Source: Promethearchaeia archaeon
GTDB lineage: Archaea > Asgardarchaeota > Lokiarchaeia > Sigyniarchaeales > SOKP01
Assembly (NCBI GenBank): GCA_029856105.1
Contig: JAHQWH010000015.1
Location: 164,543-228,542, forward strand
Length of the DNA stretch: 64,000 bases
Direction of reading: 5' to 3'
The notes below the pieces were generated by a model that saw only the letters and a list, made by a program, of their open reading frames with translations, ran no database searches and had not been told where the DNA came from. A program made the position numbers and the translations under genes. Below, in pieces: positions 1 to 64,000 of this stretch. Every line of letters begins with the position of its first letter. Positions within the stretch are counted from its first letter, which is position 1.

Positions 1-1293
1 ACCTACTAAGGCATCAAACTGATGAGAAACATCTATTGGGTCATAGATTGTGAGCGCGTGAATAATTGCTATAATAAAACTCTGAAACACTACAGAAGTG
101 CGAATGAAAAAGTTTCTAATTCCAATTAAAGTAGTCTCGTGATGTTTTTTTAATTTCACAGCGATTTCATCGTAACAATCAGCCAAAACAGGTGATAACA
201 TAATCAAGAACAATGTTACTGATATTCCATTTAGGATGCTTGTTAAATAAAACTGAAACGCGTTCACAATAAAGAGGTTTAATAATAGACTTACTCCGTA
301 GGAAGCTAAACCTATTACATAAGTGTTCGAATGTCCTATTCTTTTAGCTAAACGAACCCATATAGGCATTGTTAGAAAAGAAGATAATAGCATTAAAATT
401 GAACCTAAGCTTCTTATGTGTTGTCCCTCTTGTAGAACATCATCAATAAAGTTGACTGTATTCATGCTCATAAGACCAAACGCAATCATGAATGTAAGAT
501 AAGAAAATACAGCCAACATGAAATTTTTTTGTTTTATAGCCATCTTCATAGTTTTAAAAAAGGAAATTCTTTCCGAGTTGTCATGCCCTACGATAAATCT
601 CTCTTTTATCACTTTAGATTCCTTGGATCCAGGTATAAACACCATGAGTGAGCACGAGAGTATAATAACGCTGATAAACGCAGCGATTGTGAACGATGTT
701 GGATTTCCGGGATCAATTACTAGTGACCAAATTGTAATTGCTAAGAAATTTGCTATAAAAGTAAAAATTTGAGTCAATATCCCTCCTTTTCTACGCGTTG
801 TATCTCCCCTAAAATGTGCAGCAAAGGCACCAAAAGAATGCGTTTGAAGAAGAGAATACGATAAATCGTATATGAATACGAATATAATATAATATATTAG
901 AATGGGCAATACGCTTTCAATCCCTGATACTTGAGGGGGGATAAATAGGAAGAAAAACAGGATAATTGTAGGAATCCCTCCGATAATGATCCATGGCGTA
1001 TGAAACCCTCGCTTTCTGGTCCATTTAAAGGGTTTATCTGTAAGATATCCTATAAATGGGTTAATTAACATACCTAATACTATGTATAGCGTATTTGCTA
1101 TTGCCATATATATTGGCCATAAAGGAACTATACTGATTAAACCAAGTTCTCCTTCGTAGAATGTCCAGACATAATTATTGAAAGCTATCATTAAAAAAGT
1201 ATTCAAAAAATATCCGGTTGAAAACATTACCATCTTTATCATACTAGGATCTTCAGGTTGAGTATGATTCACATTATTATTTGAGGTTTTCAT
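1..1293 (-). CDS. MFS/GPH-family sugar:cation symporter-like transporter, C-terminus truncated by window edge
   Basis: Reverse-strand reading from CAT at 1291-1293 gives MKTSNNNVNHTQPEDPSMIKMVMFSTGYFLNTFLM...NPFIGYLTDKPFKWTRKRGFHTPWIIIGGIPTI...; multiple TM segments and a GYLTDK-type MFS/GPH loop. Absent from the ORF track because it has no stop inside the window. Confidence 0.8.
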   Translation of the reverse strand, partial: MKTSNNNVNHTQPEDPSMIKMVMFSTGYFLNTFLMIAFNNYVWTFYEGELGLISIVPLWPIYMAIANTLYIVLGMLINPFIGYLTDKPFKWTRKRGFHTPWIIIGGIPTIILFFFLFIPPQVSGIESVLPILIYYIIFVFIYDLSYSLLQTHSFGAFAAHFRGDTTRRKGGILTQIFTFIANFLAITIWSLVIDPGNPTSFTIAAFISVIILSCSLMVFIPGSKESKVIKERFIVGHDNSERISFFKTMKMAIKQKNFMLAVFSYLTFMIAFGLMSMNTVNFIDDVLQEGQHIRSLGSILMLLSSFLTMPIWVRLAKRIGHSNTYVIGLASYGVSLLLNLFIVNAFQFYLTSILNGISVTLFLIMLSPVLADCYDEIAVKLKKHHETTLIGIRNFFIRTSVVFQSFIIAIIHALTIYDPIDVSHQFDALVG

Positions 1294-1490
1294 CTTTTAT
1301 TTCAGAGTTTTTTCTTGATATTATTTTATTCGTTCTATTATTTATTAAAGGCTTCTCTCCCAAAAAGCAAAAAATAATGTATTGATTCAAATTTTAATTT
1401 ATTAGAAAAAATTTTATTAAATACTGAGCGATTTTTAATTAATCTTGTTCCATATGAGATTCTAGTAAATGTTATTTAAAGGAGGTTATT

Positions 1491-2618
1491 ATCGTAAGAT
1501 TACTCGAATACGAGAGTAAGGAAATTTTTAGCAAGTTTGATATTCCATTAGTTAAAAATGTGTTAATTCTAAGGGGTGAAGATATTGAAGAAAAAGTTAA
1601 AGGATTTTCATTTCCAGCAATTGTTAAATCACAAATCGCTATTGGAAGCAGAAAAAAAGCGGGGTTAATTAAAATTGCTAAATCCACAAATGAGGCAATT
1701 TCACTGTGTGATGAGTATTTTAATAGAAATATAGCTGGGTTTCAGGTTGAAGCAATTCTTATTGAAGAACTCGTAACAATAGAACATGAATATTATTGCT
1801 CAATCGCTTTAGACGCTTCAGGAAGACAATTTTACCTTATCGTAAGTAAAGAGGGAGGGATAGACATCGAAGATGTTTCCAAGGAACGCCCAGAAGCAAT
1901 AATCAAACTTAATTTTTCGTATTCAACAGGATTAACTGAGAATATTGCTAGAGCCGCAGCCACTCGACTCGGTTTGTTGGGCACTTCATTACAATTAGGT
2001 ATTAATATTGTTCTGAAATTATGGGAGATCGCAAAAAAATTAGAAGCTCAACTTGTAGAAATAAATCCTCTGGTAATGACTCCTTCTGGATTAATTGCAG
2101 TAGATGGAAAAATGATTCTAGATGATGATGCGGAGTTTCGTCAGCCAATCATTCAAAACTTACAAGAGAGGAAGTTAAGTGACCTAGAGAAGCTTGCGAA
2201 AAAAGCAGGTTTTTCGTTTGTTGAGCTATCCGGAGAGATTGGTATCTTAGCAAATGGAGCAGGACTCACGATGGCTTTGTTAGATGTTTTATCTGAGTTA
2301 GGTTTACAACCAGCTAATTTTTTGGATGTTGGGGGCGGAGCTAGTAAGGAAAGAGTATATAAAGCGCTGGATTTGATTTTTAAATTGCAGCCGAAAGCTG
2401 TTTTGGTAAATATTTTTGGAGGTATCACTCGATGTGACATAGTTGCTCAGGCGATAATTCAAGCTCTCAAAGATTTTTCAGATGCTCCACCAATGGTTAT
2501 TAGACTAACAGGGACTAACGAAAAAGAAGGAGTTGCCTTGCTTAAAGAAGCAAACATAGATGTGATTCAAGATATTATGGGAGCAGTTAAAAAAGTAAAG
2601 GAAGTGCTGAGTGAATAG
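1491..2618 (+). CDS. sucC: Succinate-CoA ligase (ADP-forming) beta subunit
   Basis: ATP-grasp/SucC-like sequence (LVEINPLVMTPSGLIAVDGKMILDDDAEFR, NIFGGITRCDIVAQAI). Homology extends upstream of the listed GTG at 1560 (RLLEYESKEIFSKFDIPLVKN); the upstream start is non-canonical (ATC/GTA). Confidence 0.9.
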   Translation: MVRLLEYESKEIFSKFDIPLVKNVLILRGEDIEEKVKGFSFPAIVKSQIAIGSRKKAGLIKIAKSTNEAISLCDEYFNRNIAGFQVEAILIEELVTIEHEYYCSIALDASGRQFYLIVSKEGGIDIEDVSKERPEAIIKLNFSYSTGLTENIARAAATRLGLLGTSLQLGINIVLKLWEIAKKLEAQLVEINPLVMTPSGLIAVDGKMILDDDAEFRQPIIQNLQERKLSDLEKLAKKAGFSFVELSGEIGILANGAGLTMALLDVLSELGLQPANFLDVGGGASKERVYKALDLIFKLQPKAVLVNIFGGITRCDIVAQAIIQALKDFSDAPPMVIRLTGTNEKEGVALLKEANIDVIQDIMGAVKKVKEVLSE

Positions 2619-3480
2619 CATGTATATTAATGAGAACTCAAAAGTAATCGTTCAAGGCATGACGGGAAAACAAGGGATGTTTCACACTCAAATTATGCTT
2701 AATTATGGTACTAAAATTGTTGCTGGAGTTACACCTGGAAAGGGAGGTCAACAAGTACATGATATTCCAGTTTTTAACAAGATGAAAGAAGCAATTCAAG
2801 AAACAGGCGCAGACACGAGCATTATTTTTGTTCCTGCACGATTCATTTTAAGCGCAGCTATGGAAAGTTTAAATGCTGGAATCAACATGACATGCATTAT
2901 AACCGAGAATGTGCCTGTTTTTGATATGATTCAACTTGTAGAGAAAGCTAAAGAAAAAGGATTATTTTTAATTGGTCCGAATTGCCCTGGAATGCTAATC
3001 CCCGATAAAATCAAATTGGGGATAATGCCAAACAACATGTGTCATTACGGTGATGTCGCAGTAATCTCTAAAAGTGGAACATTATCTTACGAAATAACAA
3101 AAGCTATTGGGAATAGTGATATCGGAGTTTCTGCATACATAGGTATAGGTGGAGATCCTGTGAGAGGAACTACTATGCAAGAAGCTGTAGCTTATTATTC
3201 AGAAGATCCAAAGACTAAAATAATCGTCCTTATAGGAGAAATTGGAAGCGACGAGGAGGAAAAAACTGCAGAGCTTATTAAGTACAATGTTTCTAAACCA
3301 GTTATAGCCTATATTGCTGGAAAAAGCGCTCCAGAAGGGAAAAGAATGGGCCATGCTGGTGCCATAATTTCTGGGGATATTGGAACTGCAAAAGGGAAAA
3401 TTAAAGCTTTGAAAGACTCAGGAGTTTTAATTGCTAATACTCCTTGGGAGGTTCCTCAAGTGATTAAAGAAATATTATAA
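2611..3480 (+). CDS. sucD: Succinate-CoA ligase alpha subunit
   Basis: VQGMTGKQGMFHTQIMLNYGTKIVAGVTPGKGG; phosphohistidine-region motif GHAGAI; overlaps sucC by 8 nt. Confidence 0.93.
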   Translation: MNSMYINENSKVIVQGMTGKQGMFHTQIMLNYGTKIVAGVTPGKGGQQVHDIPVFNKMKEAIQETGADTSIIFVPARFILSAAMESLNAGINMTCIITENVPVFDMIQLVEKAKEKGLFLIGPNCPGMLIPDKIKLGIMPNNMCHYGDVAVISKSGTLSYEITKAIGNSDIGVSAYIGIGGDPVRGTTMQEAVAYYSEDPKTKIIVLIGEIGSDEEEKTAELIKYNVSKPVIAYIAGKSAPEGKRMGHAGAIISGDIGTAKGKIKALKDSGVLIANTPWEVPQVIKEIL

Positions 3481-3716
3481 ATTAAAGTGAATTTAAATTA
3501 ATTGCTTATTATCTATAAAGTGCCCAGCTGAGCTCAAAATAAAATCCCTATTAATTCGGATCATGCTAACCCTTAAAAAATTTGATGAAACTACTACACA
3601 AAAGGGAAAAGAATCCCATATAAATCATGTAGGTAAAACTTTTATTAAAGTTGAGTTTACACTAATTATAAATATTTGACATAATAATAAAAATAAAATA
3701 TAGGAAAGAGAGAAAA

Positions 3717-5012
3717 TTGGCTCAAAAAAATATTTATGAGTATGATGCTAAGAAGATTTTAGCTAATGAACTGCCAAAGTATTACCCCGAATTCAAATAC
3801 CATAACAAATTAGTGATTATTGACTGCGAGACTGACTTAGAGAAAGCAATTTCAGATAATCCTTGGATAAATACAGAAAAAGTTGTAGTTAAACCTGACC
3901 AACTTTTTGGAAAAAGAGGGAAGGCAAATCTACTTTTGCTAGATGCAAATTGTGATGAAATGAAAGATTTCTGTTATACCAATTTGGATAAAGTCTACGA
4001 GATTGGGAATGTAAGAGGTGCATTGAAGCGTTTACTTGTCGAACCTTTCATTCCTCACGAAAAAGAATATTATGTTTCTATCACAACCGAAAGAGAGGGT
4101 GATGTGATCCATTTCAGTTTCGAGGGGGGCATTTATGTGGAAGAGAATTGGAATAAGGTCATTCACATACCAATACCTATTGGAACTGATATTAAAACCT
4201 TTGATTTAGAGAATAAATTGCCAGATTTAGGAGACTCTAAAGGTGTTTTAATGCCTTTTATTAAGGGGCTTTATCAAGTGTTTGTCGATCAGGATTTTAC
4301 TTTTCTTGAAATCAATCCATTCGCAATCGCTCAAGACAACAAAGTTGTTCCATTAGATGTTAAAGCTAGATTAGATGATACCGCTATGTTTCTTCACGCG
4401 GATACATGGGGGAATCCAATCAAACCGATTGAATTTCCTACTGCTTTCGGGCAAGTTATGTCTGAAAAAGAAGCGTATATACGGGAATTAGATGAAAAGA
4501 CAGGGGCTTCCCTCAAATTAAAAGTTCTGAATCCAGTTGGTCGAGTTTGGACTATGGTAGCTGGAGGAGGGGCTTCAGTTATCTATACTGATACGATCGT
4601 GGACTTGGGATATGGAGAAGAATTGGGGAATTATGGAGAATATTCTGGGAATCCATCACGAGAATATACTGAAATTTACGCTCAAACCATTATAGATCTC
4701 ATTACAGAAACTCCTGACATCGCAGGGAGATCAAAGTATCTCATAATTGGTGGAGGAATTGCTAATTTTACTGATATAAAAGCTACCTTTACTGGAATTG
4801 TTAGTGCTATTAAGAATTCAGTTGAAAAATTGAAAAAAGCCAAAGTTAAAATTTACGTACGAAGAGGTGGACCTAACGAAAAACAAGGACTTGAACTTAT
4901 GAAGCAGGTTGGAGAGGAGACTGGCATTCCGATTGAAGTATATGATAGATACACTCATATGACTAGAGTTGTCGATTTAATAAAACAAGCAGAAGAAGCA
5001 GGAGGGGCTTAA
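3717..5012 (+). CDS. aclB: ATP-citrate lyase, ATP-grasp (AclB-type) subunit
   Basis: AclB-like ATP-grasp N-terminus (KPDQLFGKRGKANLLLL) and citrate-binding part (VWTMVAGGGASVIYTDTIVDLG, RRGGPNEKQGLELM); TTG start; followed after 1 nt by aclA. Confidence 0.88.
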   Translation: MAQKNIYEYDAKKILANELPKYYPEFKYHNKLVIIDCETDLEKAISDNPWINTEKVVVKPDQLFGKRGKANLLLLDANCDEMKDFCYTNLDKVYEIGNVRGALKRLLVEPFIPHEKEYYVSITTEREGDVIHFSFEGGIYVEENWNKVIHIPIPIGTDIKTFDLENKLPDLGDSKGVLMPFIKGLYQVFVDQDFTFLEINPFAIAQDNKVVPLDVKARLDDTAMFLHADTWGNPIKPIEFPTAFGQVMSEKEAYIRELDEKTGASLKLKVLNPVGRVWTMVAGGGASVIYTDTIVDLGYGEELGNYGEYSGNPSREYTEIYAQTIIDLITETPDIAGRSKYLIIGGGIANFTDIKATFTGIVSAIKNSVEKLKKAKVKIYVRRGGPNEKQGLELMKQVGEETGIPIEVYDRYTHMTRVVDLIKQAEEAGGA

Positions 5013-5013
5013 A

Positions 5014-6849
5014 ATGGAAGATTATGAACTTTTTAATAGGAATACTCAAGCAATAATCTACGGATTTCAGAGAAATCCTATCCAAAGAATGCTTGATTTT
5101 GATTTTGTGAGTAAAAGAGAAAAACAATCAGTAGCAGCAATTATAAGACCTACTCAGACGGCTGCAATTAGTTATCACAAGGTTTTTTACGGGAATAAAG
5201 AAATAGTTATACCTATTTATAAAACATTAGATTTAGCAATGAAAAAACACCCTAACGCTGATGTGATGATAAATTTTGCATCCTTTAGATCCTCGTATGA
5301 AACTAGTAAAGAAGCTCTTGAATCTGATACAATTCGCACAGTAGTTATCATAGCTGAAGGCATTCCTGAAAGACAGAGTCGAGAATTAATAAAGATCGCA
5401 GAAGAGAGGAAGAAGAATATTATTGGTCCAGCTACCGTAGGAGGAATTGTTGCGGGGGCTTTTAAAATTGGAAATACAGCAGGAACTTTAGAAAATATTA
5501 AACTTTCCAAATTATATCGACCAGGCTCAGTTGGCTTCGTCTCAAAATCAGGCGGCTTAAGCAACGAAATGAATTTTATGATAAGTCAAACAACCGATGG
5601 AGTATTTGAGGGCATTGCAATTGGCGGCGATAGATATCCTGGTTCAAGCTTAATTGATCATCTCATGCGATACGAAGCAAACCCTAAAATTAAAATGTTA
5701 GTAACTTTAGGTGAGATTGGTGGTACTGACGAATATGCGATAGTAGACGCATTGAAAAACGGAAAGATAACAAAACCTATCGTTGTGTGGGTAACAGGTA
5801 CAGCGGCAAAACTGCTGCCTAAGGGATTGCAGTTTGGTCACGCGGGAGCTATGGCAGATAGCGCAAGAGAAACTGCTGACGCTAAAAACCGTGCATTAAG
5901 AGAGGCTGGCGCTATCGTTCCAGATTCATACGAAGATTTTGACAAAGAAATTAGAAAAACATTTGAAAATTTAAAAAAGGAAGGTAAAATTGACCCCGTT
6001 GAAGAATTCGTACCTCCAGAAGTTCCACTGGACTATAATACTGCGATTCGTATAGGAAAAGTAAGAAGACCGACCGATGTAGTAGTGACTATTTCAGATG
6101 ATAGAGGTGATGTGCCAACTTTTGCTGGTGTTGGATTAGATAAAATAATCAGAGAAAACAAATCAATTGGGTATGTGATTGGACTTTTATGGTTTAAACG
6201 AGAGTTACCAGAGTTTGCTCAACAATTTATCGAGATGGTAATTAAATTGACAGCCGACCACGGTCCCGCGGTTTCAGGAGCTCACAATGCTATTATAACA
6301 GCTCGCGCAGGTAAAGATTTAATGGCGTCGCTTGCTTCAGGAATTCTCACGATCGGCCCGAGATTTGGTGGAGCAATTTCAAACGCAGCTAAATACTTCA
6401 GGGAAGCTTTGCAAAAAGAAATGACCCCCTTAGAATTTATGGGTTATATGAAAGATGTCGTGAAAATTAACATCCCTGGAATTGGCCATAGAATAAAATC
6501 AGTTCAAAATCCTGATGTACGAGTTCAATTATTGAAAGAATTTGTCTTGAAAAACTTTGAAAAACATCCACACATTGATTACGCTCTAGAAGTCGAGAAA
6601 CTTACCACATCCAAAAGAAATAATTTAATATTGAATGTAGACGGATGTATCGGTATAACCTTCCTGGATTTGCTAGAAAACTTAGATTTCACTAAAGAAG
6701 AAATTGAAGATGTAATATTCAGCGAAGCTCTAAATGGATTATTCGTACTTGGGCGCTCAATTGGAATGATGGGACATGTATTTGATCAGAAACGCCAACG
6801 CGCAGGCCTCTATAGACAACCTTGGGACGAAATTCTATTTGCAGATTAA
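5014..6849 (+). CDS. aclA: ATP-citrate lyase, CoA-binding plus citrate synthase/citryl-CoA lyase domain (AclA-type) subunit
   Basis: SucD-like N-half (FGHAGAMADSARETADAKNRALREAGAIVPDSYEDF) and citrate-synthase C-half (LTADHGPAVSGAHNAIITARAGKDLMASLASGILTIGPRFGGAI). Confidence 0.9.
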   Translation: MEDYELFNRNTQAIIYGFQRNPIQRMLDFDFVSKREKQSVAAIIRPTQTAAISYHKVFYGNKEIVIPIYKTLDLAMKKHPNADVMINFASFRSSYETSKEALESDTIRTVVIIAEGIPERQSRELIKIAEERKKNIIGPATVGGIVAGAFKIGNTAGTLENIKLSKLYRPGSVGFVSKSGGLSNEMNFMISQTTDGVFEGIAIGGDRYPGSSLIDHLMRYEANPKIKMLVTLGEIGGTDEYAIVDALKNGKITKPIVVWVTGTAAKLLPKGLQFGHAGAMADSARETADAKNRALREAGAIVPDSYEDFDKEIRKTFENLKKEGKIDPVEEFVPPEVPLDYNTAIRIGKVRRPTDVVVTISDDRGDVPTFAGVGLDKIIRENKSIGYVIGLLWFKRELPEFAQQFIEMVIKLTADHGPAVSGAHNAIITARAGKDLMASLASGILTIGPRFGGAISNAAKYFREALQKEMTPLEFMGYMKDVVKINIPGIGHRIKSVQNPDVRVQLLKEFVLKNFEKHPHIDYALEVEKLTTSKRNNLILNVDGCIGITFLDLLENLDFTKEEIEDVIFSEALNGLFVLGRSIGMMGHVFDQKRQRAGLYRQPWDEILFAD

Positions 6850-7000
6850 AATTTATATTTTTTTTTATAAATAATAATTCACAATTAAAAATCGGAAAGA
6901 AACATTTGATTAACTTATAATTAATCAATAAATTGTAATATCAAGAGTATTAAAAAAAATCATAGAAAAGTAAAAAGTAAAAGAAATAGGGAAAACAAAA

Positions 7001-8194
7001 ATGGATAATATTATTGAAAATGCGAAAATCCACTTTGGGAAACTTATCAAAGAGCAGTTAGAAAGAGTAGAACGAATGAAAAAAGCCGGAGATTGGGTTG
7101 ATTACACATCGATAAAACCAATTATCATCGGACTCGTTGGGGGCGATGGTATCGGACCATTTATTACAAAACACGCGCAAGCCGTACTGGAATTCTTGTT
7201 AAAAGAAGAGAGAGAGAATGGGAGCGTTGAGCTTCGAGTAATTGACGGACTAACAATTGAAAACAGAGCAAAAGTAATGAAAGCGATCCCTGACGACGTG
7301 TTAGTAGAAATAAAAAAGTGTCATGTGTTATTAAAGGGGCCCACTACAACACCAAGAAAAGGGGATAAATGGCCAAACATCGAAAGTGCTAATGTAACCA
7401 TGCGTCGTGAGTTGGATCTATTTGCAAACGTTCGTCCAGTTAAAGTACCTGAAAAAAATATCGATTGGATGTTTTTCAGAGAAAATACTGAGGGAGCTTA
7501 TGTATTAGGTTCTAAAGGTATAAGTATCTCAGATGATTTAGCCTTTGATTTTAAGGTTATTACAACGCAAGGAGCAGATAGGATTATCAGACTAGCCTTT
7601 GATTACGCTAAAAAGAACAATATTAACAAAGTTACAGTAGTTACTAAAGCAAACGTTGTAAAAGCTACTGATGGGAAATTTCTTGCTATAGCAGAGGAAG
7701 TGGCAAAAGATTATCCCGAAGTAGAATGGGACGATTGGTATATCGACATTATGACGGCTAAGCTAGTAGATCCAGCAAGACAAAGCCAATTTAGAGTATT
7801 TGTTGCTCCGAACCTTTATGGGGATATCATTACTGACGAAGCCGCTCAGATTCAAGGAGGCGTTGGAACTGCGGGCTCTGCGAACATTGGAAAACAATAT
7901 TCTATGTTTGAAGCGATTCACGGTTCAGCCCCCCGTATGGTAGAAGATGGTAGGGCACAATACGCTGATCCTTCAAGTATTATCAAAGCAGCGGCTTTAC
8001 TTATGAACCATATAGGATTTGTTGAAAAAGCGAAAAAGCTCGAAATGGCACTTGAGATATGTGCAACGCTAGAAAAGAAAATAACAATTACTGGCCGAAA
8101 CGACGGAGCTACTGGCGAAGAGTTCGCAAAGTATATCATGGATACACTTACAGATCCACAATTAGAAGAACATTTTAAAGAATATAGTAAATAA
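7001..8194 (+). CDS. Isocitrate/isopropylmalate dehydrogenase family protein, probably isocitrate dehydrogenase
   Basis: GDGIGP, FFRENTEGAY, NLYGDIITDEAAQIQGGVGTAGSANIG, EAIHGSAPRM motifs; downstream of sucCD/aclBA. Confidence 0.85.
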   Translation: MDNIIENAKIHFGKLIKEQLERVERMKKAGDWVDYTSIKPIIIGLVGGDGIGPFITKHAQAVLEFLLKEERENGSVELRVIDGLTIENRAKVMKAIPDDVLVEIKKCHVLLKGPTTTPRKGDKWPNIESANVTMRRELDLFANVRPVKVPEKNIDWMFFRENTEGAYVLGSKGISISDDLAFDFKVITTQGADRIIRLAFDYAKKNNINKVTVVTKANVVKATDGKFLAIAEEVAKDYPEVEWDDWYIDIMTAKLVDPARQSQFRVFVAPNLYGDIITDEAAQIQGGVGTAGSANIGKQYSMFEAIHGSAPRMVEDGRAQYADPSSIIKAAALLMNHIGFVEKAKKLEMALEICATLEKKITITGRNDGATGEEFAKYIMDTLTDPQLEEHFKEYSK

Positions 8195-8258
8195 TATGAA
8201 TTACTAAAAATATAACGATAACATTCAATTGAGTAAATTTTAACTTTTAATCTTTTTA

Positions 8259-8271
8259 TTTTTTTTTTTTT
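8259..8271 (+). terminator. Oligo-T run downstream of isocitrate dehydrogenase gene
   Basis: T13 run about 65 nt after the stop; archaeal termination often occurs at oligo-T. Confidence 0.45.
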
Positions 8272-8275
8272 AAAA

Positions 8276-8762
8276 AGTCCGATCCTTCCACCTGACCTTA
8301 TTATAGAGAAATGTGATTCGCGTGATCACTCCTTTAGCAAGGAAATCAATAATCACATTATGAAAATCCTAGAGACGTTTGGAATAGATAATCTTGGAAG
8401 TATTGTCGAATATGATTATGATCCATACACCGCATGGTGGGCCAGTCGCATTATCATAACTGGTGGTGCATCGAACATCCTTGGTTTGAGGTCCTTGCTC
8501 ATTAGAGAGCTAGCTAAAAAGACTTACTGGTTGTGAAAAAGCACCCTCATGTCCTTTAGTGGATGTAAGTTTCAGAGACATCGCCTTTACAATACGTAAT
8601 GTCCCTCTCGAAGATACACCTGGAACATGGTTGGGAGCATCGATAGAATCCAGCCTTAAAACATTCAAAGAGTGTTTTGTATCAAAAGAGATGTATTCAA
8701 ATAATACGGATATAATTTTCACATTACACCATGAAAAAATGTGGACATCTATACTCAAATAA
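8276..8762 (+). pseudogene. Truncated and frameshifted actin-fold protein, C-terminal portion only
   Basis: Frame A (ends TGA ~8536): ...NHIMKILETFGIDNLGSIVEYDYDPYTAWWASRIIITGGASNILGLRSLLIRELAKK; frame B (to 8762): ...NVPLEDTPGTWLGASIESSLKTFKECFVSKEMYSNN. Together these resemble the actin C-terminus ([20 protein letters not shown] ... [26 protein letters not shown]). Shift falls at the A5 run ~8515-8520. Confidence 0.6.
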
Positions 8763-8770
8763 GAAGGATT

Positions 8771-9760
8771 TTATTCGATGTATATATCTCTATTTTTTAA
8801 ATTCTCTAAAACATAATTTTCTTTATCATTGAGAATGGGATTATTTTTTAAATCTAAATCCTCAAGTAATTCAAGTTTAAGCAAAGATTCAGGTAAATTG
8901 GAGATTTTATTATTAAATAGATATAATCGAATTAGAGATTTAAGGTTGCCGATTGATTCAGGTAAAGTAGTTAACTCATTTTCCATCAAATCTAAAATTT
9001 CAAGATATGCAAAATTTCCTATGGATTTTGGAAGGATCGTCAATTTATTCTTTTTTAAACCCAAATATGTTAATTGGGAAAGATCTCCTATAGAATCTGG
9101 AATATTAGTTAATTGATTACCCGATAAATCTAAAAAATTAAGAACCTTGAGTTTATTTATTGATTCTGGAATTTCTGTCAAATTACTATCTACGAAACTT
9201 AATCCAACTAGATTTTTAATCGCCAATAAAGATTCAGGAAAAGCGGATAAATTGCTATTACTGAAATCTAAATGAAATTCTGACAAATTTTTCATTGATT
9301 CTGGAAAACATTCAAATTCTGTGTCAAAAAGCGCTAAAAATTCAAGAGAACTTAAGGATCCTATTGATTCTGGAAGATTTTTTAGTGGGTTTCCATCAAG
9401 CAGTAATGAATCAAGATTTTTAAGCTTTCCTATAGAATTTGGAAGTGAAGTTATTTGGTTCTCTCTCAATTCGATTAATTCTAAAGATTTTAAGTTATCT
9501 AAACAATTTGGTAGATGAGTAAGTTGATTATGTGCTAAATACAAAAATTTTAGCGATTTAAGTTCACAAATAGAATCGGGAAGGGACTCCAACCGATTAT
9601 AAGATAAATCAAGATATTCTAAATTATCAGAATCTTCTAAACACTTGAGATCTTCTAAATTTGTTAACCCAATATTTCCTAATTGATAGCCTATATAGCC
9701 ATCATGATCCTCCTTTAGGAAATACTTCTCTCCATTAACTTCAATAAAATTTCCTGTCAT
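8771..9760 (-). CDS. Leucine-rich repeat protein
   Basis: Repeated ~23-aa units of the type LPESIGNLKSLIRLYLFNNKISN across the whole protein. Confidence 0.9.
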   Translation of the reverse strand: MTGNFIEVNGEKYFLKEDHDGYIGYQLGNIGLTNLEDLKCLEDSDNLEYLDLSYNRLESLPDSICELKSLKFLYLAHNQLTHLPNCLDNLKSLELIELRENQITSLPNSIGKLKNLDSLLLDGNPLKNLPESIGSLSSLEFLALFDTEFECFPESMKNLSEFHLDFSNSNLSAFPESLLAIKNLVGLSFVDSNLTEIPESINKLKVLNFLDLSGNQLTNIPDSIGDLSQLTYLGLKKNKLTILPKSIGNFAYLEILDLMENELTTLPESIGNLKSLIRLYLFNNKISNLPESLLKLELLEDLDLKNNPILNDKENYVLENLKNRDIYIE

Positions 9761-9859
9761 ATAGCTCTCAATTAATTATTATTTGAAAAAAAAATTGAAT
9801 TTTTTGATTCCATTCAAATCTAATGAATACTATAATTGTTGAATACTTAATAAAAATGC

Positions 9860-10015
9860 TTGTCATTCCCGTAATTTCTATTATTTTTTAATTTAAGATT
9901 TTATAATTTCGATGATAAAATACAATTAGAAATCCCAAATTAATTATTAAAAGAATGTAAAAAACATTATTAGAGTGATTTGTATATATGAAGAAAAAGA
10001 AAGTAAAAATTGTTT
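9860..10015 (+). pseudogene. Remnant copy of the promoter and 5' end of the cDPGS-like gene at 12906
   Basis: ttgtcattcccgtaat ... aaatcccaaattaattattaaaagaatgtaaaaaacattattagagtgatttgtatatATGaagaaaaagaaagtaaaaattgtt closely matches 12811-12930; the reading frame stops after MKKKKVKIVLFLLFC. Confidence 0.65.
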
Positions 10016-10023
10016 TGTTCTTA

Positions 10024-11394
10024 TTATTTTGCTAAACCTAAATATTTTAAAGCTTTATTCTTAATTCTCTCCATCGTGGGAGTATCGGTAGTTTCTTCTA
10101 GGTAGTTAATTGTAAGGGTTAATTTTCCAGCGACTGTTACTGCGGGAATAACCAGTTCGATGTACGGAGTACCTGAAGTTACAAATATAAAACGATCTAA
10201 CTCTAATGATCCATATTTGGTAGGATAATCTAGAAGACCAAGATTGGTAATAGCCAGAACAGGTAATTTAGGAATTTGCTTTTTTGCCCTCTTATTTGCT
10301 ATATTCTTCTCATCATTGCAGTAAGTATGAATTTTTTCATATCTACTAAAATTTGAGGGAACAAGATTTCCAAAAAATGTAAATTGACGGGCATCTACCA
10401 TAGATTGATCAACGATCTCTGTAATCGCAGCAAATTGAAATATTTTTTTAATATAGAGATTTTCTTTTGCTTTATCATTGTAAATTTTAGCATTCTCCCA
10501 AAAACCTTTTTTTGGATTATATGAGAATTCAAGCTCAAATCCTGAAATATAAACTCCAAAATTTTCACCTATGGGTTTACTATAGCGCTTTCGTGTGTTA
10601 ACAGGAACCATAATATTTCGTTTTCCTCCTTTAAATGGTCCTCGGATAGAATTACGCGCTGCTAGAAAAGCTGTATTAAGAGCTGAATTCACAGTTAATC
10701 CATGTTGCCTACAGTTGTCAACGAGATTTGATGTTTCTTCTTCACTTAATTCCACTGAGATGATATTAAAATTATAGTTGTCCAAAAATGCTCTGAAGAT
10801 ATTATCCTCATCCTCCTCGTCAAAAATGACTTTTGATTTTTGCCACTTTTTATTCAAAGTATTAATTGCGAACTTTATGGCTTTTCCAATTTTAATATCT
10901 ATTGGAAAATTATCTGGAGTTGCTAAGGGTGGCTCTGGCATCTCTATTACTTTTCGATCAGGATCACCAACGTACAAAAGGAGATCACGAGCTAAAATTG
11001 CCAAAGAGGTTCCATCACATATCACATGATGACAAATTATAAGAATTTCAGAAATTTCGTGTGATTGCAATAATACAAAACGAGCTAAAGGACCTGTAGC
11101 TAATTTAAAGCGAATTTTGTATTCATTCAAGAGTTCTCTATTCCAATCTTCATCTGATGTTCGTTGAACTACTCTTAACGGATTTTCAAGAACTTTTTCA
11201 TTTATATACCATGGTTCATTGTTTTCATCAAGATAAATTCGGGCTCCCACCAATGGATGCTGTTGCCTTACTTTATTTAATGCAATTCTTAAATCATCTT
11301 CTGAGATAAATCCTTTGACTCGAGCGACTATAGATATAGTTTGATTAGGAGACCTAAAAAATCTCCTCTCAAAGGAGTTTAGTTTTCTTTTCAA
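10024..11394 (-). CDS. Stand-alone condensation-domain / CAT-fold acyltransferase
   Basis: HHVICDG active-site motif (HHxxxDG), DFG-region-like NFGVYISG; no adenylation or carrier domain. Confidence 0.75.
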   Translation of the reverse strand: MKRKLNSFERRFFRSPNQTISIVARVKGFISEDDLRIALNKVRQQHPLVGARIYLDENNEPWYINEKVLENPLRVVQRTSDEDWNRELLNEYKIRFKLATGPLARFVLLQSHEISEILIICHHVICDGTSLAILARDLLLYVGDPDRKVIEMPEPPLATPDNFPIDIKIGKAIKFAINTLNKKWQKSKVIFDEEDEDNIFRAFLDNYNFNIISVELSEEETSNLVDNCRQHGLTVNSALNTAFLAARNSIRGPFKGGKRNIMVPVNTRKRYSKPIGENFGVYISGFELEFSYNPKKGFWENAKIYNDKAKENLYIKKIFQFAAITEIVDQSMVDARQFTFFGNLVPSNFSRYEKIHTYCNDEKNIANKRAKKQIPKLPVLAITNLGLLDYPTKYGSLELDRFIFVTSGTPYIELVIPAVTVAGKLTLTINYLEETTDTPTMERIKNKALKYLGLAK

Positions 11395-11515
11395 TTTTTT
11401 ATATTGCGTAATTTTTTACACCTCATATTTTATTCTTTCATTGATTCTGAACTTTCAGAAAAAGTGAAAGTCAAGATATAATAAATATTTTGAGTATAAA
11501 AATGTTTTCATTATT

Positions 11516-11529
11516 TGTGAAATTTCACA
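11516..11529. promoter_or_regulatory. Perfect palindrome TGTGAAATTTCACA upstream of the fused HTH regulator
   Basis: 14-bp perfect inverted repeat ~48 nt upstream of the ATG at 11578; a second inverted repeat ACTTTCA-N7-TGAAAGT lies further upstream (~11451-11471). Confidence 0.5.
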
Positions 11530-11577
11530 TTTTGTAAAAAGCTTTTTATATTAGAAAAACTATATTATCATTAAGAA

Positions 11578-12687
11578 ATGCCTACAAATAATAAGAATAA
11601 TCACATTTACGACAAAAAGATCAGGAATTATGAAAAGGAAGTCATAAAATTCTTTGTAGAATACGGAAAAAATAAAAGATCTGATATTGAATCTCATATT
11701 CTTGCTTACATTTTATTGCGCGAAGGACAATGGTTAACTCAAGAAAACATTAGAGAATTATCACTCATTTTTTATGAAACTGAATTTAAAAAAGGCATTT
11801 CACAGGGTTCTATATCCCAAATTCTAAATAATTTCGTAGAATATAGCGTTCTAAATAAAAGAAAACTTGAGACTAAAAAGAACGCTTTTGAATATTCAAT
11901 GTCAGGAGCTTTTAATCAAGTAATGTCTTCTGCTATAGGATATGGAATAGAGGAGTTGGAGAAGTATATCTTGTTCTTGAAGAAAAAATTAGCCTCTTTG
12001 GAAAAAATTGAATATAAAAGTAATGAAGTTGAATTTCTAAGAGTTAGGCTAAATGAAAGAGTAAAGGAATTAATAGAATTCTTTATTTTTCATAAGGATC
12101 TCTATGAAGAAATATTCAAGATACCCAATAATAAAAAGAAAAATATTAGTAAACCAGAAGATCTAAGTGATTTTCAAATTAAGAAGTCTCTTAGAGAAAT
12201 TGAAAGAGATATTATTGAGTTTATAATAAATTGTCCATTATTCAGGTTTGGAAAGATGAAAGGCGCTCATTACCCTATTATTGCTTATTTCTTTACTAGG
12301 AAGAGATTAACTCAAGAAAAACTAAAAGAACTTACAGGTTTCTCTGCTGGAATGGTTTCTGAAGGTTTAAATTATATGCTTCAGGAAGGGTACATAAATT
12401 TAGATAAAGTTAAAGGTATTAGAGTACGGTATTACGAATTAAATTCAATTGCCTATTATAATTATCTACATCTATTCCGGATCGTCAAATCAAATTCTGA
12501 ATTATTTACAAGGTTAGATGCTATAAGCAGTGAAATAAAAACAAAAAGAACTGAGCTAAAAGATATAAATGGATATCGCATTATAAATAAGCGAGTTAAA
12601 CAATTTTTAAATGCAAAACCCGTGGTTGAGAAATTATTAATATCATTCAAAGATGCAATGGAAAGGTTTAAACATAAACCACAATAA
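11578..12687 (+). CDS. Tandem two-wHTH transcriptional regulator (GbsR/TrmB/MarR-like), fused form
   Basis: N-half resembles 41607..42122 and C-half (LTQEKLKELTGFSAGMVSEGLNYML...) resembles 41085..41603 and 37821..38336. Confidence 0.75.
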   Translation: MPTNNKNNHIYDKKIRNYEKEVIKFFVEYGKNKRSDIESHILAYILLREGQWLTQENIRELSLIFYETEFKKGISQGSISQILNNFVEYSVLNKRKLETKKNAFEYSMSGAFNQVMSSAIGYGIEELEKYILFLKKKLASLEKIEYKSNEVEFLRVRLNERVKELIEFFIFHKDLYEEIFKIPNNKKKNISKPEDLSDFQIKKSLREIERDIIEFIINCPLFRFGKMKGAHYPIIAYFFTRKRLTQEKLKELTGFSAGMVSEGLNYMLQEGYINLDKVKGIRVRYYELNSIAYYNYLHLFRIVKSNSELFTRLDAISSEIKTKRTELKDINGYRIINKRVKQFLNAKPVVEKLLISFKDAMERFKHKPQ

Positions 12688-12905
12688 AAAAAGAAGGAAA
12701 TATAAAGAATTAGTATTATGAGGGCAATCAAAATAATCAGTGAAATTAAGGATTAAGCGGGTCTATATAGTAGAAAAAACAATTTTTAAAATTCTTTTGA
12801 TGATGGTGGGTTGTCATTCCCGTAATACTTTCAATAAATATTATTACAAATCCAAAATTAATTATTATAATAATGTGAAAAACACTATAAGAATGGTTTG
12901 TATTT

Positions 12906-14243
12906 ATGAAGAAAAAGAGAGTTGTTATAATCGGAGCCTTAGGTATGGATTTTCACCTGTTTAACACCGTCTTCAAAGATAATGAAGAATACGAGGTAAT
13001 TGCTTTTACTATTGCTGGAGAGCAGAATGTAGGCACAATTGAAGGGGCGGAAAGGAAATATCCGGCGGAATTAGCAGGTAAACTATATCCAAAAGGCATT
13101 CCAATGCTTCCCGAAGAACACATTGAAGAAATAATTAAACTTCATCAAATAGATGAGGTGGTGTTTGCATATTCTGATGTTTCGCACGAAGAATTAATGC
13201 ATAAAGCATCTAGAGCGCTATCTGCTGGAGCTAACTATCGTTTGATATCGGGAAAATTCACCCAAATTAAATCTAAAAAACCCGTTGTAGCAATATGTGC
13301 TGTTAGAACTGGATGTGGTAAAAGCCAAGTTTCTAGAGCAACTTATAGGTATTTAATGAGCAAAGGTTATAAAGTTGTAGCAGTAAGAGAACCAATGCCT
13401 TATGGAGATTTGATAAAACAAAATGTTATGCGTTTTGAGAAGTACGAAGATTTAGATAAGTTTGATTGCACGATCGAGGAGCGGGAAGAGTACGAACCTT
13501 ACATTGAACAGGGACTTGTGATTTATTCAGGAGTAGATTACGAAAAAATTGTTAGGGAAGCAGAAAAAGAAGCGGATGTAATCATCTTTGACGGTGGAAA
13601 CAACGAGCTATCGTTTTATGTTCCAGATTTACTTTTCATCGTAGTAGACCCATTAAGACCGGGACACGAGATGAAATATCATCCCGGCGAAGTAAACGCC
13701 CGATCTGCCGATGCGTTCGTCATTAATAAAATGAATAACGCTAAACCAGAAGATGTGAAAATCGTTGAGAATAATTTAAACGAATTAAATCCTGACGCAA
13801 CAAAAATATATACAAATTCGGTTGTTACTATCGAAGGTAATCCTGATTTAAAGGGCAAAAAAGTAATTGTTGTAGAAGATGGGCCAACTTTAACGCATGG
13901 TAGTATGTCGTACGGCGCGGGATTTGTTGCGGCAACCAATAGTGGAGCTATAATTATAGATCCAAAACCTTATGTAACAGGTACTATGAAAAAAGTATTT
14001 GAAGAATTTCCACAGATCACACAGATAGTTCCAGCCATGGGATATAACGACCAACAGATTAAAGACATGGAAGAAACTCTAAATAAAGCTGAATGCGAAA
14101 TTATAATTGATGGCAGCCCTATTGATCTTGAAAAATTAATTAATAGCAATAAACCTATCATCAGAGTCTCTTATGATATTGAACCTGTCAAAAGTCCAAC
14201 GATAGAAGAAGTCTTAGATAAATTTATTGAAAAATTTTTATAA
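12906..14243 (+). CDS. Cyclic 2,3-diphosphoglycerate synthase-like P-loop protein
   Basis: MKKKRVVIIGALGMDFHLFNTVF...IAGEQNVG...RKYPAELAGKLYPKGIPM; P-loop-like RTGCGKSQVSRATY; similar to archaeal cDPGS/COG2403 GTPases. Confidence 0.8.
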   Translation: MKKKRVVIIGALGMDFHLFNTVFKDNEEYEVIAFTIAGEQNVGTIEGAERKYPAELAGKLYPKGIPMLPEEHIEEIIKLHQIDEVVFAYSDVSHEELMHKASRALSAGANYRLISGKFTQIKSKKPVVAICAVRTGCGKSQVSRATYRYLMSKGYKVVAVREPMPYGDLIKQNVMRFEKYEDLDKFDCTIEEREEYEPYIEQGLVIYSGVDYEKIVREAEKEADVIIFDGGNNELSFYVPDLLFIVVDPLRPGHEMKYHPGEVNARSADAFVINKMNNAKPEDVKIVENNLNELNPDATKIYTNSVVTIEGNPDLKGKKVIVVEDGPTLTHGSMSYGAGFVAATNSGAIIIDPKPYVTGTMKKVFEEFPQITQIVPAMGYNDQQIKDMEETLNKAECEIIIDGSPIDLEKLINSNKPIIRVSYDIEPVKSPTIEEVLDKFIEKFL

Positions 14244-14320
14244 AAATAATATTTTAAATTTTAATATGTAAGAAGGGAAGATTACTCAAGATATCAAAAA
14301 TCTCTTTTTTCATAAGTTAT

Positions 14321-14541
14321 TTATTTTTTCAGATGGTGGAAAATGTCTCCATGCCATATATATACTTTAAGTTTGGGAGATATATCTTCTAAATAATACC
14401 CAAATAATTTGCATAGGTTTTCCCTTCATGATATGCTCCTTTACTATCTTGTCGAAGTGCTTCAGCTACTTTCTTAAGAAATGTAGAAAGAATTTGAGGA
14501 TCAGTAAGTACTTTTCTATCAGCTTCAGGTAGTTTTTTCAT
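14321..14541 (-). pseudogene. Decayed alpha/beta-hydrolase C-terminal fragment
   Basis: Reverse strand: MKKLPEADRKVLTDPQILSTFLKKVAEALRQDSKGAYHEGKTYANYLGI(stop/frameshift)EDISPKLKVYIWHGDIFHHLKK*; LPEADR..L.DP......L..A.RQ...G and the xxWHGD strand are typical of alpha/beta hydrolases. Confidence 0.5.
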
Positions 14542-14715
14542 ATAAATTTATTCATATTATTGTCTAATTTTTCTAAGTAGTGTATAAAACATCTCATCTA
14601 TTACTTAAATTATGATAGGTTTATATAATCGAAACTATTTAACTTCTTATTGATGATATTAGCTGCAAAGCTAAGGAAATCTTTACAAAAATGTTTAAAA
14701 AACAGGGATAAATTA

Positions 14716-16806
14716 ATGTGTAAAAATAAAAAAATCAAAGTAAGAGTTGCATTATTATTAATTCTGGCGATTTTTTTTTCAAGTCCTTTTATATTTTTAA
14801 AGACAAGCCAATCTGATGATGAAGCAAGAGCATTAGATGAGAGAAGTATCAGAAGTGCTAATAGCATATGGAGCTACACTGCGGGAGATGGTTTATTTTC
14901 GGTGGCAATCTCCTCCGATGGACATTACATTGTCGCAGGAGGCCATGATAACAAGGTGTATCTCTTCGATAAAGCCAGCCCCACCCCCCTATGGAACTAC
15001 ACGACGGGAGGTTGGGTACGTTCGGTGGCAATCTCCTCCGACGGGCAGTATATTGTCGCGGGAAGCGATGATGATCATGTGTATTTCTTCAATAAAACTA
15101 GCTCCACTCCACTATGGAACTTCACTACGATAGTTAATATATATTCAGTGGCAATTTCCTCCAATGGGCAGTACATTGCTGCGGGAATCTATCGCTCGGT
15201 CTATTTTTTCGATAAAGCCAGCTCCAATCCCCTATGGTATCACGACACGGGAGATGCGGCAGTAGTAACTTCGGTGGCGATCTCGTCCGACGGGCAGTAC
15301 ATTGCCGCAGGAAACTATGGTAACAAAACATATCTTTTTAATAAAGCCAGCTCTACTCCCCTATGGAGCTACACTGCGGGAGATCGGGTACAATCGGTGG
15401 CAATTTCCTCCGACGGACAGTACATTGCTGCGGGAAGCTATGATAACAAAGTATATCTCTTCGATAAAGCCAGCTCCACCCCACTATGGAGCTATACTAC
15501 GGGAGATAATGTATATTCGGTGGCAATTTCCTCCGACGGGCAGAACATTGCCGCGGGAAGCTATGATGACAAGATATATCTCTTCGATAAAGCCAGCTTC
15601 ACTCCCCTATGGAACTATACTACGGGAAATAGTGTATTTTCGGTGGCAATTTCCTCCGATGGGCAGAACATTGCCGCAGGAAGCGTGGACGACAAGGTAT
15701 ATCTCTTCGATAAAGCCAGCTCCACCCCCCTATGGAACTATACTACGGGAAGTCATGTACATTCGGTGACAATCTCCTCCGATGGGCAGTATATTGCCTC
15801 GGGAGGTTGGGGTAATACGATATATCTCTTCGATAACAAGCCCTATACATTTACATTGTCTACAGATGCCGATGTTCCTGATTTGGACGGTATATTTTCT
15901 TTAAATTGGACTGTTTCTTCTGGTGCAACTAATTACTCCGTGTATCGTCATTCCAGTTATATTAATGAAATTAACGATAGTTTAATCCTTCTAGCGTATG
16001 AAATCACCGATCTGAGTTTATATTTGAGCGAATATTCAGATGAAACCTATTATTTCATTGTTGTTGCAAATAACACTTACGGTGAGACCTTATCAAATTG
16101 CATTACGGTGGTGGTGGGCTTACTTCCGGGAAGCTTCACATTATCTTCAAATGCGAGCGATCCCGATGACAATGGCCTTTTTATTCTTTCTTGGACTGGT
16201 TCTTCTGGCGCAACTAATTACTCCATATATCAATACTCCAGTTTTATCACGGAAATTAACGGCAGTTTAACCCTTCTAGCGGACGAAATCACCGATCCAA
16301 GCCTAGATTTGAGTGGATATTCGGACGGAACCTATTATTACATTGTTGTTGCGCATAATCAAATTGGAGATACTTCATCAAACTGTATTACTGTAATTGT
16401 TCAAATTACCAAATCGTTCACGATCATTACTCCCAATATCTCCTCTTCGTGGGAATGTGGTACGTCTCAGTCTATATCTTGGTCTTCAACGGGGATTATT
16501 TTGAATATTAAACTTGAACTCTATAGAAATGATGTGTTCGTAATGGAGATTATTTCAAGTACTGCTAATAATGGCGAAGTTTACTGGGTAGTTTTCTCGG
16601 AACTCGCGAGTTCTGACCACTATCAGATCAAAATTATAGACGTATCTAATGCTTCCATTTTCGCCTATAGCGACTACTTTGAAATAGAAAACACTTTACC
16701 AACAGAACCACCTGGTATTCCGGGATATAATGTACTATTTCTTATTGCTACTTTAGGTTCAATTATGGCATTAATTATGAAAAAATGTTCTAATTCCATG
16801 AAATAA
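14716..16806 (+). CDS. Secreted, membrane-anchored beta-propeller (WD40/PQQ-like) surface protein with two Fn3-like repeats
   Basis: N-terminal hydrophobic segment, eight SVAISSDGQYIAAGSYDNKVYLFDKASSTPLW units, two repeats with FTLS...DPDxxGxFxLxWTxSSGATNYSxYxxSS, C-terminal TM. ORF track start is 14650; ATG at 14716 gives MCKNKKIKVR plus TM. Confidence 0.8.
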   Translation: MCKNKKIKVRVALLLILAIFFSSPFIFLKTSQSDDEARALDERSIRSANSIWSYTAGDGLFSVAISSDGHYIVAGGHDNKVYLFDKASPTPLWNYTTGGWVRSVAISSDGQYIVAGSDDDHVYFFNKTSSTPLWNFTTIVNIYSVAISSNGQYIAAGIYRSVYFFDKASSNPLWYHDTGDAAVVTSVAISSDGQYIAAGNYGNKTYLFNKASSTPLWSYTAGDRVQSVAISSDGQYIAAGSYDNKVYLFDKASSTPLWSYTTGDNVYSVAISSDGQNIAAGSYDDKIYLFDKASFTPLWNYTTGNSVFSVAISSDGQNIAAGSVDDKVYLFDKASSTPLWNYTTGSHVHSVTISSDGQYIASGGWGNTIYLFDNKPYTFTLSTDADVPDLDGIFSLNWTVSSGATNYSVYRHSSYINEINDSLILLAYEITDLSLYLSEYSDETYYFIVVANNTYGETLSNCITVVVGLLPGSFTLSSNASDPDDNGLFILSWTGSSGATNYSIYQYSSFITEINGSLTLLADEITDPSLDLSGYSDGTYYYIVVAHNQIGDTSSNCITVIVQITKSFTIITPNISSSWECGTSQSISWSSTGIILNIKLELYRNDVFVMEIISSTANNGEVYWVVFSELASSDHYQIKIIDVSNASIFAYSDYFEIENTLPTEPPGIPGYNVLFLIATLGSIMALIMKKCSNSMK
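14897..15835 (+). repeat. Eight tandem ~123-bp coding repeats (41 aa)
   Basis: CGGTGGCAAT-like units start near 14900, 15023, 15146, 15272, 15395, 15518, 15641 and 15764: spacing 123 nt except one 126. Confidence 0.9.
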
Positions 16807-16817
16807 AATTCTAAAAA

Positions 16818-16828
16818 TTTTTTTTTTT
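16818..16828 (+). terminator. Oligo-T run after the propeller gene
   Basis: T11 run 12 nt after the stop. Confidence 0.4.
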
Positions 16829-17165
16829 ATTTAATTTAAGGGGCTATTAAATATCATTATAAGTACTTCTTTGTTATGATTTTTTCATAATTTAATCTTT
16901 TTCACATAATTTATGGGTATGAAAAATATTTTATCCTTGGGAATCGTGTATAGTTTAATTCTTTGTAACTAATTGGTTGTTCTCCCAATAGTAATTCGTA
17001 ATTCTTGCTTTTCCATAAGCAAATAATATTAAATTTCTGAATAGAAATCTTGAAATAATTTTTCTAATTTGATCCAAGAGTCTCTATCGGATAACTTGAA
17101 TTTCTTTCCGTTTTGTTTGAATAAATTGAATTTTAAATTTAATATCTATTTCTGAGACCATAAGA

Positions 17166-17229
17166 TTTATATAGAGAAACTTACTTATAGTAAGTAATTT
17201 ACTGATGGTAAGATAATTACTATTAGTAA
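17166..17229 (+). promoter_or_regulatory. TATA-like element followed by three 13-bp palindromic operators with 18-bp period
   Basis: TTTATATA ~17167; TTACTTATAGTAA (17181-17193), TTACTGATGGTAA (17199-17211), TTACTATTAGTAA (17217-17229). Confidence 0.7.
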
Positions 17230-17284
17230 ACTTAATTAATGACTTGTAATAACATAAAATGAATAATTAAGCTGAAAGTGGTGA

Positions 17285-17956
17285 ATGAAAATTTCCAAAT
17301 TATCTAGAAGAGAACGTGAAAAATTACAGCGTCGTAACGATATACTCAAAGCTGCTGAAAAAAGATTCTTTAATAAAGGCTATGATGAGGTTTCTATGGA
17401 TGATATCGCGGGAGATTTAGAGCTTTCTAAAACAACGCTCTATTTGTATTTTAAAAATAAACCTTCATTGTATTTTGCCGTAGTAATAAAAGGTATGGTT
17501 ATCCTTAGGAATATATTGAAAAATGCTATAAAAAACGAGGAATCAGGATTAGGAAAAATAATGGGCATAATTCGAGCTTACTTTGATTACATACAAATTC
17601 ATCTAGATTATTATGGCCTTAATCTTTCATCTAGAGCCATTCGTTTTACGAAAATGCTTAAACCTAACGAGGAGGGTGATACAGAAATTGAAAATGCTGA
17701 AGAGTATATCGGATTAACAAAAGAATTACTTGAAATGTTAATTGACGCTGTCAGTTTGGGAATTAAGGATGGTACAATTAGAAAAAACCTGAATCCATTA
17801 CAGACAGTAATTTTCTTGGGTTCTACCATTGATTTTATAGTACAAATATCCCCCGAATATAAATTACTCTTAGAGATGTATAGCATAACTGCTGAGGAAT
17901 ATCTTCAACACTCGATTGATGTGTTATTACGAGGTCTAGCTGGGGAAAAAAAATAA
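17285..17956 (+). CDS. TetR/AcrR-family transcriptional regulator
   Basis: RRNDILKAAEKRFFNKGYDEVSMDDIAGDLELSKTTLYLYFKNKPSLYFAV is a TetR HTH. Confidence 0.92.
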   Translation: MKISKLSRREREKLQRRNDILKAAEKRFFNKGYDEVSMDDIAGDLELSKTTLYLYFKNKPSLYFAVVIKGMVILRNILKNAIKNEESGLGKIMGIIRAYFDYIQIHLDYYGLNLSSRAIRFTKMLKPNEEGDTEIENAEEYIGLTKELLEMLIDAVSLGIKDGTIRKNLNPLQTVIFLGSTIDFIVQISPEYKLLLEMYSITAEEYLQHSIDVLLRGLAGEKK

Positions 17957-17973
17957 TTGGAGGAAGATAAAAA

Positions 17974-18537
17974 ATGGAAAAAAATAAAATATTAATTGCG
18001 TATGGAACTCGTTACGGAGCGACAACTAGTACCGCAGAAGAAATTTCCAAAGTTCTTCAAGGTGAAGGATTTGATGTAAAAGTTGTAAATCTCCAAAAAG
18101 ATAAGGTAAAAGATATCACAAATTTTGAACTTGTTGTTATTGGAAGTGGAATGAAAATGGATATGTGGACGACTAAAGCTAAAGCATTTTTAAAGAAGTT
18201 TAGTGGTGAATTCAAGAAAAGGAAAGTGGCCATTTTCGTGTCATCAGGTGGACGGGCACTCATGGAACATAAAGGAGAACTTGATGAAATTGATAGAATA
18301 ACTAAAAAATACCTTGAAGATAAAGCTTCTAAATATGGTTTGAATCCAATATCAATGACTATGTTTGGAGGTGTTTGGGATTATAATCAGATTTCTAAAA
18401 TTTTTAGAAAATTCTTGGATGCAGAAAAAGAAAATTTTATCGCGGCAGGAATAAAAGAAACAGAGCCAGGAGTCTATGACACTAGAAATTGGGAGAATAT
18501 TCGTGCATGGGCTAAAGAGTTAGCTAGCAAGATTTAA
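17974..18537 (+). CDS. Flavodoxin-domain protein (HemG/protoporphyrinogen oxidase-like flavodoxin)
   Basis: ILIAYGTRYGATTSTAEEISKVL, VIGSGMKMDMWTTKAKAFL, FGGVWDYNQIS. Confidence 0.8.
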   Translation: MEKNKILIAYGTRYGATTSTAEEISKVLQGEGFDVKVVNLQKDKVKDITNFELVVIGSGMKMDMWTTKAKAFLKKFSGEFKKRKVAIFVSSGGRALMEHKGELDEIDRITKKYLEDKASKYGLNPISMTMFGGVWDYNQISKIFRKFLDAEKENFIAAGIKETEPGVYDTRNWENIRAWAKELASKI

Positions 18538-18705
18538 AAAATCCCAATTCAACATAATAAAACTTAAGAACTTTTAAATCTCTTTTTGTAAATTTCTTTT
18601 TTAATTTCTTTTAAATAATATTTAATTCTGAAGTCTCATTAAATCATCCATAATTCAAAATTATGTTTTAAATTTAAAAAATAGAACTTAATTGAGTAAA
18701 AATCT

Positions 18706-20886
18706 ATGATTTTAGCAGAAATGAAATATGAGCTTCACGAAGTCCAAAAAGGATACGCTAATAGGACTCTGTTCATTAATCTTTCAAACAATGAGATTAA
18801 AATCAAGCCTGTAACTGATATAATGAAAGAAAAGTTTATCGGTGGGAAAGGATTTGATCTTTGGCTCATGTGGAATGGACTTCCTCAAGATAGAATTGTT
18901 AAATGGGACGATTCCGAAAACGAAATTTGCATTTCTTCTGGACCTTTAGGAGGGAACATCTTTTACCCTGGTTCGGGGAAATCAATTGTTACAACAATAT
19001 CTCCTTTAACGGATATTATCGTGGATTCTAATGTTGGAGGTTATTTCGGTCCGTATTTAAAATTCTCGGGTTTTGATGCAATTGAAATTCAAGGTAAAGC
19101 TCAAAAAGAGGTTCTAATATACATAGATGGTGTTGAGGGTGTTGTTCAAATCAAAGAAGTTGAAAAATCAGAGGGGTTATCTAATTATTCTCATGAATTA
19201 ACTCAGCAACTTACTGAAGTGTACGCACAAGATGACCGTGAAAAACAACGAATCTCGGTCGTAACCACGGGTCCTGCCGCACAACACACGAATTGGGGGT
19301 TGTTAAACTTTTCTTGGTATGTTCCTGGCCGTAAATGGGCCTCAAGCAAACAAGCTGGGCGAGGGGGAATTGGGACCGTTTTTTATGATAAAAAAGTTAA
19401 AGCGTTGGTTTGTCGTACTCCAAAAGTTACAGTTGGTTCTAATCATCCTGCTAATTTAGAAGAAGCTAGAAAAGTAGGGATAGCACATACCCAAGAAATA
19501 ATTAAACTTGACCCAATACAAAACGAAATGCGTAGAGTTGGAACGGGACATCTTCCTGAGATCATGAATGTTACTGACCTTCTACCAACAGAAAATTATC
19601 GCTTCGGAAGACACAAAGAAATTAATGGAAAAGATATCCCGTATAGTAGAGAGATAATGAGAGAGATATATTCTGGAAAAGAAGGCGGGGATGGATGTTG
19701 GATTGGATGTACTGTTAGCTGTTCTCATTATTCAGAAGGCCACGAAGTTTTAACGGGACCATTTAAGGGTCAAAAATTGATTGTTGATGGCCCAGAATAC
19801 GAAACAATAGCCGGATGTGGGTCAAATTGGGGCGTTTGGGACCCAAAATGGGTTTTAGAAGTTAATTTTTACTGCGATACTTACGGCTTAGATACAATTT
19901 CAGTTGGGACAGGTATAGCATTTGTTATGGAGTGTTATGAAGCGGGTATTTTAAATAAGGAAAGGACTGGAGGATTGGAATTAAATTTCGGAGATGTTGA
20001 AGCTGCGGTTGAGTTAATTCACCACATGGCTAAAGGTAAAGGTTTTGGAGTTATAGTTGGAAAAGGTATTAAATATATGAAAAAATATTTTGTTGAAAAC
20101 TTTGGAGCGGACCCACAATTTGTTCAAGATATTGGTATGGAACACAAAGGTTTAGAATTTTCTGAGTATGTAACCAAAGAATCATTAGCGCAACAGGGGG
20201 GATATGGATTAACGAATAAAGGCCCACAACACGACGAGGCTTGGCTTATCTTTGACGATGTAATTAGAAACTCGATTCCAACATTCGAAGACAAAGCTAA
20301 AGCTTTGAGGTATTTCCCATTATGGAGAACTTGGTTTAGTTTATGCGGTTTATGCAAGCTACCGTGGAACGATATCCAACCATTAAGTCAAGCAGATTAC
20401 CCCCTCAAAGATCCTAAAACGGGAGAGTTAGTTCGAGCAAAAATTCCCGATCACGTTGAAAATTACGTTAAATATTATTCAGCAGTTACGGGACATCAAT
20501 CAACATCGAAAGATCTCATAAAGATGTCTGAAAGAGTGTATACATTTCAAAGGATATTTAACATTAGGTTGGGCAAAGGGCTTCGAAAACACGATTCAAA
20601 TCTACCTTATAGAGCAGTGGGACCAGTTACTCCACTTGAATACGAAAGTCGTGTTGAGAGGTACGATACACAGCTTAAAGAGTTAGGGCTTAAATTTAAC
20701 GGTAAATCAACCGAAGAAAAAATTACAATACTACGTAAGCATCGTGAAGAACAGTATACAAAACTTCAAGACGCGGTTTATTTAGAGCGAGGATGGAACA
20801 ATAACGGTTGTCCTACTATAGAGATGGTACGAAAATTGGGAATTGATTTTGACGAAGTAATTGATGTTATCTCTCCTTATCAATAA
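18706..20886 (+). CDS. Aldehyde:ferredoxin oxidoreductase family protein (tungsten enzyme)
   Basis: GYANRTLFINLSNNEIKIKPV, SSGPLGGNIFYPGSGKSIVTTISPLT, GCWIGCTVSCSHYSEG, GPEYETIAGCGSNWGVWD. Start may be ATG at 18721. Confidence 0.9.
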   Translation: MILAEMKYELHEVQKGYANRTLFINLSNNEIKIKPVTDIMKEKFIGGKGFDLWLMWNGLPQDRIVKWDDSENEICISSGPLGGNIFYPGSGKSIVTTISPLTDIIVDSNVGGYFGPYLKFSGFDAIEIQGKAQKEVLIYIDGVEGVVQIKEVEKSEGLSNYSHELTQQLTEVYAQDDREKQRISVVTTGPAAQHTNWGLLNFSWYVPGRKWASSKQAGRGGIGTVFYDKKVKALVCRTPKVTVGSNHPANLEEARKVGIAHTQEIIKLDPIQNEMRRVGTGHLPEIMNVTDLLPTENYRFGRHKEINGKDIPYSREIMREIYSGKEGGDGCWIGCTVSCSHYSEGHEVLTGPFKGQKLIVDGPEYETIAGCGSNWGVWDPKWVLEVNFYCDTYGLDTISVGTGIAFVMECYEAGILNKERTGGLELNFGDVEAAVELIHHMAKGKGFGVIVGKGIKYMKKYFVENFGADPQFVQDIGMEHKGLEFSEYVTKESLAQQGGYGLTNKGPQHDEAWLIFDDVIRNSIPTFEDKAKALRYFPLWRTWFSLCGLCKLPWNDIQPLSQADYPLKDPKTGELVRAKIPDHVENYVKYYSAVTGHQSTSKDLIKMSERVYTFQRIFNIRLGKGLRKHDSNLPYRAVGPVTPLEYESRVERYDTQLKELGLKFNGKSTEEKITILRKHREEQYTKLQDAVYLERGWNNNGCPTIEMVRKLGIDFDEVIDVISPYQ

Positions 20887-20913
20887 TAATAAATATTTTA
20901 AATATGATTCTAA

Positions 20914-22995
20914 ATGGAAAACATAACCAAACATCCCATCCTGGAAATTCCCGAAAGAAAGAGAATAAAATTCAAATTTGACGGGAAAGCATTAAACGGA
21001 TTTGAGGGAATGGTTATATCTTCAGCTTTATTTCTTAATAAAATTAAAATTTTTGGTCATCACATAAAAGATTCTAGTCCTCAGGGAATGTTTTGTGCTA
21101 ATGGACAATGCTCTCAGTGTAATGTAATCGCCGATGGTATTCCAGTAAAAGCTTGTATGACGCTTCTAACAGATGGAATGGAAATAAGAAGTTGTGATGG
21201 TTTACCAGAACTACCTCTTGTGGACAGTGCCGTAGAAGTTGGCGATATAGATATTATTAATACAGAAGTTCTTGTTATTGGTGGGGGTCCAGCTGGATTA
21301 TCGGCTACCAAACTTTTTGGAGAGCGTGGAATAGATGTCTTACTAATTGACGATAAAAATAGACTTGGCGGTAAACTAGTACTTCAAACCCACAAATTTT
21401 TTGGTTCCCAAGAAGTATATGCTGGTAAGCGCGGTATCGATATAGCAGAGATTCTTGGTGAGATTGTAAGTTCGTTGAACTCAATAAAAGTTTGGCTCAA
21501 TAGCACGGTTGTAGCTGTATTTAGCGACAATTTTATTGGTGTTTTGAAGAAAAATGAAGAATATGTGTTAGTTAGGCCGAATTATCTGTTGATTGCAACT
21601 GGAGCAAGAGAGAAAATGTTAGTTTTTCCGGGAAATACTCTTCCAGGAGTGTACGGTGCAGGTGCATTTCAAACTTTAGTTAACCGCGATCTCGTTAAAG
21701 CTGCCGATAAAGTTTTTATAGTTGGCGGTGGAAATGTTGGATTAATTGCGGGATATCACGCTATCCAAGCAGGAATAGATGTTGTTGGTTTGATCGAAGC
21801 TCTATCTCTATGTGGTGGTTATAGAGTTCACGAAGATAAACTTAGAAGGTTAGGAGTTCCCATTTACACCAATCATACAATTATTTCTGCAAACGGCCAA
21901 AGCAAGGTAGAATCGATCACAATTGGTAAATTAGACGATAAATTTAACCTTATTCCCGGAACTGAAAGAACATTTAGTTGCGATACTATCTTAATTGCGG
22001 TAGGGTTAAATCCCGTTAACGAATTTTATAACAAAGCAAAACAATTCAATATGAAAGTTAGGGTTGCTGGAGACGCTCAAGAAATTGCTGAAGCGTCAGC
22101 TGCGATTTTTACAGGAAGAATTGAAGCGCTAAAAATGCTAAAAGAAATGGGAATCGAAATAGAAGAAAATATCGATGAATTGGAAAAATTTGCAAACATT
22201 ATGAAAGCAAAACCTCCAGCTCCCCGTGAAATAAAAATAATTGAAAAAGAAGATGGTATTTTTCCTCTCTTTCATTGCAATCAAGAAATTCCTTGTAACC
22301 CTTGCACATCTGTGTGTCCTCAAGGGCAAATTGAGACCGTGGATAACTTAATCACGCAATTACCATACTTTAAAGGCGAAGAGGACTGTATAGGCTGCGG
22401 AAAGTGCGTAGCTGTATGTCCGGGATTGGCAGTAACGCTAGTTGACTATCGAAAAGACAAGGAATACCCATCAGTTACATTTCCTCTTGAATTAACTTCT
22501 GAAAAAATAAGTGTTGGGCAAAAAGTTATCGTTGTAAGCGATAACCGAGAATTAGGAGAATTTGAAGTTAAACGCTCAAGATTTCTTAAAGAGTTTCCAA
22601 AAACTCTATTAATTACCGTCAAAATTCCTGCAGAATTAGCAAAAATTGCCGTTGCTATCAAACTTCAAAAAACTACGTATGATCAACCCTTAGATATATA
22701 TCAAAAATCCTATACTGACGACGATGTTATAGTTTGTAGGTGTGAACGCGTATCAGTGGGCGAAATTCGAAAATGGATTCGATATGGAATTAAAGATCTC
22801 AACGAATTAAAAGCTTTGACTAAAGTTGGAATGGGAGCTTGCGGCGGGAAGACTTGTACGCCATTAATTAATCGGATTTTTCGCGAAGAAGGCGTTTTAC
22901 CGGAAGAGGTTATTCCTAGCACAAGTAGGCCATTATTTATAGAAGTCCCTATGAGTGCTTTTGCTAGAGCTAAAGTAAAGAAGGGAGGTAAATAA
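20914..22995 (+). CDS. Multi-domain Fe-S/FAD oxidoreductase: N-terminal 2Fe-2S, Rossmann FAD/NAD, 2x[4Fe-4S], C-terminal BFD-like [2Fe-2S] (HcnAB/proline-dehydrogenase-alpha-like)
   Basis: CANGQCSQCNV; VIGGGPAGLSATKLFGERG; CNPCTSVCPQGQI...CIGCGKCVAVCPG; CRCERVSVGEI...GACGGKTCTPLI. Confidence 0.85.
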   Translation: MENITKHPILEIPERKRIKFKFDGKALNGFEGMVISSALFLNKIKIFGHHIKDSSPQGMFCANGQCSQCNVIADGIPVKACMTLLTDGMEIRSCDGLPELPLVDSAVEVGDIDIINTEVLVIGGGPAGLSATKLFGERGIDVLLIDDKNRLGGKLVLQTHKFFGSQEVYAGKRGIDIAEILGEIVSSLNSIKVWLNSTVVAVFSDNFIGVLKKNEEYVLVRPNYLLIATGAREKMLVFPGNTLPGVYGAGAFQTLVNRDLVKAADKVFIVGGGNVGLIAGYHAIQAGIDVVGLIEALSLCGGYRVHEDKLRRLGVPIYTNHTIISANGQSKVESITIGKLDDKFNLIPGTERTFSCDTILIAVGLNPVNEFYNKAKQFNMKVRVAGDAQEIAEASAAIFTGRIEALKMLKEMGIEIEENIDELEKFANIMKAKPPAPREIKIIEKEDGIFPLFHCNQEIPCNPCTSVCPQGQIETVDNLITQLPYFKGEEDCIGCGKCVAVCPGLAVTLVDYRKDKEYPSVTFPLELTSEKISVGQKVIVVSDNRELGEFEVKRSRFLKEFPKTLLITVKIPAELAKIAVAIKLQKTTYDQPLDIYQKSYTDDDVIVCRCERVSVGEIRKWIRYGIKDLNELKALTKVGMGACGGKTCTPLINRIFREEGVLPEEVIPSTSRPLFIEVPMSAFARAKVKKGGK

Positions 22996-22997
22996 TC

Positions 22998-24164
22998 CTG
23001 GTAGAATTCGACGTGGTTATCATAGGGGCAGGAAGTGTTGGAGTTCCAACGGCCTTAGCTACTGCAGAGAATGGACTTAAAACACTCGTTTTAGATTCTC
23101 TTCCTTCCGTTGCCCAAGGGGATAATAAGCACGCTATTGGAGGGATCAGAGCTACACATTCGCTCAAAAGTAAGATATGGTTATGTCAAAGATCTATAGA
23201 AGTTTTTTCTACTTGGAGGGATTTACACGGTGATGACATCTGGTGGGAACAAGGAGGGTACTCCTTTTTAGCTTTTACCGAAGAACACGAAAAAATGCTA
23301 AAAGAGACAGTTCGACAACAAAAAGAATATGGGTTAAATATAAAATATGTAGACAAAGAAAAAATAAAAGAACTTATACCTGGGATTAATAGTGAGAATT
23401 TATTAGGAGGCACATTTAGTCCTGAAGATGGAAATGCTTCTCCGTTATTATCTCTTCATTCATTTTATCGTAAATCTAAAGAATTAGGAGCTGAATATAA
23501 CTTTAATGAAGAAGTTATTGATATTATTACAAAAGATAAAGCAGTTTTAGGAGTTAAAACTAGTAAAGCTGAATATAAAACACAATTTGTAATTAATGCT
23601 GCAGGCGGTCGCGCTAAAGACATTGGAGATATGATTGGTATTGATTTACCCGTCATTCCTGAAAGCCATGAAGCAGGGATCACGGAGCCAGTTAAGAAAT
23701 TCTTCTCTACGATGGTAATTGATATTAACCCTGCCACAGATACAAAGTTTGGAAACTCAAAAAATTACTATTTTTATCAAAACAAAGAAGGAAAAGTTAT
23801 CTTTTGTTTGACTCCTGATCCTAATATTCCCGGCATAGATCGACGCGAAACAAGCTTATACTTACCTCAAATTTCAAAACGTATGGTTAATTTATTACCT
23901 CGATTAAAAAATATAAAAATTAGGAGAACATGGCGCGGTTTGTACCCTATGTCACCAGATGGCAATCCAATTATCGGCAAAGTTAACGATATTGAAGGAT
24001 ATATTAATGCTGTTGGATTATGTGGACAGGGATTTATGCTGGGGCCAGGCCTTGGCGAACTATTAAGTCGCTTACTAATAGATAAATTAAATCAAAAGGA
24101 TAAAGAAATTTTAACCGAACTTGCATACGGACGAGATTTTTTTGAAGTAGAAGATTTAAAGTAA
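22998..24164 (+). CDS. FAD-dependent amine/amino-acid dehydrogenase (DAO family; sarcosine oxidase beta / HcnC / proline dehydrogenase beta-like)
   Basis: VEFDVVIIGAGSVGVPTALATAENG; TWRGLYPMSPDGNPIIGKV. ORF track starts at GTG 23013, but the SD GGAGGT (22984-22989) and homology suggest CTG 22998. Confidence 0.85.
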   Translation: MVEFDVVIIGAGSVGVPTALATAENGLKTLVLDSLPSVAQGDNKHAIGGIRATHSLKSKIWLCQRSIEVFSTWRDLHGDDIWWEQGGYSFLAFTEEHEKMLKETVRQQKEYGLNIKYVDKEKIKELIPGINSENLLGGTFSPEDGNASPLLSLHSFYRKSKELGAEYNFNEEVIDIITKDKAVLGVKTSKAEYKTQFVINAAGGRAKDIGDMIGIDLPVIPESHEAGITEPVKKFFSTMVIDINPATDTKFGNSKNYYFYQNKEGKVIFCLTPDPNIPGIDRRETSLYLPQISKRMVNLLPRLKNIKIRRTWRGLYPMSPDGNPIIGKVNDIEGYINAVGLCGQGFMLGPGLGELLSRLLIDKLNQKDKEILTELAYGRDFFEVEDLK

Positions 24165-24245
24165 ACATTATGATAAATAATCCTATAAATCAAGTTAAAC
24201 TAATAAATTTGATAAATAAATAAACAATAAAATTATAAAGTAAAA

Positions 24246-25190
24246 GTGGTATTAAAAATGGTCCGACATTTAACCAAAATTTCTGACTTTTCTAAAGCAG
24301 AATGTGAGAATGTAATTAATAAAGCAATAGAAATTAAGAAGAATCCAGACAAATTTGACACTGCCTTAAAAGGAGAGACGCTTTTAATGGTATTTGAAAA
24401 ACCATCGCTAAGAACTAGAATCTCTTTTGAAGTAGGAATGCAACAGTTAGGTGGTCATGCGATTTTTTATTCAATAAAGGAATCTCCTCTTGGCAAGAAA
24501 GAAAATATTCACGACACAGCAAAAACTGCCTCGAGATTCGTTCATTTAATAGCAGCAAGAGTGTTTAAAAGACATGATATTTGGGATTTAGCCCAATATG
24601 CAGATGTCCCAGTAATTAATATGCTTGACGATTTCGCGCATCCGTGTCAAATGATTGGGGATTTTTTAACTATAAAAGAAAAGAAAGAAAGATTGGAAGA
24701 TTTAAAAATAGCCTACTTTGGAGATGCGTATAACAATGTTACCTACGATTTAATGCGAATAGCCGCTATGTTTGGTCTAAAGTTAGATGTTGCTTGTCCA
24801 GAGGGAACAGCTTATACGCCTGAACAAATTGTTCTTGAAGAGGTGGCTCAAATTTCAAAAAAAACTGGAGCAAAAGTGAATGTAGTTCATAATGCTTTCG
24901 ATGCTGCAAAAGATTCTGACATAATTTATACCGATTCTTGGATGTCTTACGGTATTCCAGTTGAAGAAGAGGATGACCGAAGGAAGATTTTCATGCCATA
25001 TCAAGTATCTCTAAAAATAATGAAAGCCGCGAAACCAGACGCAATTTTTATGAATTGTTTACCGGCAAAACGAGGTTACGAACAAACCGCTGAAGTTATT
25101 GATGGTTCTCAATCAATTGTATTTGATCAAGCAGAAAATAGATTACATGGTCAAAAAGCAATTATGCTCTTTTTACGAGAAAAATTTTAA
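24246..25190 (+). CDS. argF: Ornithine carbamoyltransferase
   Basis: FEKPSLRTRISFEVGMQQLGGHA (SxRTR), DDFAHPCQMIGDFLTI, FMNCLPAKRGYEQTAEVIDG. Confidence 0.93.
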   Translation: MVLKMVRHLTKISDFSKAECENVINKAIEIKKNPDKFDTALKGETLLMVFEKPSLRTRISFEVGMQQLGGHAIFYSIKESPLGKKENIHDTAKTASRFVHLIAARVFKRHDIWDLAQYADVPVINMLDDFAHPCQMIGDFLTIKEKKERLEDLKIAYFGDAYNNVTYDLMRIAAMFGLKLDVACPEGTAYTPEQIVLEEVAQISKKTGAKVNVVHNAFDAAKDSDIIYTDSWMSYGIPVEEEDDRRKIFMPYQVSLKIMKAAKPDAIFMNCLPAKRGYEQTAEVIDGSQSIVFDQAENRLHGQKAIMLFLREKF

Positions 25191-25254
25191 ATAGTAAGTT
25201 AGATATTATTATTTTTTCAATTTTGGTAATTATCTAACTACTAGAGGTTTTTTT

Positions 25255-26169
25255 TTGAAAACATTAATCGTTGCGCTTGGAGGAAATGCCCTCATTAAAC
25301 CTGGGGAAAGAGGAACCCCCGAACAAATGATTAATAATCTACAATCCCCTATTAAACAAATTGCAGAATTATCTGAAGAGTATAATATTATTATTACCCA
25401 TGGCAATGGCCCTCAAGTAGGTGCGCTACTCCTTCAACAAGAAGCTACCGATGAGATTACAAGAATGCCTTTACAAATTTTAGTAGCCGAAACTCAAGGA
25501 CAGATTGGATTTTTAATTGAATCGACCCTTGATGAAGAGCTCATGCACCTTGGGATTGACCTTGATAAATATTTTATTACTGTTTTGACTTATGTTGAAG
25601 TTGATCCCAACGATCGAGCGTTTAAACACCCAACTAAACCAATTGGACCTATATATAAAAAAAAGCAACCTGGATATGTGAAGACTTCCAAAGGTTGGAG
25701 GCGGGTAGTTCCATCACCAAAACCATTAAGAATTGTTCAATCACGAGAAATTAAAAAGTTAATCCAAGAGAACTTCATCGTTATATCTTGTGGTGGTGGT
25801 GGAATTCCTGTAATGAAGGAAGGAACTCGCTTTCAAGGTATTGAAGCCGTTATCGATAAAGATCTCGCAAGCGCAAAGTTAGGCGAACAAGTAAACGCAG
25901 ATATTTTAATAATTGCTACAGATGTAGAAAAAGTGGCGTTAAATTACGGCAGAATTGATTATAAGTACCTCGATAGGGTTTCAACAACAGATGCAAAAGA
26001 ATACATGAAGCAAGAACATTTTCCTCCTGGAAGTATGGGTCCTAAAATACAAGCAGTAATAAATTTCTTAGAATCTGGTGGCGAGCAAGCCATTATAACT
26101 TCAATTGAAAAAATTAAAGAAGCTTTAGAGGGTACATCCGGTACCCATTTCTTTATTAAGGATAATTAA
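25255..26169 (+). CDS. arcC: Carbamate kinase
   Basis: IVALGGNALIKPGERGTPEQM, ITHGNGPQVGALLLQQEA, VISCGGGGIPV, GSMGPKIQAVINFLESGG; TTG start. Confidence 0.94.
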   Translation: MKTLIVALGGNALIKPGERGTPEQMINNLQSPIKQIAELSEEYNIIITHGNGPQVGALLLQQEATDEITRMPLQILVAETQGQIGFLIESTLDEELMHLGIDLDKYFITVLTYVEVDPNDRAFKHPTKPIGPIYKKKQPGYVKTSKGWRRVVPSPKPLRIVQSREIKKLIQENFIVISCGGGGIPVMKEGTRFQGIEAVIDKDLASAKLGEQVNADILIIATDVEKVALNYGRIDYKYLDRVSTTDAKEYMKQEHFPPGSMGPKIQAVINFLESGGEQAIITSIEKIKEALEGTSGTHFFIKDN

Positions 26170-26280
26170 TTTATATAAAATAAGCAGATTATACCCGTAA
26201 ATCAAATAATTCTTAATTTCTATATAAAATAAGATTATGTAATAAATATATAATTATAAATAATCTAAAATAGCATATAC

Positions 26281-26940
26281 ATGGTTAGAAAAATTGATAA
26301 AGATATCAAGCAATACTATGCCGACAGAGCATATGAATATAATAAGACATATTTAAGACCTGAACGTCAAAAAGATATTAAAAAACTTCATAAATTGCTA
26401 ACCACCCTATTAAAAGGTCATTTGGTACTTGAGGTTGCATGTGGAACTGGCTATTGGACTAAGACAATTGCATCGGTTTCAAAATTTATTACTGCTGTTG
26501 ATGTAAATGATGAAGTTCTTCAAATAGCAAAAAGTCGCAGAATTCCTTCAGATAAGGTAATTTATGTTCAAGATGATGTTTATAAATTAAATAAAATTCA
26601 AAATAATTTTTCTGCTGGTTTTGCTGGTTTTTGGTGGTCGCACATATTAAAATCTAAATTAAAAAGATTTATTGCCTTATTTCATTCAAAGCTTCAACCA
26701 AACGCTCTTGTTATTTTTATTGATAATCGACGTGTGAAGGGAAGCTCTACACCAATAAGTCGAATTGATATTCATGGAAATTCTTACCAAATAAGGAAAT
26801 TAGAGGATGGTCGAGAATATGAAATATTGAAAAATTTTCCTACTAAGAAAGAAATTCGCGAAACTATTGGAAATAAAGTTAAAAATCTTAAGATTAAATT
26901 TTTGACATATTTTTGGATTGTATCATATAATATTGAATAA
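26281..26940 (+). CDS. Class I SAM-dependent methyltransferase
   Basis: LVLEVACGTGYWTKTIASVSKFITAVDVNDEVL. Confidence 0.8.
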   Translation: MVRKIDKDIKQYYADRAYEYNKTYLRPERQKDIKKLHKLLTTLLKGHLVLEVACGTGYWTKTIASVSKFITAVDVNDEVLQIAKSRRIPSDKVIYVQDDVYKLNKIQNNFSAGFAGFWWSHILKSKLKRFIALFHSKLQPNALVIFIDNRRVKGSSTPISRIDIHGNSYQIRKLEDGREYEILKNFPTKKEIRETIGNKVKNLKIKFLTYFWIVSYNIE

Positions 26941-27105
26941 TATGTTTCATAAACGGACTTATTTGACATAAATAAATCTCACATAAAAACAAAGTTAATT
27001 TTTAATTTACAAAAAAAAATAGTTGTATCTGATTTTGGGAAAAATTTTTTAAAATTACGGTTATAACCCAATTTTTATATAAAAAATAAGTTAGATTTTA
27101 ATTCT

Positions 27106-28365
27106 TTACGCTACCAGCACATTTTCGATAATTTTCAAAGCCCAATCGATTTGATCTTTAGTTATAATTAGAGGCGGGGCAAAACGAATAATTGTAGAAT
27201 GAGTGTGTTTGGCCAACACGCCCTTATCTTTAAACATTTCGACTATGTGCCTTGCATCTGATTCAAATTCAATCGCTAATAATAGACCTTTACCTCTAAC
27301 CTCTTTTATTGGAACTATAGTTTTCTTTTTTGCGATATTTCTAAGCCCTTCTAGAAAATAACCTCCAAATTCTTTGGCTCTTTGAGCTAAATGGTCGTCA
27401 ATATGAATCTCTAACGATTTCATAGCAACCGCACTAGCTAAAGGGTTTCCTCCAAATGTGCTTCCATGCGTTCCAGGTTTAATAACATCAGGACCAATTA
27501 TATCTTTAGTAGTGACTATTGCAGAAACGGGATAAACGCCTCCGCCAAGCGCCTTTCCAAGTAACATCGCGTCAGGCTTCACATTTTCGTGGTCACATCC
27601 AAAAAACGCCCCAGTTCTTCCAAAACCAGTCTGAATCTCGTCAGCAATCATCAGAACATTGTACTTTGTACAGATCTCTCTAACTTTTTTTATGTATCCT
27701 TCAGGAGGGATTTTTACGCCAGCCTCTCCTTGAATTGGCTCAAATAGGAACGCCGCTACTTTTTCAGGGCCGATTTCTAAAATTATATTTTCTAATTCTT
27801 CAGCATCTCCATACGGAATAATTATAAACCCAGGAGTGTAAGGTCCGAAGTTTCCATAGTATCTTACAGCTTCAATATCCGTACTAAATCCTGCTATTGT
27901 TATTGACCTTCCATGAAAATTATCTCTGCAAACAATAATTTTAGCTTCGTTTTTAGGAATCTTCTTTTTAATATAACCCCATGCTCTCGCAACTTTTAAA
28001 CCAGAAGAGACCGCTTCAGTTCCCGTGTTCATTGGAAGCGCCATTATTCCAGAATTGTTTGGATCGTTGATATGCGGTCCAACGACTTCGCACAATTTTT
28101 TTAAAAAGGGACCCATCATATCGTTATAGAACGCACGAGATGTTAAAGTGACCTTATCTGCTTGTTCTTTTAAAGCTTTTATAATTTCGGGGTGACAATG
28201 CCCCGTATTTTGGGAAGAATAGGCAGATAAACAATCAATATATTTATTTCCTTCGGGGTCGTATACCCATACACCCTCCGCTTTTGAAATAACGACGGGA
28301 ATCGGGTGATAATTATGAGCGCAGTATTCATTATCCAAATCTATATAATATTTTGAGTCGGGCAA
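27106..28365 (-). CDS. rocD: Ornithine--oxo-acid aminotransferase (class III)
   Basis: NYHPIPVVISKAEGVWVYDPEGNKYIDCLSAYSSQNTGHCHPEI, IADEIQTGFGRTG, LLGKALGGGVYPVSAIV, GTHGSTFGGNPLASAVA. Confidence 0.9.
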   Translation of the reverse strand: MPDSKYYIDLDNEYCAHNYHPIPVVISKAEGVWVYDPEGNKYIDCLSAYSSQNTGHCHPEIIKALKEQADKVTLTSRAFYNDMMGPFLKKLCEVVGPHINDPNNSGIMALPMNTGTEAVSSGLKVARAWGYIKKKIPKNEAKIIVCRDNFHGRSITIAGFSTDIEAVRYYGNFGPYTPGFIIIPYGDAEELENIILEIGPEKVAAFLFEPIQGEAGVKIPPEGYIKKVREICTKYNVLMIADEIQTGFGRTGAFFGCDHENVKPDAMLLGKALGGGVYPVSAIVTTKDIIGPDVIKPGTHGSTFGGNPLASAVAMKSLEIHIDDHLAQRAKEFGGYFLEGLRNIAKKKTIVPIKEVRGKGLLLAIEFESDARHIVEMFKDKGVLAKHTHSTIIRFAPPLIITKDQIDWALKIIENVLVA

Positions 28366-28586
28366 ACTATTACACTATTTCTTTCAATTATTTTTATGAT
28401 TATTTATTAGAAAGTTTCGATTCTTTAAAATGTTAGACGTTCTACTTATTTATTATGGGATTAGAAGGGGTAAATAAACTTAGAGATAGAAAATTAAATT
28501 CAAGAAAAAGATTTATAAATGAATTGAAGATAAATAGATAATATACTTAAAAAGATAAGAGTCGAAAATTTAAATAGTGAAAAAGC

Positions 28587-29534
28587 TTGTCTTATTGTGA
28601 GTTTTGTGGAGCTAAAATAGATAAGTTCCCATTTAAATGCAAGTATTGTGGTGGAAATCATTGTATGGAACACCGCTTACCAGAGAATCACGAGTGTACT
28701 TTTAAGATAATCCAAACACCAGTAGTTCCAAAAGTTATACAAAAGACTTATAAACCTTCTATAAGATATCCTTCATCTAGTCAACGTGACGGATACAATT
28801 ATCAATGGCGTGAAAAAAGAAGCTACCAAAAAAGAGATAATAGGATAAAAAGATTTCAAAGAGAAATGCCAAGTAAGTTCGAGAAAGCCTTATTAACAAA
28901 CTCATTAATCACATTAATAACGGTACTTTCTTTTGTATTCATATTTTTTCCGCAGGAATTGTCTTTTAGCGTTTCTAATTTGCCTTTTTCATTAATTACA
29001 ATTTTAACATCTCCATTTATTTCCTCTTCTTCTGTAATCCTTTTTGATTTTTTCTTTATCCATGATTATGTTGGTTTAGCATTTACTATCATCATCCTCT
29101 TTGTATATTATGATATTATAAGAAAAGCTGAGAATGCATTTGGAAAGAAATTATTTATTAGTATTTTCCTTTTAAGTGTTCTTCTTTCCGCATTTTTTTA
29201 TGTTTTACTAAGAGTCTCAATAATTCAACAATATCCTATTGATGGTGTGGTAATTTGGTGTACGGGATTTGCCACAAGTGGGATAATAGGTATTATTTCT
29301 TATACTGTTTTTGTATATCCCTCTAAAAATTGGAGAATTATTTATCCCATTAGAATTAATGGGAGAATATTATTAGGGTTTATTATTTTATTCAAGTTTG
29401 GTTTATGGGCTACTAATACTTTCCTTTATATGCCAAGTATAGTTTTTAACATTCCTGATCTTGCGGGTCTTGTCATAGCTTACATTATCTATAAAATAAA
29501 AATTAAAAACCGAGGATTTTATAATGAAACATAA
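28587..29534 (+). CDS. AN1-type zinc finger fused to rhomboid-like membrane domain
   Basis: CEFCGAKIDKFPFKCKYCGGNHCMEHRLPENHEC (AN1 pattern); multiple TM helices with FATSGIIGI near the rhomboid GxSG position. Confidence 0.75.
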   Translation: MSYCEFCGAKIDKFPFKCKYCGGNHCMEHRLPENHECTFKIIQTPVVPKVIQKTYKPSIRYPSSSQRDGYNYQWREKRSYQKRDNRIKRFQREMPSKFEKALLTNSLITLITVLSFVFIFFPQELSFSVSNLPFSLITILTSPFISSSSVILFDFFFIHDYVGLAFTIIILFVYYDIIRKAENAFGKKLFISIFLLSVLLSAFFYVLLRVSIIQQYPIDGVVIWCTGFATSGIIGIISYTVFVYPSKNWRIIYPIRINGRILLGFIILFKFGLWATNTFLYMPSIVFNIPDLAGLVIAYIIYKIKIKNRGFYNET

Positions 29535-30303
29535 AAATAACCTTACTTGCTTTGTTTTACTCCTCTTCTTTATTTCAATTATAAATTTTAGTATAGCTTC
29601 AAGAGATTATAATGATTATATCAAGATTCAAGCAGGAGATGAATTTACATGGAGAATAGGCGTGGACATGTTAAATTATCAAAAATTAGTCAATGATACA
29701 AATCAGATTTTTATAGATGATATTGATATTGAGGGTGTTAAGATTATCGTTAATGATATTGAAAAAATCCCAGATCTTTATGATTCGAGTTATTCAGAAG
29801 TGGAATTTGAAGTTAACTTTTTTCAGACTACAGATCTTAACGGAGGAGAATGGACTAAGATTGAGTCTATAGAGACTATTTCTATTTATACTTATAAAGA
29901 GGATTATTATCAGGATTTAGAACCAACCTTCTATATTAACTCTATTTATTATGGTCCATACTTTATACCTGCTGATTTGGATTGGGATGCTTTTATTTAT
30001 TATTTAGAGCAGATCTACTTTTTTGGAGGTCCATATCCATATTTAGACGTAAATATTAATGCTGTGGTAAATGGGAAAGGGATAACCCTTACATTGGATT
30101 ACCCTACCTTAGAAATATTTACATTAACGGTTAAATATACTATGACGGGAGTACTAGAATCTTATGCAATCAAATACGGGGGATATTTTTGCATTGTTAA
30201 GGAATTACAGGGAGTTCTACCTAAATTTGCCCCACCTATTATTGTAGGGATTGTTGTTATAAGTGTAGTAGGAATTATAAAAATAATAAATAGAAAAAGA
30301 TAA
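29524..30303 (+). CDS. Hypothetical secreted/membrane-anchored protein
   Basis: N-terminal signal-like and C-terminal TM segments. Confidence 0.6.
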   Translation: MKHKNNLTCFVLLLFFISIINFSIASRDYNDYIKIQAGDEFTWRIGVDMLNYQKLVNDTNQIFIDDIDIEGVKIIVNDIEKIPDLYDSSYSEVEFEVNFFQTTDLNGGEWTKIESIETISIYTYKEDYYQDLEPTFYINSIYYGPYFIPADLDWDAFIYYLEQIYFFGGPYPYLDVNINAVVNGKGITLTLDYPTLEIFTLTVKYTMTGVLESYAIKYGGYFCIVKELQGVLPKFAPPIIVGIVVISVVGIIKIINRKR

Positions 30304-30307
30304 AAAA

Positions 30308-31711
30308 ATGATGAAGATGAAGCGTTCAAAACATAGCTTACTAATTATACTTATTTTAGCCCTTCAATTACTATATCCAGTTTGTTCAATGTATTATATA
30401 CATGGTGATCAAAATAAAAATACAAAACCTCAAACTAAACCCGCTTCAGTGAGTGGAGGTGGATATGATATGTTTAATGATAATTATTCTTGGATTGAAA
30501 TTAAAGATTCTGGTATTCGTATGAGTATAAGTAATTATGACGATTCTTACGATGTAATACACTTAACATCTTGGAATTTTGAATTTTATAAAAAGAATTT
30601 CTCAAGGATTTACGTAAGCTCAAACGGATGGATGAGTTTGACAAATCTAGGAGATACTAACTGGTTACCAGGCTTTATTCCGAGTTATAACATTGAAAAT
30701 TTCGGTTGCATTGCTTTGTTAGCAGAGGATTTGGACCCCTCATATGAGGGAGATATCTATTATGAATTCTTTGGAACATCCCCGAATCGTTACCTTGTTA
30801 TTGAATATTATCATGTTTATGATTATTATAATTTGCAAAATGTTGGCGATTTTGAAGTTATTCTAAAAGAAAATGGAGAAATAACATTTCAATATAAAAA
30901 TGTTTATCATCTTGAATATTTTTTCCCCTTAATCGGGATTGACTATGGAGACTTAGCTAATTATAATAGATTTGATCCTAATTTACCTATTTCAAATCTC
31001 GCGATTACTTTTGAATACGATGAAATGACTTCTGGTTCGTGGGATCTCAACTGCGAAGTAAATGATGAATATGTTTGGAAAATAAATAAAATAAATAATA
31101 GTGCAATGCAGACAGTTTTTGGAAACAATTGGGAATATGATTTTGGATTACTTCCTGGATTTAATAATGATGATAAAACTAAGATTAAAATTAAATCGAT
31201 TCTGGAAAATACAACGCACAAAACAGTTACCTATGATATTTGGGATTGGGTTGAAGATGACGCCGATTTCGATTTAAATCCTAATAAAAGCGAGAGTATT
31301 GCATTTCTTATGAAACTTTCTGAAAGTAATGAAAGTAACTTACTACCACATCTAATTCCGTATTTTATGCCTACGCCGATAATACCATATCTTATAAGAT
31401 CGAATTTATCGAATATTTATTATTATTTCACATACTATAATTGGGCACCTATTGAAATATTATTCGATTCTGTTAATAGCTCATCAATATATGGTTATGT
31501 AGAATATAATTCTGAAGGAATTTTACATTATTTTGATATTATATGGTCGGATGACTATGCTAGCGAAAAAATATTTCAATTTTTCGTTTATTTAGAAGAA
31601 AATAATTTAAGAATCAAAACTATTCCGGGTTTCAACTTTTTTCATTTAGCATTTTTCACAATAGTGGCACTAATTGGAGTAGTGACATATATGAAAGTTA
31701 AATCCACCTAG
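30308..31711 (+). CDS. Hypothetical secreted protein with C-terminal TM
   Basis: Signal-like N-terminus, FSRIYVSSNGWMSL, C-terminal hydrophobic anchor. Confidence 0.6.
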   Translation: MMKMKRSKHSLLIILILALQLLYPVCSMYYIHGDQNKNTKPQTKPASVSGGGYDMFNDNYSWIEIKDSGIRMSISNYDDSYDVIHLTSWNFEFYKKNFSRIYVSSNGWMSLTNLGDTNWLPGFIPSYNIENFGCIALLAEDLDPSYEGDIYYEFFGTSPNRYLVIEYYHVYDYYNLQNVGDFEVILKENGEITFQYKNVYHLEYFFPLIGIDYGDLANYNRFDPNLPISNLAITFEYDEMTSGSWDLNCEVNDEYVWKINKINNSAMQTVFGNNWEYDFGLLPGFNNDDKTKIKIKSILENTTHKTVTYDIWDWVEDDADFDLNPNKSESIAFLMKLSESNESNLLPHLIPYFMPTPIIPYLIRSNLSNIYYYFTYYNWAPIEILFDSVNSSSIYGYVEYNSEGILHYFDIIWSDDYASEKIFQFFVYLEENNLRIKTIPGFNFFHLAFFTIVALIGVVTYMKVKST

Positions 31712-31854
31712 AGGTACAGCAAATCTTTTGGGAAAGCTGTGGGATAAACGAACCAAATATCAAGGTGTTTTTTAAGGAAAACTATACAAATGATTAAATT
31801 TTTATATATCGTAATCGAAAACCTTGATTCAAACAATTTAAAGCAATAATTATT

Positions 31855-33177
31855 ATGAAGAATAAAATCATTATCAATCTCATTGTAGCAAATTTGCTAT
31901 GGAGTTTTATTCCTGTTATAGTATCAGGTTTGTTCAACGAGGTTTCCGTTTTAATGGTTATTTTTCTAAGATTTTTAGTATCAGGAGTTATTCTGTTTCT
32001 TCTTGCGATTTTATTGATATTTTTAAACAATAGATTCACTTCAAATAAAAAAATTCCATTTGAAGTCCTTAAAATTATTTATATTCATAAGAATAGAAGG
32101 TTTTTCAGGTTAAGGAACATCTATTATTTCGCTATAATGGGGTTTTTTGGCATCATAATGCAACTTATCTGGTATTTTATGGCTTTAAAAGTTACAGAAA
32201 CTATTGCTTTAGCAATGATCGGATTCCAAGTTACTATTATACTCGTAGCTCTTTACGAACACGGAATCAAATCAGAGAAACTGGATATATTCAAAATGCT
32301 ATATCTCTTGTTGTTATTTGTTTCAATAGGAATCATAATAAGCGTAAAGAGTCAAGAAGCTGCTTTGCATGGAACAGGATTTTCTTTGATTGGGTTGATA
32401 TACATTACGCTCTTCACGTTAAGCCTCGCATTCTTTCAAATAACTATAAATAGAGATATTTATTCGAAACATGAGCTAAAAATCGCTAATAAAAATCGAT
32501 ACTATAAGATCGTTCGTCTCCTGATAAAAATTTCAAGTACATTCTTAATAGGTGTAATATTCATGTTTCCGTTTCTTTTGGTTTTTCAACTCGTTTTTCC
32601 AATTTCTGATTTAACTACTGAAACCGTTAAATTCTACGGTGAATTCCCGAATATGTTTAATATCCTAATGCGGGGGGATGTAATCTTTTTGATAATTTTT
32701 TCTACAATACTTCCATTCCTGCTTGTATTTCTTACGAGCGTGTATTGGAAACCCTATAATTTGACCTATAGCCAATGGAATAGTATCTTAACTCTAATAG
32801 AACCAATAGGTGCTTTGATTTTTGGTATAATTTTTGTTGGTGAGTATTTCCCGTTAGAACTCTTATTGGTGGTATTCTTTTTATTAATTGTCTCGATTTT
32901 ATTCCGGTATGCTCACGAATTGAAAAACATTGTCAACGCGTATATTCTTTTAAACAATAATATTGGAAATTTAAAGAAATTACCAATGAAATTATTGAAG
33001 TTTCAAGGAGTAATGAGCGTAGACACCTTAGCAGGAACGCACGACCTCTTACTAAATGTTAAGAGCAGTTCCATAAAAGATTTTTATTATTTAGTAGATA
33101 AACAAATAAAAAAGTTAGACGAAGTTAAAAATGTCAAAATTCTTTTTGTTAATGAAATAAGTAAATTAGAAATATAG
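31855..33177 (+). CDS. EamA/DMT-family transporter with C-terminal Lrp/AsnC ligand-binding (RAM)-like domain
   Basis: Ten-TM EamA-like region, then MKLLKFQGVMSVDTLAGTHDLLLNVKSSSIKDFYYLVDKQIKKLDEVKNVKILFV, which matches the 33187 RAM protein in pattern. Confidence 0.7.
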   Translation: MKNKIIINLIVANLLWSFIPVIVSGLFNEVSVLMVIFLRFLVSGVILFLLAILLIFLNNRFTSNKKIPFEVLKIIYIHKNRRFFRLRNIYYFAIMGFFGIIMQLIWYFMALKVTETIALAMIGFQVTIILVALYEHGIKSEKLDIFKMLYLLLLFVSIGIIISVKSQEAALHGTGFSLIGLIYITLFTLSLAFFQITINRDIYSKHELKIANKNRYYKIVRLLIKISSTFLIGVIFMFPFLLVFQLVFPISDLTTETVKFYGEFPNMFNILMRGDVIFLIIFSTILPFLLVFLTSVYWKPYNLTYSQWNSILTLIEPIGALIFGIIFVGEYFPLELLLVVFFLLIVSILFRYAHELKNIVNAYILLNNNIGNLKKLPMKLLKFQGVMSVDTLAGTHDLLLNVKSSSIKDFYYLVDKQIKKLDEVKNVKILFVNEISKLEI

Positions 33178-33186
33178 ATTATATGG

Positions 33187-33441
33187 TTGGAAATTATGAC
33201 AATGAAGGCAATAACTTTATGTAAATTAGGGATGAGCGTAATAGAAAAGGTAATTGACGAATTAAAAGAAATCCCTCAAATCAAACGCGTAATGTCTTTA
33301 ACTGGCGATTACGACGTGTTGATTGAAATTGTAGTGGATTCGTCCGAAGAGTTGTACAGCATTTTTGCTAAAAAAATTGACTTAATAGAAGGAATAATTG
33401 AGTCAAATACGCATGTAATAATGCGATCTTGGGAGAAATAA
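33187..33441 (+). CDS. Stand-alone Lrp/AsnC ligand-binding (RAM) domain protein
   Basis: ITLCKLGMSVIEKVIDELKEIPQIKRVMSLTGDYDVLIEIVVDSSEELYSIFAKKIDLIEGIIESNTHVIM. Confidence 0.82.
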   Translation: MEIMTMKAITLCKLGMSVIEKVIDELKEIPQIKRVMSLTGDYDVLIEIVVDSSEELYSIFAKKIDLIEGIIESNTHVIMRSWEK

Positions 33442-33463
33442 CAAAATTTTATAAAATAAGCTT

Positions 33464-34003
33464 TTATTTTTCCCTATTAGAGATTACGCTAAGAACAAGA
33501 GTTTTAAATGCTTTTTCAACATTACCCCCATGTTTAGCACTCGTCTCGATAAATTCGCTAGCTTTCATTTTTTTTGCTAATTTTTCACCGTCTTGGGTTG
33601 TAACTATCTTTGCCTCTGTTAAATCGCTTTTATTGCCAATCAAAAGATATGCAGCGTTCTTATTTCCAAACTCTTTTAAATCTTTTAGCCATTTGGATTT
33701 TAAATCCTTAAAGGTAGCTGGTCGAGTTACATCATACACAAATAAGGCTCCAGCGCAACCTTGAAAAAACGCTTTTCGCGATAAATCATATTTATCTTGG
33801 CCTGCTATATCCCAGAGTATCATTTTAACATGGACATTCTTTTCCTCAACATTCATCTCTTTTATAACAATATTAACTCCCAAAGAAGGTTGATAATCTT
33901 GTTCAAACTTCTGATGAATATATTGATTAATTAGTGATGTTTTTCCAACAGCAGAATTACCTAAAACGGCTAATTTAAAAATCATATCAGTTCTATCAGA
34001 CAT
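33464..34003 (-). CDS. Rab/Ras-like small GTPase
   Basis: GNSAVGKTSL, WDIAGQDKYD, NKSD, ETSAK; no C-terminal Cys. Confidence 0.92.
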   Translation of the reverse strand: MSDRTDMIFKLAVLGNSAVGKTSLINQYIHQKFEQDYQPSLGVNIVIKEMNVEEKNVHVKMILWDIAGQDKYDLSRKAFFQGCAGALFVYDVTRPATFKDLKSKWLKDLKEFGNKNAAYLLIGNKSDLTEAKIVTTQDGEKLAKKMKASEFIETSAKHGGNVEKAFKTLVLSVISNREK

Positions 34004-34122
34004 AAAAAATCAAATTTTATATAATGGATAATATCAAAATAATAAAATCTACCTTTTTAAAATAACTCTAATATCAATAAATTATATATCACTATTACGA
34101 ACAAGTTAAAAATTAGCCTAAT

Positions 34123-35715
34123 CTAATAGCCTACCGCTTGTCCATCTTTTCGTGGATCGGAGGCTGCAAGATAGCCATCTTCGAGTTTATATATGATTTG
34201 ACCACCACCAAATTCGAAATAATGTCCATTATATACTTGATGACCCAGTTTTCTTAAGTGTTCTTGCGATTCTTTATTAAAGCCATGTTCAAGATTAACT
34301 TTCATTCCTTGCATTACTCGCCAACGTGGTGCATCGATCGCCGCTTGAGGGTTTTGTTCGTATTCAAATATTCTTACCATCATCTGAGCATGCCCCTGAG
34401 GTTGCATGGCCCCCCCCATAACACCGAAACTCATTACTGGTTCTCCTTTTTTCGTGACAAATGCGGGTATGATCGTGTGATACGGGCGCTTCTCCGGACC
34501 GACCTGATTTGGGTGTCCATCGATTAAAGTAAATCCGTTTCCCCTGTTTTGTAAGCTAATACCTGTTCCAGGTATCACAATTCCCGAACCGAACCCCATG
34601 TAATTCGATTGAATATACGATACCATCATACCTTCAGAATCAGCAGTAGCCAAATAAACGGTATCTCCCGTTTGGGGGCTACCAAACTTAAACTTCTGAG
34701 CTTTTTTTACGTCAATTAAGTTCGCTCGGCCTCTTAGATAATCAGAGCTAAGTATTAGGGAAGTGTCAAATTCCAAGAATTTTCTATCTGAGATATATCG
34801 ATATGCGTCAGAAAAAGCTAGTTTCATCGCTTCTATCTGCAAATGGATTGACTCTGGAGAATCGGGGTTGTATTGACTAAAATCAAAATTTTTTAACACA
34901 CCCAGTGCTATTAACGCAGCTAAGCCTTGGCCGTTTGGAGGTAATTCGTGTAGAGTTAAACCTTTATAACCCATAGTTATTGAACTCTCCCATTTTACCC
35001 CGTGATTCTCTAGATCTTCAAGCGTTATCAATCCACCAGTATTCATTGCATGGCTTACAATTTTTTTTGCTAATTTTCCACTATAAAAAGATTCTCCTTC
35101 CGTTTCTGCAATTTCTTTTAAGGTCTTTGCTTGATTCGGGTTTATAAATAATTCTCCTGGCTCGGGAGCCCTCCCCTCTGGGAGGAAGGTTTCGTGAAAT
35201 TCCGGGAATTTTCTTTTTTTATACATAGTTACCAATTGCTTCCATAGTTTTGCGGTTATCGGCGACACTAAAAACCCTTTCTCAGCGTATTTTATTGCGG
35301 GTTCAAATAATTCTTTAAACTTCAATTGCCCGTATTTTTTTGAAAGTTCAACCCAAGCTGAAACTGCTCCTGGAATCGTCGCAGAATCCCATCCTAAAAG
35401 TGGCATTGATTTATAATGAGAAAAATGTTCAAATGTCCATGATGCTGGAGATTTACCAGATGCGTTTAACCCATTTAATTTTTTTCCATCCCATATGATA
35501 GCAAAAGCGTCGCTTCCAATACCATTATTAACTGGTTCAACAACTGACAATGTTATAGCAGTTGCTATCGCAGAATCTACCGCATTCCCTCCTTTTTTGA
35601 GTATATTTAACCCCGCTTGAGAAGCAAGGGGTTGAGATGTAGATACTATATTTTTAGCTAATATTGGCATTCGCTGAGAAGAATAAGGAAAATCCCAATT
35701 AAATTCTTTTATCAT
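34123..35715 (-). CDS. Gamma-glutamyltranspeptidase family Ntn-hydrolase
   Basis: GGNAVDSAIATAITLSVVEPVNNGIGSDAFAI; catalytic region GDTVYLATADSEGMMVSYIQSNYMGFGSG. Confidence 0.92.
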   Translation of the reverse strand: MIKEFNWDFPYSSQRMPILAKNIVSTSQPLASQAGLNILKKGGNAVDSAIATAITLSVVEPVNNGIGSDAFAIIWDGKKLNGLNASGKSPASWTFEHFSHYKSMPLLGWDSATIPGAVSAWVELSKKYGQLKFKELFEPAIKYAEKGFLVSPITAKLWKQLVTMYKKRKFPEFHETFLPEGRAPEPGELFINPNQAKTLKEIAETEGESFYSGKLAKKIVSHAMNTGGLITLEDLENHGVKWESSITMGYKGLTLHELPPNGQGLAALIALGVLKNFDFSQYNPDSPESIHLQIEAMKLAFSDAYRYISDRKFLEFDTSLILSSDYLRGRANLIDVKKAQKFKFGSPQTGDTVYLATADSEGMMVSYIQSNYMGFGSGIVIPGTGISLQNRGNGFTLIDGHPNQVGPEKRPYHTIIPAFVTKKGEPVMSFGVMGGAMQPQGHAQMMVRIFEYEQNPQAAIDAPRWRVMQGMKVNLEHGFNKESQEHLRKLGHQVYNGHYFEFGGGQIIYKLEDGYLAASDPRKDGQAVGY

Positions 35716-35820
35716 TATAAATCACACCATACTTTTTTTTATAAAATTTTATAAATTTTTTCAAACGCTATTATAATACTAATTGTATAATTTTAGGGGT
35801 TATAATATTAATAACAATAC

Positions 35821-35925
35821 TTTTTTCAAAAATAGTGAAAAGAAAAATGAAAGCGATCGAATTATTTTGCTAAACTTTACGAGATTGACATTGATAGCAC
35901 GAGCGCTTATTTGAAAAATAAAAGA
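35821..35925 (+). pseudogene. Remnant of an ABC-transporter ATPase gene (start fused to internal fragment)
   Basis: ttttttcaaaaatagtgaaaagaaaaATGaaagcgatcgaa parallels 39286-39327 (start of the 39250 ATPase); the next codons in another frame read YFAKLYEIDID versus YFAKLFDIEID in the intact ATPase. Confidence 0.6.
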
Positions 35926-35928
35926 ATA

Positions 35929-36747
35929 TTAATTTGGAATGTCTTTTTTGTTGAAAACTATGAGGCTTCCGATTACGAGCGCGGCATTTATCGACGCTAA
36001 CACAATTATGTCCCGAATAAATAAATCTATATCCGCGTGTACAAGATAATCGAGGGGATTGTAATAAAAGAACACCGTAAAATACTTCAAGTTTTCGATC
36101 TCTTCCATGTAAGAATAAAACCCATCGATAAAAAACATTAAAAAGATCGCGACTATGCCTATTACCATTGCTTTCTTGGAATTAAGGAAAATTGTCGAGC
36201 CGAAAAAGGCAATCATAGATAAAGCGCTTAAAAACAGGACAACCATAACATAAGTCCCCCACACGCGGTCCCAATAAAGACCCTCAGCTATAAACATCTG
36301 AGAAGTTGCGATCCCTCCAGAGAGGATAAGAAACGCCAAAGTCATCATAATTGTTATAAGCATATATAGCGAAACAATTTTGCTACCCAAAAACTTGGTT
36401 CGAGTTATTGGTTTTGACAAGGACAACTCGATGGTTTTTTCTTCGATATCTTGCGATAGAAGCGAACTTGCAGAAAAAACCAAATATATTCCAGCGTACA
36501 ACCAAAGAAAGCCTAATACCTCCACGGTAAGGAAACCATAAGGATTAGTCATGGCAACCATTCCTCCAAAAAAATCTAACATGCCTTCTGGGAGCAGAGC
36601 TATAATAGAGGCCATGGCTTCCAAATCGAATTCGTTTAATATATATGTTGTAAAAACCCCTAACAATCCTGTAATTCCCCCAAGAAGAATGGTCGCCCAT
36701 TTTTTATCTTTTAAATATTCTTTCACTATTGTTAGCAATTGACCCAT
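35929..36747 (-). CDS. ABC-2 type transporter permease
   Basis: Six-TM protein with IEEKTIELSLSKPITRTKFLGSKIV; adjacent to ATPase; similar to 40263..41078. Confidence 0.85.
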   Translation of the reverse strand: MGQLLTIVKEYLKDKKWATILLGGITGLLGVFTTYILNEFDLEAMASIIALLPEGMLDFFGGMVAMTNPYGFLTVEVLGFLWLYAGIYLVFSASSLLSQDIEEKTIELSLSKPITRTKFLGSKIVSLYMLITIMMTLAFLILSGGIATSQMFIAEGLYWDRVWGTYVMVVLFLSALSMIAFFGSTIFLNSKKAMVIGIVAIFLMFFIDGFYSYMEEIENLKYFTVFFYYNPLDYLVHADIDLFIRDIIVLASINAALVIGSLIVFNKKDIPN

Positions 36748-37719
36748 TTAATCCATCAACCCCTTAGCTTTAATATTGTCCTTTTCTAAAGAACCAACGC
36801 TGCTCGAACTTGTATCATAATATTTCATAAAAATATCCTCGAGATCGGGACTTTGAATCTCTAAATCACTTACCTTTCCGACCTGTCCTAGAATGTCTAT
36901 GATTTCGGTTAGATTTTCGCGAGAAACTGTAAGAGAAACGCTCGTCTCACTTGTTCTTAAGTTATCAACAATCCCGGTTGGGATTTTAGAGTTAAATTTT
37001 TGAAGCTCCAAAGCGGTGGGAAATTCGATCGTAATTTCTTTTAAGGCGATTTTTTTCAAACTTTGAACGGAATCTAATTCCACAATCGTTCCTTCTCGAA
37101 TAATTCCAACGCGATGGGCAACTTTTTCGACTTCCCCTAGTAAATGAGAGCTTAAAAGAACCGTCGAGCCAAAATTTTTTTGCTGTTCGTAAAGAATTTT
37201 GTAATATTCGGCCGTAATAAAAGGATCCAAACCCGAGGTTGGCTCATCAACTATTAATAGCTCAGTTTCTGGCGCAAAAGTAAGGACAATTCCGATCTTT
37301 TGCTTGTTCCCTTTGCTAAGTTCTTTCACTTTCCTGTCTAAAACTAAGTCAATACGCTCTGCCAACTCCTCAATCTTTCTATTGGGTACAGGTTTGTTAT
37401 ACATCTTTAAAAGGAATTGAAGATTTTTTCGCACCGTTTTGTCTTTATAGAATCCCAAGTCACCAGGTAAATATGCTGTTCTCCGTCGAATTTCAGTGCT
37501 ATGTTGCTTCACATCCAATCCAAATACTTGAGCTTCTCCGGAAGTTCGTCGAATGAAATTAAGTAAGACCCTAATTGTGGTGGTTTTCCCAGCTCCATTT
37601 GGTCCGAGCAGCCCAAAGATCTCACCTTTTTTTACCTCAAATGTTAAATTCTCAATTCCACGAGATTTCCCATAATATTTTGTGAGAGCTTTTGTTTTTA
37701 TTACGAAGTTTTCATCCAT
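36748..37719 (-). CDS. ABC transporter ATP-binding protein
   Basis: GLLGPNGAGKTTTIRVLLNF, LSKGNKQKIGIVLTFAP, LLIVDEPTSGLDP. Confidence 0.95.
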   Translation of the reverse strand: MDENFVIKTKALTKYYGKSRGIENLTFEVKKGEIFGLLGPNGAGKTTTIRVLLNFIRRTSGEAQVFGLDVKQHSTEIRRRTAYLPGDLGFYKDKTVRKNLQFLLKMYNKPVPNRKIEELAERIDLVLDRKVKELSKGNKQKIGIVLTFAPETELLIVDEPTSGLDPFITAEYYKILYEQQKNFGSTVLLSSHLLGEVEKVAHRVGIIREGTIVELDSVQSLKKIALKEITIEFPTALELQKFNSKIPTGIVDNLRTSETSVSLTVSRENLTEIIDILGQVGKVSDLEIQSPDLEDIFMKYYDTSSSSVGSLEKDNIKAKGLMD

Positions 37720-37820
37720 ATCTCTAAAATATATTTATAAAATAAAAAGATTTATCGATTGAAATTTTCTATTACTTTTATCTACACTGCAGCATAAAAT
37801 TTCTGTAGCTATTCATAACT

Positions 37821-38336
37821 TTATTCGCCTTGATGATTGATCAATTCTTTTTCGATCGTTTTTATCAATTCGAGAGAAAAAGGGATGGAATTAGCCAGAA
37901 CATTGACTAACTGATAAATTTTGTCAAAACCATGCAAATTTTCTAACAAAACCTTTTCTTTTTCAATACCATCTTTGATAGCATTAATGCTTTCAGCAAA
38001 TCTTGAGATGCCTTTTGTAAGGTCCCTGAATGAATGAACAAAAGCTATATTGGGATTTTTCATGGAATAAGTAATTTCTCCCGTGGTAGACACACTAGTC
38101 TTTTCGATAAGGTCCATAGAAATTAATTTTGTTAATTCTTGTGATATCGTTCCTCGCGAAAATCCCGTTAGTTCTTGTAATTTTTCTTGAGTCAAGGATT
38201 TTCTGGTAATAAAATAAATTCTTATTGTCGTGAAAGTAGTTTTTTGCCCAATAAAAAGAGAGTAGGACAATAGGAATTTAAAAATATCCTTTTCAATCGC
38301 TCTTATTTCATCGTCGAATTCTTCAATTGTAATCAA
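37821..38336 (-). CDS. wHTH regulator, C-half type
   Basis: FITRKSLTQEKLQELTGFSRGTISQELTKLISMDLIEK; 4-nt overlap with the upstream regulator. Confidence 0.8.
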   Translation of the reverse strand: MITIEEFDDEIRAIEKDIFKFLLSYSLFIGQKTTFTTIRIYFITRKSLTQEKLQELTGFSRGTISQELTKLISMDLIEKTSVSTTGEITYSMKNPNIAFVHSFRDLTKGISRFAESINAIKDGIEKEKVLLENLHGFDKIYQLVNVLANSIPFSLELIKTIEKELINHQGE

Positions 38337-39115
38337 GTATTATCCTCCTTCAACTCTTTTATAAAACTTGCTTCTTTAATTTTTTCTAGCAATTTCACAT
38401 TGTATTCGAAAAAGTTAATCATTTCGGTTACTCTTTTTGAGAGAATATCATAACCCCTCTTATCTTTATATTTATCTAATTCTTGAACCTTACTTTGTAA
38501 AAACTTTATTGCGAGTTCATTAGATTCAGATTTATAGGATCCAATATTAGAAGCAATATCAGCCATATTAACACCTAAAGCGTAGATATATTCGCGTGCT
38601 CCTTCTAAAGGTTCTTTTTTTATTGCAGGAACACTCGATAATACTTTTAAAGTCTGAGAGATAGCCCCCTTTGAAAATCCTGTTAATTCTTTAAGTTGTG
38701 TCTGAGTTAGGTTTTCATGAAGTAGTAAATAGCCTATTATTGAACCAAAAACAGCATTTTGACCCTTAACTTTACCGGCATCTACCAGAATTTCTATTAA
38801 TCTCTTTTCATAAACTCTAACTTTCCCTTCATATATGTGTGATTTACTTTTTAAATGTTGAGTATAACAAAGATCAAATGTTTCTTCCATTGCTTTCCAT
38901 AAGGTGTTAGCTTCGTCATCGTCAACATCGAGTTCTTTAATATTTCTTTTTAATTGATGTAACGAATCATTGTCCCATAGTGGATTAGTGAGGAAATCTT
39001 TAATTTTTTCTTTTAGGTAATTAATATTTCTACCCTTATTTTGTCTCAAATATTCTTGAGTTATGGTCTCCGTTAATTCTAAAATATATCTAAATTTTTC
39101 TGAATTAGTTTGCAT
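38333..39115 (-). CDS. wHTH regulator, N-half type
   Basis: YLLLHENLTQTQLKELTGFSKGAISQTLKVLSSV. Confidence 0.8.
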   Translation of the reverse strand: MQTNSEKFRYILELTETITQEYLRQNKGRNINYLKEKIKDFLTNPLWDNDSLHQLKRNIKELDVDDDEANTLWKAMEETFDLCYTQHLKSKSHIYEGKVRVYEKRLIEILVDAGKVKGQNAVFGSIIGYLLLHENLTQTQLKELTGFSKGAISQTLKVLSSVPAIKKEPLEGAREYIYALGVNMADIASNIGSYKSESNELAIKFLQSKVQELDKYKDKRGYDILSKRVTEMINFFEYNVKLLEKIKEASFIKELKEDNT

Positions 39116-39219
39116 TGATAGGGGGTATGAAATCTAGCCACTTTAATTTATATTCCTTACATATAACATGGGATTACTTGTTTTTAAGTGTTTTCAAATT
39201 ACATGAATTTTGAGGATTT

Positions 39220-39242
39220 CATTTTCACTAAAAATGAAAATG
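39220..39242. promoter_or_regulatory. Inverted repeat CATTTTC-N9-GAAAATG in divergent intergenic region
   Basis: Perfect 7-bp arms next to a TATA-like cttatatatgc, between the HTH-HTH-ABC and ABC operons. Confidence 0.5.
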
Positions 39243-39249
39243 CTTATAT

Positions 39250-40266
39250 ATGCAAAAAAATATTAGTATTATAATAAGGAAAGATTTTTCAAAAAATGTG
39301 AAAAATAAAATGAACGCGATCGAAATTAAAGATTTAAAAAAATATTATAACAAAGGAAAAATCAAAGCAGTTGACGGAATTTCGCTTAAAGTTCCAAAAG
39401 GAGCAAGATTTGGATTTTTGGGACCAAATGGTGCAGGAAAAACAACAACTATTAGATGCATTTTGGGTTTTCTTAATCCCGATAGTGGAATAACTATGAT
39501 CAATGGCGAAGAAATTAACCCAAAAAAAGATGTTAAAATTCGGAACCAAATTGGATACTTACCAGGAGAACTTGGTCTTTATAGATATATGACTGCAGAT
39601 CAATTGATTAAATATTTTGCTAAACTATTTGACATCGAAATCGACTGGAAATTTATTAGAGATGTCACGGAGAGACTTGAAATTGAAATGGATAGGAAAA
39701 TGGGCGTGCTCAGTAAAGGAAACAAACAGAAAGTAGGCGTTTTAACCGCCTTAATGGGTAAATTTGATATATTAATTATGGATGAACCCACTTCTGGTCT
39801 TGATCCTTTAATGCAATCGGAATTTTATAGGATAATTGCTGAGCGCCAAGAAGAATCTAATTGCACTGTGTTTGTATCAAGTCATGTGCTTCCTGAAATT
39901 GAAAAATTTTGCGATAATGTTGCAATTATTAAAAATGGCAAAATTGTAGAAGTTTCCAGTGTTCAAGAGCTTAAAAAAAAAAGTCTAAAACGAATTGAAC
40001 TAGATTTCGAAAACAATAAAAGTTTAGCGGAATTTAATTCATTTCTTTTGTCAGATTTCCCTGAAGCTATTGTAAAACAAAATTACCAAGAAAGAATTGA
40101 ATTTTTACTCCCTTACAACCAGTCTCGCGATATATTACACTATATAAGTAAAAATAAATGGGCGGGAATGTCTATTAAAGACTTTAACATTACTCACTCA
40201 ACTTTGGATAATATATTTCTCGAATATTATAAGGATTCTAATTCTAAAGGAGGTGGAGTTGTTTGA
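39250..40266 (+). CDS. ABC transporter ATP-binding protein
   Basis: GFLGPNGAGKTTTIRCILGF, LSKGNKQKVGVLTALMG, LIMDEPTSGLDP. True start may be ATG 39310 (MNAIEIKDLKKYY). Confidence 0.95.
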   Translation: MQKNISIIIRKDFSKNVKNKMNAIEIKDLKKYYNKGKIKAVDGISLKVPKGARFGFLGPNGAGKTTTIRCILGFLNPDSGITMINGEEINPKKDVKIRNQIGYLPGELGLYRYMTADQLIKYFAKLFDIEIDWKFIRDVTERLEIEMDRKMGVLSKGNKQKVGVLTALMGKFDILIMDEPTSGLDPLMQSEFYRIIAERQEESNCTVFVSSHVLPEIEKFCDNVAIIKNGKIVEVSSVQELKKKSLKRIELDFENNKSLAEFNSFLLSDFPEAIVKQNYQERIEFLLPYNQSRDILHYISKNKWAGMSIKDFNITHSTLDNIFLEYYKDSNSKGGGVV

Positions 40267-41078
40267 AGTTAATTCAAACTACTATAAAGGAAATAAGGTA
40301 CAATATTAAAGCTATTATAATACTGGCACTATGTTTTGGATTATTCTTTTTAGCATTTATGGCTATGTATGATCCTACTCTCTTTGAAGATATGGAAGCA
40401 TTACTTGAGAGTTATCCTGAAGCAATTGTACAAATGGTGGGTGACTATGTTGCATTATCTACATTTGGAGGGTTTATAAATGTTTACCTTTTCTCAATGA
40501 CTTGGTTTTATTTTGGTTTTTATTTCATCATAAAAACAGCGCAAGATATACCAAAAGAAATCGAAGATAAAACGATTGATATTATTTTATCAAAACCTAT
40601 AAAGCGTTGGAAATTTGTAATAGGTAAATATATACGACATATCATAACCGCTTTTATTGTTGTTGCCTTTTCAAGTTTTGGAGTTCTTATTGGTGTTTTC
40701 GCCTTTCCAACCATAATTCCTAGCGAAGTATACTTTAACGAGATATATACGGCTTTCTTTTGGCTTTTTGTATTTTTAGTTGCTTTGATTAGTACATCGT
40801 TATTCTTTTCGACATTTCTCCAATCCAAGCGAGCACTTACTTTAAGCTTTGCTTTTGTAACATTTTTTTACATTGTAGGAATATTTTGGGAAGCATTTCC
40901 AGAAGCAATACAGGGTATGAGATTTGTTAGTATCTTTTACTATTTTGAAACATCTAATCTACTCGTAAATCATGTGTGGGATAATGTCTTCCTAAACATT
41001 TTAATTCTAACGGGATATTCAGCTTGTATGGTAGGTTTATCAGTGCTTATTTTTAATAAGCGAGATATTCCCGTTTAA
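40263..41078 (+). CDS. ABC-2 type transporter permease
   Basis: Six-TM; IEDKTIDIILSKPIKRWKFVIGKYI; paralog of 35929..36747. Confidence 0.87.
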   Translation: MKLIQTTIKEIRYNIKAIIILALCFGLFFLAFMAMYDPTLFEDMEALLESYPEAIVQMVGDYVALSTFGGFINVYLFSMTWFYFGFYFIIKTAQDIPKEIEDKTIDIILSKPIKRWKFVIGKYIRHIITAFIVVAFSSFGVLIGVFAFPTIIPSEVYFNEIYTAFFWLFVFLVALISTSLFFSTFLQSKRALTLSFAFVTFFYIVGIFWEAFPEAIQGMRFVSIFYYFETSNLLVNHVWDNVFLNILILTGYSACMVGLSVLIFNKRDIPV

Positions 41079-41084
41079 TTTTTT

Positions 41085-41603
41085 TTATTTTATTTCCAGA
41101 CTATCAGCAAATTTTTCATATAGTTTAATCGCTGGTATATAGAAATTTATAACATTCATAATATTATTGTAGCCGTTCATTGTTTCTAGTTTACTACGCT
41201 TATTTTCCATTTCATTTTTCATTTTTTCGAGTTCACCTTCCCATTTTAACATAACAGTGATAATATTCTTAACTCTAGTGTTAGAAATTTGTTCAACCGA
41301 TTCAAATGTATATACTTTTTTACGAATACTAGGGATTTTTTTTCTAATGATCATTCCGGAGTCTACAAGGTTATTTAATTCTTGCGAGATTTTCCCAGAG
41401 GAATAACCAGTGAGATTTTTGAGGAGATTTTGGGAAATTTCTTTTCTTAATATTATGTAGATCAATATTCTTGAAGTAATTTCATTTCTAGTAGAATATA
41501 ATGGAGATTTAATTAAGTAATCAACGATTTCTTTCTCAATTTTCCTAACATTTAGATCATAAGGATCTTCGTCATCCAATTCGTCATACACTCCCTTTTT
41601 CAA
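41085..41603 (-). CDS. wHTH regulator, C-half type
   Basis: ILRKEISQNLLKNLTGYSSGKISQELNNLVDSGMI. Confidence 0.8.
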   Translation of the reverse strand: MKKGVYDELDDEDPYDLNVRKIEKEIVDYLIKSPLYSTRNEITSRILIYIILRKEISQNLLKNLTGYSSGKISQELNNLVDSGMIIRKKIPSIRKKVYTFESVEQISNTRVKNIITVMLKWEGELEKMKNEMENKRSKLETMNGYNNIMNVINFYIPAIKLYEKFADSLEIK

Positions 41604-41606
41604 TCA

Positions 41607-42122
41607 CTATTCTCCGCTAAATGTTTCACTCATAGAAGAAGCAATATTCAAAACCTTGTTAAACCCATCCAATAACACATTAATTTGAGTGTGAAGATTA
41701 AGATATCCTTCCTTATTCCTAAATTCATCCAGTTCGTTTAATTTATCTTCCAAAAATTTAGAGACTATAGTAAAATGTTCAGATGAAACCTCACTAGTTC
41801 TTTCAATTAGTTGTGGGAGGTTTCCAGTTAGTAAATATTGATATTTATTGCTCATTGCTATTCTCTCTTTTTGTACAACGCCAAGCTTAATTAAATTACT
41901 TAGTGTTGTAGAAATTGTACCTGTAGAATAGCCAGTCAACTCTTTCAAATTAGATTGAGTAAGTTTATTGTGAATCATTAAATATCCAAGAATCTCTTGA
42001 ATTTTTGAAGGGGTATCCTTGTTTTTACCAATATCTATAAAGAATTTGATAAGCGTTTTTTCGTACTCTTTGATTTTTCCTCTAAATCTAAAATCGTGAT
42101 CTTGTGATAGATTTGAATTCAT
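41607..42122 (-). CDS. wHTH regulator, N-half type
   Basis: YLMIHNKLTQSNLKELTGYSTGTISTTLSNLIKLGVVQ. Confidence 0.8.
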   Translation of the reverse strand: MNSNLSQDHDFRFRGKIKEYEKTLIKFFIDIGKNKDTPSKIQEILGYLMIHNKLTQSNLKELTGYSTGTISTTLSNLIKLGVVQKERIAMSNKYQYLLTGNLPQLIERTSEVSSEHFTIVSKFLEDKLNELDEFRNKEGYLNLHTQINVLLDGFNKVLNIASSMSETFSGE

Positions 42123-42164
42123 TAGTTCTATATAGTTTTTAAGATTTTTAAACTTTTCATATTG

Positions 42165-42253
42165 AGTGAAATTTCATAAAATATGAGAAACCTTTAAATA
42201 TGTAGTTTATTATTTATATTATAGATACTTCAAAACTCATGAAAGTTCATGAG
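42165..42253. promoter_or_regulatory. Palindromes in divergent promoter: AGTGAAATTTCATA and CTCATGAA-AG-TTCATGAG
   Basis: 42165-42178 resembles TGTGAAATTTCACA at 11516; 42236-42253 has perfect 8-bp arms. Confidence 0.5.
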
Positions 42254-42301
42254 AATTGAGGAAATAAAAATATAAAGAAAAGAAAAAGGAGTGAAAAGAA
42301 A

Positions 42302-42547
42302 GTGATCTCAGAAGAAAAATTTAAAAATTATGAAGAAGGTTTTTATTTTGAAGGACCTGAAACGATAGAGAAGGAAAAAAAAGTCAAAAAGATTTTTAAC
42401 CACGGACACATATATGATATTTTTCCAACCTATGATCTTCAAGATGAAAAACTGACTCAAGATATATTAGAAGTTTATAAAATTCTGTTCTGGGGAATAT
42501 CTGCTTTAGTTTCCACACTCCTTTGGTTGTATTTTTTTCTCACCTAG
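42302..42547 (+). CDS. Small protein with C-terminal TM helix, hypothetical
   Basis: 81 aa, GTG start, C-terminal hydrophobic helix. Confidence 0.45.
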   Translation: MISEEKFKNYEEGFYFEGPETIEKEKKVKKIFNHGHIYDIFPTYDLQDEKLTQDILEVYKILFWGISALVSTLLWLYFFLT

Positions 42548-42600
42548 TTTTCGAGCTACAAATACAAAGGATTAGGGTTGAAAAAGGAGCGGTAAAAAAT

Positions 42601-43743
42601 ATGGTTGACGGTTCGGCAAGATGGAAAAATTCTAATGGTCATAATTATTTAGAAATTTATGCTCCAAATCATTATCAATTAGGTACGTTAGAAGGATATC
42701 ATCTTTCAAAACAAATTAAGAGCTTTAAAAAGGTAATAAAATTTTTAAGCCTAACTTTTAACTCGAAAGACTATTCGTATAAGAAACTAATTAAATTATC
42801 AAAAGATTATGAACCATTCATTCCCGATCGTTTACACTTAGAAATGGAAGGAATGGCAGATTCAGTTAATCAAATATCATTTGATGATATTTTACTACAA
42901 AACTGTTTCCTTGATATATTCTATGGGATACTTATTCCAAAGTTTTCAAATTCCAGTGCTCTTAAAAATTTCGAGATAGGATGTACCTCGTTTGGAGTGC
43001 GTAATAAAAGAAGGACATTAATTGCTCAGAATTTTGATTTTCCTTTTTTCTTTAAACCTTCTGTTGCCTTTGTTTATGTTCATATTCCAGGATATCCTAG
43101 TATATTTTCATTACGTCTAGGTGCTCTACTGACTCTTCCAATGGGTGTAAATAGTTTTGGAGTATCTGTTAGAATTAATGCGATTAAGAGTATTCGCCAA
43201 GGTGGAATCTCTATTCCAAGTTCTATAAGAGTACGTGAAGGCTTAGAAAAAGCTAAAACAGCCCAGGCATTTTTAAACTATATAACGCGTAGAGATTGTA
43301 CTGCTAGCTGTAATTTACTTATCTCAGACCTTTCTAATGTATTCTCTTTAGAAGTAATACCTTATAGATATGAAAAGAGGGAGATTAATGAGTGCGTTAC
43401 AAAGAGTAATACTTTCATCTCAGAATCCCTTCAATTAAGCCTTATTGATCCTAAGTATTCGAAAAAAAGACAAAAATACGCAGATAGAAGAATCAAGAGC
43501 GCATATGAGAAATCAGGTGGGCAATTAAATGAAAAGAGTCTTTTGAGTATTCTTAAAGATTACCCCATTATTTGCAGACGTAATTTTCTTAAACCAATGA
43601 CCTTAGCTTACTTAACGGATCACTATTTTGGGATAGGGAATCCAAGAAGTAATCCATCTGGCTTAGTTCCCATATTTAATTCTAAATACTCCAATTATTT
43701 CGAACTAAAATCAAACCCCGGAAATTATAGTTGCCATGTATAA
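42601..43743 (+). CDS. Peptidase C45-like acyl-CoA:6-APA acyltransferase family Ntn-hydrolase
   Basis: GCTSFGVRNKRRTLIAQNFDFPF (autoprocessing Cys region), RLGALLTLPMGVNSFGVSVRIN. ORF track start 42523; ATG 42601 more plausible. Confidence 0.7.
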   Translation: MVDGSARWKNSNGHNYLEIYAPNHYQLGTLEGYHLSKQIKSFKKVIKFLSLTFNSKDYSYKKLIKLSKDYEPFIPDRLHLEMEGMADSVNQISFDDILLQNCFLDIFYGILIPKFSNSSALKNFEIGCTSFGVRNKRRTLIAQNFDFPFFFKPSVAFVYVHIPGYPSIFSLRLGALLTLPMGVNSFGVSVRINAIKSIRQGGISIPSSIRVREGLEKAKTAQAFLNYITRRDCTASCNLLISDLSNVFSLEVIPYRYEKREINECVTKSNTFISESLQLSLIDPKYSKKRQKYADRRIKSAYEKSGGQLNEKSLLSILKDYPIICRRNFLKPMTLAYLTDHYFGIGNPRSNPSGLVPIFNSKYSNYFELKSNPGNYSCHV

Positions 43744-43778
43744 AACAATACAAGAAGATGGTTGAATTCATTAATAAA

Positions 43779-44558
43779 TTATTCTGTTTCAGTAATTGTT
43801 GGGTCAAGATAAGGAGTTTCAGAAAAAAGAATCTTGGTTTCTTTCTTTTTCAATTCTTCTAATAATGCTTCCTCGGTAAATTCTTTAAGGTTTAACAACG
43901 TCCAACCGTGAACGCCCCCACTTAATAATCCATCTGGCTTATGCATATCTGTACCAGTAAGCATTCCAATTTCTCCCTTATGTTCCATGCAAAAATCGTA
44001 GGATTCTTGATCGAAGACATTTTCCGGTTGAGAATCATCGTTAACAATCTCGATATAATCAATTCCCCAATCCAATAGGGTTTCCCGGGTTGGATGATTT
44101 TTATATTTAGCTTCGTTTACACTCCATGGGATATGATTACAGACAACTATGCCCCCTTGATCGTGAACCTTGTTAATTGCGTCAATAATCTTTTCATCTT
44201 TAGGTTTATAAGATACTCTTGTATCCCACTTTGAGACACCTAAGAAATTTAAATGAATCCTCGTAGTTGTCCATTCAATGCCACTAGTTATAAGAATACC
44301 TTTTTCAATATATTCTTCTTTAACTTTATCAATTTTTTCTAAATGCCGCATATTGTTATGATCAGTAATAGTCAATGCGTTGAAACCCATAGCTATATGC
44401 CATTCAACATTTTGTTTAATTGTAAGTACTCCGTCACTGAAGTATGTGTGAGAATGATGATCGTAAATCAAATTATAAGCCTTCTTATCATATACAGGGG
44501 GTATATGAGGTGTAACTTTTTTCCAATCATCATCAGAATAAGCGCTTGATCGAGGCAT
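43779..44558 (-). CDS. PHP-domain metal-dependent phosphoesterase
   Basis: YDHHSHTYFSDGVLTIKQNVEWHIAMGFNALTITDHNNM; later GTDMH. Confidence 0.85.
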   Translation of the reverse strand: MPRSSAYSDDDWKKVTPHIPPVYDKKAYNLIYDHHSHTYFSDGVLTIKQNVEWHIAMGFNALTITDHNNMRHLEKIDKVKEEYIEKGILITSGIEWTTTRIHLNFLGVSKWDTRVSYKPKDEKIIDAINKVHDQGGIVVCNHIPWSVNEAKYKNHPTRETLLDWGIDYIEIVNDDSQPENVFDQESYDFCMEHKGEIGMLTGTDMHKPDGLLSGGVHGWTLLNLKEFTEEALLEELKKKETKILFSETPYLDPTITETE

Positions 44559-44573
44559 AATTGCGTTTGTGTC

Positions 44574-45362
44574 TCATTTATATTTTCTATTATAGATTTC
44601 TTTCACAAAATAAGATGCTACATTCTCCGAAAATGTATTAGGTCCAAAACCCGCATCAAAACCTAATTCTTTCGCAAGTTCATTCGAAATTCTTGGACCA
44701 CCACAGACTAAAATGATTTTATCTCTTATATCTTCAGCTTCCAGTAGATCGACTAGATTAGTTAAATTTCTTACATGGATATCCTTCTGCGTTACAGTTT
44801 GAGAAACAAGAAGTACGTCAGCTTTTAGTTCTATTGCTTTTTTTACGAATTCTTCATTTGTTACCTGACTTCCAAAATTATATGCTTCAATCATTTCATA
44901 TCGCTCTAGGCCGTAATGACCTGCAAATCCCTTCATGTTCATAATTGCATCGATTCCTACAGTATGTGCGTCTGTTCCAGTCGTAGCGCCAATAACAACC
45001 AATTTTCGTTTTATTAGTGTTTTTATATGGTCATTAATTTCTTCCATAGTTAGTGCTTCAATGTCTATGGATTCCACTTTTATTTCTGTATAGTTAATAG
45101 AATGTTTGAAGCTCCCATATAACACGAAATACGTAAAACTCTTATCTAACGATACATGATAAACAACTGAAGGATTTTCTAATCCCATCTTTTTAGCTAT
45201 TTCTAACGCAGCAAAAGTAGCTTTTTCTCCATCATCTACAGGAAGAGTAAAACTAACTTGAATTTTACCGTCATTCATTGTATCTCCATAAGGTTTTATT
45301 CGAGTCAGATCTAAATTCTTATCGAACTCTTGCTTTTCAGTAGAATAATGTCCTCCACCCAT
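44574..45362 (-). CDS. kamE: Lysine 5,6-aminomutase beta subunit (B12-binding)
   Basis: TDAHTVGIDAIMNMKGFAGHYGLERY (DxHxxG cobalamin motif) and VCGGPRISNELAKELGFDAGFG. Confidence 0.93.
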   Translation of the reverse strand: MGGGHYSTEKQEFDKNLDLTRIKPYGDTMNDGKIQVSFTLPVDDGEKATFAALEIAKKMGLENPSVVYHVSLDKSFTYFVLYGSFKHSINYTEIKVESIDIEALTMEEINDHIKTLIKRKLVVIGATTGTDAHTVGIDAIMNMKGFAGHYGLERYEMIEAYNFGSQVTNEEFVKKAIELKADVLLVSQTVTQKDIHVRNLTNLVDLLEAEDIRDKIILVCGGPRISNELAKELGFDAGFGPNTFSENVASYFVKEIYNRKYK

Positions 45363-46940
45363 TTATTTTTCGCCTCCCAAGTTTAATTCTATTGACATGT
45401 ATTCTAAGAACGGATTAAAATATTCTTTATCTTTATAAATTACTCCATCCAATCCTTTCCCCCCATCAATCTGTCTTTTGATCCCAGCAAAAATACCTTT
45501 CTCGATGGTCTTAAATAGTCCTTCCTTTTCAATTTTAGTCAGAAGCTCAAGAGATTTCTTCAATACTTCGTTTGCGCGTTGTTGCATTATTCCACCTTCT
45601 TTAAACATGATTTCGTCTCCTAAATCTTTCATATTTTTAAAAATATATTTCGCATTTTCAATGGATAAAGCCCGATCTGACATGAATGGAGTGTGAATTG
45701 CTTCCGTTAACATTCCGAGTAAGTGAATTCTCTGATTTGTAAGAATTGTAATCATGTTGAATAGCGCATCTTGAACGTGACCTTTAAATATATTACCTGT
45801 CATATATTTTGTTGGAGGCATGTATTTCAAAGGAGCGTTTGGAAATATTTCTCGCGCCATTTGTGCCTGAGCAAGTTCGTAAACGAATCCATTTTCCAAC
45901 TCAGGGTTCATTTCAAACGCATGACCTAAACCCATTTGTTCTTCTTTTAACCCCGCTAATTTTGCGAACTGTTCATTTATGAATTGTGATGCTAATACTG
46001 TGTGAGCTGCTTCATATGCATCATCAGTAGTAAGATAATTATCCTCTCCCGTATTAATGATCACTCCAGCAAATGCATTAATCATCCTTGAAAAATATTG
46101 ATCGATTATCGTTCTTTGCATGTTTATATCCCTAAATAAGATTCCATACAGCGCATCGCTTAACATCATATCTAATCTTTCAAATGCTCCCATGGCAGCA
46201 ATTTCTGGCATACAAAGTCCCGAACAGTAGTTAGTGAGTCTAATATATCGACCTTCTTCCTCACTAACCTTATCTAAAGCTGACCTCATGAGATGGAAAT
46301 TTTCTTGTGTTGCATATGTCCCCCCAAATCCTTCAGTTGTGCTACCATAAGGGACATAATCTAATAAACTTTGGCCCGTAGAGCGTATGACAGCTATGAC
46401 ATCGGCGCCTTGTTTTGCAGCTGCTTGAGCTTGGATTATATCTTCAAAAATGTTCCCTGTGGCAACAATTATATAGATTAGAGGTTCAACTTTTTCTCCA
46501 TATTTCTTAATTAATTCTTCTCTTTTTTGTTTGTTTCGTCTAATTATATCTATATTCTTCTGTATAATCGATGTTAATGCTTCTTTTATCTCTGATAAGC
46601 TCCCCCTTGGAAAATCTGTTATGATTAATTGACCTTGACTGATTTTTTCTGCGATATTTTGGGGTGATAAATTTGTGTGTATAACCGCGTTCCCAAGGTA
46701 CAATGCAACACCCCTATTTATTTGCCCTGTTTTTATGATATGATCAACTACAATGTTGGGTAGAGGAACTCCAAATTCATCAGTTCCATCGATCCCTAAT
46801 AATCTACATATTGTCCTCTCAATTGAGGTCGTAGTGTGATTGTCTATAAATTTTTGAGTATCATTAGCAATTATTCTGGCTATGTTTCTGGCTTTTTCGA
46901 CTAATTCAAAATTCAAATTTAGCTTGCTTTTTGTTTTCAA
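45363..46940 (-). CDS. kamD: Lysine 5,6-aminomutase alpha subunit
   Basis: Characteristic KamD sequence; 1-nt spacing from kamE. Confidence 0.93.
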   Translation of the reverse strand: MKTKSKLNLNFELVEKARNIARIIANDTQKFIDNHTTTSIERTICRLLGIDGTDEFGVPLPNIVVDHIIKTGQINRGVALYLGNAVIHTNLSPQNIAEKISQGQLIITDFPRGSLSEIKEALTSIIQKNIDIIRRNKQKREELIKKYGEKVEPLIYIIVATGNIFEDIIQAQAAAKQGADVIAVIRSTGQSLLDYVPYGSTTEGFGGTYATQENFHLMRSALDKVSEEEGRYIRLTNYCSGLCMPEIAAMGAFERLDMMLSDALYGILFRDINMQRTIIDQYFSRMINAFAGVIINTGEDNYLTTDDAYEAAHTVLASQFINEQFAKLAGLKEEQMGLGHAFEMNPELENGFVYELAQAQMAREIFPNAPLKYMPPTKYMTGNIFKGHVQDALFNMITILTNQRIHLLGMLTEAIHTPFMSDRALSIENAKYIFKNMKDLGDEIMFKEGGIMQQRANEVLKKSLELLTKIEKEGLFKTIEKGIFAGIKRQIDGGKGLDGVIYKDKEYFNPFLEYMSIELNLGGEK

Positions 46941-47015
46941 TGTTATTATAACCTCTAAAGGAAATTAACTTTTTTAAAATTTATAATTCATTTAGTAATT
47001 CAAACAAATAATACT

Positions 47016-48053
47016 TTAGTATTTACTCGGTCCAAGATCATAAATCGGGATAGTGACTCCTCTTTTTAATTCGTTTAAGAACTTAGATTTATCAAATTTA
47101 TAACCTAAAGGCGAAGTTGGATTGATTGTGACGACAATAATTTTAATTTTATTTAAAACTTTTATGACTCCACCTTTTTTAGAATATTTTTCAAATGTTG
47201 TTTTATTTAAAAACAATTTTGTTGCATCAGGGACCAAAATTTTAATATTTCTATAAAGATCTGATTTTTTCATAAACTCCTCAAGGAATTTATCAGTGAC
47301 TGCTCCGCTAATTACAAGAACTTTAGATTTATTAGTCATAAAATTTAAGATTTCGTCTACAGAATCCAAAGCTGTTAATAGTTCTAACATTTTAACTGAA
47401 TGATCTTCATTAATAATTCCAATTTTAGCCTTGGTTATGATATTTTTTGCTAAATTAATTATTTGAATATTTTCTTCATTTTCTAGAGATATTAAATTCA
47501 TTGCATGATGTGTTATATCAATAACTTCTTGTATTTTCTTAGATACAGAGGCTCCAGTAGAAAGAATTGTCGCTTCCGATACAAGAGGTGAAGCATAAGA
47601 TCTACGATCAAATGCTCCATCAATTAGTATCAAATTACTACCTAAATTTAATAATTCTTTACATACAAATGTTAATTCTGAGTTAATAGAAGGTCCTGCC
47701 AATTCAATATAGCCATTTGATATAACTCTTGCAATAACGATTTCTCCCATTGGAGTGTTGATTCCAGTTTTCTTTATGATCTCAATTTTAGCTTCACTGT
47801 TTTGAATACTGCGAGCAGCTGTAGCCATTAATACCCCTGATTCAACAAATATGCGAGGTTTAGGTAAAGTCGTGATAGCGTCATATTTTTCACCATCTCG
47901 CCCAATAGATGTAAGTCCTAAGATATAATTTCCTTTTAAAGTTTGAATAATGTGATTTAATGTAGTAGTTTTACTAACATTCTTAGCAAGTCCTATAATT
48001 GAGATTATTTTATAATCCTTTATTTTTTCTTGTATGAAATTAGCAAATTCCAT
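47016..48053 (-). CDS. kamB: Putative lysine 5,6-aminomutase reactivase subunit, KamB-like P-loop-type protein
   Basis: IISIIGLAKNVSKTTTLNHII (P-loop-like), LTSIGRDGEKYD, LILIDGAFDRRSYASP; position between kamD and kamA. Confidence 0.65.
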   Translation of the reverse strand: MEFANFIQEKIKDYKIISIIGLAKNVSKTTTLNHIIQTLKGNYILGLTSIGRDGEKYDAITTLPKPRIFVESGVLMATAARSIQNSEAKIEIIKKTGINTPMGEIVIARVISNGYIELAGPSINSELTFVCKELLNLGSNLILIDGAFDRRSYASPLVSEATILSTGASVSKKIQEVIDITHHAMNLISLENEENIQIINLAKNIITKAKIGIINEDHSVKMLELLTALDSVDEILNFMTNKSKVLVISGAVTDKFLEEFMKKSDLYRNIKILVPDATKLFLNKTTFEKYSKKGGVIKVLNKIKIIVVTINPTSPLGYKFDKSKFLNELKRGVTIPIYDLGPSKY

Positions 48054-48167
48054 TTTAATGAGAGTATTAAATGTATTTATATGATTTAATAAGAAGGAAT
48101 AATAAATTAAGATAACTTTAATTATCTACTAAATAATTCATCATTTCTTATTCTAAATAAAAGATAT

Positions 48168-49406
48168 TTATTTGGATAGATTTCTTTTCCTAATATTTCT
48201 TTCCAAATCATCTGGTTCAATTGTTATTTTTTGACCGCTTAATAAAGCTGAAACTCCAATTTGATTTTCATCATCTTCGCAATGACAGCCCGGAATATAG
48301 TTATCTGGTTCTTCGTACGTTGTAATAACACCCTCAAAATTTCTTAACACGACCCGTTTATTTCCCTGAGAAATTGTATAATCTGGCATTACTGGTATCT
48401 TTCCTCCACCCCCTGGAGCATCTACTACGAATGTGGGGACGCATAGGCCAGATGTGTGCCCCCTTAAACCTTCAATGATTTCAATACCTTGAGCAACGCT
48501 GGTTCTAAAATGCTCAAGACCAACAGAGAGATCGCATTGATAAATATAGTAAGGTCTTACTCTAATTTTTACAAGGTCTTGGACTAATTTTTTCATAACA
48601 TGAATACAATCATTTACTCCTTTCAATAGTACCGATTGATTTCCAAGTGGGATTCCCGCATCTGCTAACATTTCACATGCTCTTTTAGAATCTTCTGTTA
48701 TTTCGTTAGAATGATTGAAATGGGTATTAAACCAAATAGGATGATATTTCTTAATCATTTCACATAGTTCAGGAGTAATTCTTTGAGGCATAACTACGGG
48801 CGTTCGAGAACCTAATCGTATAATTTCTACATGAGGAATTTCTTTCAATCTGACCAATATCTCTTCTAATTTTTTATCAGAAATTAATAACGCATCGCCT
48901 CCAGATAAGAGTACATCTCTTATAGCTGGAGTTTCTTGTATATATTCGATACATTTACCGATTTGATCTTGGGGAGGTGCTTTATCGTGATGACCGGCAA
49001 ATCTCTTGCGAGTACAATGTCGGCAATACATCGAACAATTTTCAGTAACTAAAAACAAAACTCGATCAGGATATCTATGGGTTAGACCTGGAACTGGCGA
49101 ATCAACATCTTCGTGAAGAGGATCTACAAGATCGCTCGACGATATGTGTAATTCGTGGATAGTAGGGATAGCTTGTTTTCTTATAGGATCGTAAGGATCG
49201 TGAGGGTCGATTAACGACAAATAATAAGGCGTAATTGCCATTCGCAATTCTTTTAAGATTTTTGGGTCGTCCTCCTCTTTAGTTAGCGAAATGTATTGTT
49301 TAAGGTCTTCTAATGTACTTATTCTATTCTTAAATTGCCAGCGCCAATTATTCCAATCTTCGTCGCTTACTTCGCTAAATAATTCTTTTCTTCTATTTAC
49401 TCTCAT
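48168..49406 (-). CDS. kamA: Lysine 2,3-aminomutase
   Basis: ENCSMYCRHCTRKRFAG radical SAM CxxxCxxC; VLLSGGDALLISD; FVVDAPGGGGKIPVMPDY. Confidence 0.95.
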   Translation of the reverse strand: MRVNRRKELFSEVSDEDWNNWRWQFKNRISTLEDLKQYISLTKEEDDPKILKELRMAITPYYLSLIDPHDPYDPIRKQAIPTIHELHISSSDLVDPLHEDVDSPVPGLTHRYPDRVLFLVTENCSMYCRHCTRKRFAGHHDKAPPQDQIGKCIEYIQETPAIRDVLLSGGDALLISDKKLEEILVRLKEIPHVEIIRLGSRTPVVMPQRITPELCEMIKKYHPIWFNTHFNHSNEITEDSKRACEMLADAGIPLGNQSVLLKGVNDCIHVMKKLVQDLVKIRVRPYYIYQCDLSVGLEHFRTSVAQGIEIIEGLRGHTSGLCVPTFVVDAPGGGGKIPVMPDYTISQGNKRVVLRNFEGVITTYEEPDNYIPGCHCEDDENQIGVSALLSGQKITIEPDDLERNIRKRNLSK

Positions 49407-49447
49407 AACAATTCACTTTACTTATTATGTTATCTTCATATTCTAAA

Positions 49448-50488
49448 TTATTTTACATATTTTTCTTCAAATATTTTTCGTAATTTTTTAGACTCGCGTA
49501 ACTCATCTAAAGCTATTTGAGCGTGTCCTTTGGTATAACCATTCCCGATTATCATCGTGACATCTTTTCCAACGCCCTCAGCACCTAATGCGGCTTTTGT
49601 AAAACTAGTAGCCATAGAAAAGAAATACACGATACCTCCATCCTTAACGGGTAAAATACTTGACATTTCAGTATTTGATATACTTAGACAATTAATAGAA
49701 ATGTCAACTTCATTTCCATTGTTAATAGCAAATACCTTTTCTAAGACATCTAGCGGTTTAAGGATGTCAGCAATAATCACCTCATGGCAAAAACCTGTTT
49801 TCTTAAGGAACTCAGCTCTTTTTTCATTTCTAGCTTGCCCTATTACTCTACCATTCGGTCCAACAATGCTTTTTGCTATAAAAGAGCACATTAATCCAGA
49901 TTTTCCAGTTGCCCCAAGTATTAAAACAGAGTTTCCCGGTTTAACAATCTTTTTTGTTTGAGCCGGAGCACCCGCTACATCAAGAGCTGCTAAGGCCAAT
50001 TTATCGTCCATATCTTTTGGGATTTTAGCGTAAATTCCACTTTCAAAAAGTACGGCTTTACCTACAATTTCAACTCGATCTATATCTAATTTGATATCTA
50101 AAATTTTTTCAATCTTAAGTGGTGTCAAAGAAAGAGAAACTAATGTAGCAATTTTGTCTCCTTTTTTTAGATCGGTTTTTCCTGTCAGATCTGGTCCAAT
50201 TTTTTCTACTTTACCAATCAGCATTCCACCTGAACCAGTAACCGGATTTTGCATTTTTCCCCTTTCTTGAACAATTTCTATTATTTTAGCTTTTATTTTT
50301 TCTATATCTCCTCCCGCTTCTTCTTTAAGTTGAGTAAAGCTTGCGGAGTCGATATTCAAATAATCGACATCAATTAATATTTCGTTGTCGAATATGGTCG
50401 TATCGTTGGATATTTTAAAAGCAGGTTGAGGAAGCGCCCCTTTAGGCTCAATGACTCTATGAGTTCCGTATTTATTACCTTTTGCCAT
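49448..50488 (-). CDS. kdd: L-erythro-3,5-diaminohexanoate dehydrogenase
   Basis: GTHRVIEPKGALPQPAFKISND; ILGATGKSGLM; between kamA and kce. Confidence 0.9.
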   Translation of the reverse strand: MAKGNKYGTHRVIEPKGALPQPAFKISNDTTIFDNEILIDVDYLNIDSASFTQLKEEAGGDIEKIKAKIIEIVQERGKMQNPVTGSGGMLIGKVEKIGPDLTGKTDLKKGDKIATLVSLSLTPLKIEKILDIKLDIDRVEIVGKAVLFESGIYAKIPKDMDDKLALAALDVAGAPAQTKKIVKPGNSVLILGATGKSGLMCSFIAKSIVGPNGRVIGQARNEKRAEFLKKTGFCHEVIIADILKPLDVLEKVFAINNGNEVDISINCLSISNTEMSSILPVKDGGIVYFFSMATSFTKAALGAEGVGKDVTMIIGNGYTKGHAQIALDELRESKKLRKIFEEKYVK

Positions 50489-50612
50489 ATAAAGGTCTCC
50501 ATCTAAATCTTAAAAAAATAATATTATCATATCTAATCTTACTTAAGAATCATTAGAATTATAAATTTTTCAAAACAAAATTAGAAAAATAAGTTAAAAA
50601 AAAAAGATTGGA

Positions 50613-52166
50613 TTAAGCTTTGTATCTGGCATTTCCATCCATGATCTTTCTATTGAGAATCATGTCATTTACCTGCATCCCTGCAAGCAATGTTGCAAAA
50701 ACGCTATGAATGAATTTTGGTTGGAAAAGGCCTTTTACGGGTGTTCTCATTTTTAAGCGTGTCCTTCCGAAATTATCCGGATAAGGTGCCATATCGTAAA
50801 TTGCTCCTGAAGGTGAACCAGAATATCGGGCATAAGTCGCTGGAGTCGATACATCAAGAACCTTAATGTGTTTTCTCAGATCAGGAATGAGGTATTTTTC
50901 AGTTTTTTCTATAAAGAAATCAGCCCATTTTTGTTTTTTTTCATTGTATCTTTGAGGATCTTTTTCTCTTAATTCTGCCCAGTCGTCAATGCCCATAGGA
51001 ACAATCCTCAAGGCGATATTTGGTTTTCCACCCGTAGTTAACGAGGGACAGATAACTCCAAGTCGAAATTCTTCATCTGTATAACCAATTTTACCTTGTA
51101 TCATATCATCAAATAATCGATCGTAAATATCTCCTCCTGTAGTAATCACGCTGTAGCCACAATCTAAACCTAATGCACCCAGATCAATTTCGTTATCAAG
51201 TCCAATGCTTATATTCATTGATGATGTCGACATCTTAACATTTTCGACTTTATCAGCATACTTTTTATCCAGTTCACGAATGATATCTAGACCCACCATT
51301 TCTTTCATAGCAACAATAGGATCTACTGTGGTTACTACTAAATCCGAATAAATTTCACTTCCATCCTCTAATTTAACACCTTTCACTTCCCCGTTTTCAA
51401 CCAAAATTTTGTTAACTTTAGTATTAAGCATCAGTTCTCCACCTAAACTGAGATATTTTTCCTCAAATTTCTTAGGAAACTCAATAAACCCTCCTTTAGG
51501 TCGGAAAGCACCATCGAGTAGTGAGTTCATCGCAGATACAGGTACGGGTGCCGAAACTCTATCAGCCGGTAATCCACTAAATTCAGCAAATATGGTAAAT
51601 ATTTCAATAACATCAGGTTCCGTTATATTGAACTGAGCAAAATAATCCTTGAAAGTTCTCCTAGAGTTTTTTACGATTTTTGGGCAAGTAAGGAGCATTT
51701 TAAGGATTTCAATTAAATTTGGATCAAGTTTAAGTTTGAACAATTCTAAATACAAGGCTCTTGAATAATCCAAAAAGTTCTCGATTTCAGCTGCGTTCTT
51801 CGGATATTTTTCCATCAACTCATTTTTAAAATCTTCAAATCCTGACGGTAAATCAATCGTTTTTACCTTATTTGTTTTAATATCTACTAAGAAAATCCGC
51901 ATATAGTAACCTTTATACTCCTTAAGCTCAATATCGATATCAAAAAATTCTAATAACTCTGTAATATTAGGTATCATTTGGCATGTGTCGAATAAATATC
52001 CTTGCCGTTCATAGGAGGTAACATAGCCACCAGATTTTGGTTCTTTTTCGATTATTAAAACGGGTTCTTTTTTAACATCATGGTATTGCGCCCATGTTAA
52101 ACCACTGCTTAAGCCGGTGATACCTCCACCAACTACTATTAATCCATATTTATTTATTTTATTCAT
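50613..52166 (-). CDS. FAD-dependent oxidoreductase, phytoene desaturase/CrtI-like
   Basis: GLIVVGGGITGLSSGLTWAQYH, GGYVTSYERQGYLFDTCQMIPNI, PKGGFIEFPKKFEEKYLSLGGELMLNTKV. Confidence 0.8.
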   Translation of the reverse strand: MNKINKYGLIVVGGGITGLSSGLTWAQYHDVKKEPVLIIEKEPKSGGYVTSYERQGYLFDTCQMIPNITELLEFFDIDIELKEYKGYYMRIFLVDIKTNKVKTIDLPSGFEDFKNELMEKYPKNAAEIENFLDYSRALYLELFKLKLDPNLIEILKMLLTCPKIVKNSRRTFKDYFAQFNITEPDVIEIFTIFAEFSGLPADRVSAPVPVSAMNSLLDGAFRPKGGFIEFPKKFEEKYLSLGGELMLNTKVNKILVENGEVKGVKLEDGSEIYSDLVVTTVDPIVAMKEMVGLDIIRELDKKYADKVENVKMSTSSMNISIGLDNEIDLGALGLDCGYSVITTGGDIYDRLFDDMIQGKIGYTDEEFRLGVICPSLTTGGKPNIALRIVPMGIDDWAELREKDPQRYNEKKQKWADFFIEKTEKYLIPDLRKHIKVLDVSTPATYARYSGSPSGAIYDMAPYPDNFGRTRLKMRTPVKGLFQPKFIHSVFATLLAGMQVNDMILNRKIMDGNARYKA

Positions 52167-52223
52167 GAATTAAAAAATTGATTTTATACTATTTAAATAT
52201 TTTAATTTCCATTTTTATAAAAA

Positions 52224-52931
52224 TTACTTCTTTATACCAATGAACAATCCTCTATCCTCCATTAAGCCATTTTTTAGAAATTCTGTCTTAAAACTGGCTT
52301 TTTCCATGAATTCGAGAGTTTTGTCAATCTCAAATAAACCTAATTCATGTGTGTCTACAAAATGTATAACATCTTCATCTTTTTCAGCAATCAAATAATG
52401 CATCTCCATTATCGATAAGTCCCCTTCTATTTTTGTTGTATTAAGTCTTGCGATTTTTATGTCTTTCTCATCGTAAGTAGTCATACCGGGCGCTCCAACC
52501 CAGTAAGTGGATTTAGTAAACCAAGGCTCAATTATTAGAACTCCACCTGTTTTTAAGTGATTACTAAAATTCAGCATCGTTTTTTCTAAATTAGAATACG
52601 TTTTTACATACCCAATTGAGCTAAATAAACATAGAATTACATCAAATTCGGTTTTAAGATTAAAATTTGTCATATTACCTTGTTCGAAAATCACTTCCTT
52701 AACTTTACTTTTAGCAACTTCCACCATTTCGTTGTTAATATCAATACCCGTACAGGAAAAATCGTCTTTAAAATATTCTAAATGCTTTCCTGTCCCACAT
52801 CCAACATCAAGTAACTTATTACCGTCTGAATTTTTATATTTTTTTATTAAATCTTTAATGGAATAAGCTTCTTTATCATAATCTTTCCAATGATAAATCA
52901 AATCGTAGTATTTGGCTAATTTTTTATACAT
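52224..52931 (-). CDS. Class I SAM-dependent methyltransferase
   Basis: LLDVGCGTGKHLEYFKDDFSCTGIDINNEMVEVA. Confidence 0.85.
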   Translation of the reverse strand: MYKKLAKYYDLIYHWKDYDKEAYSIKDLIKKYKNSDGNKLLDVGCGTGKHLEYFKDDFSCTGIDINNEMVEVAKSKVKEVIFEQGNMTNFNLKTEFDVILCLFSSIGYVKTYSNLEKTMLNFSNHLKTGGVLIIEPWFTKSTYWVGAPGMTTYDEKDIKIARLNTTKIEGDLSIMEMHYLIAEKDEDVIHFVDTHELGLFEIDKTLEFMEKASFKTEFLKNGLMEDRGLFIGIKK

Positions 52932-52954
52932 AATTTAATATTCCTTATTTTATT

Positions 52955-53779
52955 TTAATTCAAACTTAAAATCTTTCTCGCTTCGTAAGGAGATGCGATG
53001 TCTCTACCTATTTCTTTTGAAATCCTAACTATTTTTTCGACTAATTCACTGTTAGACTTAGCGAGTACACCTTTAGAACGATAAATGTTATCTTCAAAAC
53101 CTACTCTGGCATGGCCCCCCATAACTATAGATAACGTAACCATAGGAAATTCATGTTTTCCAATAGCACACACGGTAAACATAGAGTTTTTTGGAATACT
53201 GTTTATCATAAATACTAAATCTCGAGGTGTTGCTGCTATTCCTCCGATGACGCCTAATACAAAGTTAAAATGCATTGGATCTTTGATATATCCTTTGTTA
53301 TTAAGTCGTAATGCCATGTCGATCATGCCCTTATCAAAACATTCCAGTTCTGGTTTAATTCCATGCGAATTCATCACTTGAGCAAAATGTATGATAGTAT
53401 TTTCTGTATTAACAAAAATTTCATCGCCACCAAAATTCATCGTACCACAATCAAGAGTTGCCATTTCGGGTGGAGGATCCATGAAGATAGGTTGTAGTCT
53501 CTCTTCATTACTCATTCCTATAGCACCTCCCGTTGAAGGTTGAACGATAACATCGGGACATCTTTCTTTTATCTCATCGACACACGCTTGGAATCGTTTT
53601 ATATCTTGAGTAGGAGTGCCATCGTCTTCTCTTACATGCAGATGTATTATACTCGCACCTGCTAAGAATGCTTTTTCTGCTTCGATCCCTATTTCTCTAA
53701 CAGTATAAGGAATGTTTGGATTCTGTTTCTTTGTTACTTCAGCTCCACATATCGCGGCGGTTATAATTAATTTTTCCAT
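52955..53779 (-). CDS. kce: 3-keto-5-aminohexanoate cleavage enzyme (BKACE family)
   Basis: MEKLIITAAICGAEVTKKQNPNIPYTVREIGIEAEKAFLAGASIIHLHVREDDGTPTQD. ORF track start 53860 overlaps kal; ATG at 53779 fits the family. Confidence 0.92.
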   Translation of the reverse strand: MEKLIITAAICGAEVTKKQNPNIPYTVREIGIEAEKAFLAGASIIHLHVREDDGTPTQDIKRFQACVDEIKERCPDVIVQPSTGGAIGMSNEERLQPIFMDPPPEMATLDCGTMNFGGDEIFVNTENTIIHFAQVMNSHGIKPELECFDKGMIDMALRLNNKGYIKDPMHFNFVLGVIGGIAATPRDLVFMINSIPKNSMFTVCAIGKHEFPMVTLSIVMGGHARVGFEDNIYRSKGVLAKSNSELVEKIVRISKEIGRDIASPYEARKILSLN

Positions 53780-53789
53780 ATACATCATA

Positions 53790-54173
53790 TTACTTTTTTC
53801 TTTGTTTCTCTCTTGGAACAACACAAGTTCCACTTGCTTTGCATACGACAATAGGTTCATTTAAGAAATCAGCCGCAGAATCATTTATATCTGGTTTTAA
53901 TGTAATAACCTTTCTTGCCTCAAAAATCATCTTTCTTGAAGTGTTACCTATTTCAATAATTTTTCCTTCAGCTTCTATATAATCACCAGCATAAACGGGA
54001 GCTAAAAATTCAATGCTGTCATAAGCCCGAAATAAACCCTCATCTCCATCGTTTTTAATCAATAACTCAGTAGCAACATCCCCAAATAATTCTAATATTT
54101 TAGCCCCATCAACTAAATTTCCTCCATAATGAGCATCGTTTAAACTCATCCTTACTCTAATTAATGATTTCAT
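53790..54173 (-). CDS. kal: 3-aminobutyryl-CoA ammonia lyase (hotdog fold)
   Basis: [62 protein letters not shown]. Confidence 0.9.
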
Positions 54174-54398
54174 ACAAGATCATTCCCTATTTTTTTTTTC
54201 TTAAGATAAAATTATATTCTAATTTCAATATTATCTTATGAAATTAAAAATTTCTTTTATTTTCAATGTTTTAATAGTAAAATTTATCTTCAAAACTTTG
54301 TTGTTTTAATGGAAAATTTATTGAAATTTAGCTTATATTTAATTAAAAAAACAAATGTGATTTTTATTTTATTTAAAAGATTCAATAAACTATAAAAA

Positions 54399-54554
54399 TG
54401 CGAGATTTGCGGAAATGAAAAAGATGTGCCTTTATGCTGCGATTGGTCAATGATTGTGAAGGATGACTATATAATATGTTGTTGTGAATCAGAAGAGTGT
54501 GGTTATCGACCTATCCCCGAATGTAGTGGACAAAAAATGAATTACATGGGATAA
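54399..54554 (+). other. Short cysteine-rich zinc-ribbon-like ORF without canonical start
   Basis: CEICGNEKDVPLCCDWSMIVKDDYIICCCESEECGYRPIPECSGQKMNYMG*; in-frame TAA just upstream (54393-54395), no in-frame ATG/GTG/TTG at the N-terminus. Confidence 0.45.
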
Positions 54555-54595
54555 TGAAAAAAATATGAAAAATTATTTTAAAAAAATTGGAAAAA

Positions 54596-56176
54596 TTACC
54601 AAATTAAATCGTTAATTACGTCTTTATCTCTATCAGCTTCTTTTTTACCAAGTACTTTTCTAATGCGTAAATCGTTGATTGAATCTTCGAGTTTAGTATC
54701 CAAATTCTTAATATCCATCAAATTGCCTGTTTCTCCTCCTTTATCGACTAAATTTATCATCGCGTTATCCTTATTCATTAAATCTCTTAATTTATATCTA
54801 AAGGCATCTGTTACTCTTGTCCGTTGGATTTTCCCTTTTTTTATCAAAATAGGAAAAACGGGAGCTCTTTCTGTAGTTCTGCGCGTATTTGGATCTACAA
54901 AGTAGAAAATAAACATAGGTATACCTACGATCACATCTTTAGTCATAATTTCAATAGAAAAAGTGTTAAAGAAGTTTTGAACGTTAGTCATTTCAACATC
55001 TTTAATTCTTTCGATGTTATCAAGACAAGATTGTTTTTCTTGTTTGATTCTTGCAACTATGCTCTCGGCTGAAGTAAGGTCGCTGCTAAGTTCACTATGT
55101 TTTGCTTGGATAGTGCTTTCAATCTCAGATTTTTTCCTCTCAAGCTCTCTAATTTTTTGTTGTTTGGATTTTTCTAAATCGTTTATTTCTCGTTGTACAT
55201 TCTTCCTTATTTGAGCGACTTCGGATTCATATCTGCTAATTGTATTCCCTAGATCTTGATATTTTATGCGTAAGTCTTTTAGTGCACCTTCAACTTCAAA
55301 TAAGTCGTTTTTATTGATTGAATTTTTTAGTCTATCTACGCCATTTTTTGTTGCGCTAAGATTGTTGTAAAGATCGCCAGTTTTATCGTTAATTTTATAC
55401 TTTCCACCTTTTACCAATTCTTCAGGCGTAGCTTCAATTTTTCGGTTTTTCTCAGCTTCTAATTCTCTAGTAACTATTGCTAATTGCTTTTCCTCTTCGC
55501 TTGTATCGACCTTTTGACTTTTCAATTTGTCAGCATCTTGGCCACCGCGTTGAATCCACTTATCACATAGTTTGATAATTTTTTGACCATAATTATCTAG
55601 GTGTTTAACATCATTTTGAGATATGTAATCAAAAACTTCTGGAATGATTTTTGCTTGATTTATACTTTTAGGAATCGGTCCTCCTTCTAAGAGGAAATAT
55701 GGCTCACTAAATGAATTAATATTGTATTGATTTAAGAAAAAGTTTTTAAAATACTCAACTTCACTAGCACTAAAAAGGGCTTCTTGAATTGCCGTACCTC
55801 TTCTATAATTTTTAGATTTCTTTAAATAATTACTATTATACGACTGCAAAGAATTTAAGAATGATGCTGAATCTGCACCTTGAATTATGTTATCTGGACT
55901 GGGTGGCGTTTGTGAAAATTTTCCTACATTTAATTTCTCTTGTTTATTTAACAGATAACTACAAACGCAAGCACGAGTTTCATTTAAAGGAACTAAACGA
56001 ACGGGCCAAAAACAAGCAGTAATTCTATTTATCTTGCCTAGTTTTTTAATAGTCTTTCCATAAATGTTTATACATTCGTTTAATGCCATCGCCATTTCAT
56101 CTAGTAATGTAGCTTTTGAGCGGGCAGGGATTACTTCGCCAACATTGATTAGAAAAGGAATTATTTTATCTACCAT
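54596..56176 (-). CDS. Uncharacterised protein with long central coiled coil
   Basis: 526 aa; Lys/Glu-rich heptad region flanked by non-coil N- and C-terminal segments. Confidence 0.7.
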   Translation of the reverse strand: MVDKIIPFLINVGEVIPARSKATLLDEMAMALNECINIYGKTIKKLGKINRITACFWPVRLVPLNETRACVCSYLLNKQEKLNVGKFSQTPPSPDNIIQGADSASFLNSLQSYNSNYLKKSKNYRRGTAIQEALFSASEVEYFKNFFLNQYNINSFSEPYFLLEGGPIPKSINQAKIIPEVFDYISQNDVKHLDNYGQKIIKLCDKWIQRGGQDADKLKSQKVDTSEEEKQLAIVTRELEAEKNRKIEATPEELVKGGKYKINDKTGDLYNNLSATKNGVDRLKNSINKNDLFEVEGALKDLRIKYQDLGNTISRYESEVAQIRKNVQREINDLEKSKQQKIRELERKKSEIESTIQAKHSELSSDLTSAESIVARIKQEKQSCLDNIERIKDVEMTNVQNFFNTFSIEIMTKDVIVGIPMFIFYFVDPNTRRTTERAPVFPILIKKGKIQRTRVTDAFRYKLRDLMNKDNAMINLVDKGGETGNLMDIKNLDTKLEDSINDLRIRKVLGKKEADRDKDVINDLIW

Positions 56177-56339
56177 TTTTTTGAATCACATAAATTTTCT
56201 ATTTTCTATATTAAATCTAAAAATGAGTTAAGTAAATAAATTTTTCCCTCTAGATTTTCAATGTTTATCTTTGAATTAAAAACTTAAAAGAAGGAAAACC
56301 CAATATATATTAAAATAAGTTATTAAAAGATGATAAAAT

Positions 56340-57158
56340 ATGGTTGATAAGTTTCTAGAAGGAAAGGGTGCCCTTATAACTGGGGGCGCATCTGGTTTTG
56401 GGAGGGGTATAGCAATTGAATATGCGAAAAGAGGAGCAGATTTAATCTTAGTTGATATAAATGAAGAACTTTTAAATGAAACCTGTAAGAAAATTGAACA
56501 AGAATATAAACAAAAAGTTATCCCTATTGTATGTGATGTTTCAAAATCAGAACAAGTACAAGATATGGCAAAGAGGGCTTTTAAAGAATTAGATAATATA
56601 TATGTGCTAAATAATAATGCGGGGATTGGTGATATATATGGACCTGATTTATTGAGAATTAAGGAAGATTTGTTCGATAGAATAATTAGTGTTAATCTAC
56701 GAGGTCAATGGTTAGTCTCTAAATATGTAAGTAAAAAAATGAAATCCCAAAAGTTTGAAAACGAGCTTTTATCTGGAAAAGTAATTCATACTGCATCTAT
56801 TGCCGGAATGGTTGTTGATATCAAATTATCAGCATATACATTAAGTAAAGTTGGAGTAATTGCCATGGTAAAAATGCTTGCGCAAAGTTTAGCTCCAAAA
56901 ATCACTGTTAATGCGATTTCACCAGGTTATCATGTAACAGGGATATATAATTATTCTGAAAACGCTATGAAAGCCACAATGGATGATGGACATGTTAAAA
57001 CACCTTTAAATAGAATAGGAACTGTTCAAGATGTTGCAAATATAAGTGTATTTTTAGCGTCTCCTTTATCAAACTTTATAACAGGACATAATATTCCCGC
57101 AGATGGTGGAATTGCAGAAGTAGGCGTTCCAGCAAACTATTTAAAGTCAGAAATTTAA
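56340..57158 (+). CDS. SDR-family oxidoreductase
   Basis: GGASGFGRGIAIEY, NNNAGIG, YTLSKVGVIAM. Confidence 0.88.
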   Translation: MVDKFLEGKGALITGGASGFGRGIAIEYAKRGADLILVDINEELLNETCKKIEQEYKQKVIPIVCDVSKSEQVQDMAKRAFKELDNIYVLNNNAGIGDIYGPDLLRIKEDLFDRIISVNLRGQWLVSKYVSKKMKSQKFENELLSGKVIHTASIAGMVVDIKLSAYTLSKVGVIAMVKMLAQSLAPKITVNAISPGYHVTGIYNYSENAMKATMDDGHVKTPLNRIGTVQDVANISVFLASPLSNFITGHNIPADGGIAEVGVPANYLKSEI

Positions 57159-57264
57159 AATCTTTTTTTTTTATAGTTTCTGATATATAAAAAGATTAAA
57201 AATTTATATACTAAAGAAAATCGATAATTAATTATAAAAATTAAAAAATTTTAATATTAAAAAA

Positions 57265-57669
57265 GTGATAAAAATGATTGAAATTATACTTGCAATATTT
57301 CAAATAATTGGAGCTATAGGCATTGGGGGATTCTGGATATATTTTTTCTTAGTCGAGAATAAAAATCCTGAAAATACTGAAGTTTTTCTTGCTTTTGAAA
57401 GATCCTTTCCAATTCCAGACATATTATGGGCGACACCTGCTCTATTACTTGCAGCAATTGGTCTATTGACTGGTAAAAGATATGGTGTCTTTTTTTCCAT
57501 AGCTGCAGGAAGTGCTATATTATTTCTAGGGCTATTAGACATATCTTTTAATGCCCAAAATGGTGGATATAAGAAGAGTACATCTGATACAATAATGAAC
57601 TTAGTTATTAACTTATACTGCGTCATTTTTGGGATACTATACATGGTATATGGTTTTATAAATTTCTAA
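57265..57669 (+). CDS. Small multi-TM membrane protein
   Basis: 134 aa, about four hydrophobic helices, between two SDR genes. Confidence 0.6.
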   Translation: MIKMIEIILAIFQIIGAIGIGGFWIYFFLVENKNPENTEVFLAFERSFPIPDILWATPALLLAAIGLLTGKRYGVFFSIAAGSAILFLGLLDISFNAQNGGYKKSTSDTIMNLVINLYCVIFGILYMVYGFINF

Positions 57670-57682
57670 ATTATACTGAGAA

Positions 57683-58543
57683 GTGAATCAAATGGCAAAA
57701 GAGAAACTAATAAAAAAACAACCTTTTAAAGACAAAATAGCTATTATTTGTGGTGGCTCTACAGGGATAGGAAAGGCAACAGTAAGGGAATTTGTGATAT
57801 TAGGAGGTAGTGTGTGTATTATCGCAAGAAGATCTGACGTCTTACTAAATGCTGCTGAAGACATTAAGAAAGAATTGAAGCACGGCTCACAATTTGTTGA
57901 CCATATATCATGTGACGCTACAGATATCGAAAAATTAAGACCACTTTTAGTAAGTTTTATTGAAAAACATGGACATCCAAATTATTTAATAAATGTAGTT
58001 GGATATGCTCTTCCGGATTATATTGAAAATTACACTTTTGAAGATTTCAAACAAAACATGGATATTAATTACTACGGTCAATTAGCCCCTACTTTAATAT
58101 TGTTGCCTTACTTTATGAAAGAGAAAAGTGGACATATAGTATTTGTTTCTTCAGTCTCAGGATTTCTTGGTGTAATGGGTTATGCTGCGTATACCCCTAC
58201 TAAATTTGCAATTGTTGGATTAGCAGAACAATTAAAAACTGAATTAAGTCCTTACAATATTAACATATCTGTATTATATCCCCCTGATACTGAAACACCC
58301 GCCTTTGAGAGAGAAAACATTAAGAAACCAAAAGAATGTATGATCATTTCAGAGCGAGGAGGTCTTTTACAGCCAGAACAGGTAGCAGAACCATTTATAG
58401 AAGGTATATTAAAGAAAAAGTTTTATATAACTCCTGGTGAAGCAAAATTTTTATGGAAAATGAAGAGACTTTTTCCTAATTTAGTTAATAACATTTTAGA
58501 TAAAGAATTAAGAAAAGCCAGAAAACAATTAGGAAAAAACTAA
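57683..58543 (+). CDS. SDR, 3-ketodihydrosphingosine reductase-like
   Basis: CGGSTGIGKATV, INVVGYALPD, YTPTKFAIVGLAEQLKTELSPYNINISVLYPPDTETPAFERENIKKPKECMIISE...QPEQVA, close to the eukaryotic KDSR/TSC10 YPPDTDTPG.xEEN..KP region. Confidence 0.65.
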   Translation: MNQMAKEKLIKKQPFKDKIAIICGGSTGIGKATVREFVILGGSVCIIARRSDVLLNAAEDIKKELKHGSQFVDHISCDATDIEKLRPLLVSFIEKHGHPNYLINVVGYALPDYIENYTFEDFKQNMDINYYGQLAPTLILLPYFMKEKSGHIVFVSSVSGFLGVMGYAAYTPTKFAIVGLAEQLKTELSPYNINISVLYPPDTETPAFERENIKKPKECMIISERGGLLQPEQVAEPFIEGILKKKFYITPGEAKFLWKMKRLFPNLVNNILDKELRKARKQLGKN

Positions 58544-58546
58544 TTA

Positions 58547-58560
58547 TTTTTTTTTTTTTT
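58547..58560 (+). terminator. Oligo-T run after SDR gene
   Basis: T14 run starting 4 nt after the stop. Confidence 0.45.
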
Positions 58561-58604
58561 AAATTAAAAAATGTTTTTAATTATTGAATGAAACTGAGTA
58601 AATT

Positions 58605-59426
58605 ATGAAAGAAAATTATTTAAAAGATAAAATAGCAATTATTACAGGAGCAGCAGGAGGTATCGGGAGAGAAATAGCAAAATTATTTGATATATATGGT
58701 ATAAAATTAATTTTGACAGATATTAATGAAGAAGGTTTAAGAGTAATTGCAAATGAGCTTTCGCAAGAACCATTAATTATTCCTTGCGATATAACAAAAA
58801 TAGAACAAGTAAAAAACTTAATTTCACAAACGAATTCAAAGTATGGAACAGTAGATATTCTTATTAATACAGTTGGTATTATTATTCCTGCTCTTTTCGA
58901 AAATACTAATTATTCGGATATTGAAAAACAGATTAATGTTAATTTATTAGGTATAATTCATTGTACCAAAGAAATTATTCCAATAATGAAAGATGCGGGA
59001 GGGGGAAATATTGTTACTATTTCTTCTCTAGCAGGAATAGTTCCAGAAACTTATAGTTCAATTTATACAGCAACCAAGTTCGCCCTCAGAGGTTTTGATC
59101 TAACCTTAAATCTTGAGCTTAAAAAGCACAACATAACCGTCTCCACTATTTTTCCTGATTCTGTAGATACGTCTATGTTAGAATACGAAGCAAAGCATGG
59201 CGGGTCGCCCTTAACATTTTTAAGTGACCCTGTAAACCCTGAAAGAGTCGCTAAAGCTGCATTAAAAGCAATTCTTAAAAATAAGGTAGAGATTTGTGTC
59301 CCTCACTTTCAAGGAACTTTATCTAAATTTATTATGTGTTTCCCTAAGAGGGTTCAAAAAATGTGGCCAAAGCTAGAAAAGAAGGGAGAGAAGAGGAAAC
59401 AAGAGTTTTTGAGAAATTTAAATTAG
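58605..59426 (+). CDS. SDR-family oxidoreductase
   Basis: TGAAGGIGREIAKLF, INTVGIIIPALF, YTATKFALRGFDLTL. Confidence 0.88.
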   Translation: MKENYLKDKIAIITGAAGGIGREIAKLFDIYGIKLILTDINEEGLRVIANELSQEPLIIPCDITKIEQVKNLISQTNSKYGTVDILINTVGIIIPALFENTNYSDIEKQINVNLLGIIHCTKEIIPIMKDAGGGNIVTISSLAGIVPETYSSIYTATKFALRGFDLTLNLELKKHNITVSTIFPDSVDTSMLEYEAKHGGSPLTFLSDPVNPERVAKAALKAILKNKVEICVPHFQGTLSKFIMCFPKRVQKMWPKLEKKGEKRKQEFLRNLN

Positions 59427-59644
59427 CCATTTAATAATTAATCGAGAAAAAATATTTCAATTAAGAGGACAAAATTTCAATACGAGATTTCAGAATGTAT
59501 TCTTTTTTCATATTTTTTATATAAATTATAAGTATTCGAAGTACTTTTTTTGAATAATTATTCCTTAATATTAAAATAGGTAAATTAATATTAATAATAC
59601 AAGAAAATAAAAAATTTCAAAAATAAAAGGAGATGAAAGAAAAA

Positions 59645-59804
59645 AATGCCAAGAGGAGATAGAACGGGACCAGATGGAAAAGGTAGCAAAACTGGCAGAG
59701 GTTTAGGTTATTGTTCTGGTAGCGATTCCCCTGGATTCACAAAGGGTTCTAGACAGGGAATGGGACGGAGAAAAGGTAATAAATCCAGGCGTAGAAATAG
59801 GTAA
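59645..59804 (+). pseudogene. DUF5320-like small protein with +1 frameshift
   Basis: MPRGDRTGPDGKGSKTGRG(frameshift in GGG ~59699-59701)LGYCSGSDSPGFTKGSRQGMGRRKGNKSRRRNR*; resembles the MPRGDRTGPxGxGPxTGRGxGYCxGxxxPG family. Confidence 0.6.
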
Positions 59805-59980
59805 CATCGGTTTTATATTCATGTAATATATTTTTTATTTTATGAATAATTTTTCCAAATTTTTTAGAATTTAATATTTTGATTTATTCTTTAAATAATT
59901 AGTAAAAATTATAATATTCAATTATTATCATTAATTTCTATCTAATTGATTTTGATAAATATATAAGTTGATTATAAAAG

Positions 59981-61105
59981 TTGGAAAAAGATAATAAAAG
60001 AAGAAGGATCGGTCTAATAATTAACCCCATTGCAGGCATGGGAGGGAGCGTAGGACTTAAAGGAACTGATGGTGACATATTTAAGAAAGCTATTAAAATG
60101 GGGGCTAAACCAATAACTCCTGACAGAGTTCATACTTTACTTTCTAGTATCAAAAATAAAGATAAAATTCATTTATTAGTTGCTCCAGGTAATATGGGAG
60201 CCAATATAATAAAAGATAGTGGCATCGATTTTGATATTATTGGTAATATTAATCAAGAAACTACTGCTGAAGATACAAAGAGAATAGCAAAATTGATGAA
60301 ACAACAGAATATTGAATTGTTAATTTTTTGTGGTGGAGACGGGACAGCCAGAGATATTCACGATGCCATTGGCTTATCTATACCTGTTGTGGCAATACCT
60401 TCTGGCGTTAAAATGTTCAGCTCTGTTTTTGCCATTAACCCTAGAGCTGCTGCCGAAATTGTTGATAAATTCATAAAGGAAACGGTTGAACTTCAAGAAA
60501 ATGAGGTTTTAGATATTAATGAAGACTCGTTTCGAGAAGGAATTTTAGATTCAAGACTATATGGGTACTTAAATGTTCCTAAAGTTATGAATCTTCTACA
60601 GGCTGGAAAAGATGGTTCTAAAATAGGAAGGTCCATTGAAGAAAATAAACGTGAAATTGCTCAACATGTTATTGAAAATTTAGATGATGACACATTATAT
60701 TTACTTGGACCTGGTACAACTGTAAAAGCAATTACCGATCAGTTAAACCTAACAAAAAGCCTACTTGGAGTAGATGCTCTTTATAACGATAAGATTGTTG
60801 GGATAGATTTAAACGAACGTGGGATCCTAGAACTTTTGAATAAACATAAAAAAGCAAAAATTATCGTCTCGCCAATAGGGGGGCAAGGATTTATTTTTGG
60901 AAGAGGTAATAAGCAATTTACTCCTAAAGTTCTAAAAAAAATTGGAAAAAAGAATGTTAAAATAGTTTCAACTGAAGAAAAAATTAAAGGTTTAAGATGT
61001 TTAATGGTAGATACTGGCGATATTAAGACCGATGAAATGCTTAAAGGACTTGCAAAAGTGATAATCGGATATAAGGAGGAGCTAATAATAGAAATTGAAT
61101 GTTAA
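59981..61105 (+). CDS. ATP-NAD kinase family protein (COG3199-like)
   Basis: IGLIINPIAGMGGSVGLKGTDG, IFCGGDGTARDIHDAI, VVAIPSGVKMFSSVFAINPRAAAE; TTG start. Confidence 0.85.
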   Translation: MEKDNKRRRIGLIINPIAGMGGSVGLKGTDGDIFKKAIKMGAKPITPDRVHTLLSSIKNKDKIHLLVAPGNMGANIIKDSGIDFDIIGNINQETTAEDTKRIAKLMKQQNIELLIFCGGDGTARDIHDAIGLSIPVVAIPSGVKMFSSVFAINPRAAAEIVDKFIKETVELQENEVLDINEDSFREGILDSRLYGYLNVPKVMNLLQAGKDGSKIGRSIEENKREIAQHVIENLDDDTLYLLGPGTTVKAITDQLNLTKSLLGVDALYNDKIVGIDLNERGILELLNKHKKAKIIVSPIGGQGFIFGRGNKQFTPKVLKKIGKKNVKIVSTEEKIKGLRCLMVDTGDIKTDEMLKGLAKVIIGYKEELIIEIEC

Positions 61106-61167
61106 GCATTTAATTTCTAACATAAGTAATATATTGAAAAATAATAAGTGAATAATAAGAACGATTT

Positions 61168-62172
61168 TTGTCAAATAGGGTACGAAACATGTTAGTTAGA
61201 TTAGATAGAAACGAAATGTCTATAAAGCTCCCAAGAGAGATTACCGATCCTATCAAAGAAAGCATAGAACTTTTAAATCGATATACACCTCAAAGTAAAG
61301 TAGAGGAATTATTATCAATATTAAGTACATATACGGATTCTCCTAAAAATTCAATTATTATTAGTTCCGCATCTGACATCTTGCTTAAAGAATTTATTTA
61401 TCTTTTTGCGAAAAATAGGCAAATTATTCTCGCTGATCCGTCATTTTTCTTAATTAACGCGACTTGTCGAAAGACTTATTCTTCAATTTTAAAAGTAAGA
61501 TTAAAAGAACCTGAATTTAAATTTTCAATTGTACCGTTAATTGATGAGTTAAAAAAACCAACGTTAATTATTTTAGATAACCCTAACAACCCAACTGGAA
61601 ATATAATTTTAGATAAAAACGAAGTAAAATTGATATTAGAAAATGAAAATGTTATTTTTTTAGTAGACGAAGCTTATTTTGAATTTTCAAATATATCGTA
61701 TGCTAATTTAATCGCAGATTATCCTAATCTAGCTATTTTAAGAACATTAAGCAAGGGATTTGGATTATCTGGGTTAGGAGTGGGATATATTATTGGAGGG
61801 GAAACTGTTCAAAAGAGGTTTCTCGGAATTAATACAATGCTACCTTATCCAAACGTAGTAGCTGGCATAAGTGCCTTGAAAAACAAAAACTACGCAATGG
61901 AATACATTAAAGAAGTTGAAAAAGAAAAAAATCGAATTAGAAGTATTGCTTTAAAATTAGATATCTCAGTTTTTAAAAGTTATTCGAATTTTTTATTAAT
62001 GAAAACAAAAATACCTAACATTTCAAAAAAGCTTACCGAGCAAGGAGTATTGGTACTAGACGTATCAAAACAACTAGGTTTAGAATATTTTAGGGTTACA
62101 ATAGGAAATAGAAAAGAAAACGAATATTTCTTAGGAGCTTTAGAAAAAATCACCTATCAAAATAGAGATTGA
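61168..62172 (+). CDS. Class I/II aminotransferase, histidinol-phosphate aminotransferase-like
   Basis: LDNPNNPTGNII, FLVDEAYFEFS, RTLSKGFGLSGLGVGYIIG. Confidence 0.85.
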   Translation: MSNRVRNMLVRLDRNEMSIKLPREITDPIKESIELLNRYTPQSKVEELLSILSTYTDSPKNSIIISSASDILLKEFIYLFAKNRQIILADPSFFLINATCRKTYSSILKVRLKEPEFKFSIVPLIDELKKPTLIILDNPNNPTGNIILDKNEVKLILENENVIFLVDEAYFEFSNISYANLIADYPNLAILRTLSKGFGLSGLGVGYIIGGETVQKRFLGINTMLPYPNVVAGISALKNKNYAMEYIKEVEKEKNRIRSIALKLDISVFKSYSNFLLMKTKIPNISKKLTEQGVLVLDVSKQLGLEYFRVTIGNRKENEYFLGALEKITYQNRD

Positions 62173-62288
62173 ATGCTAAGTATACCAGATTTTTTTAATA
62201 TTTAATCCAATAAGCTTTAATTTTATGTAAAAGTTTAAATATTTAGCTAACACATTTGTAAATTAACCTTTTTAATAGAGGGTGCGAA

Positions 62289-64000
62289 ATGAATTTAAAT
62301 AAAAAACATATAATTTTAGGCTTTTTGATATTAGTTTCTATGTTCTTTCCTTTCTATTCAACGATTTCTCTGAAGTTCAATAATACTGAAAGGATCGATA
62401 ATACCTATGATAATGCTCTAAGAAGCTCCCAATGGGTATTATCTAGTCGAATCATCATCAACGAAACAGAACCTACTCAAAATTGGGCGTTTACTGCAGC
62501 ATCTGAGCCTTGGTGTTCTGGGTCAGGAATATTGGCTGATCCTTACATAATACAAGATGTTACGATCGATCTACAAGGAGCTGGGAACAGTTGTATTTCT
62601 ATTTTTGATTCGAATGTTTATTTTCAGATTAAGGATTCTACTCTTACTAATTCTGGATGGGGTATGACTGCAGGGATTTATATGGAAAATACAAATAACG
62701 GACAATTGCTAAATAATAATTGTTCTAATAATGAGCAAATCGGAATCTATCTAAAAAACTGTGATAACAATACAATCTCTGGGAATATTGTATCAAATAA
62801 TCAAATGGGGATAAAGTTGGATTATAGCCATTATAACACCATCACAAGTAATGCTCCAAACTCAAATTCCAATAGTGGGATAGACCTTTATTCATCTGAT
62901 AATAATATAATTACGGGAAATGTGCTGAGTTTTAATGGAGAAGGTATAACTCTTGGCAATGTCGAGAATTGCACTGTTACTGGGAATATTATGAGTTCTT
63001 GTGGTATATATGTCTGGTTAAACGAAGATGATCTTGATGAGTTTGTTTCAAATAAGGTAGATACTACAAATAAAGTGAACGGAAAATCTGTTTATTATTA
63101 TATCAACAGGAATAACTTAGGAAATACTGACTTCACAAATCCTGGACAGATAATATTAGTAAATTGTACTGACAGTTTTTTGTCTAACTTTGATATTACA
63201 TATACCTCGTGGGGGATTCAAGTTTTATTTTGTGACGATATTACTATATACAATAGTGATTTCACTAATAACAAGTTTGGGATTGGAGTAAGATATAGTT
63301 CTTTTATTAATATCACAGGAAACACCGCTAGTAATAACCAAGCAGGAATAAACTTATATAATAGTGAAAATTGTACTATCTCTGAGAACATTGCGAATGA
63401 TAATTCTGATCCTATCAATTATTGGGGATATGGGATTCGTTTAGGAGATTGCGAAAATTGTACAGTTTCAGATAACACTGCAAATAATAATTTTGAAAGT
63501 GGCTTAGAGGTGGGGTATTCTGAGGAATTAGACATATTTGGAAACACCTTTAATTACAACAGATATGGAATAAAAACAACTGATGTTGTTGAGAGTAAAA
63601 TAGAGGGAAATGTCATTAATGGAGCTACTTCTTATGTTGATAATTGGGATGCGGGAATTATTCTCTCTTCATATTGGGGGGATGCAAGTGCTAATATTAC
63701 CCTTAAAGATAACCTAATGACAAATTGTGGGTTAATTTTAGGTAATGTTGAAAAATTAGAACATATCACTTCACATGATATAGATGACACTAATTTGGTA
63801 AATGGAAAACCACTATACTTTTATACCAATGAAACCGGATTAATTTCAACCGATTTTTCTAATGCTGGTCAAATATTTTTGATTAATACAAATAATTCTG
63901 TTATAGATAATTTACTATTCTCTAACACTACAATCGGTATAGGATTATATTATAGCAACGGTAACACGATTTCGAATTGTGAATTTAAACATAATAAACA
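62289..64000 (+). CDS. Secreted right-handed parallel beta-helix (NosD-like) protein, truncated by window end
   Basis: MNLNKKHIILGFLILVSMFFPFYS... signal; repeated NNTISGNIVSNNQMGIKLDYSHYNTITSN-type units. Open to the window edge, so missing from the ORF track. Confidence 0.85.
   Translation, partial: MNLNKKHIILGFLILVSMFFPFYSTISLKFNNTERIDNTYDNALRSSQWVLSSRIIINETEPTQNWAFTAASEPWCSGSGILADPYIIQDVTIDLQGAGNSCISIFDSNVYFQIKDSTLTNSGWGMTAGIYMENTNNGQLLNNNCSNNEQIGIYLKNCDNNTISGNIVSNNQMGIKLDYSHYNTITSNAPNSNSNSGIDLYSSDNNIITGNVLSFNGEGITLGNVENCTVTGNIMSSCGIYVWLNEDDLDEFVSNKVDTTNKVNGKSVYYYINRNNLGNTDFTNPGQIILVNCTDSFLSNFDITYTSWGIQVLFCDDITIYNSDFTNNKFGIGVRYSSFINITGNTASNNQAGINLYNSENCTISENIANDNSDPINYWGYGIRLGDCENCTVSDNTANNNFESGLEVGYSEELDIFGNTFNYNRYGIKTTDVVESKIEGNVINGATSYVDNWDAGIILSSYWGDASANITLKDNLMTNCGLILGNVEKLEHITSHDIDDTNLVNGKPLYFYTNETGLISTDFSNAGQIFLINTNNSVIDNLLFSNTTIGIGLYYSNGNTISNCEFKHNK

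Follow-up and report, generated by a model that had tools for sequence, protein, structure and literature searches.

Organization of the locus

The window, the 64,000-nucleotide stretch of DNA analysed here (genome G000), carries on its forward strand a gene for a 440-amino acid (aa) EamA/DMT transporter with a RAM tail (31855-33177), followed by a gene for a stand-alone RAM protein of 81 aa (33196..33441). The membrane domain of the transporter, delimited by the Pfam EamA match and hydropathy, comprises residues 1-357 (31855..32925, forward strand) with about 10 predicted transmembrane helices. EamA matched residues 4-162 at 34.8 bits, above the cut-off of 28.2, and the family-averaged hydropathy peaks lie near residues 15, 49, 102, 125, 154, 187, 238, 285, 319 and 341. 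Among the fusion relatives that we scanned, EamA was detected at E ≤ 0.01 in 31/40 and 11/26. The C-terminus was assumed to be cytosolic by DMT precedent; a full-length model built on an alignment of close relatives had a pLDDT of just 37. The closest named relatives, assemblies labelled 'Candidatus Lokiarchaeota', encode copies of the transporter that are 91-93% identical to that of the window. By eye, we noted the sequence TTATATAT (31802..31809, forward strand), a possible archaeal TATA box some 50 bp ahead of the start of the transporter gene.

The last ~80 residues of the transporter are a complete RAM (Lrp/AsnC ligand-binding) domain (residues 358-440 and the stop codon; 32926..33177, forward strand), as seen by Pfam, profile comparison and structure prediction. 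PF01037 matched residues 375-432 at 29.9 bits (cut-off 25), and a profile of 40 fusions matched DM1 (2e1a), a Pyrococcus stand-alone RAM, at E 2.4e-13, covering nearly the whole DM1 RAM. The predicted structure of residues 358-440 has the order beta-alpha-beta-beta-alpha-beta (pLDDT 87, pTM 0.75), and its best PDB match was again FFRP-DM1 (2e1a; TM 0.82/0.90, 1.6 Å), followed by STS042 and Lrp proteins. Since the alignment used for this model was small and had the free RAM among its sequences, we consider the sequence profile the stronger evidence. The original prediction, that this DMT transporter ends in a RAM-like sensor whose tail should show a RAM/ferredoxin-like fold, was thus borne out on both points. 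The tail has the G-x-x-D ligand-loop motif of RAM domains at G394-T-H-D397 (33034..33045, forward strand); across the 40 aligned fusions, no column of the protein other than G394 is invariant, and D397 shows a conservation of at least 90%.

For the downstream gene, homologues that start MTIKAI make ATG 33196 (MTMKAI...), 18 bp past the transporter stop codon, the most likely start. Its earlier description as an Lrp/AsnC ligand-binding protein holds (PF01037, 54.9 bits), but its length is more likely 81 aa than the 84 aa that are counted from TTG 33187. The best PDB match of this protein is PH1519/FL11 (E 1.3e-5). Neither it nor the transporter has a Pfam match to the N-terminal HTH that characterizes Lrp/AsnC regulators. 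With no HTH, a length within the ~75-90 aa range and a full ligand motif, the protein (P0002) has the features of a stand-alone RAM. The motif consists of T-G-D-Y-D in the ligand loop (33301..33315, forward strand), where T is found in 92%, G in 99% and D in 97% of 88 free RAMs, and S-N-T in the last strand (33403..33411, forward strand), a T/S-x-T motif. Within its own genome, it is the only clear stand-alone RAM, and of about 10 EamA proteins encoded there only the transporter of the window has a RAM tail. The role of stand-alone RAM proteins was called unclear in a 2010 review (PMC2995911).

The fusion is recurrent in Asgard archaea

A homologue of the transporter is present in 36/65 genomes of the window's family. 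The survey of EamA-RAM fusions that had been called for covered 228 Asgard and ~165 other archaeal genomes, and the profiles of two fusion subfamilies gave matches in 134/228 of the Asgard genomes (118 in a first search and 16 more in a second), showing that the fusion is no local oddity. Nearly all of these matches span the RAM tail, a few being fragments, and PF01037 was detected at E ≤ 0.01 in 26/26 and 37/40 of the fusions scanned. Several nearly complete relatives (for example, G003 and G042) are without the pair, which is thus accessory.

The same profile searches found no fusion in the ~165 other archaeal genomes sampled, where RAM-only proteins matched, though a very different DMT-RAM protein could escape these profiles. 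We also searched 122 non-Asgard archaeal genomes, partly overlapping with the ~165, using PF01037. Among the matches listed, the three RAM-bearing ORFs of the longest type (L199, L200 and L201, from another archaeal phylum) were considered as fusions outside Asgard archaea and rejected, reading instead as homocitrate synthase-like enzymes with a C-terminal RAM. A separate group of ORFs, 320-350 aa long with RAM matches, two in some, was seen in Asgard genomes (G000:C226:4963-5670, also G005, G016, G152 and G181); these possibly are fused sirohaem decarboxylase-like proteins.

Transporter and stand-alone RAM form a conserved pair

A same-strand gene for a stand-alone RAM adjoins the fusion in 80/84 judgeable loci, with a median gap of 16 bp. 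The count is based on 87 fusion loci. ORF calling placed a free RAM no more than 400 bp away in 79 of them, and translated search added one more (L021); two loci at a contig end (L051 and L115) and one masked beside the gene (L108) were left out of the denominator. The four exceptions (L044, L048, L049 and L050) all belong to one family, f4. In the window's family and f28 the free RAM follows the fusion (downstream), in f10, f12, f17, f18, f23 and f24 it precedes it (upstream), and in f11 and f14 there is one on each side. That the genes stay adjacent although their order has changed suggests that they are functionally linked. RAM proteins are common in archaea, and an ordinary transporter might come to lie beside an unrelated Lrp-like fragment; given adjacency in 80/84 loci of divergent lineages with changed gene order, the survey rules out such a chance neighbourhood for practical purposes, and we assign it a negligible likelihood. 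For the other stand-alone RAMs of Asgard and other archaea, no obvious DMT gene adjoins in the loci checked. These observations support a conserved unit, across Asgard archaea, of a transporter with a tail RAM and a stand-alone RAM.

Two variations on the arrangement were noted. Some loci have two stand-alone RAM genes per RAM-tailed transporter, in tandem downstream or flanking it (L043, L046, L047, L137, L138 and L055), and in three of the f4 loci (L048, L049 and L050) the RAM-tailed transporter gene lies closely 3´ of a gene for a ~500-aa RecA/KaiC-like ATPase, at a gap of 4-36 bp.

With regard to origin, for the free RAMs of either fusion subfamily the closest relatives are those of the other (E 3.8e-28), while the membrane parts of the two subfamilies resemble plain EamA proteins more than each other. 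In the tree, the subfamilies form two well supported separate clades, but grouping them in one was not rejected by the AU test (p 0.49). One very old fusion and two fusions are both possible.

Tail and free RAM differ in charge and ligand motif

The original prediction had described the tail and the free RAM as having the same pattern. This is correct at the level of profile and fold, but pairwise similarity is at noise level, with no BLASTP alignment and a mean identity of 21% within a locus. Their charges also differ, the tail core averaging +5.2 ± 2.6 vs -4.0 ± 2.5 for the free RAM. In 79/80 loci, no free RAM of the locus is as positive as the tail, and in 71 the signs are opposite, numbers to be read with the shared ancestry of the loci in mind; the basic character of the tails may in part be an effect of membrane closeness.

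The G-x-x-D loop is kept by both partners (≥97%; in 87 tails, G 100% and D 97%). The two partners differ at the T/S-x-T motif, whose third position is T or S in all free RAMs. The tail of the window's transporter lacks this motif, which is a feature of free RAMs and no formal family criterion, and in most tails the first T is replaced by a hydrophobic residue. The second T is kept in 34/42 B-type tails, and in most Loki-type tails it is replaced by I, V or L, such that both are lost. According to PDB titles, ST1022, crystallized with glutamine, was mutated at Thr132 and Thr134, residues that we infer to correspond to the T-x-T motif. RAM ligands bind at dimer-dimer interfaces (PMC2995911), and since ligands sit between dimers, the split of the motif would fit sites shared in a mixed oligomer.

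Between relatives, the free RAM was under the strongest constraint (dN/dS 0.02-0.06); the tail had values of 0.09-0.45 and the membrane part values of 0.15-0.19. These values bear on whether the RAM parts might be a clamp that holds transporter dimers together by oligomerization independent of any ligand, a reading that we consider quite unlikely. RAM domains are indeed oligomerization modules (PMC2995911), and the loss of part of the ligand motif from Loki-type tails would fit a clamp. However, no other feature of the fusion is as conserved as the G-x-x-D loop, and very strong purifying selection acts on the free RAM, in which the motif is complete.

Metabolic neighborhood

The window contains a complete lysine fermentation set on the reverse strand (44574-54173; kamA, kamDE, kamB, kdd, kce and kal), in which each gene product scored above its NCBIfam cut-off. 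The members are lysine 2,3-aminomutase, lysine 5,6-aminomutase alpha and beta, the reactivase KamB, KDD, KCE and KAL. Genes for ornithine carbamoyltransferase, carbamate kinase and ornithine aminotransferase, also above the NCBIfam cut-off, are grouped at 24246-28365, which suggests arginine, ornithine or citrulline catabolism near the pair. In 13 Loki-type genomes (genera g1, g8 and g9), the distance between the pair and lysine 5,6-aminomutase is 1-12 kb, with ~1.1 kb in six g8 genomes; in G152 it is ~18 kb, on a single 4.4 Mb contig. We considered lysine as the general ligand and rejected it, as proximity of the aminomutase to the pair is confined to some Loki-type genera, and the two often occur apart, many genomes having the pair but no lysine 5,6-aminomutase and many others the reverse. 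For the window's own lineage, the neighborhood hints at a basic amino acid (lysine or ornithine) as the ligand. The conserved neighbors in other lineages gave no clue to the substrate.

Other gene groups were recognized in the window by reading. Two genes similar to those for ATP-citrate lyase subunits (3717-6849) lie within 1560-8194 beside succinyl-CoA ligase-like and isocitrate dehydrogenase-like genes. At 36748-42122, two ABC ATPase/permease pairs lie beside clusters of small, related winged-helix-like proteins, and a longer protein similar to these small ones is encoded at 11578-12687.

A proposed RAM-gated transporter

Asgard archaea are the closest relatives of eukaryotes known so far, and many of them are believed to subsist on peptides and amino acids. 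Taking together both domains, the RAM fold of the tail, the conserved pairing and the conserved ligand-loop residues, we infer that the best reading remains the one first proposed, an exporter or importer that is gated by an amino acid and has a partner subunit as sensor. In specific form, the two-gene unit would be a ligand-gated secondary transporter with a heteromeric RAM sensor for a cytosolic amino acid, a proposal that we judge to have about an even chance of being right. The DMT domain would move a small metabolite; the likeliest cargo is an amino acid or a closely related compound, and the precedent of other DMT proteins makes export the likeliest direction. The RAM tail, presumed to be cytosolic, and the separately made RAM subunit would form a mixed RAM oligomer, like Lrp-type RAM dimers; a cytosolic amino acid would bind between subunits, the assembly would change, and transport would be switched. 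Such a switch could serve as an overflow valve in cells fermenting peptides and amino acids. There is precedent for mixed assembly, as stand-alone DM1 and FL11 form a hetero-octamer in vitro (PMC2995911). The opposite charges of tail and free RAM, and the T-x-T motif kept by one and lost by the other, would be indirect signs of it. Extended to all Asgard archaea with the pair, the proposal would define a class of RAM-gated secondary transporters in which the Lrp sensory domain, familiar from transcription factors, acts directly on membrane transport and the stand-alone RAM is an obligate subunit forming mixed ligand sites with the tail; our confidence in this broader version is likewise evenly balanced.

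Transport could instead be directed inward, with import blocked via RAM assembly by the very substrate that is taken up. The model here is methionine trans-inhibition of MetNI, whose C-terminal domain binds methionine at the dimer interface and inhibits transport (PMC10710835). Uptake systems exist among DMT members, but the 10-helix DME group, in which such proteins are placed, is named for export (PMC7997004), and while an importer would fit the pairing and the ligand-loop conservation equally well, we regard it as unlikely.

The transporter might also act as a membrane anchor that holds the free RAM or Lrp regulators and relays the transport state to transcription, in the manner of AmtB, which sequesters GlnK. 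In favor of an anchor, each genome has roughly 7-16 RAM matches, mixed assemblies of RAM proteins and Lrp regulators form in vitro (PMC2995911), and glnK-amtB is itself a conserved gene pair (PMC10710835). Nevertheless, the free RAM is without a DNA-binding domain, the gene it is partnered with is that of a RAM-tailed transporter and not an Lrp gene, and no Lrp gene is among the recurrent neighbors of the pair, leaving the anchor improbable.

The ligand-gated transporter, if correct, would give stand-alone RAM proteins a physiological role and would offer a testable post-translational control of amino acid flux in Asgard archaea. Independently of the mechanism, the pairing provides a conserved genetic partner for a stand-alone RAM protein.

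Comparison with known systems

Regulated transporters with fused sensor domains are known. Our full-text literature searches, which reached a minority of subscription papers and preprints such that an earlier mention is possible, found no regulated transporter with a fused Lrp/RAM sensor and no paper describing a RAM-tailed transporter. A survey of Asgard transporters lists many uncharacterized DME proteins and leaves the RAM domain unmentioned (PMC7997004). The pair looks like an undescribed means by which intracellular nutrient levels switch a transporter.

Each component has relatives. The transporter shares the EamA domain and, by prediction, ~10 helices with DMT/EamA proteins (DME, TC 2.A.7.3), but the plain EamA proteins of the same genome are ~275-335 aa long and lack a RAM tail, stopping after the final helix. 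Stand-alone RAMs (DM1/PHS023 and STS042) and Lrp/AsnC regulators (FL11/PH1519) have the same RAM fold, ligand loop and oligomerizing domain; however, the known RAMs are soluble and either tied to DNA-binding regulators or of unclear role, whereas here a RAM is fused to a transporter and the partner gene adjoins. The homocitrate synthase-like proteins likewise carry a RAM on a protein that does not bind DNA, but they are soluble enzymes. In Pseudomonas aeruginosa, the genes for an Lrp-type protein and an EamA-like transporter adjoin (PA2577/PA2576), but there the Lrp protein acts at the DNA, as a transcriptional repressor of the transporter gene, and no RAM tail was reported (PMC8707732).

MetNI, with its C2 domain, and ModABC are inhibited through a C-terminal cytosolic domain that binds the ligand at a subunit interface (PMC10710835), an arrangement like the one proposed for the Asgard pair, though both belong to the ABC importers, their regulatory domains are of other kinds, and neither has a separate subunit as partner. 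AmtB-GlnK, too, is a conserved gene pair, in which one gene encodes a transporter and the other a small sensor protein of the cytosol (PMC10710835), but the sensor is a PII protein rather than a RAM, and AmtB has no matching sensor domain of its own. The Asgard pair resembles MetNI trans-inhibition or AmtB-GlnK in how it would work and is a member of neither system.
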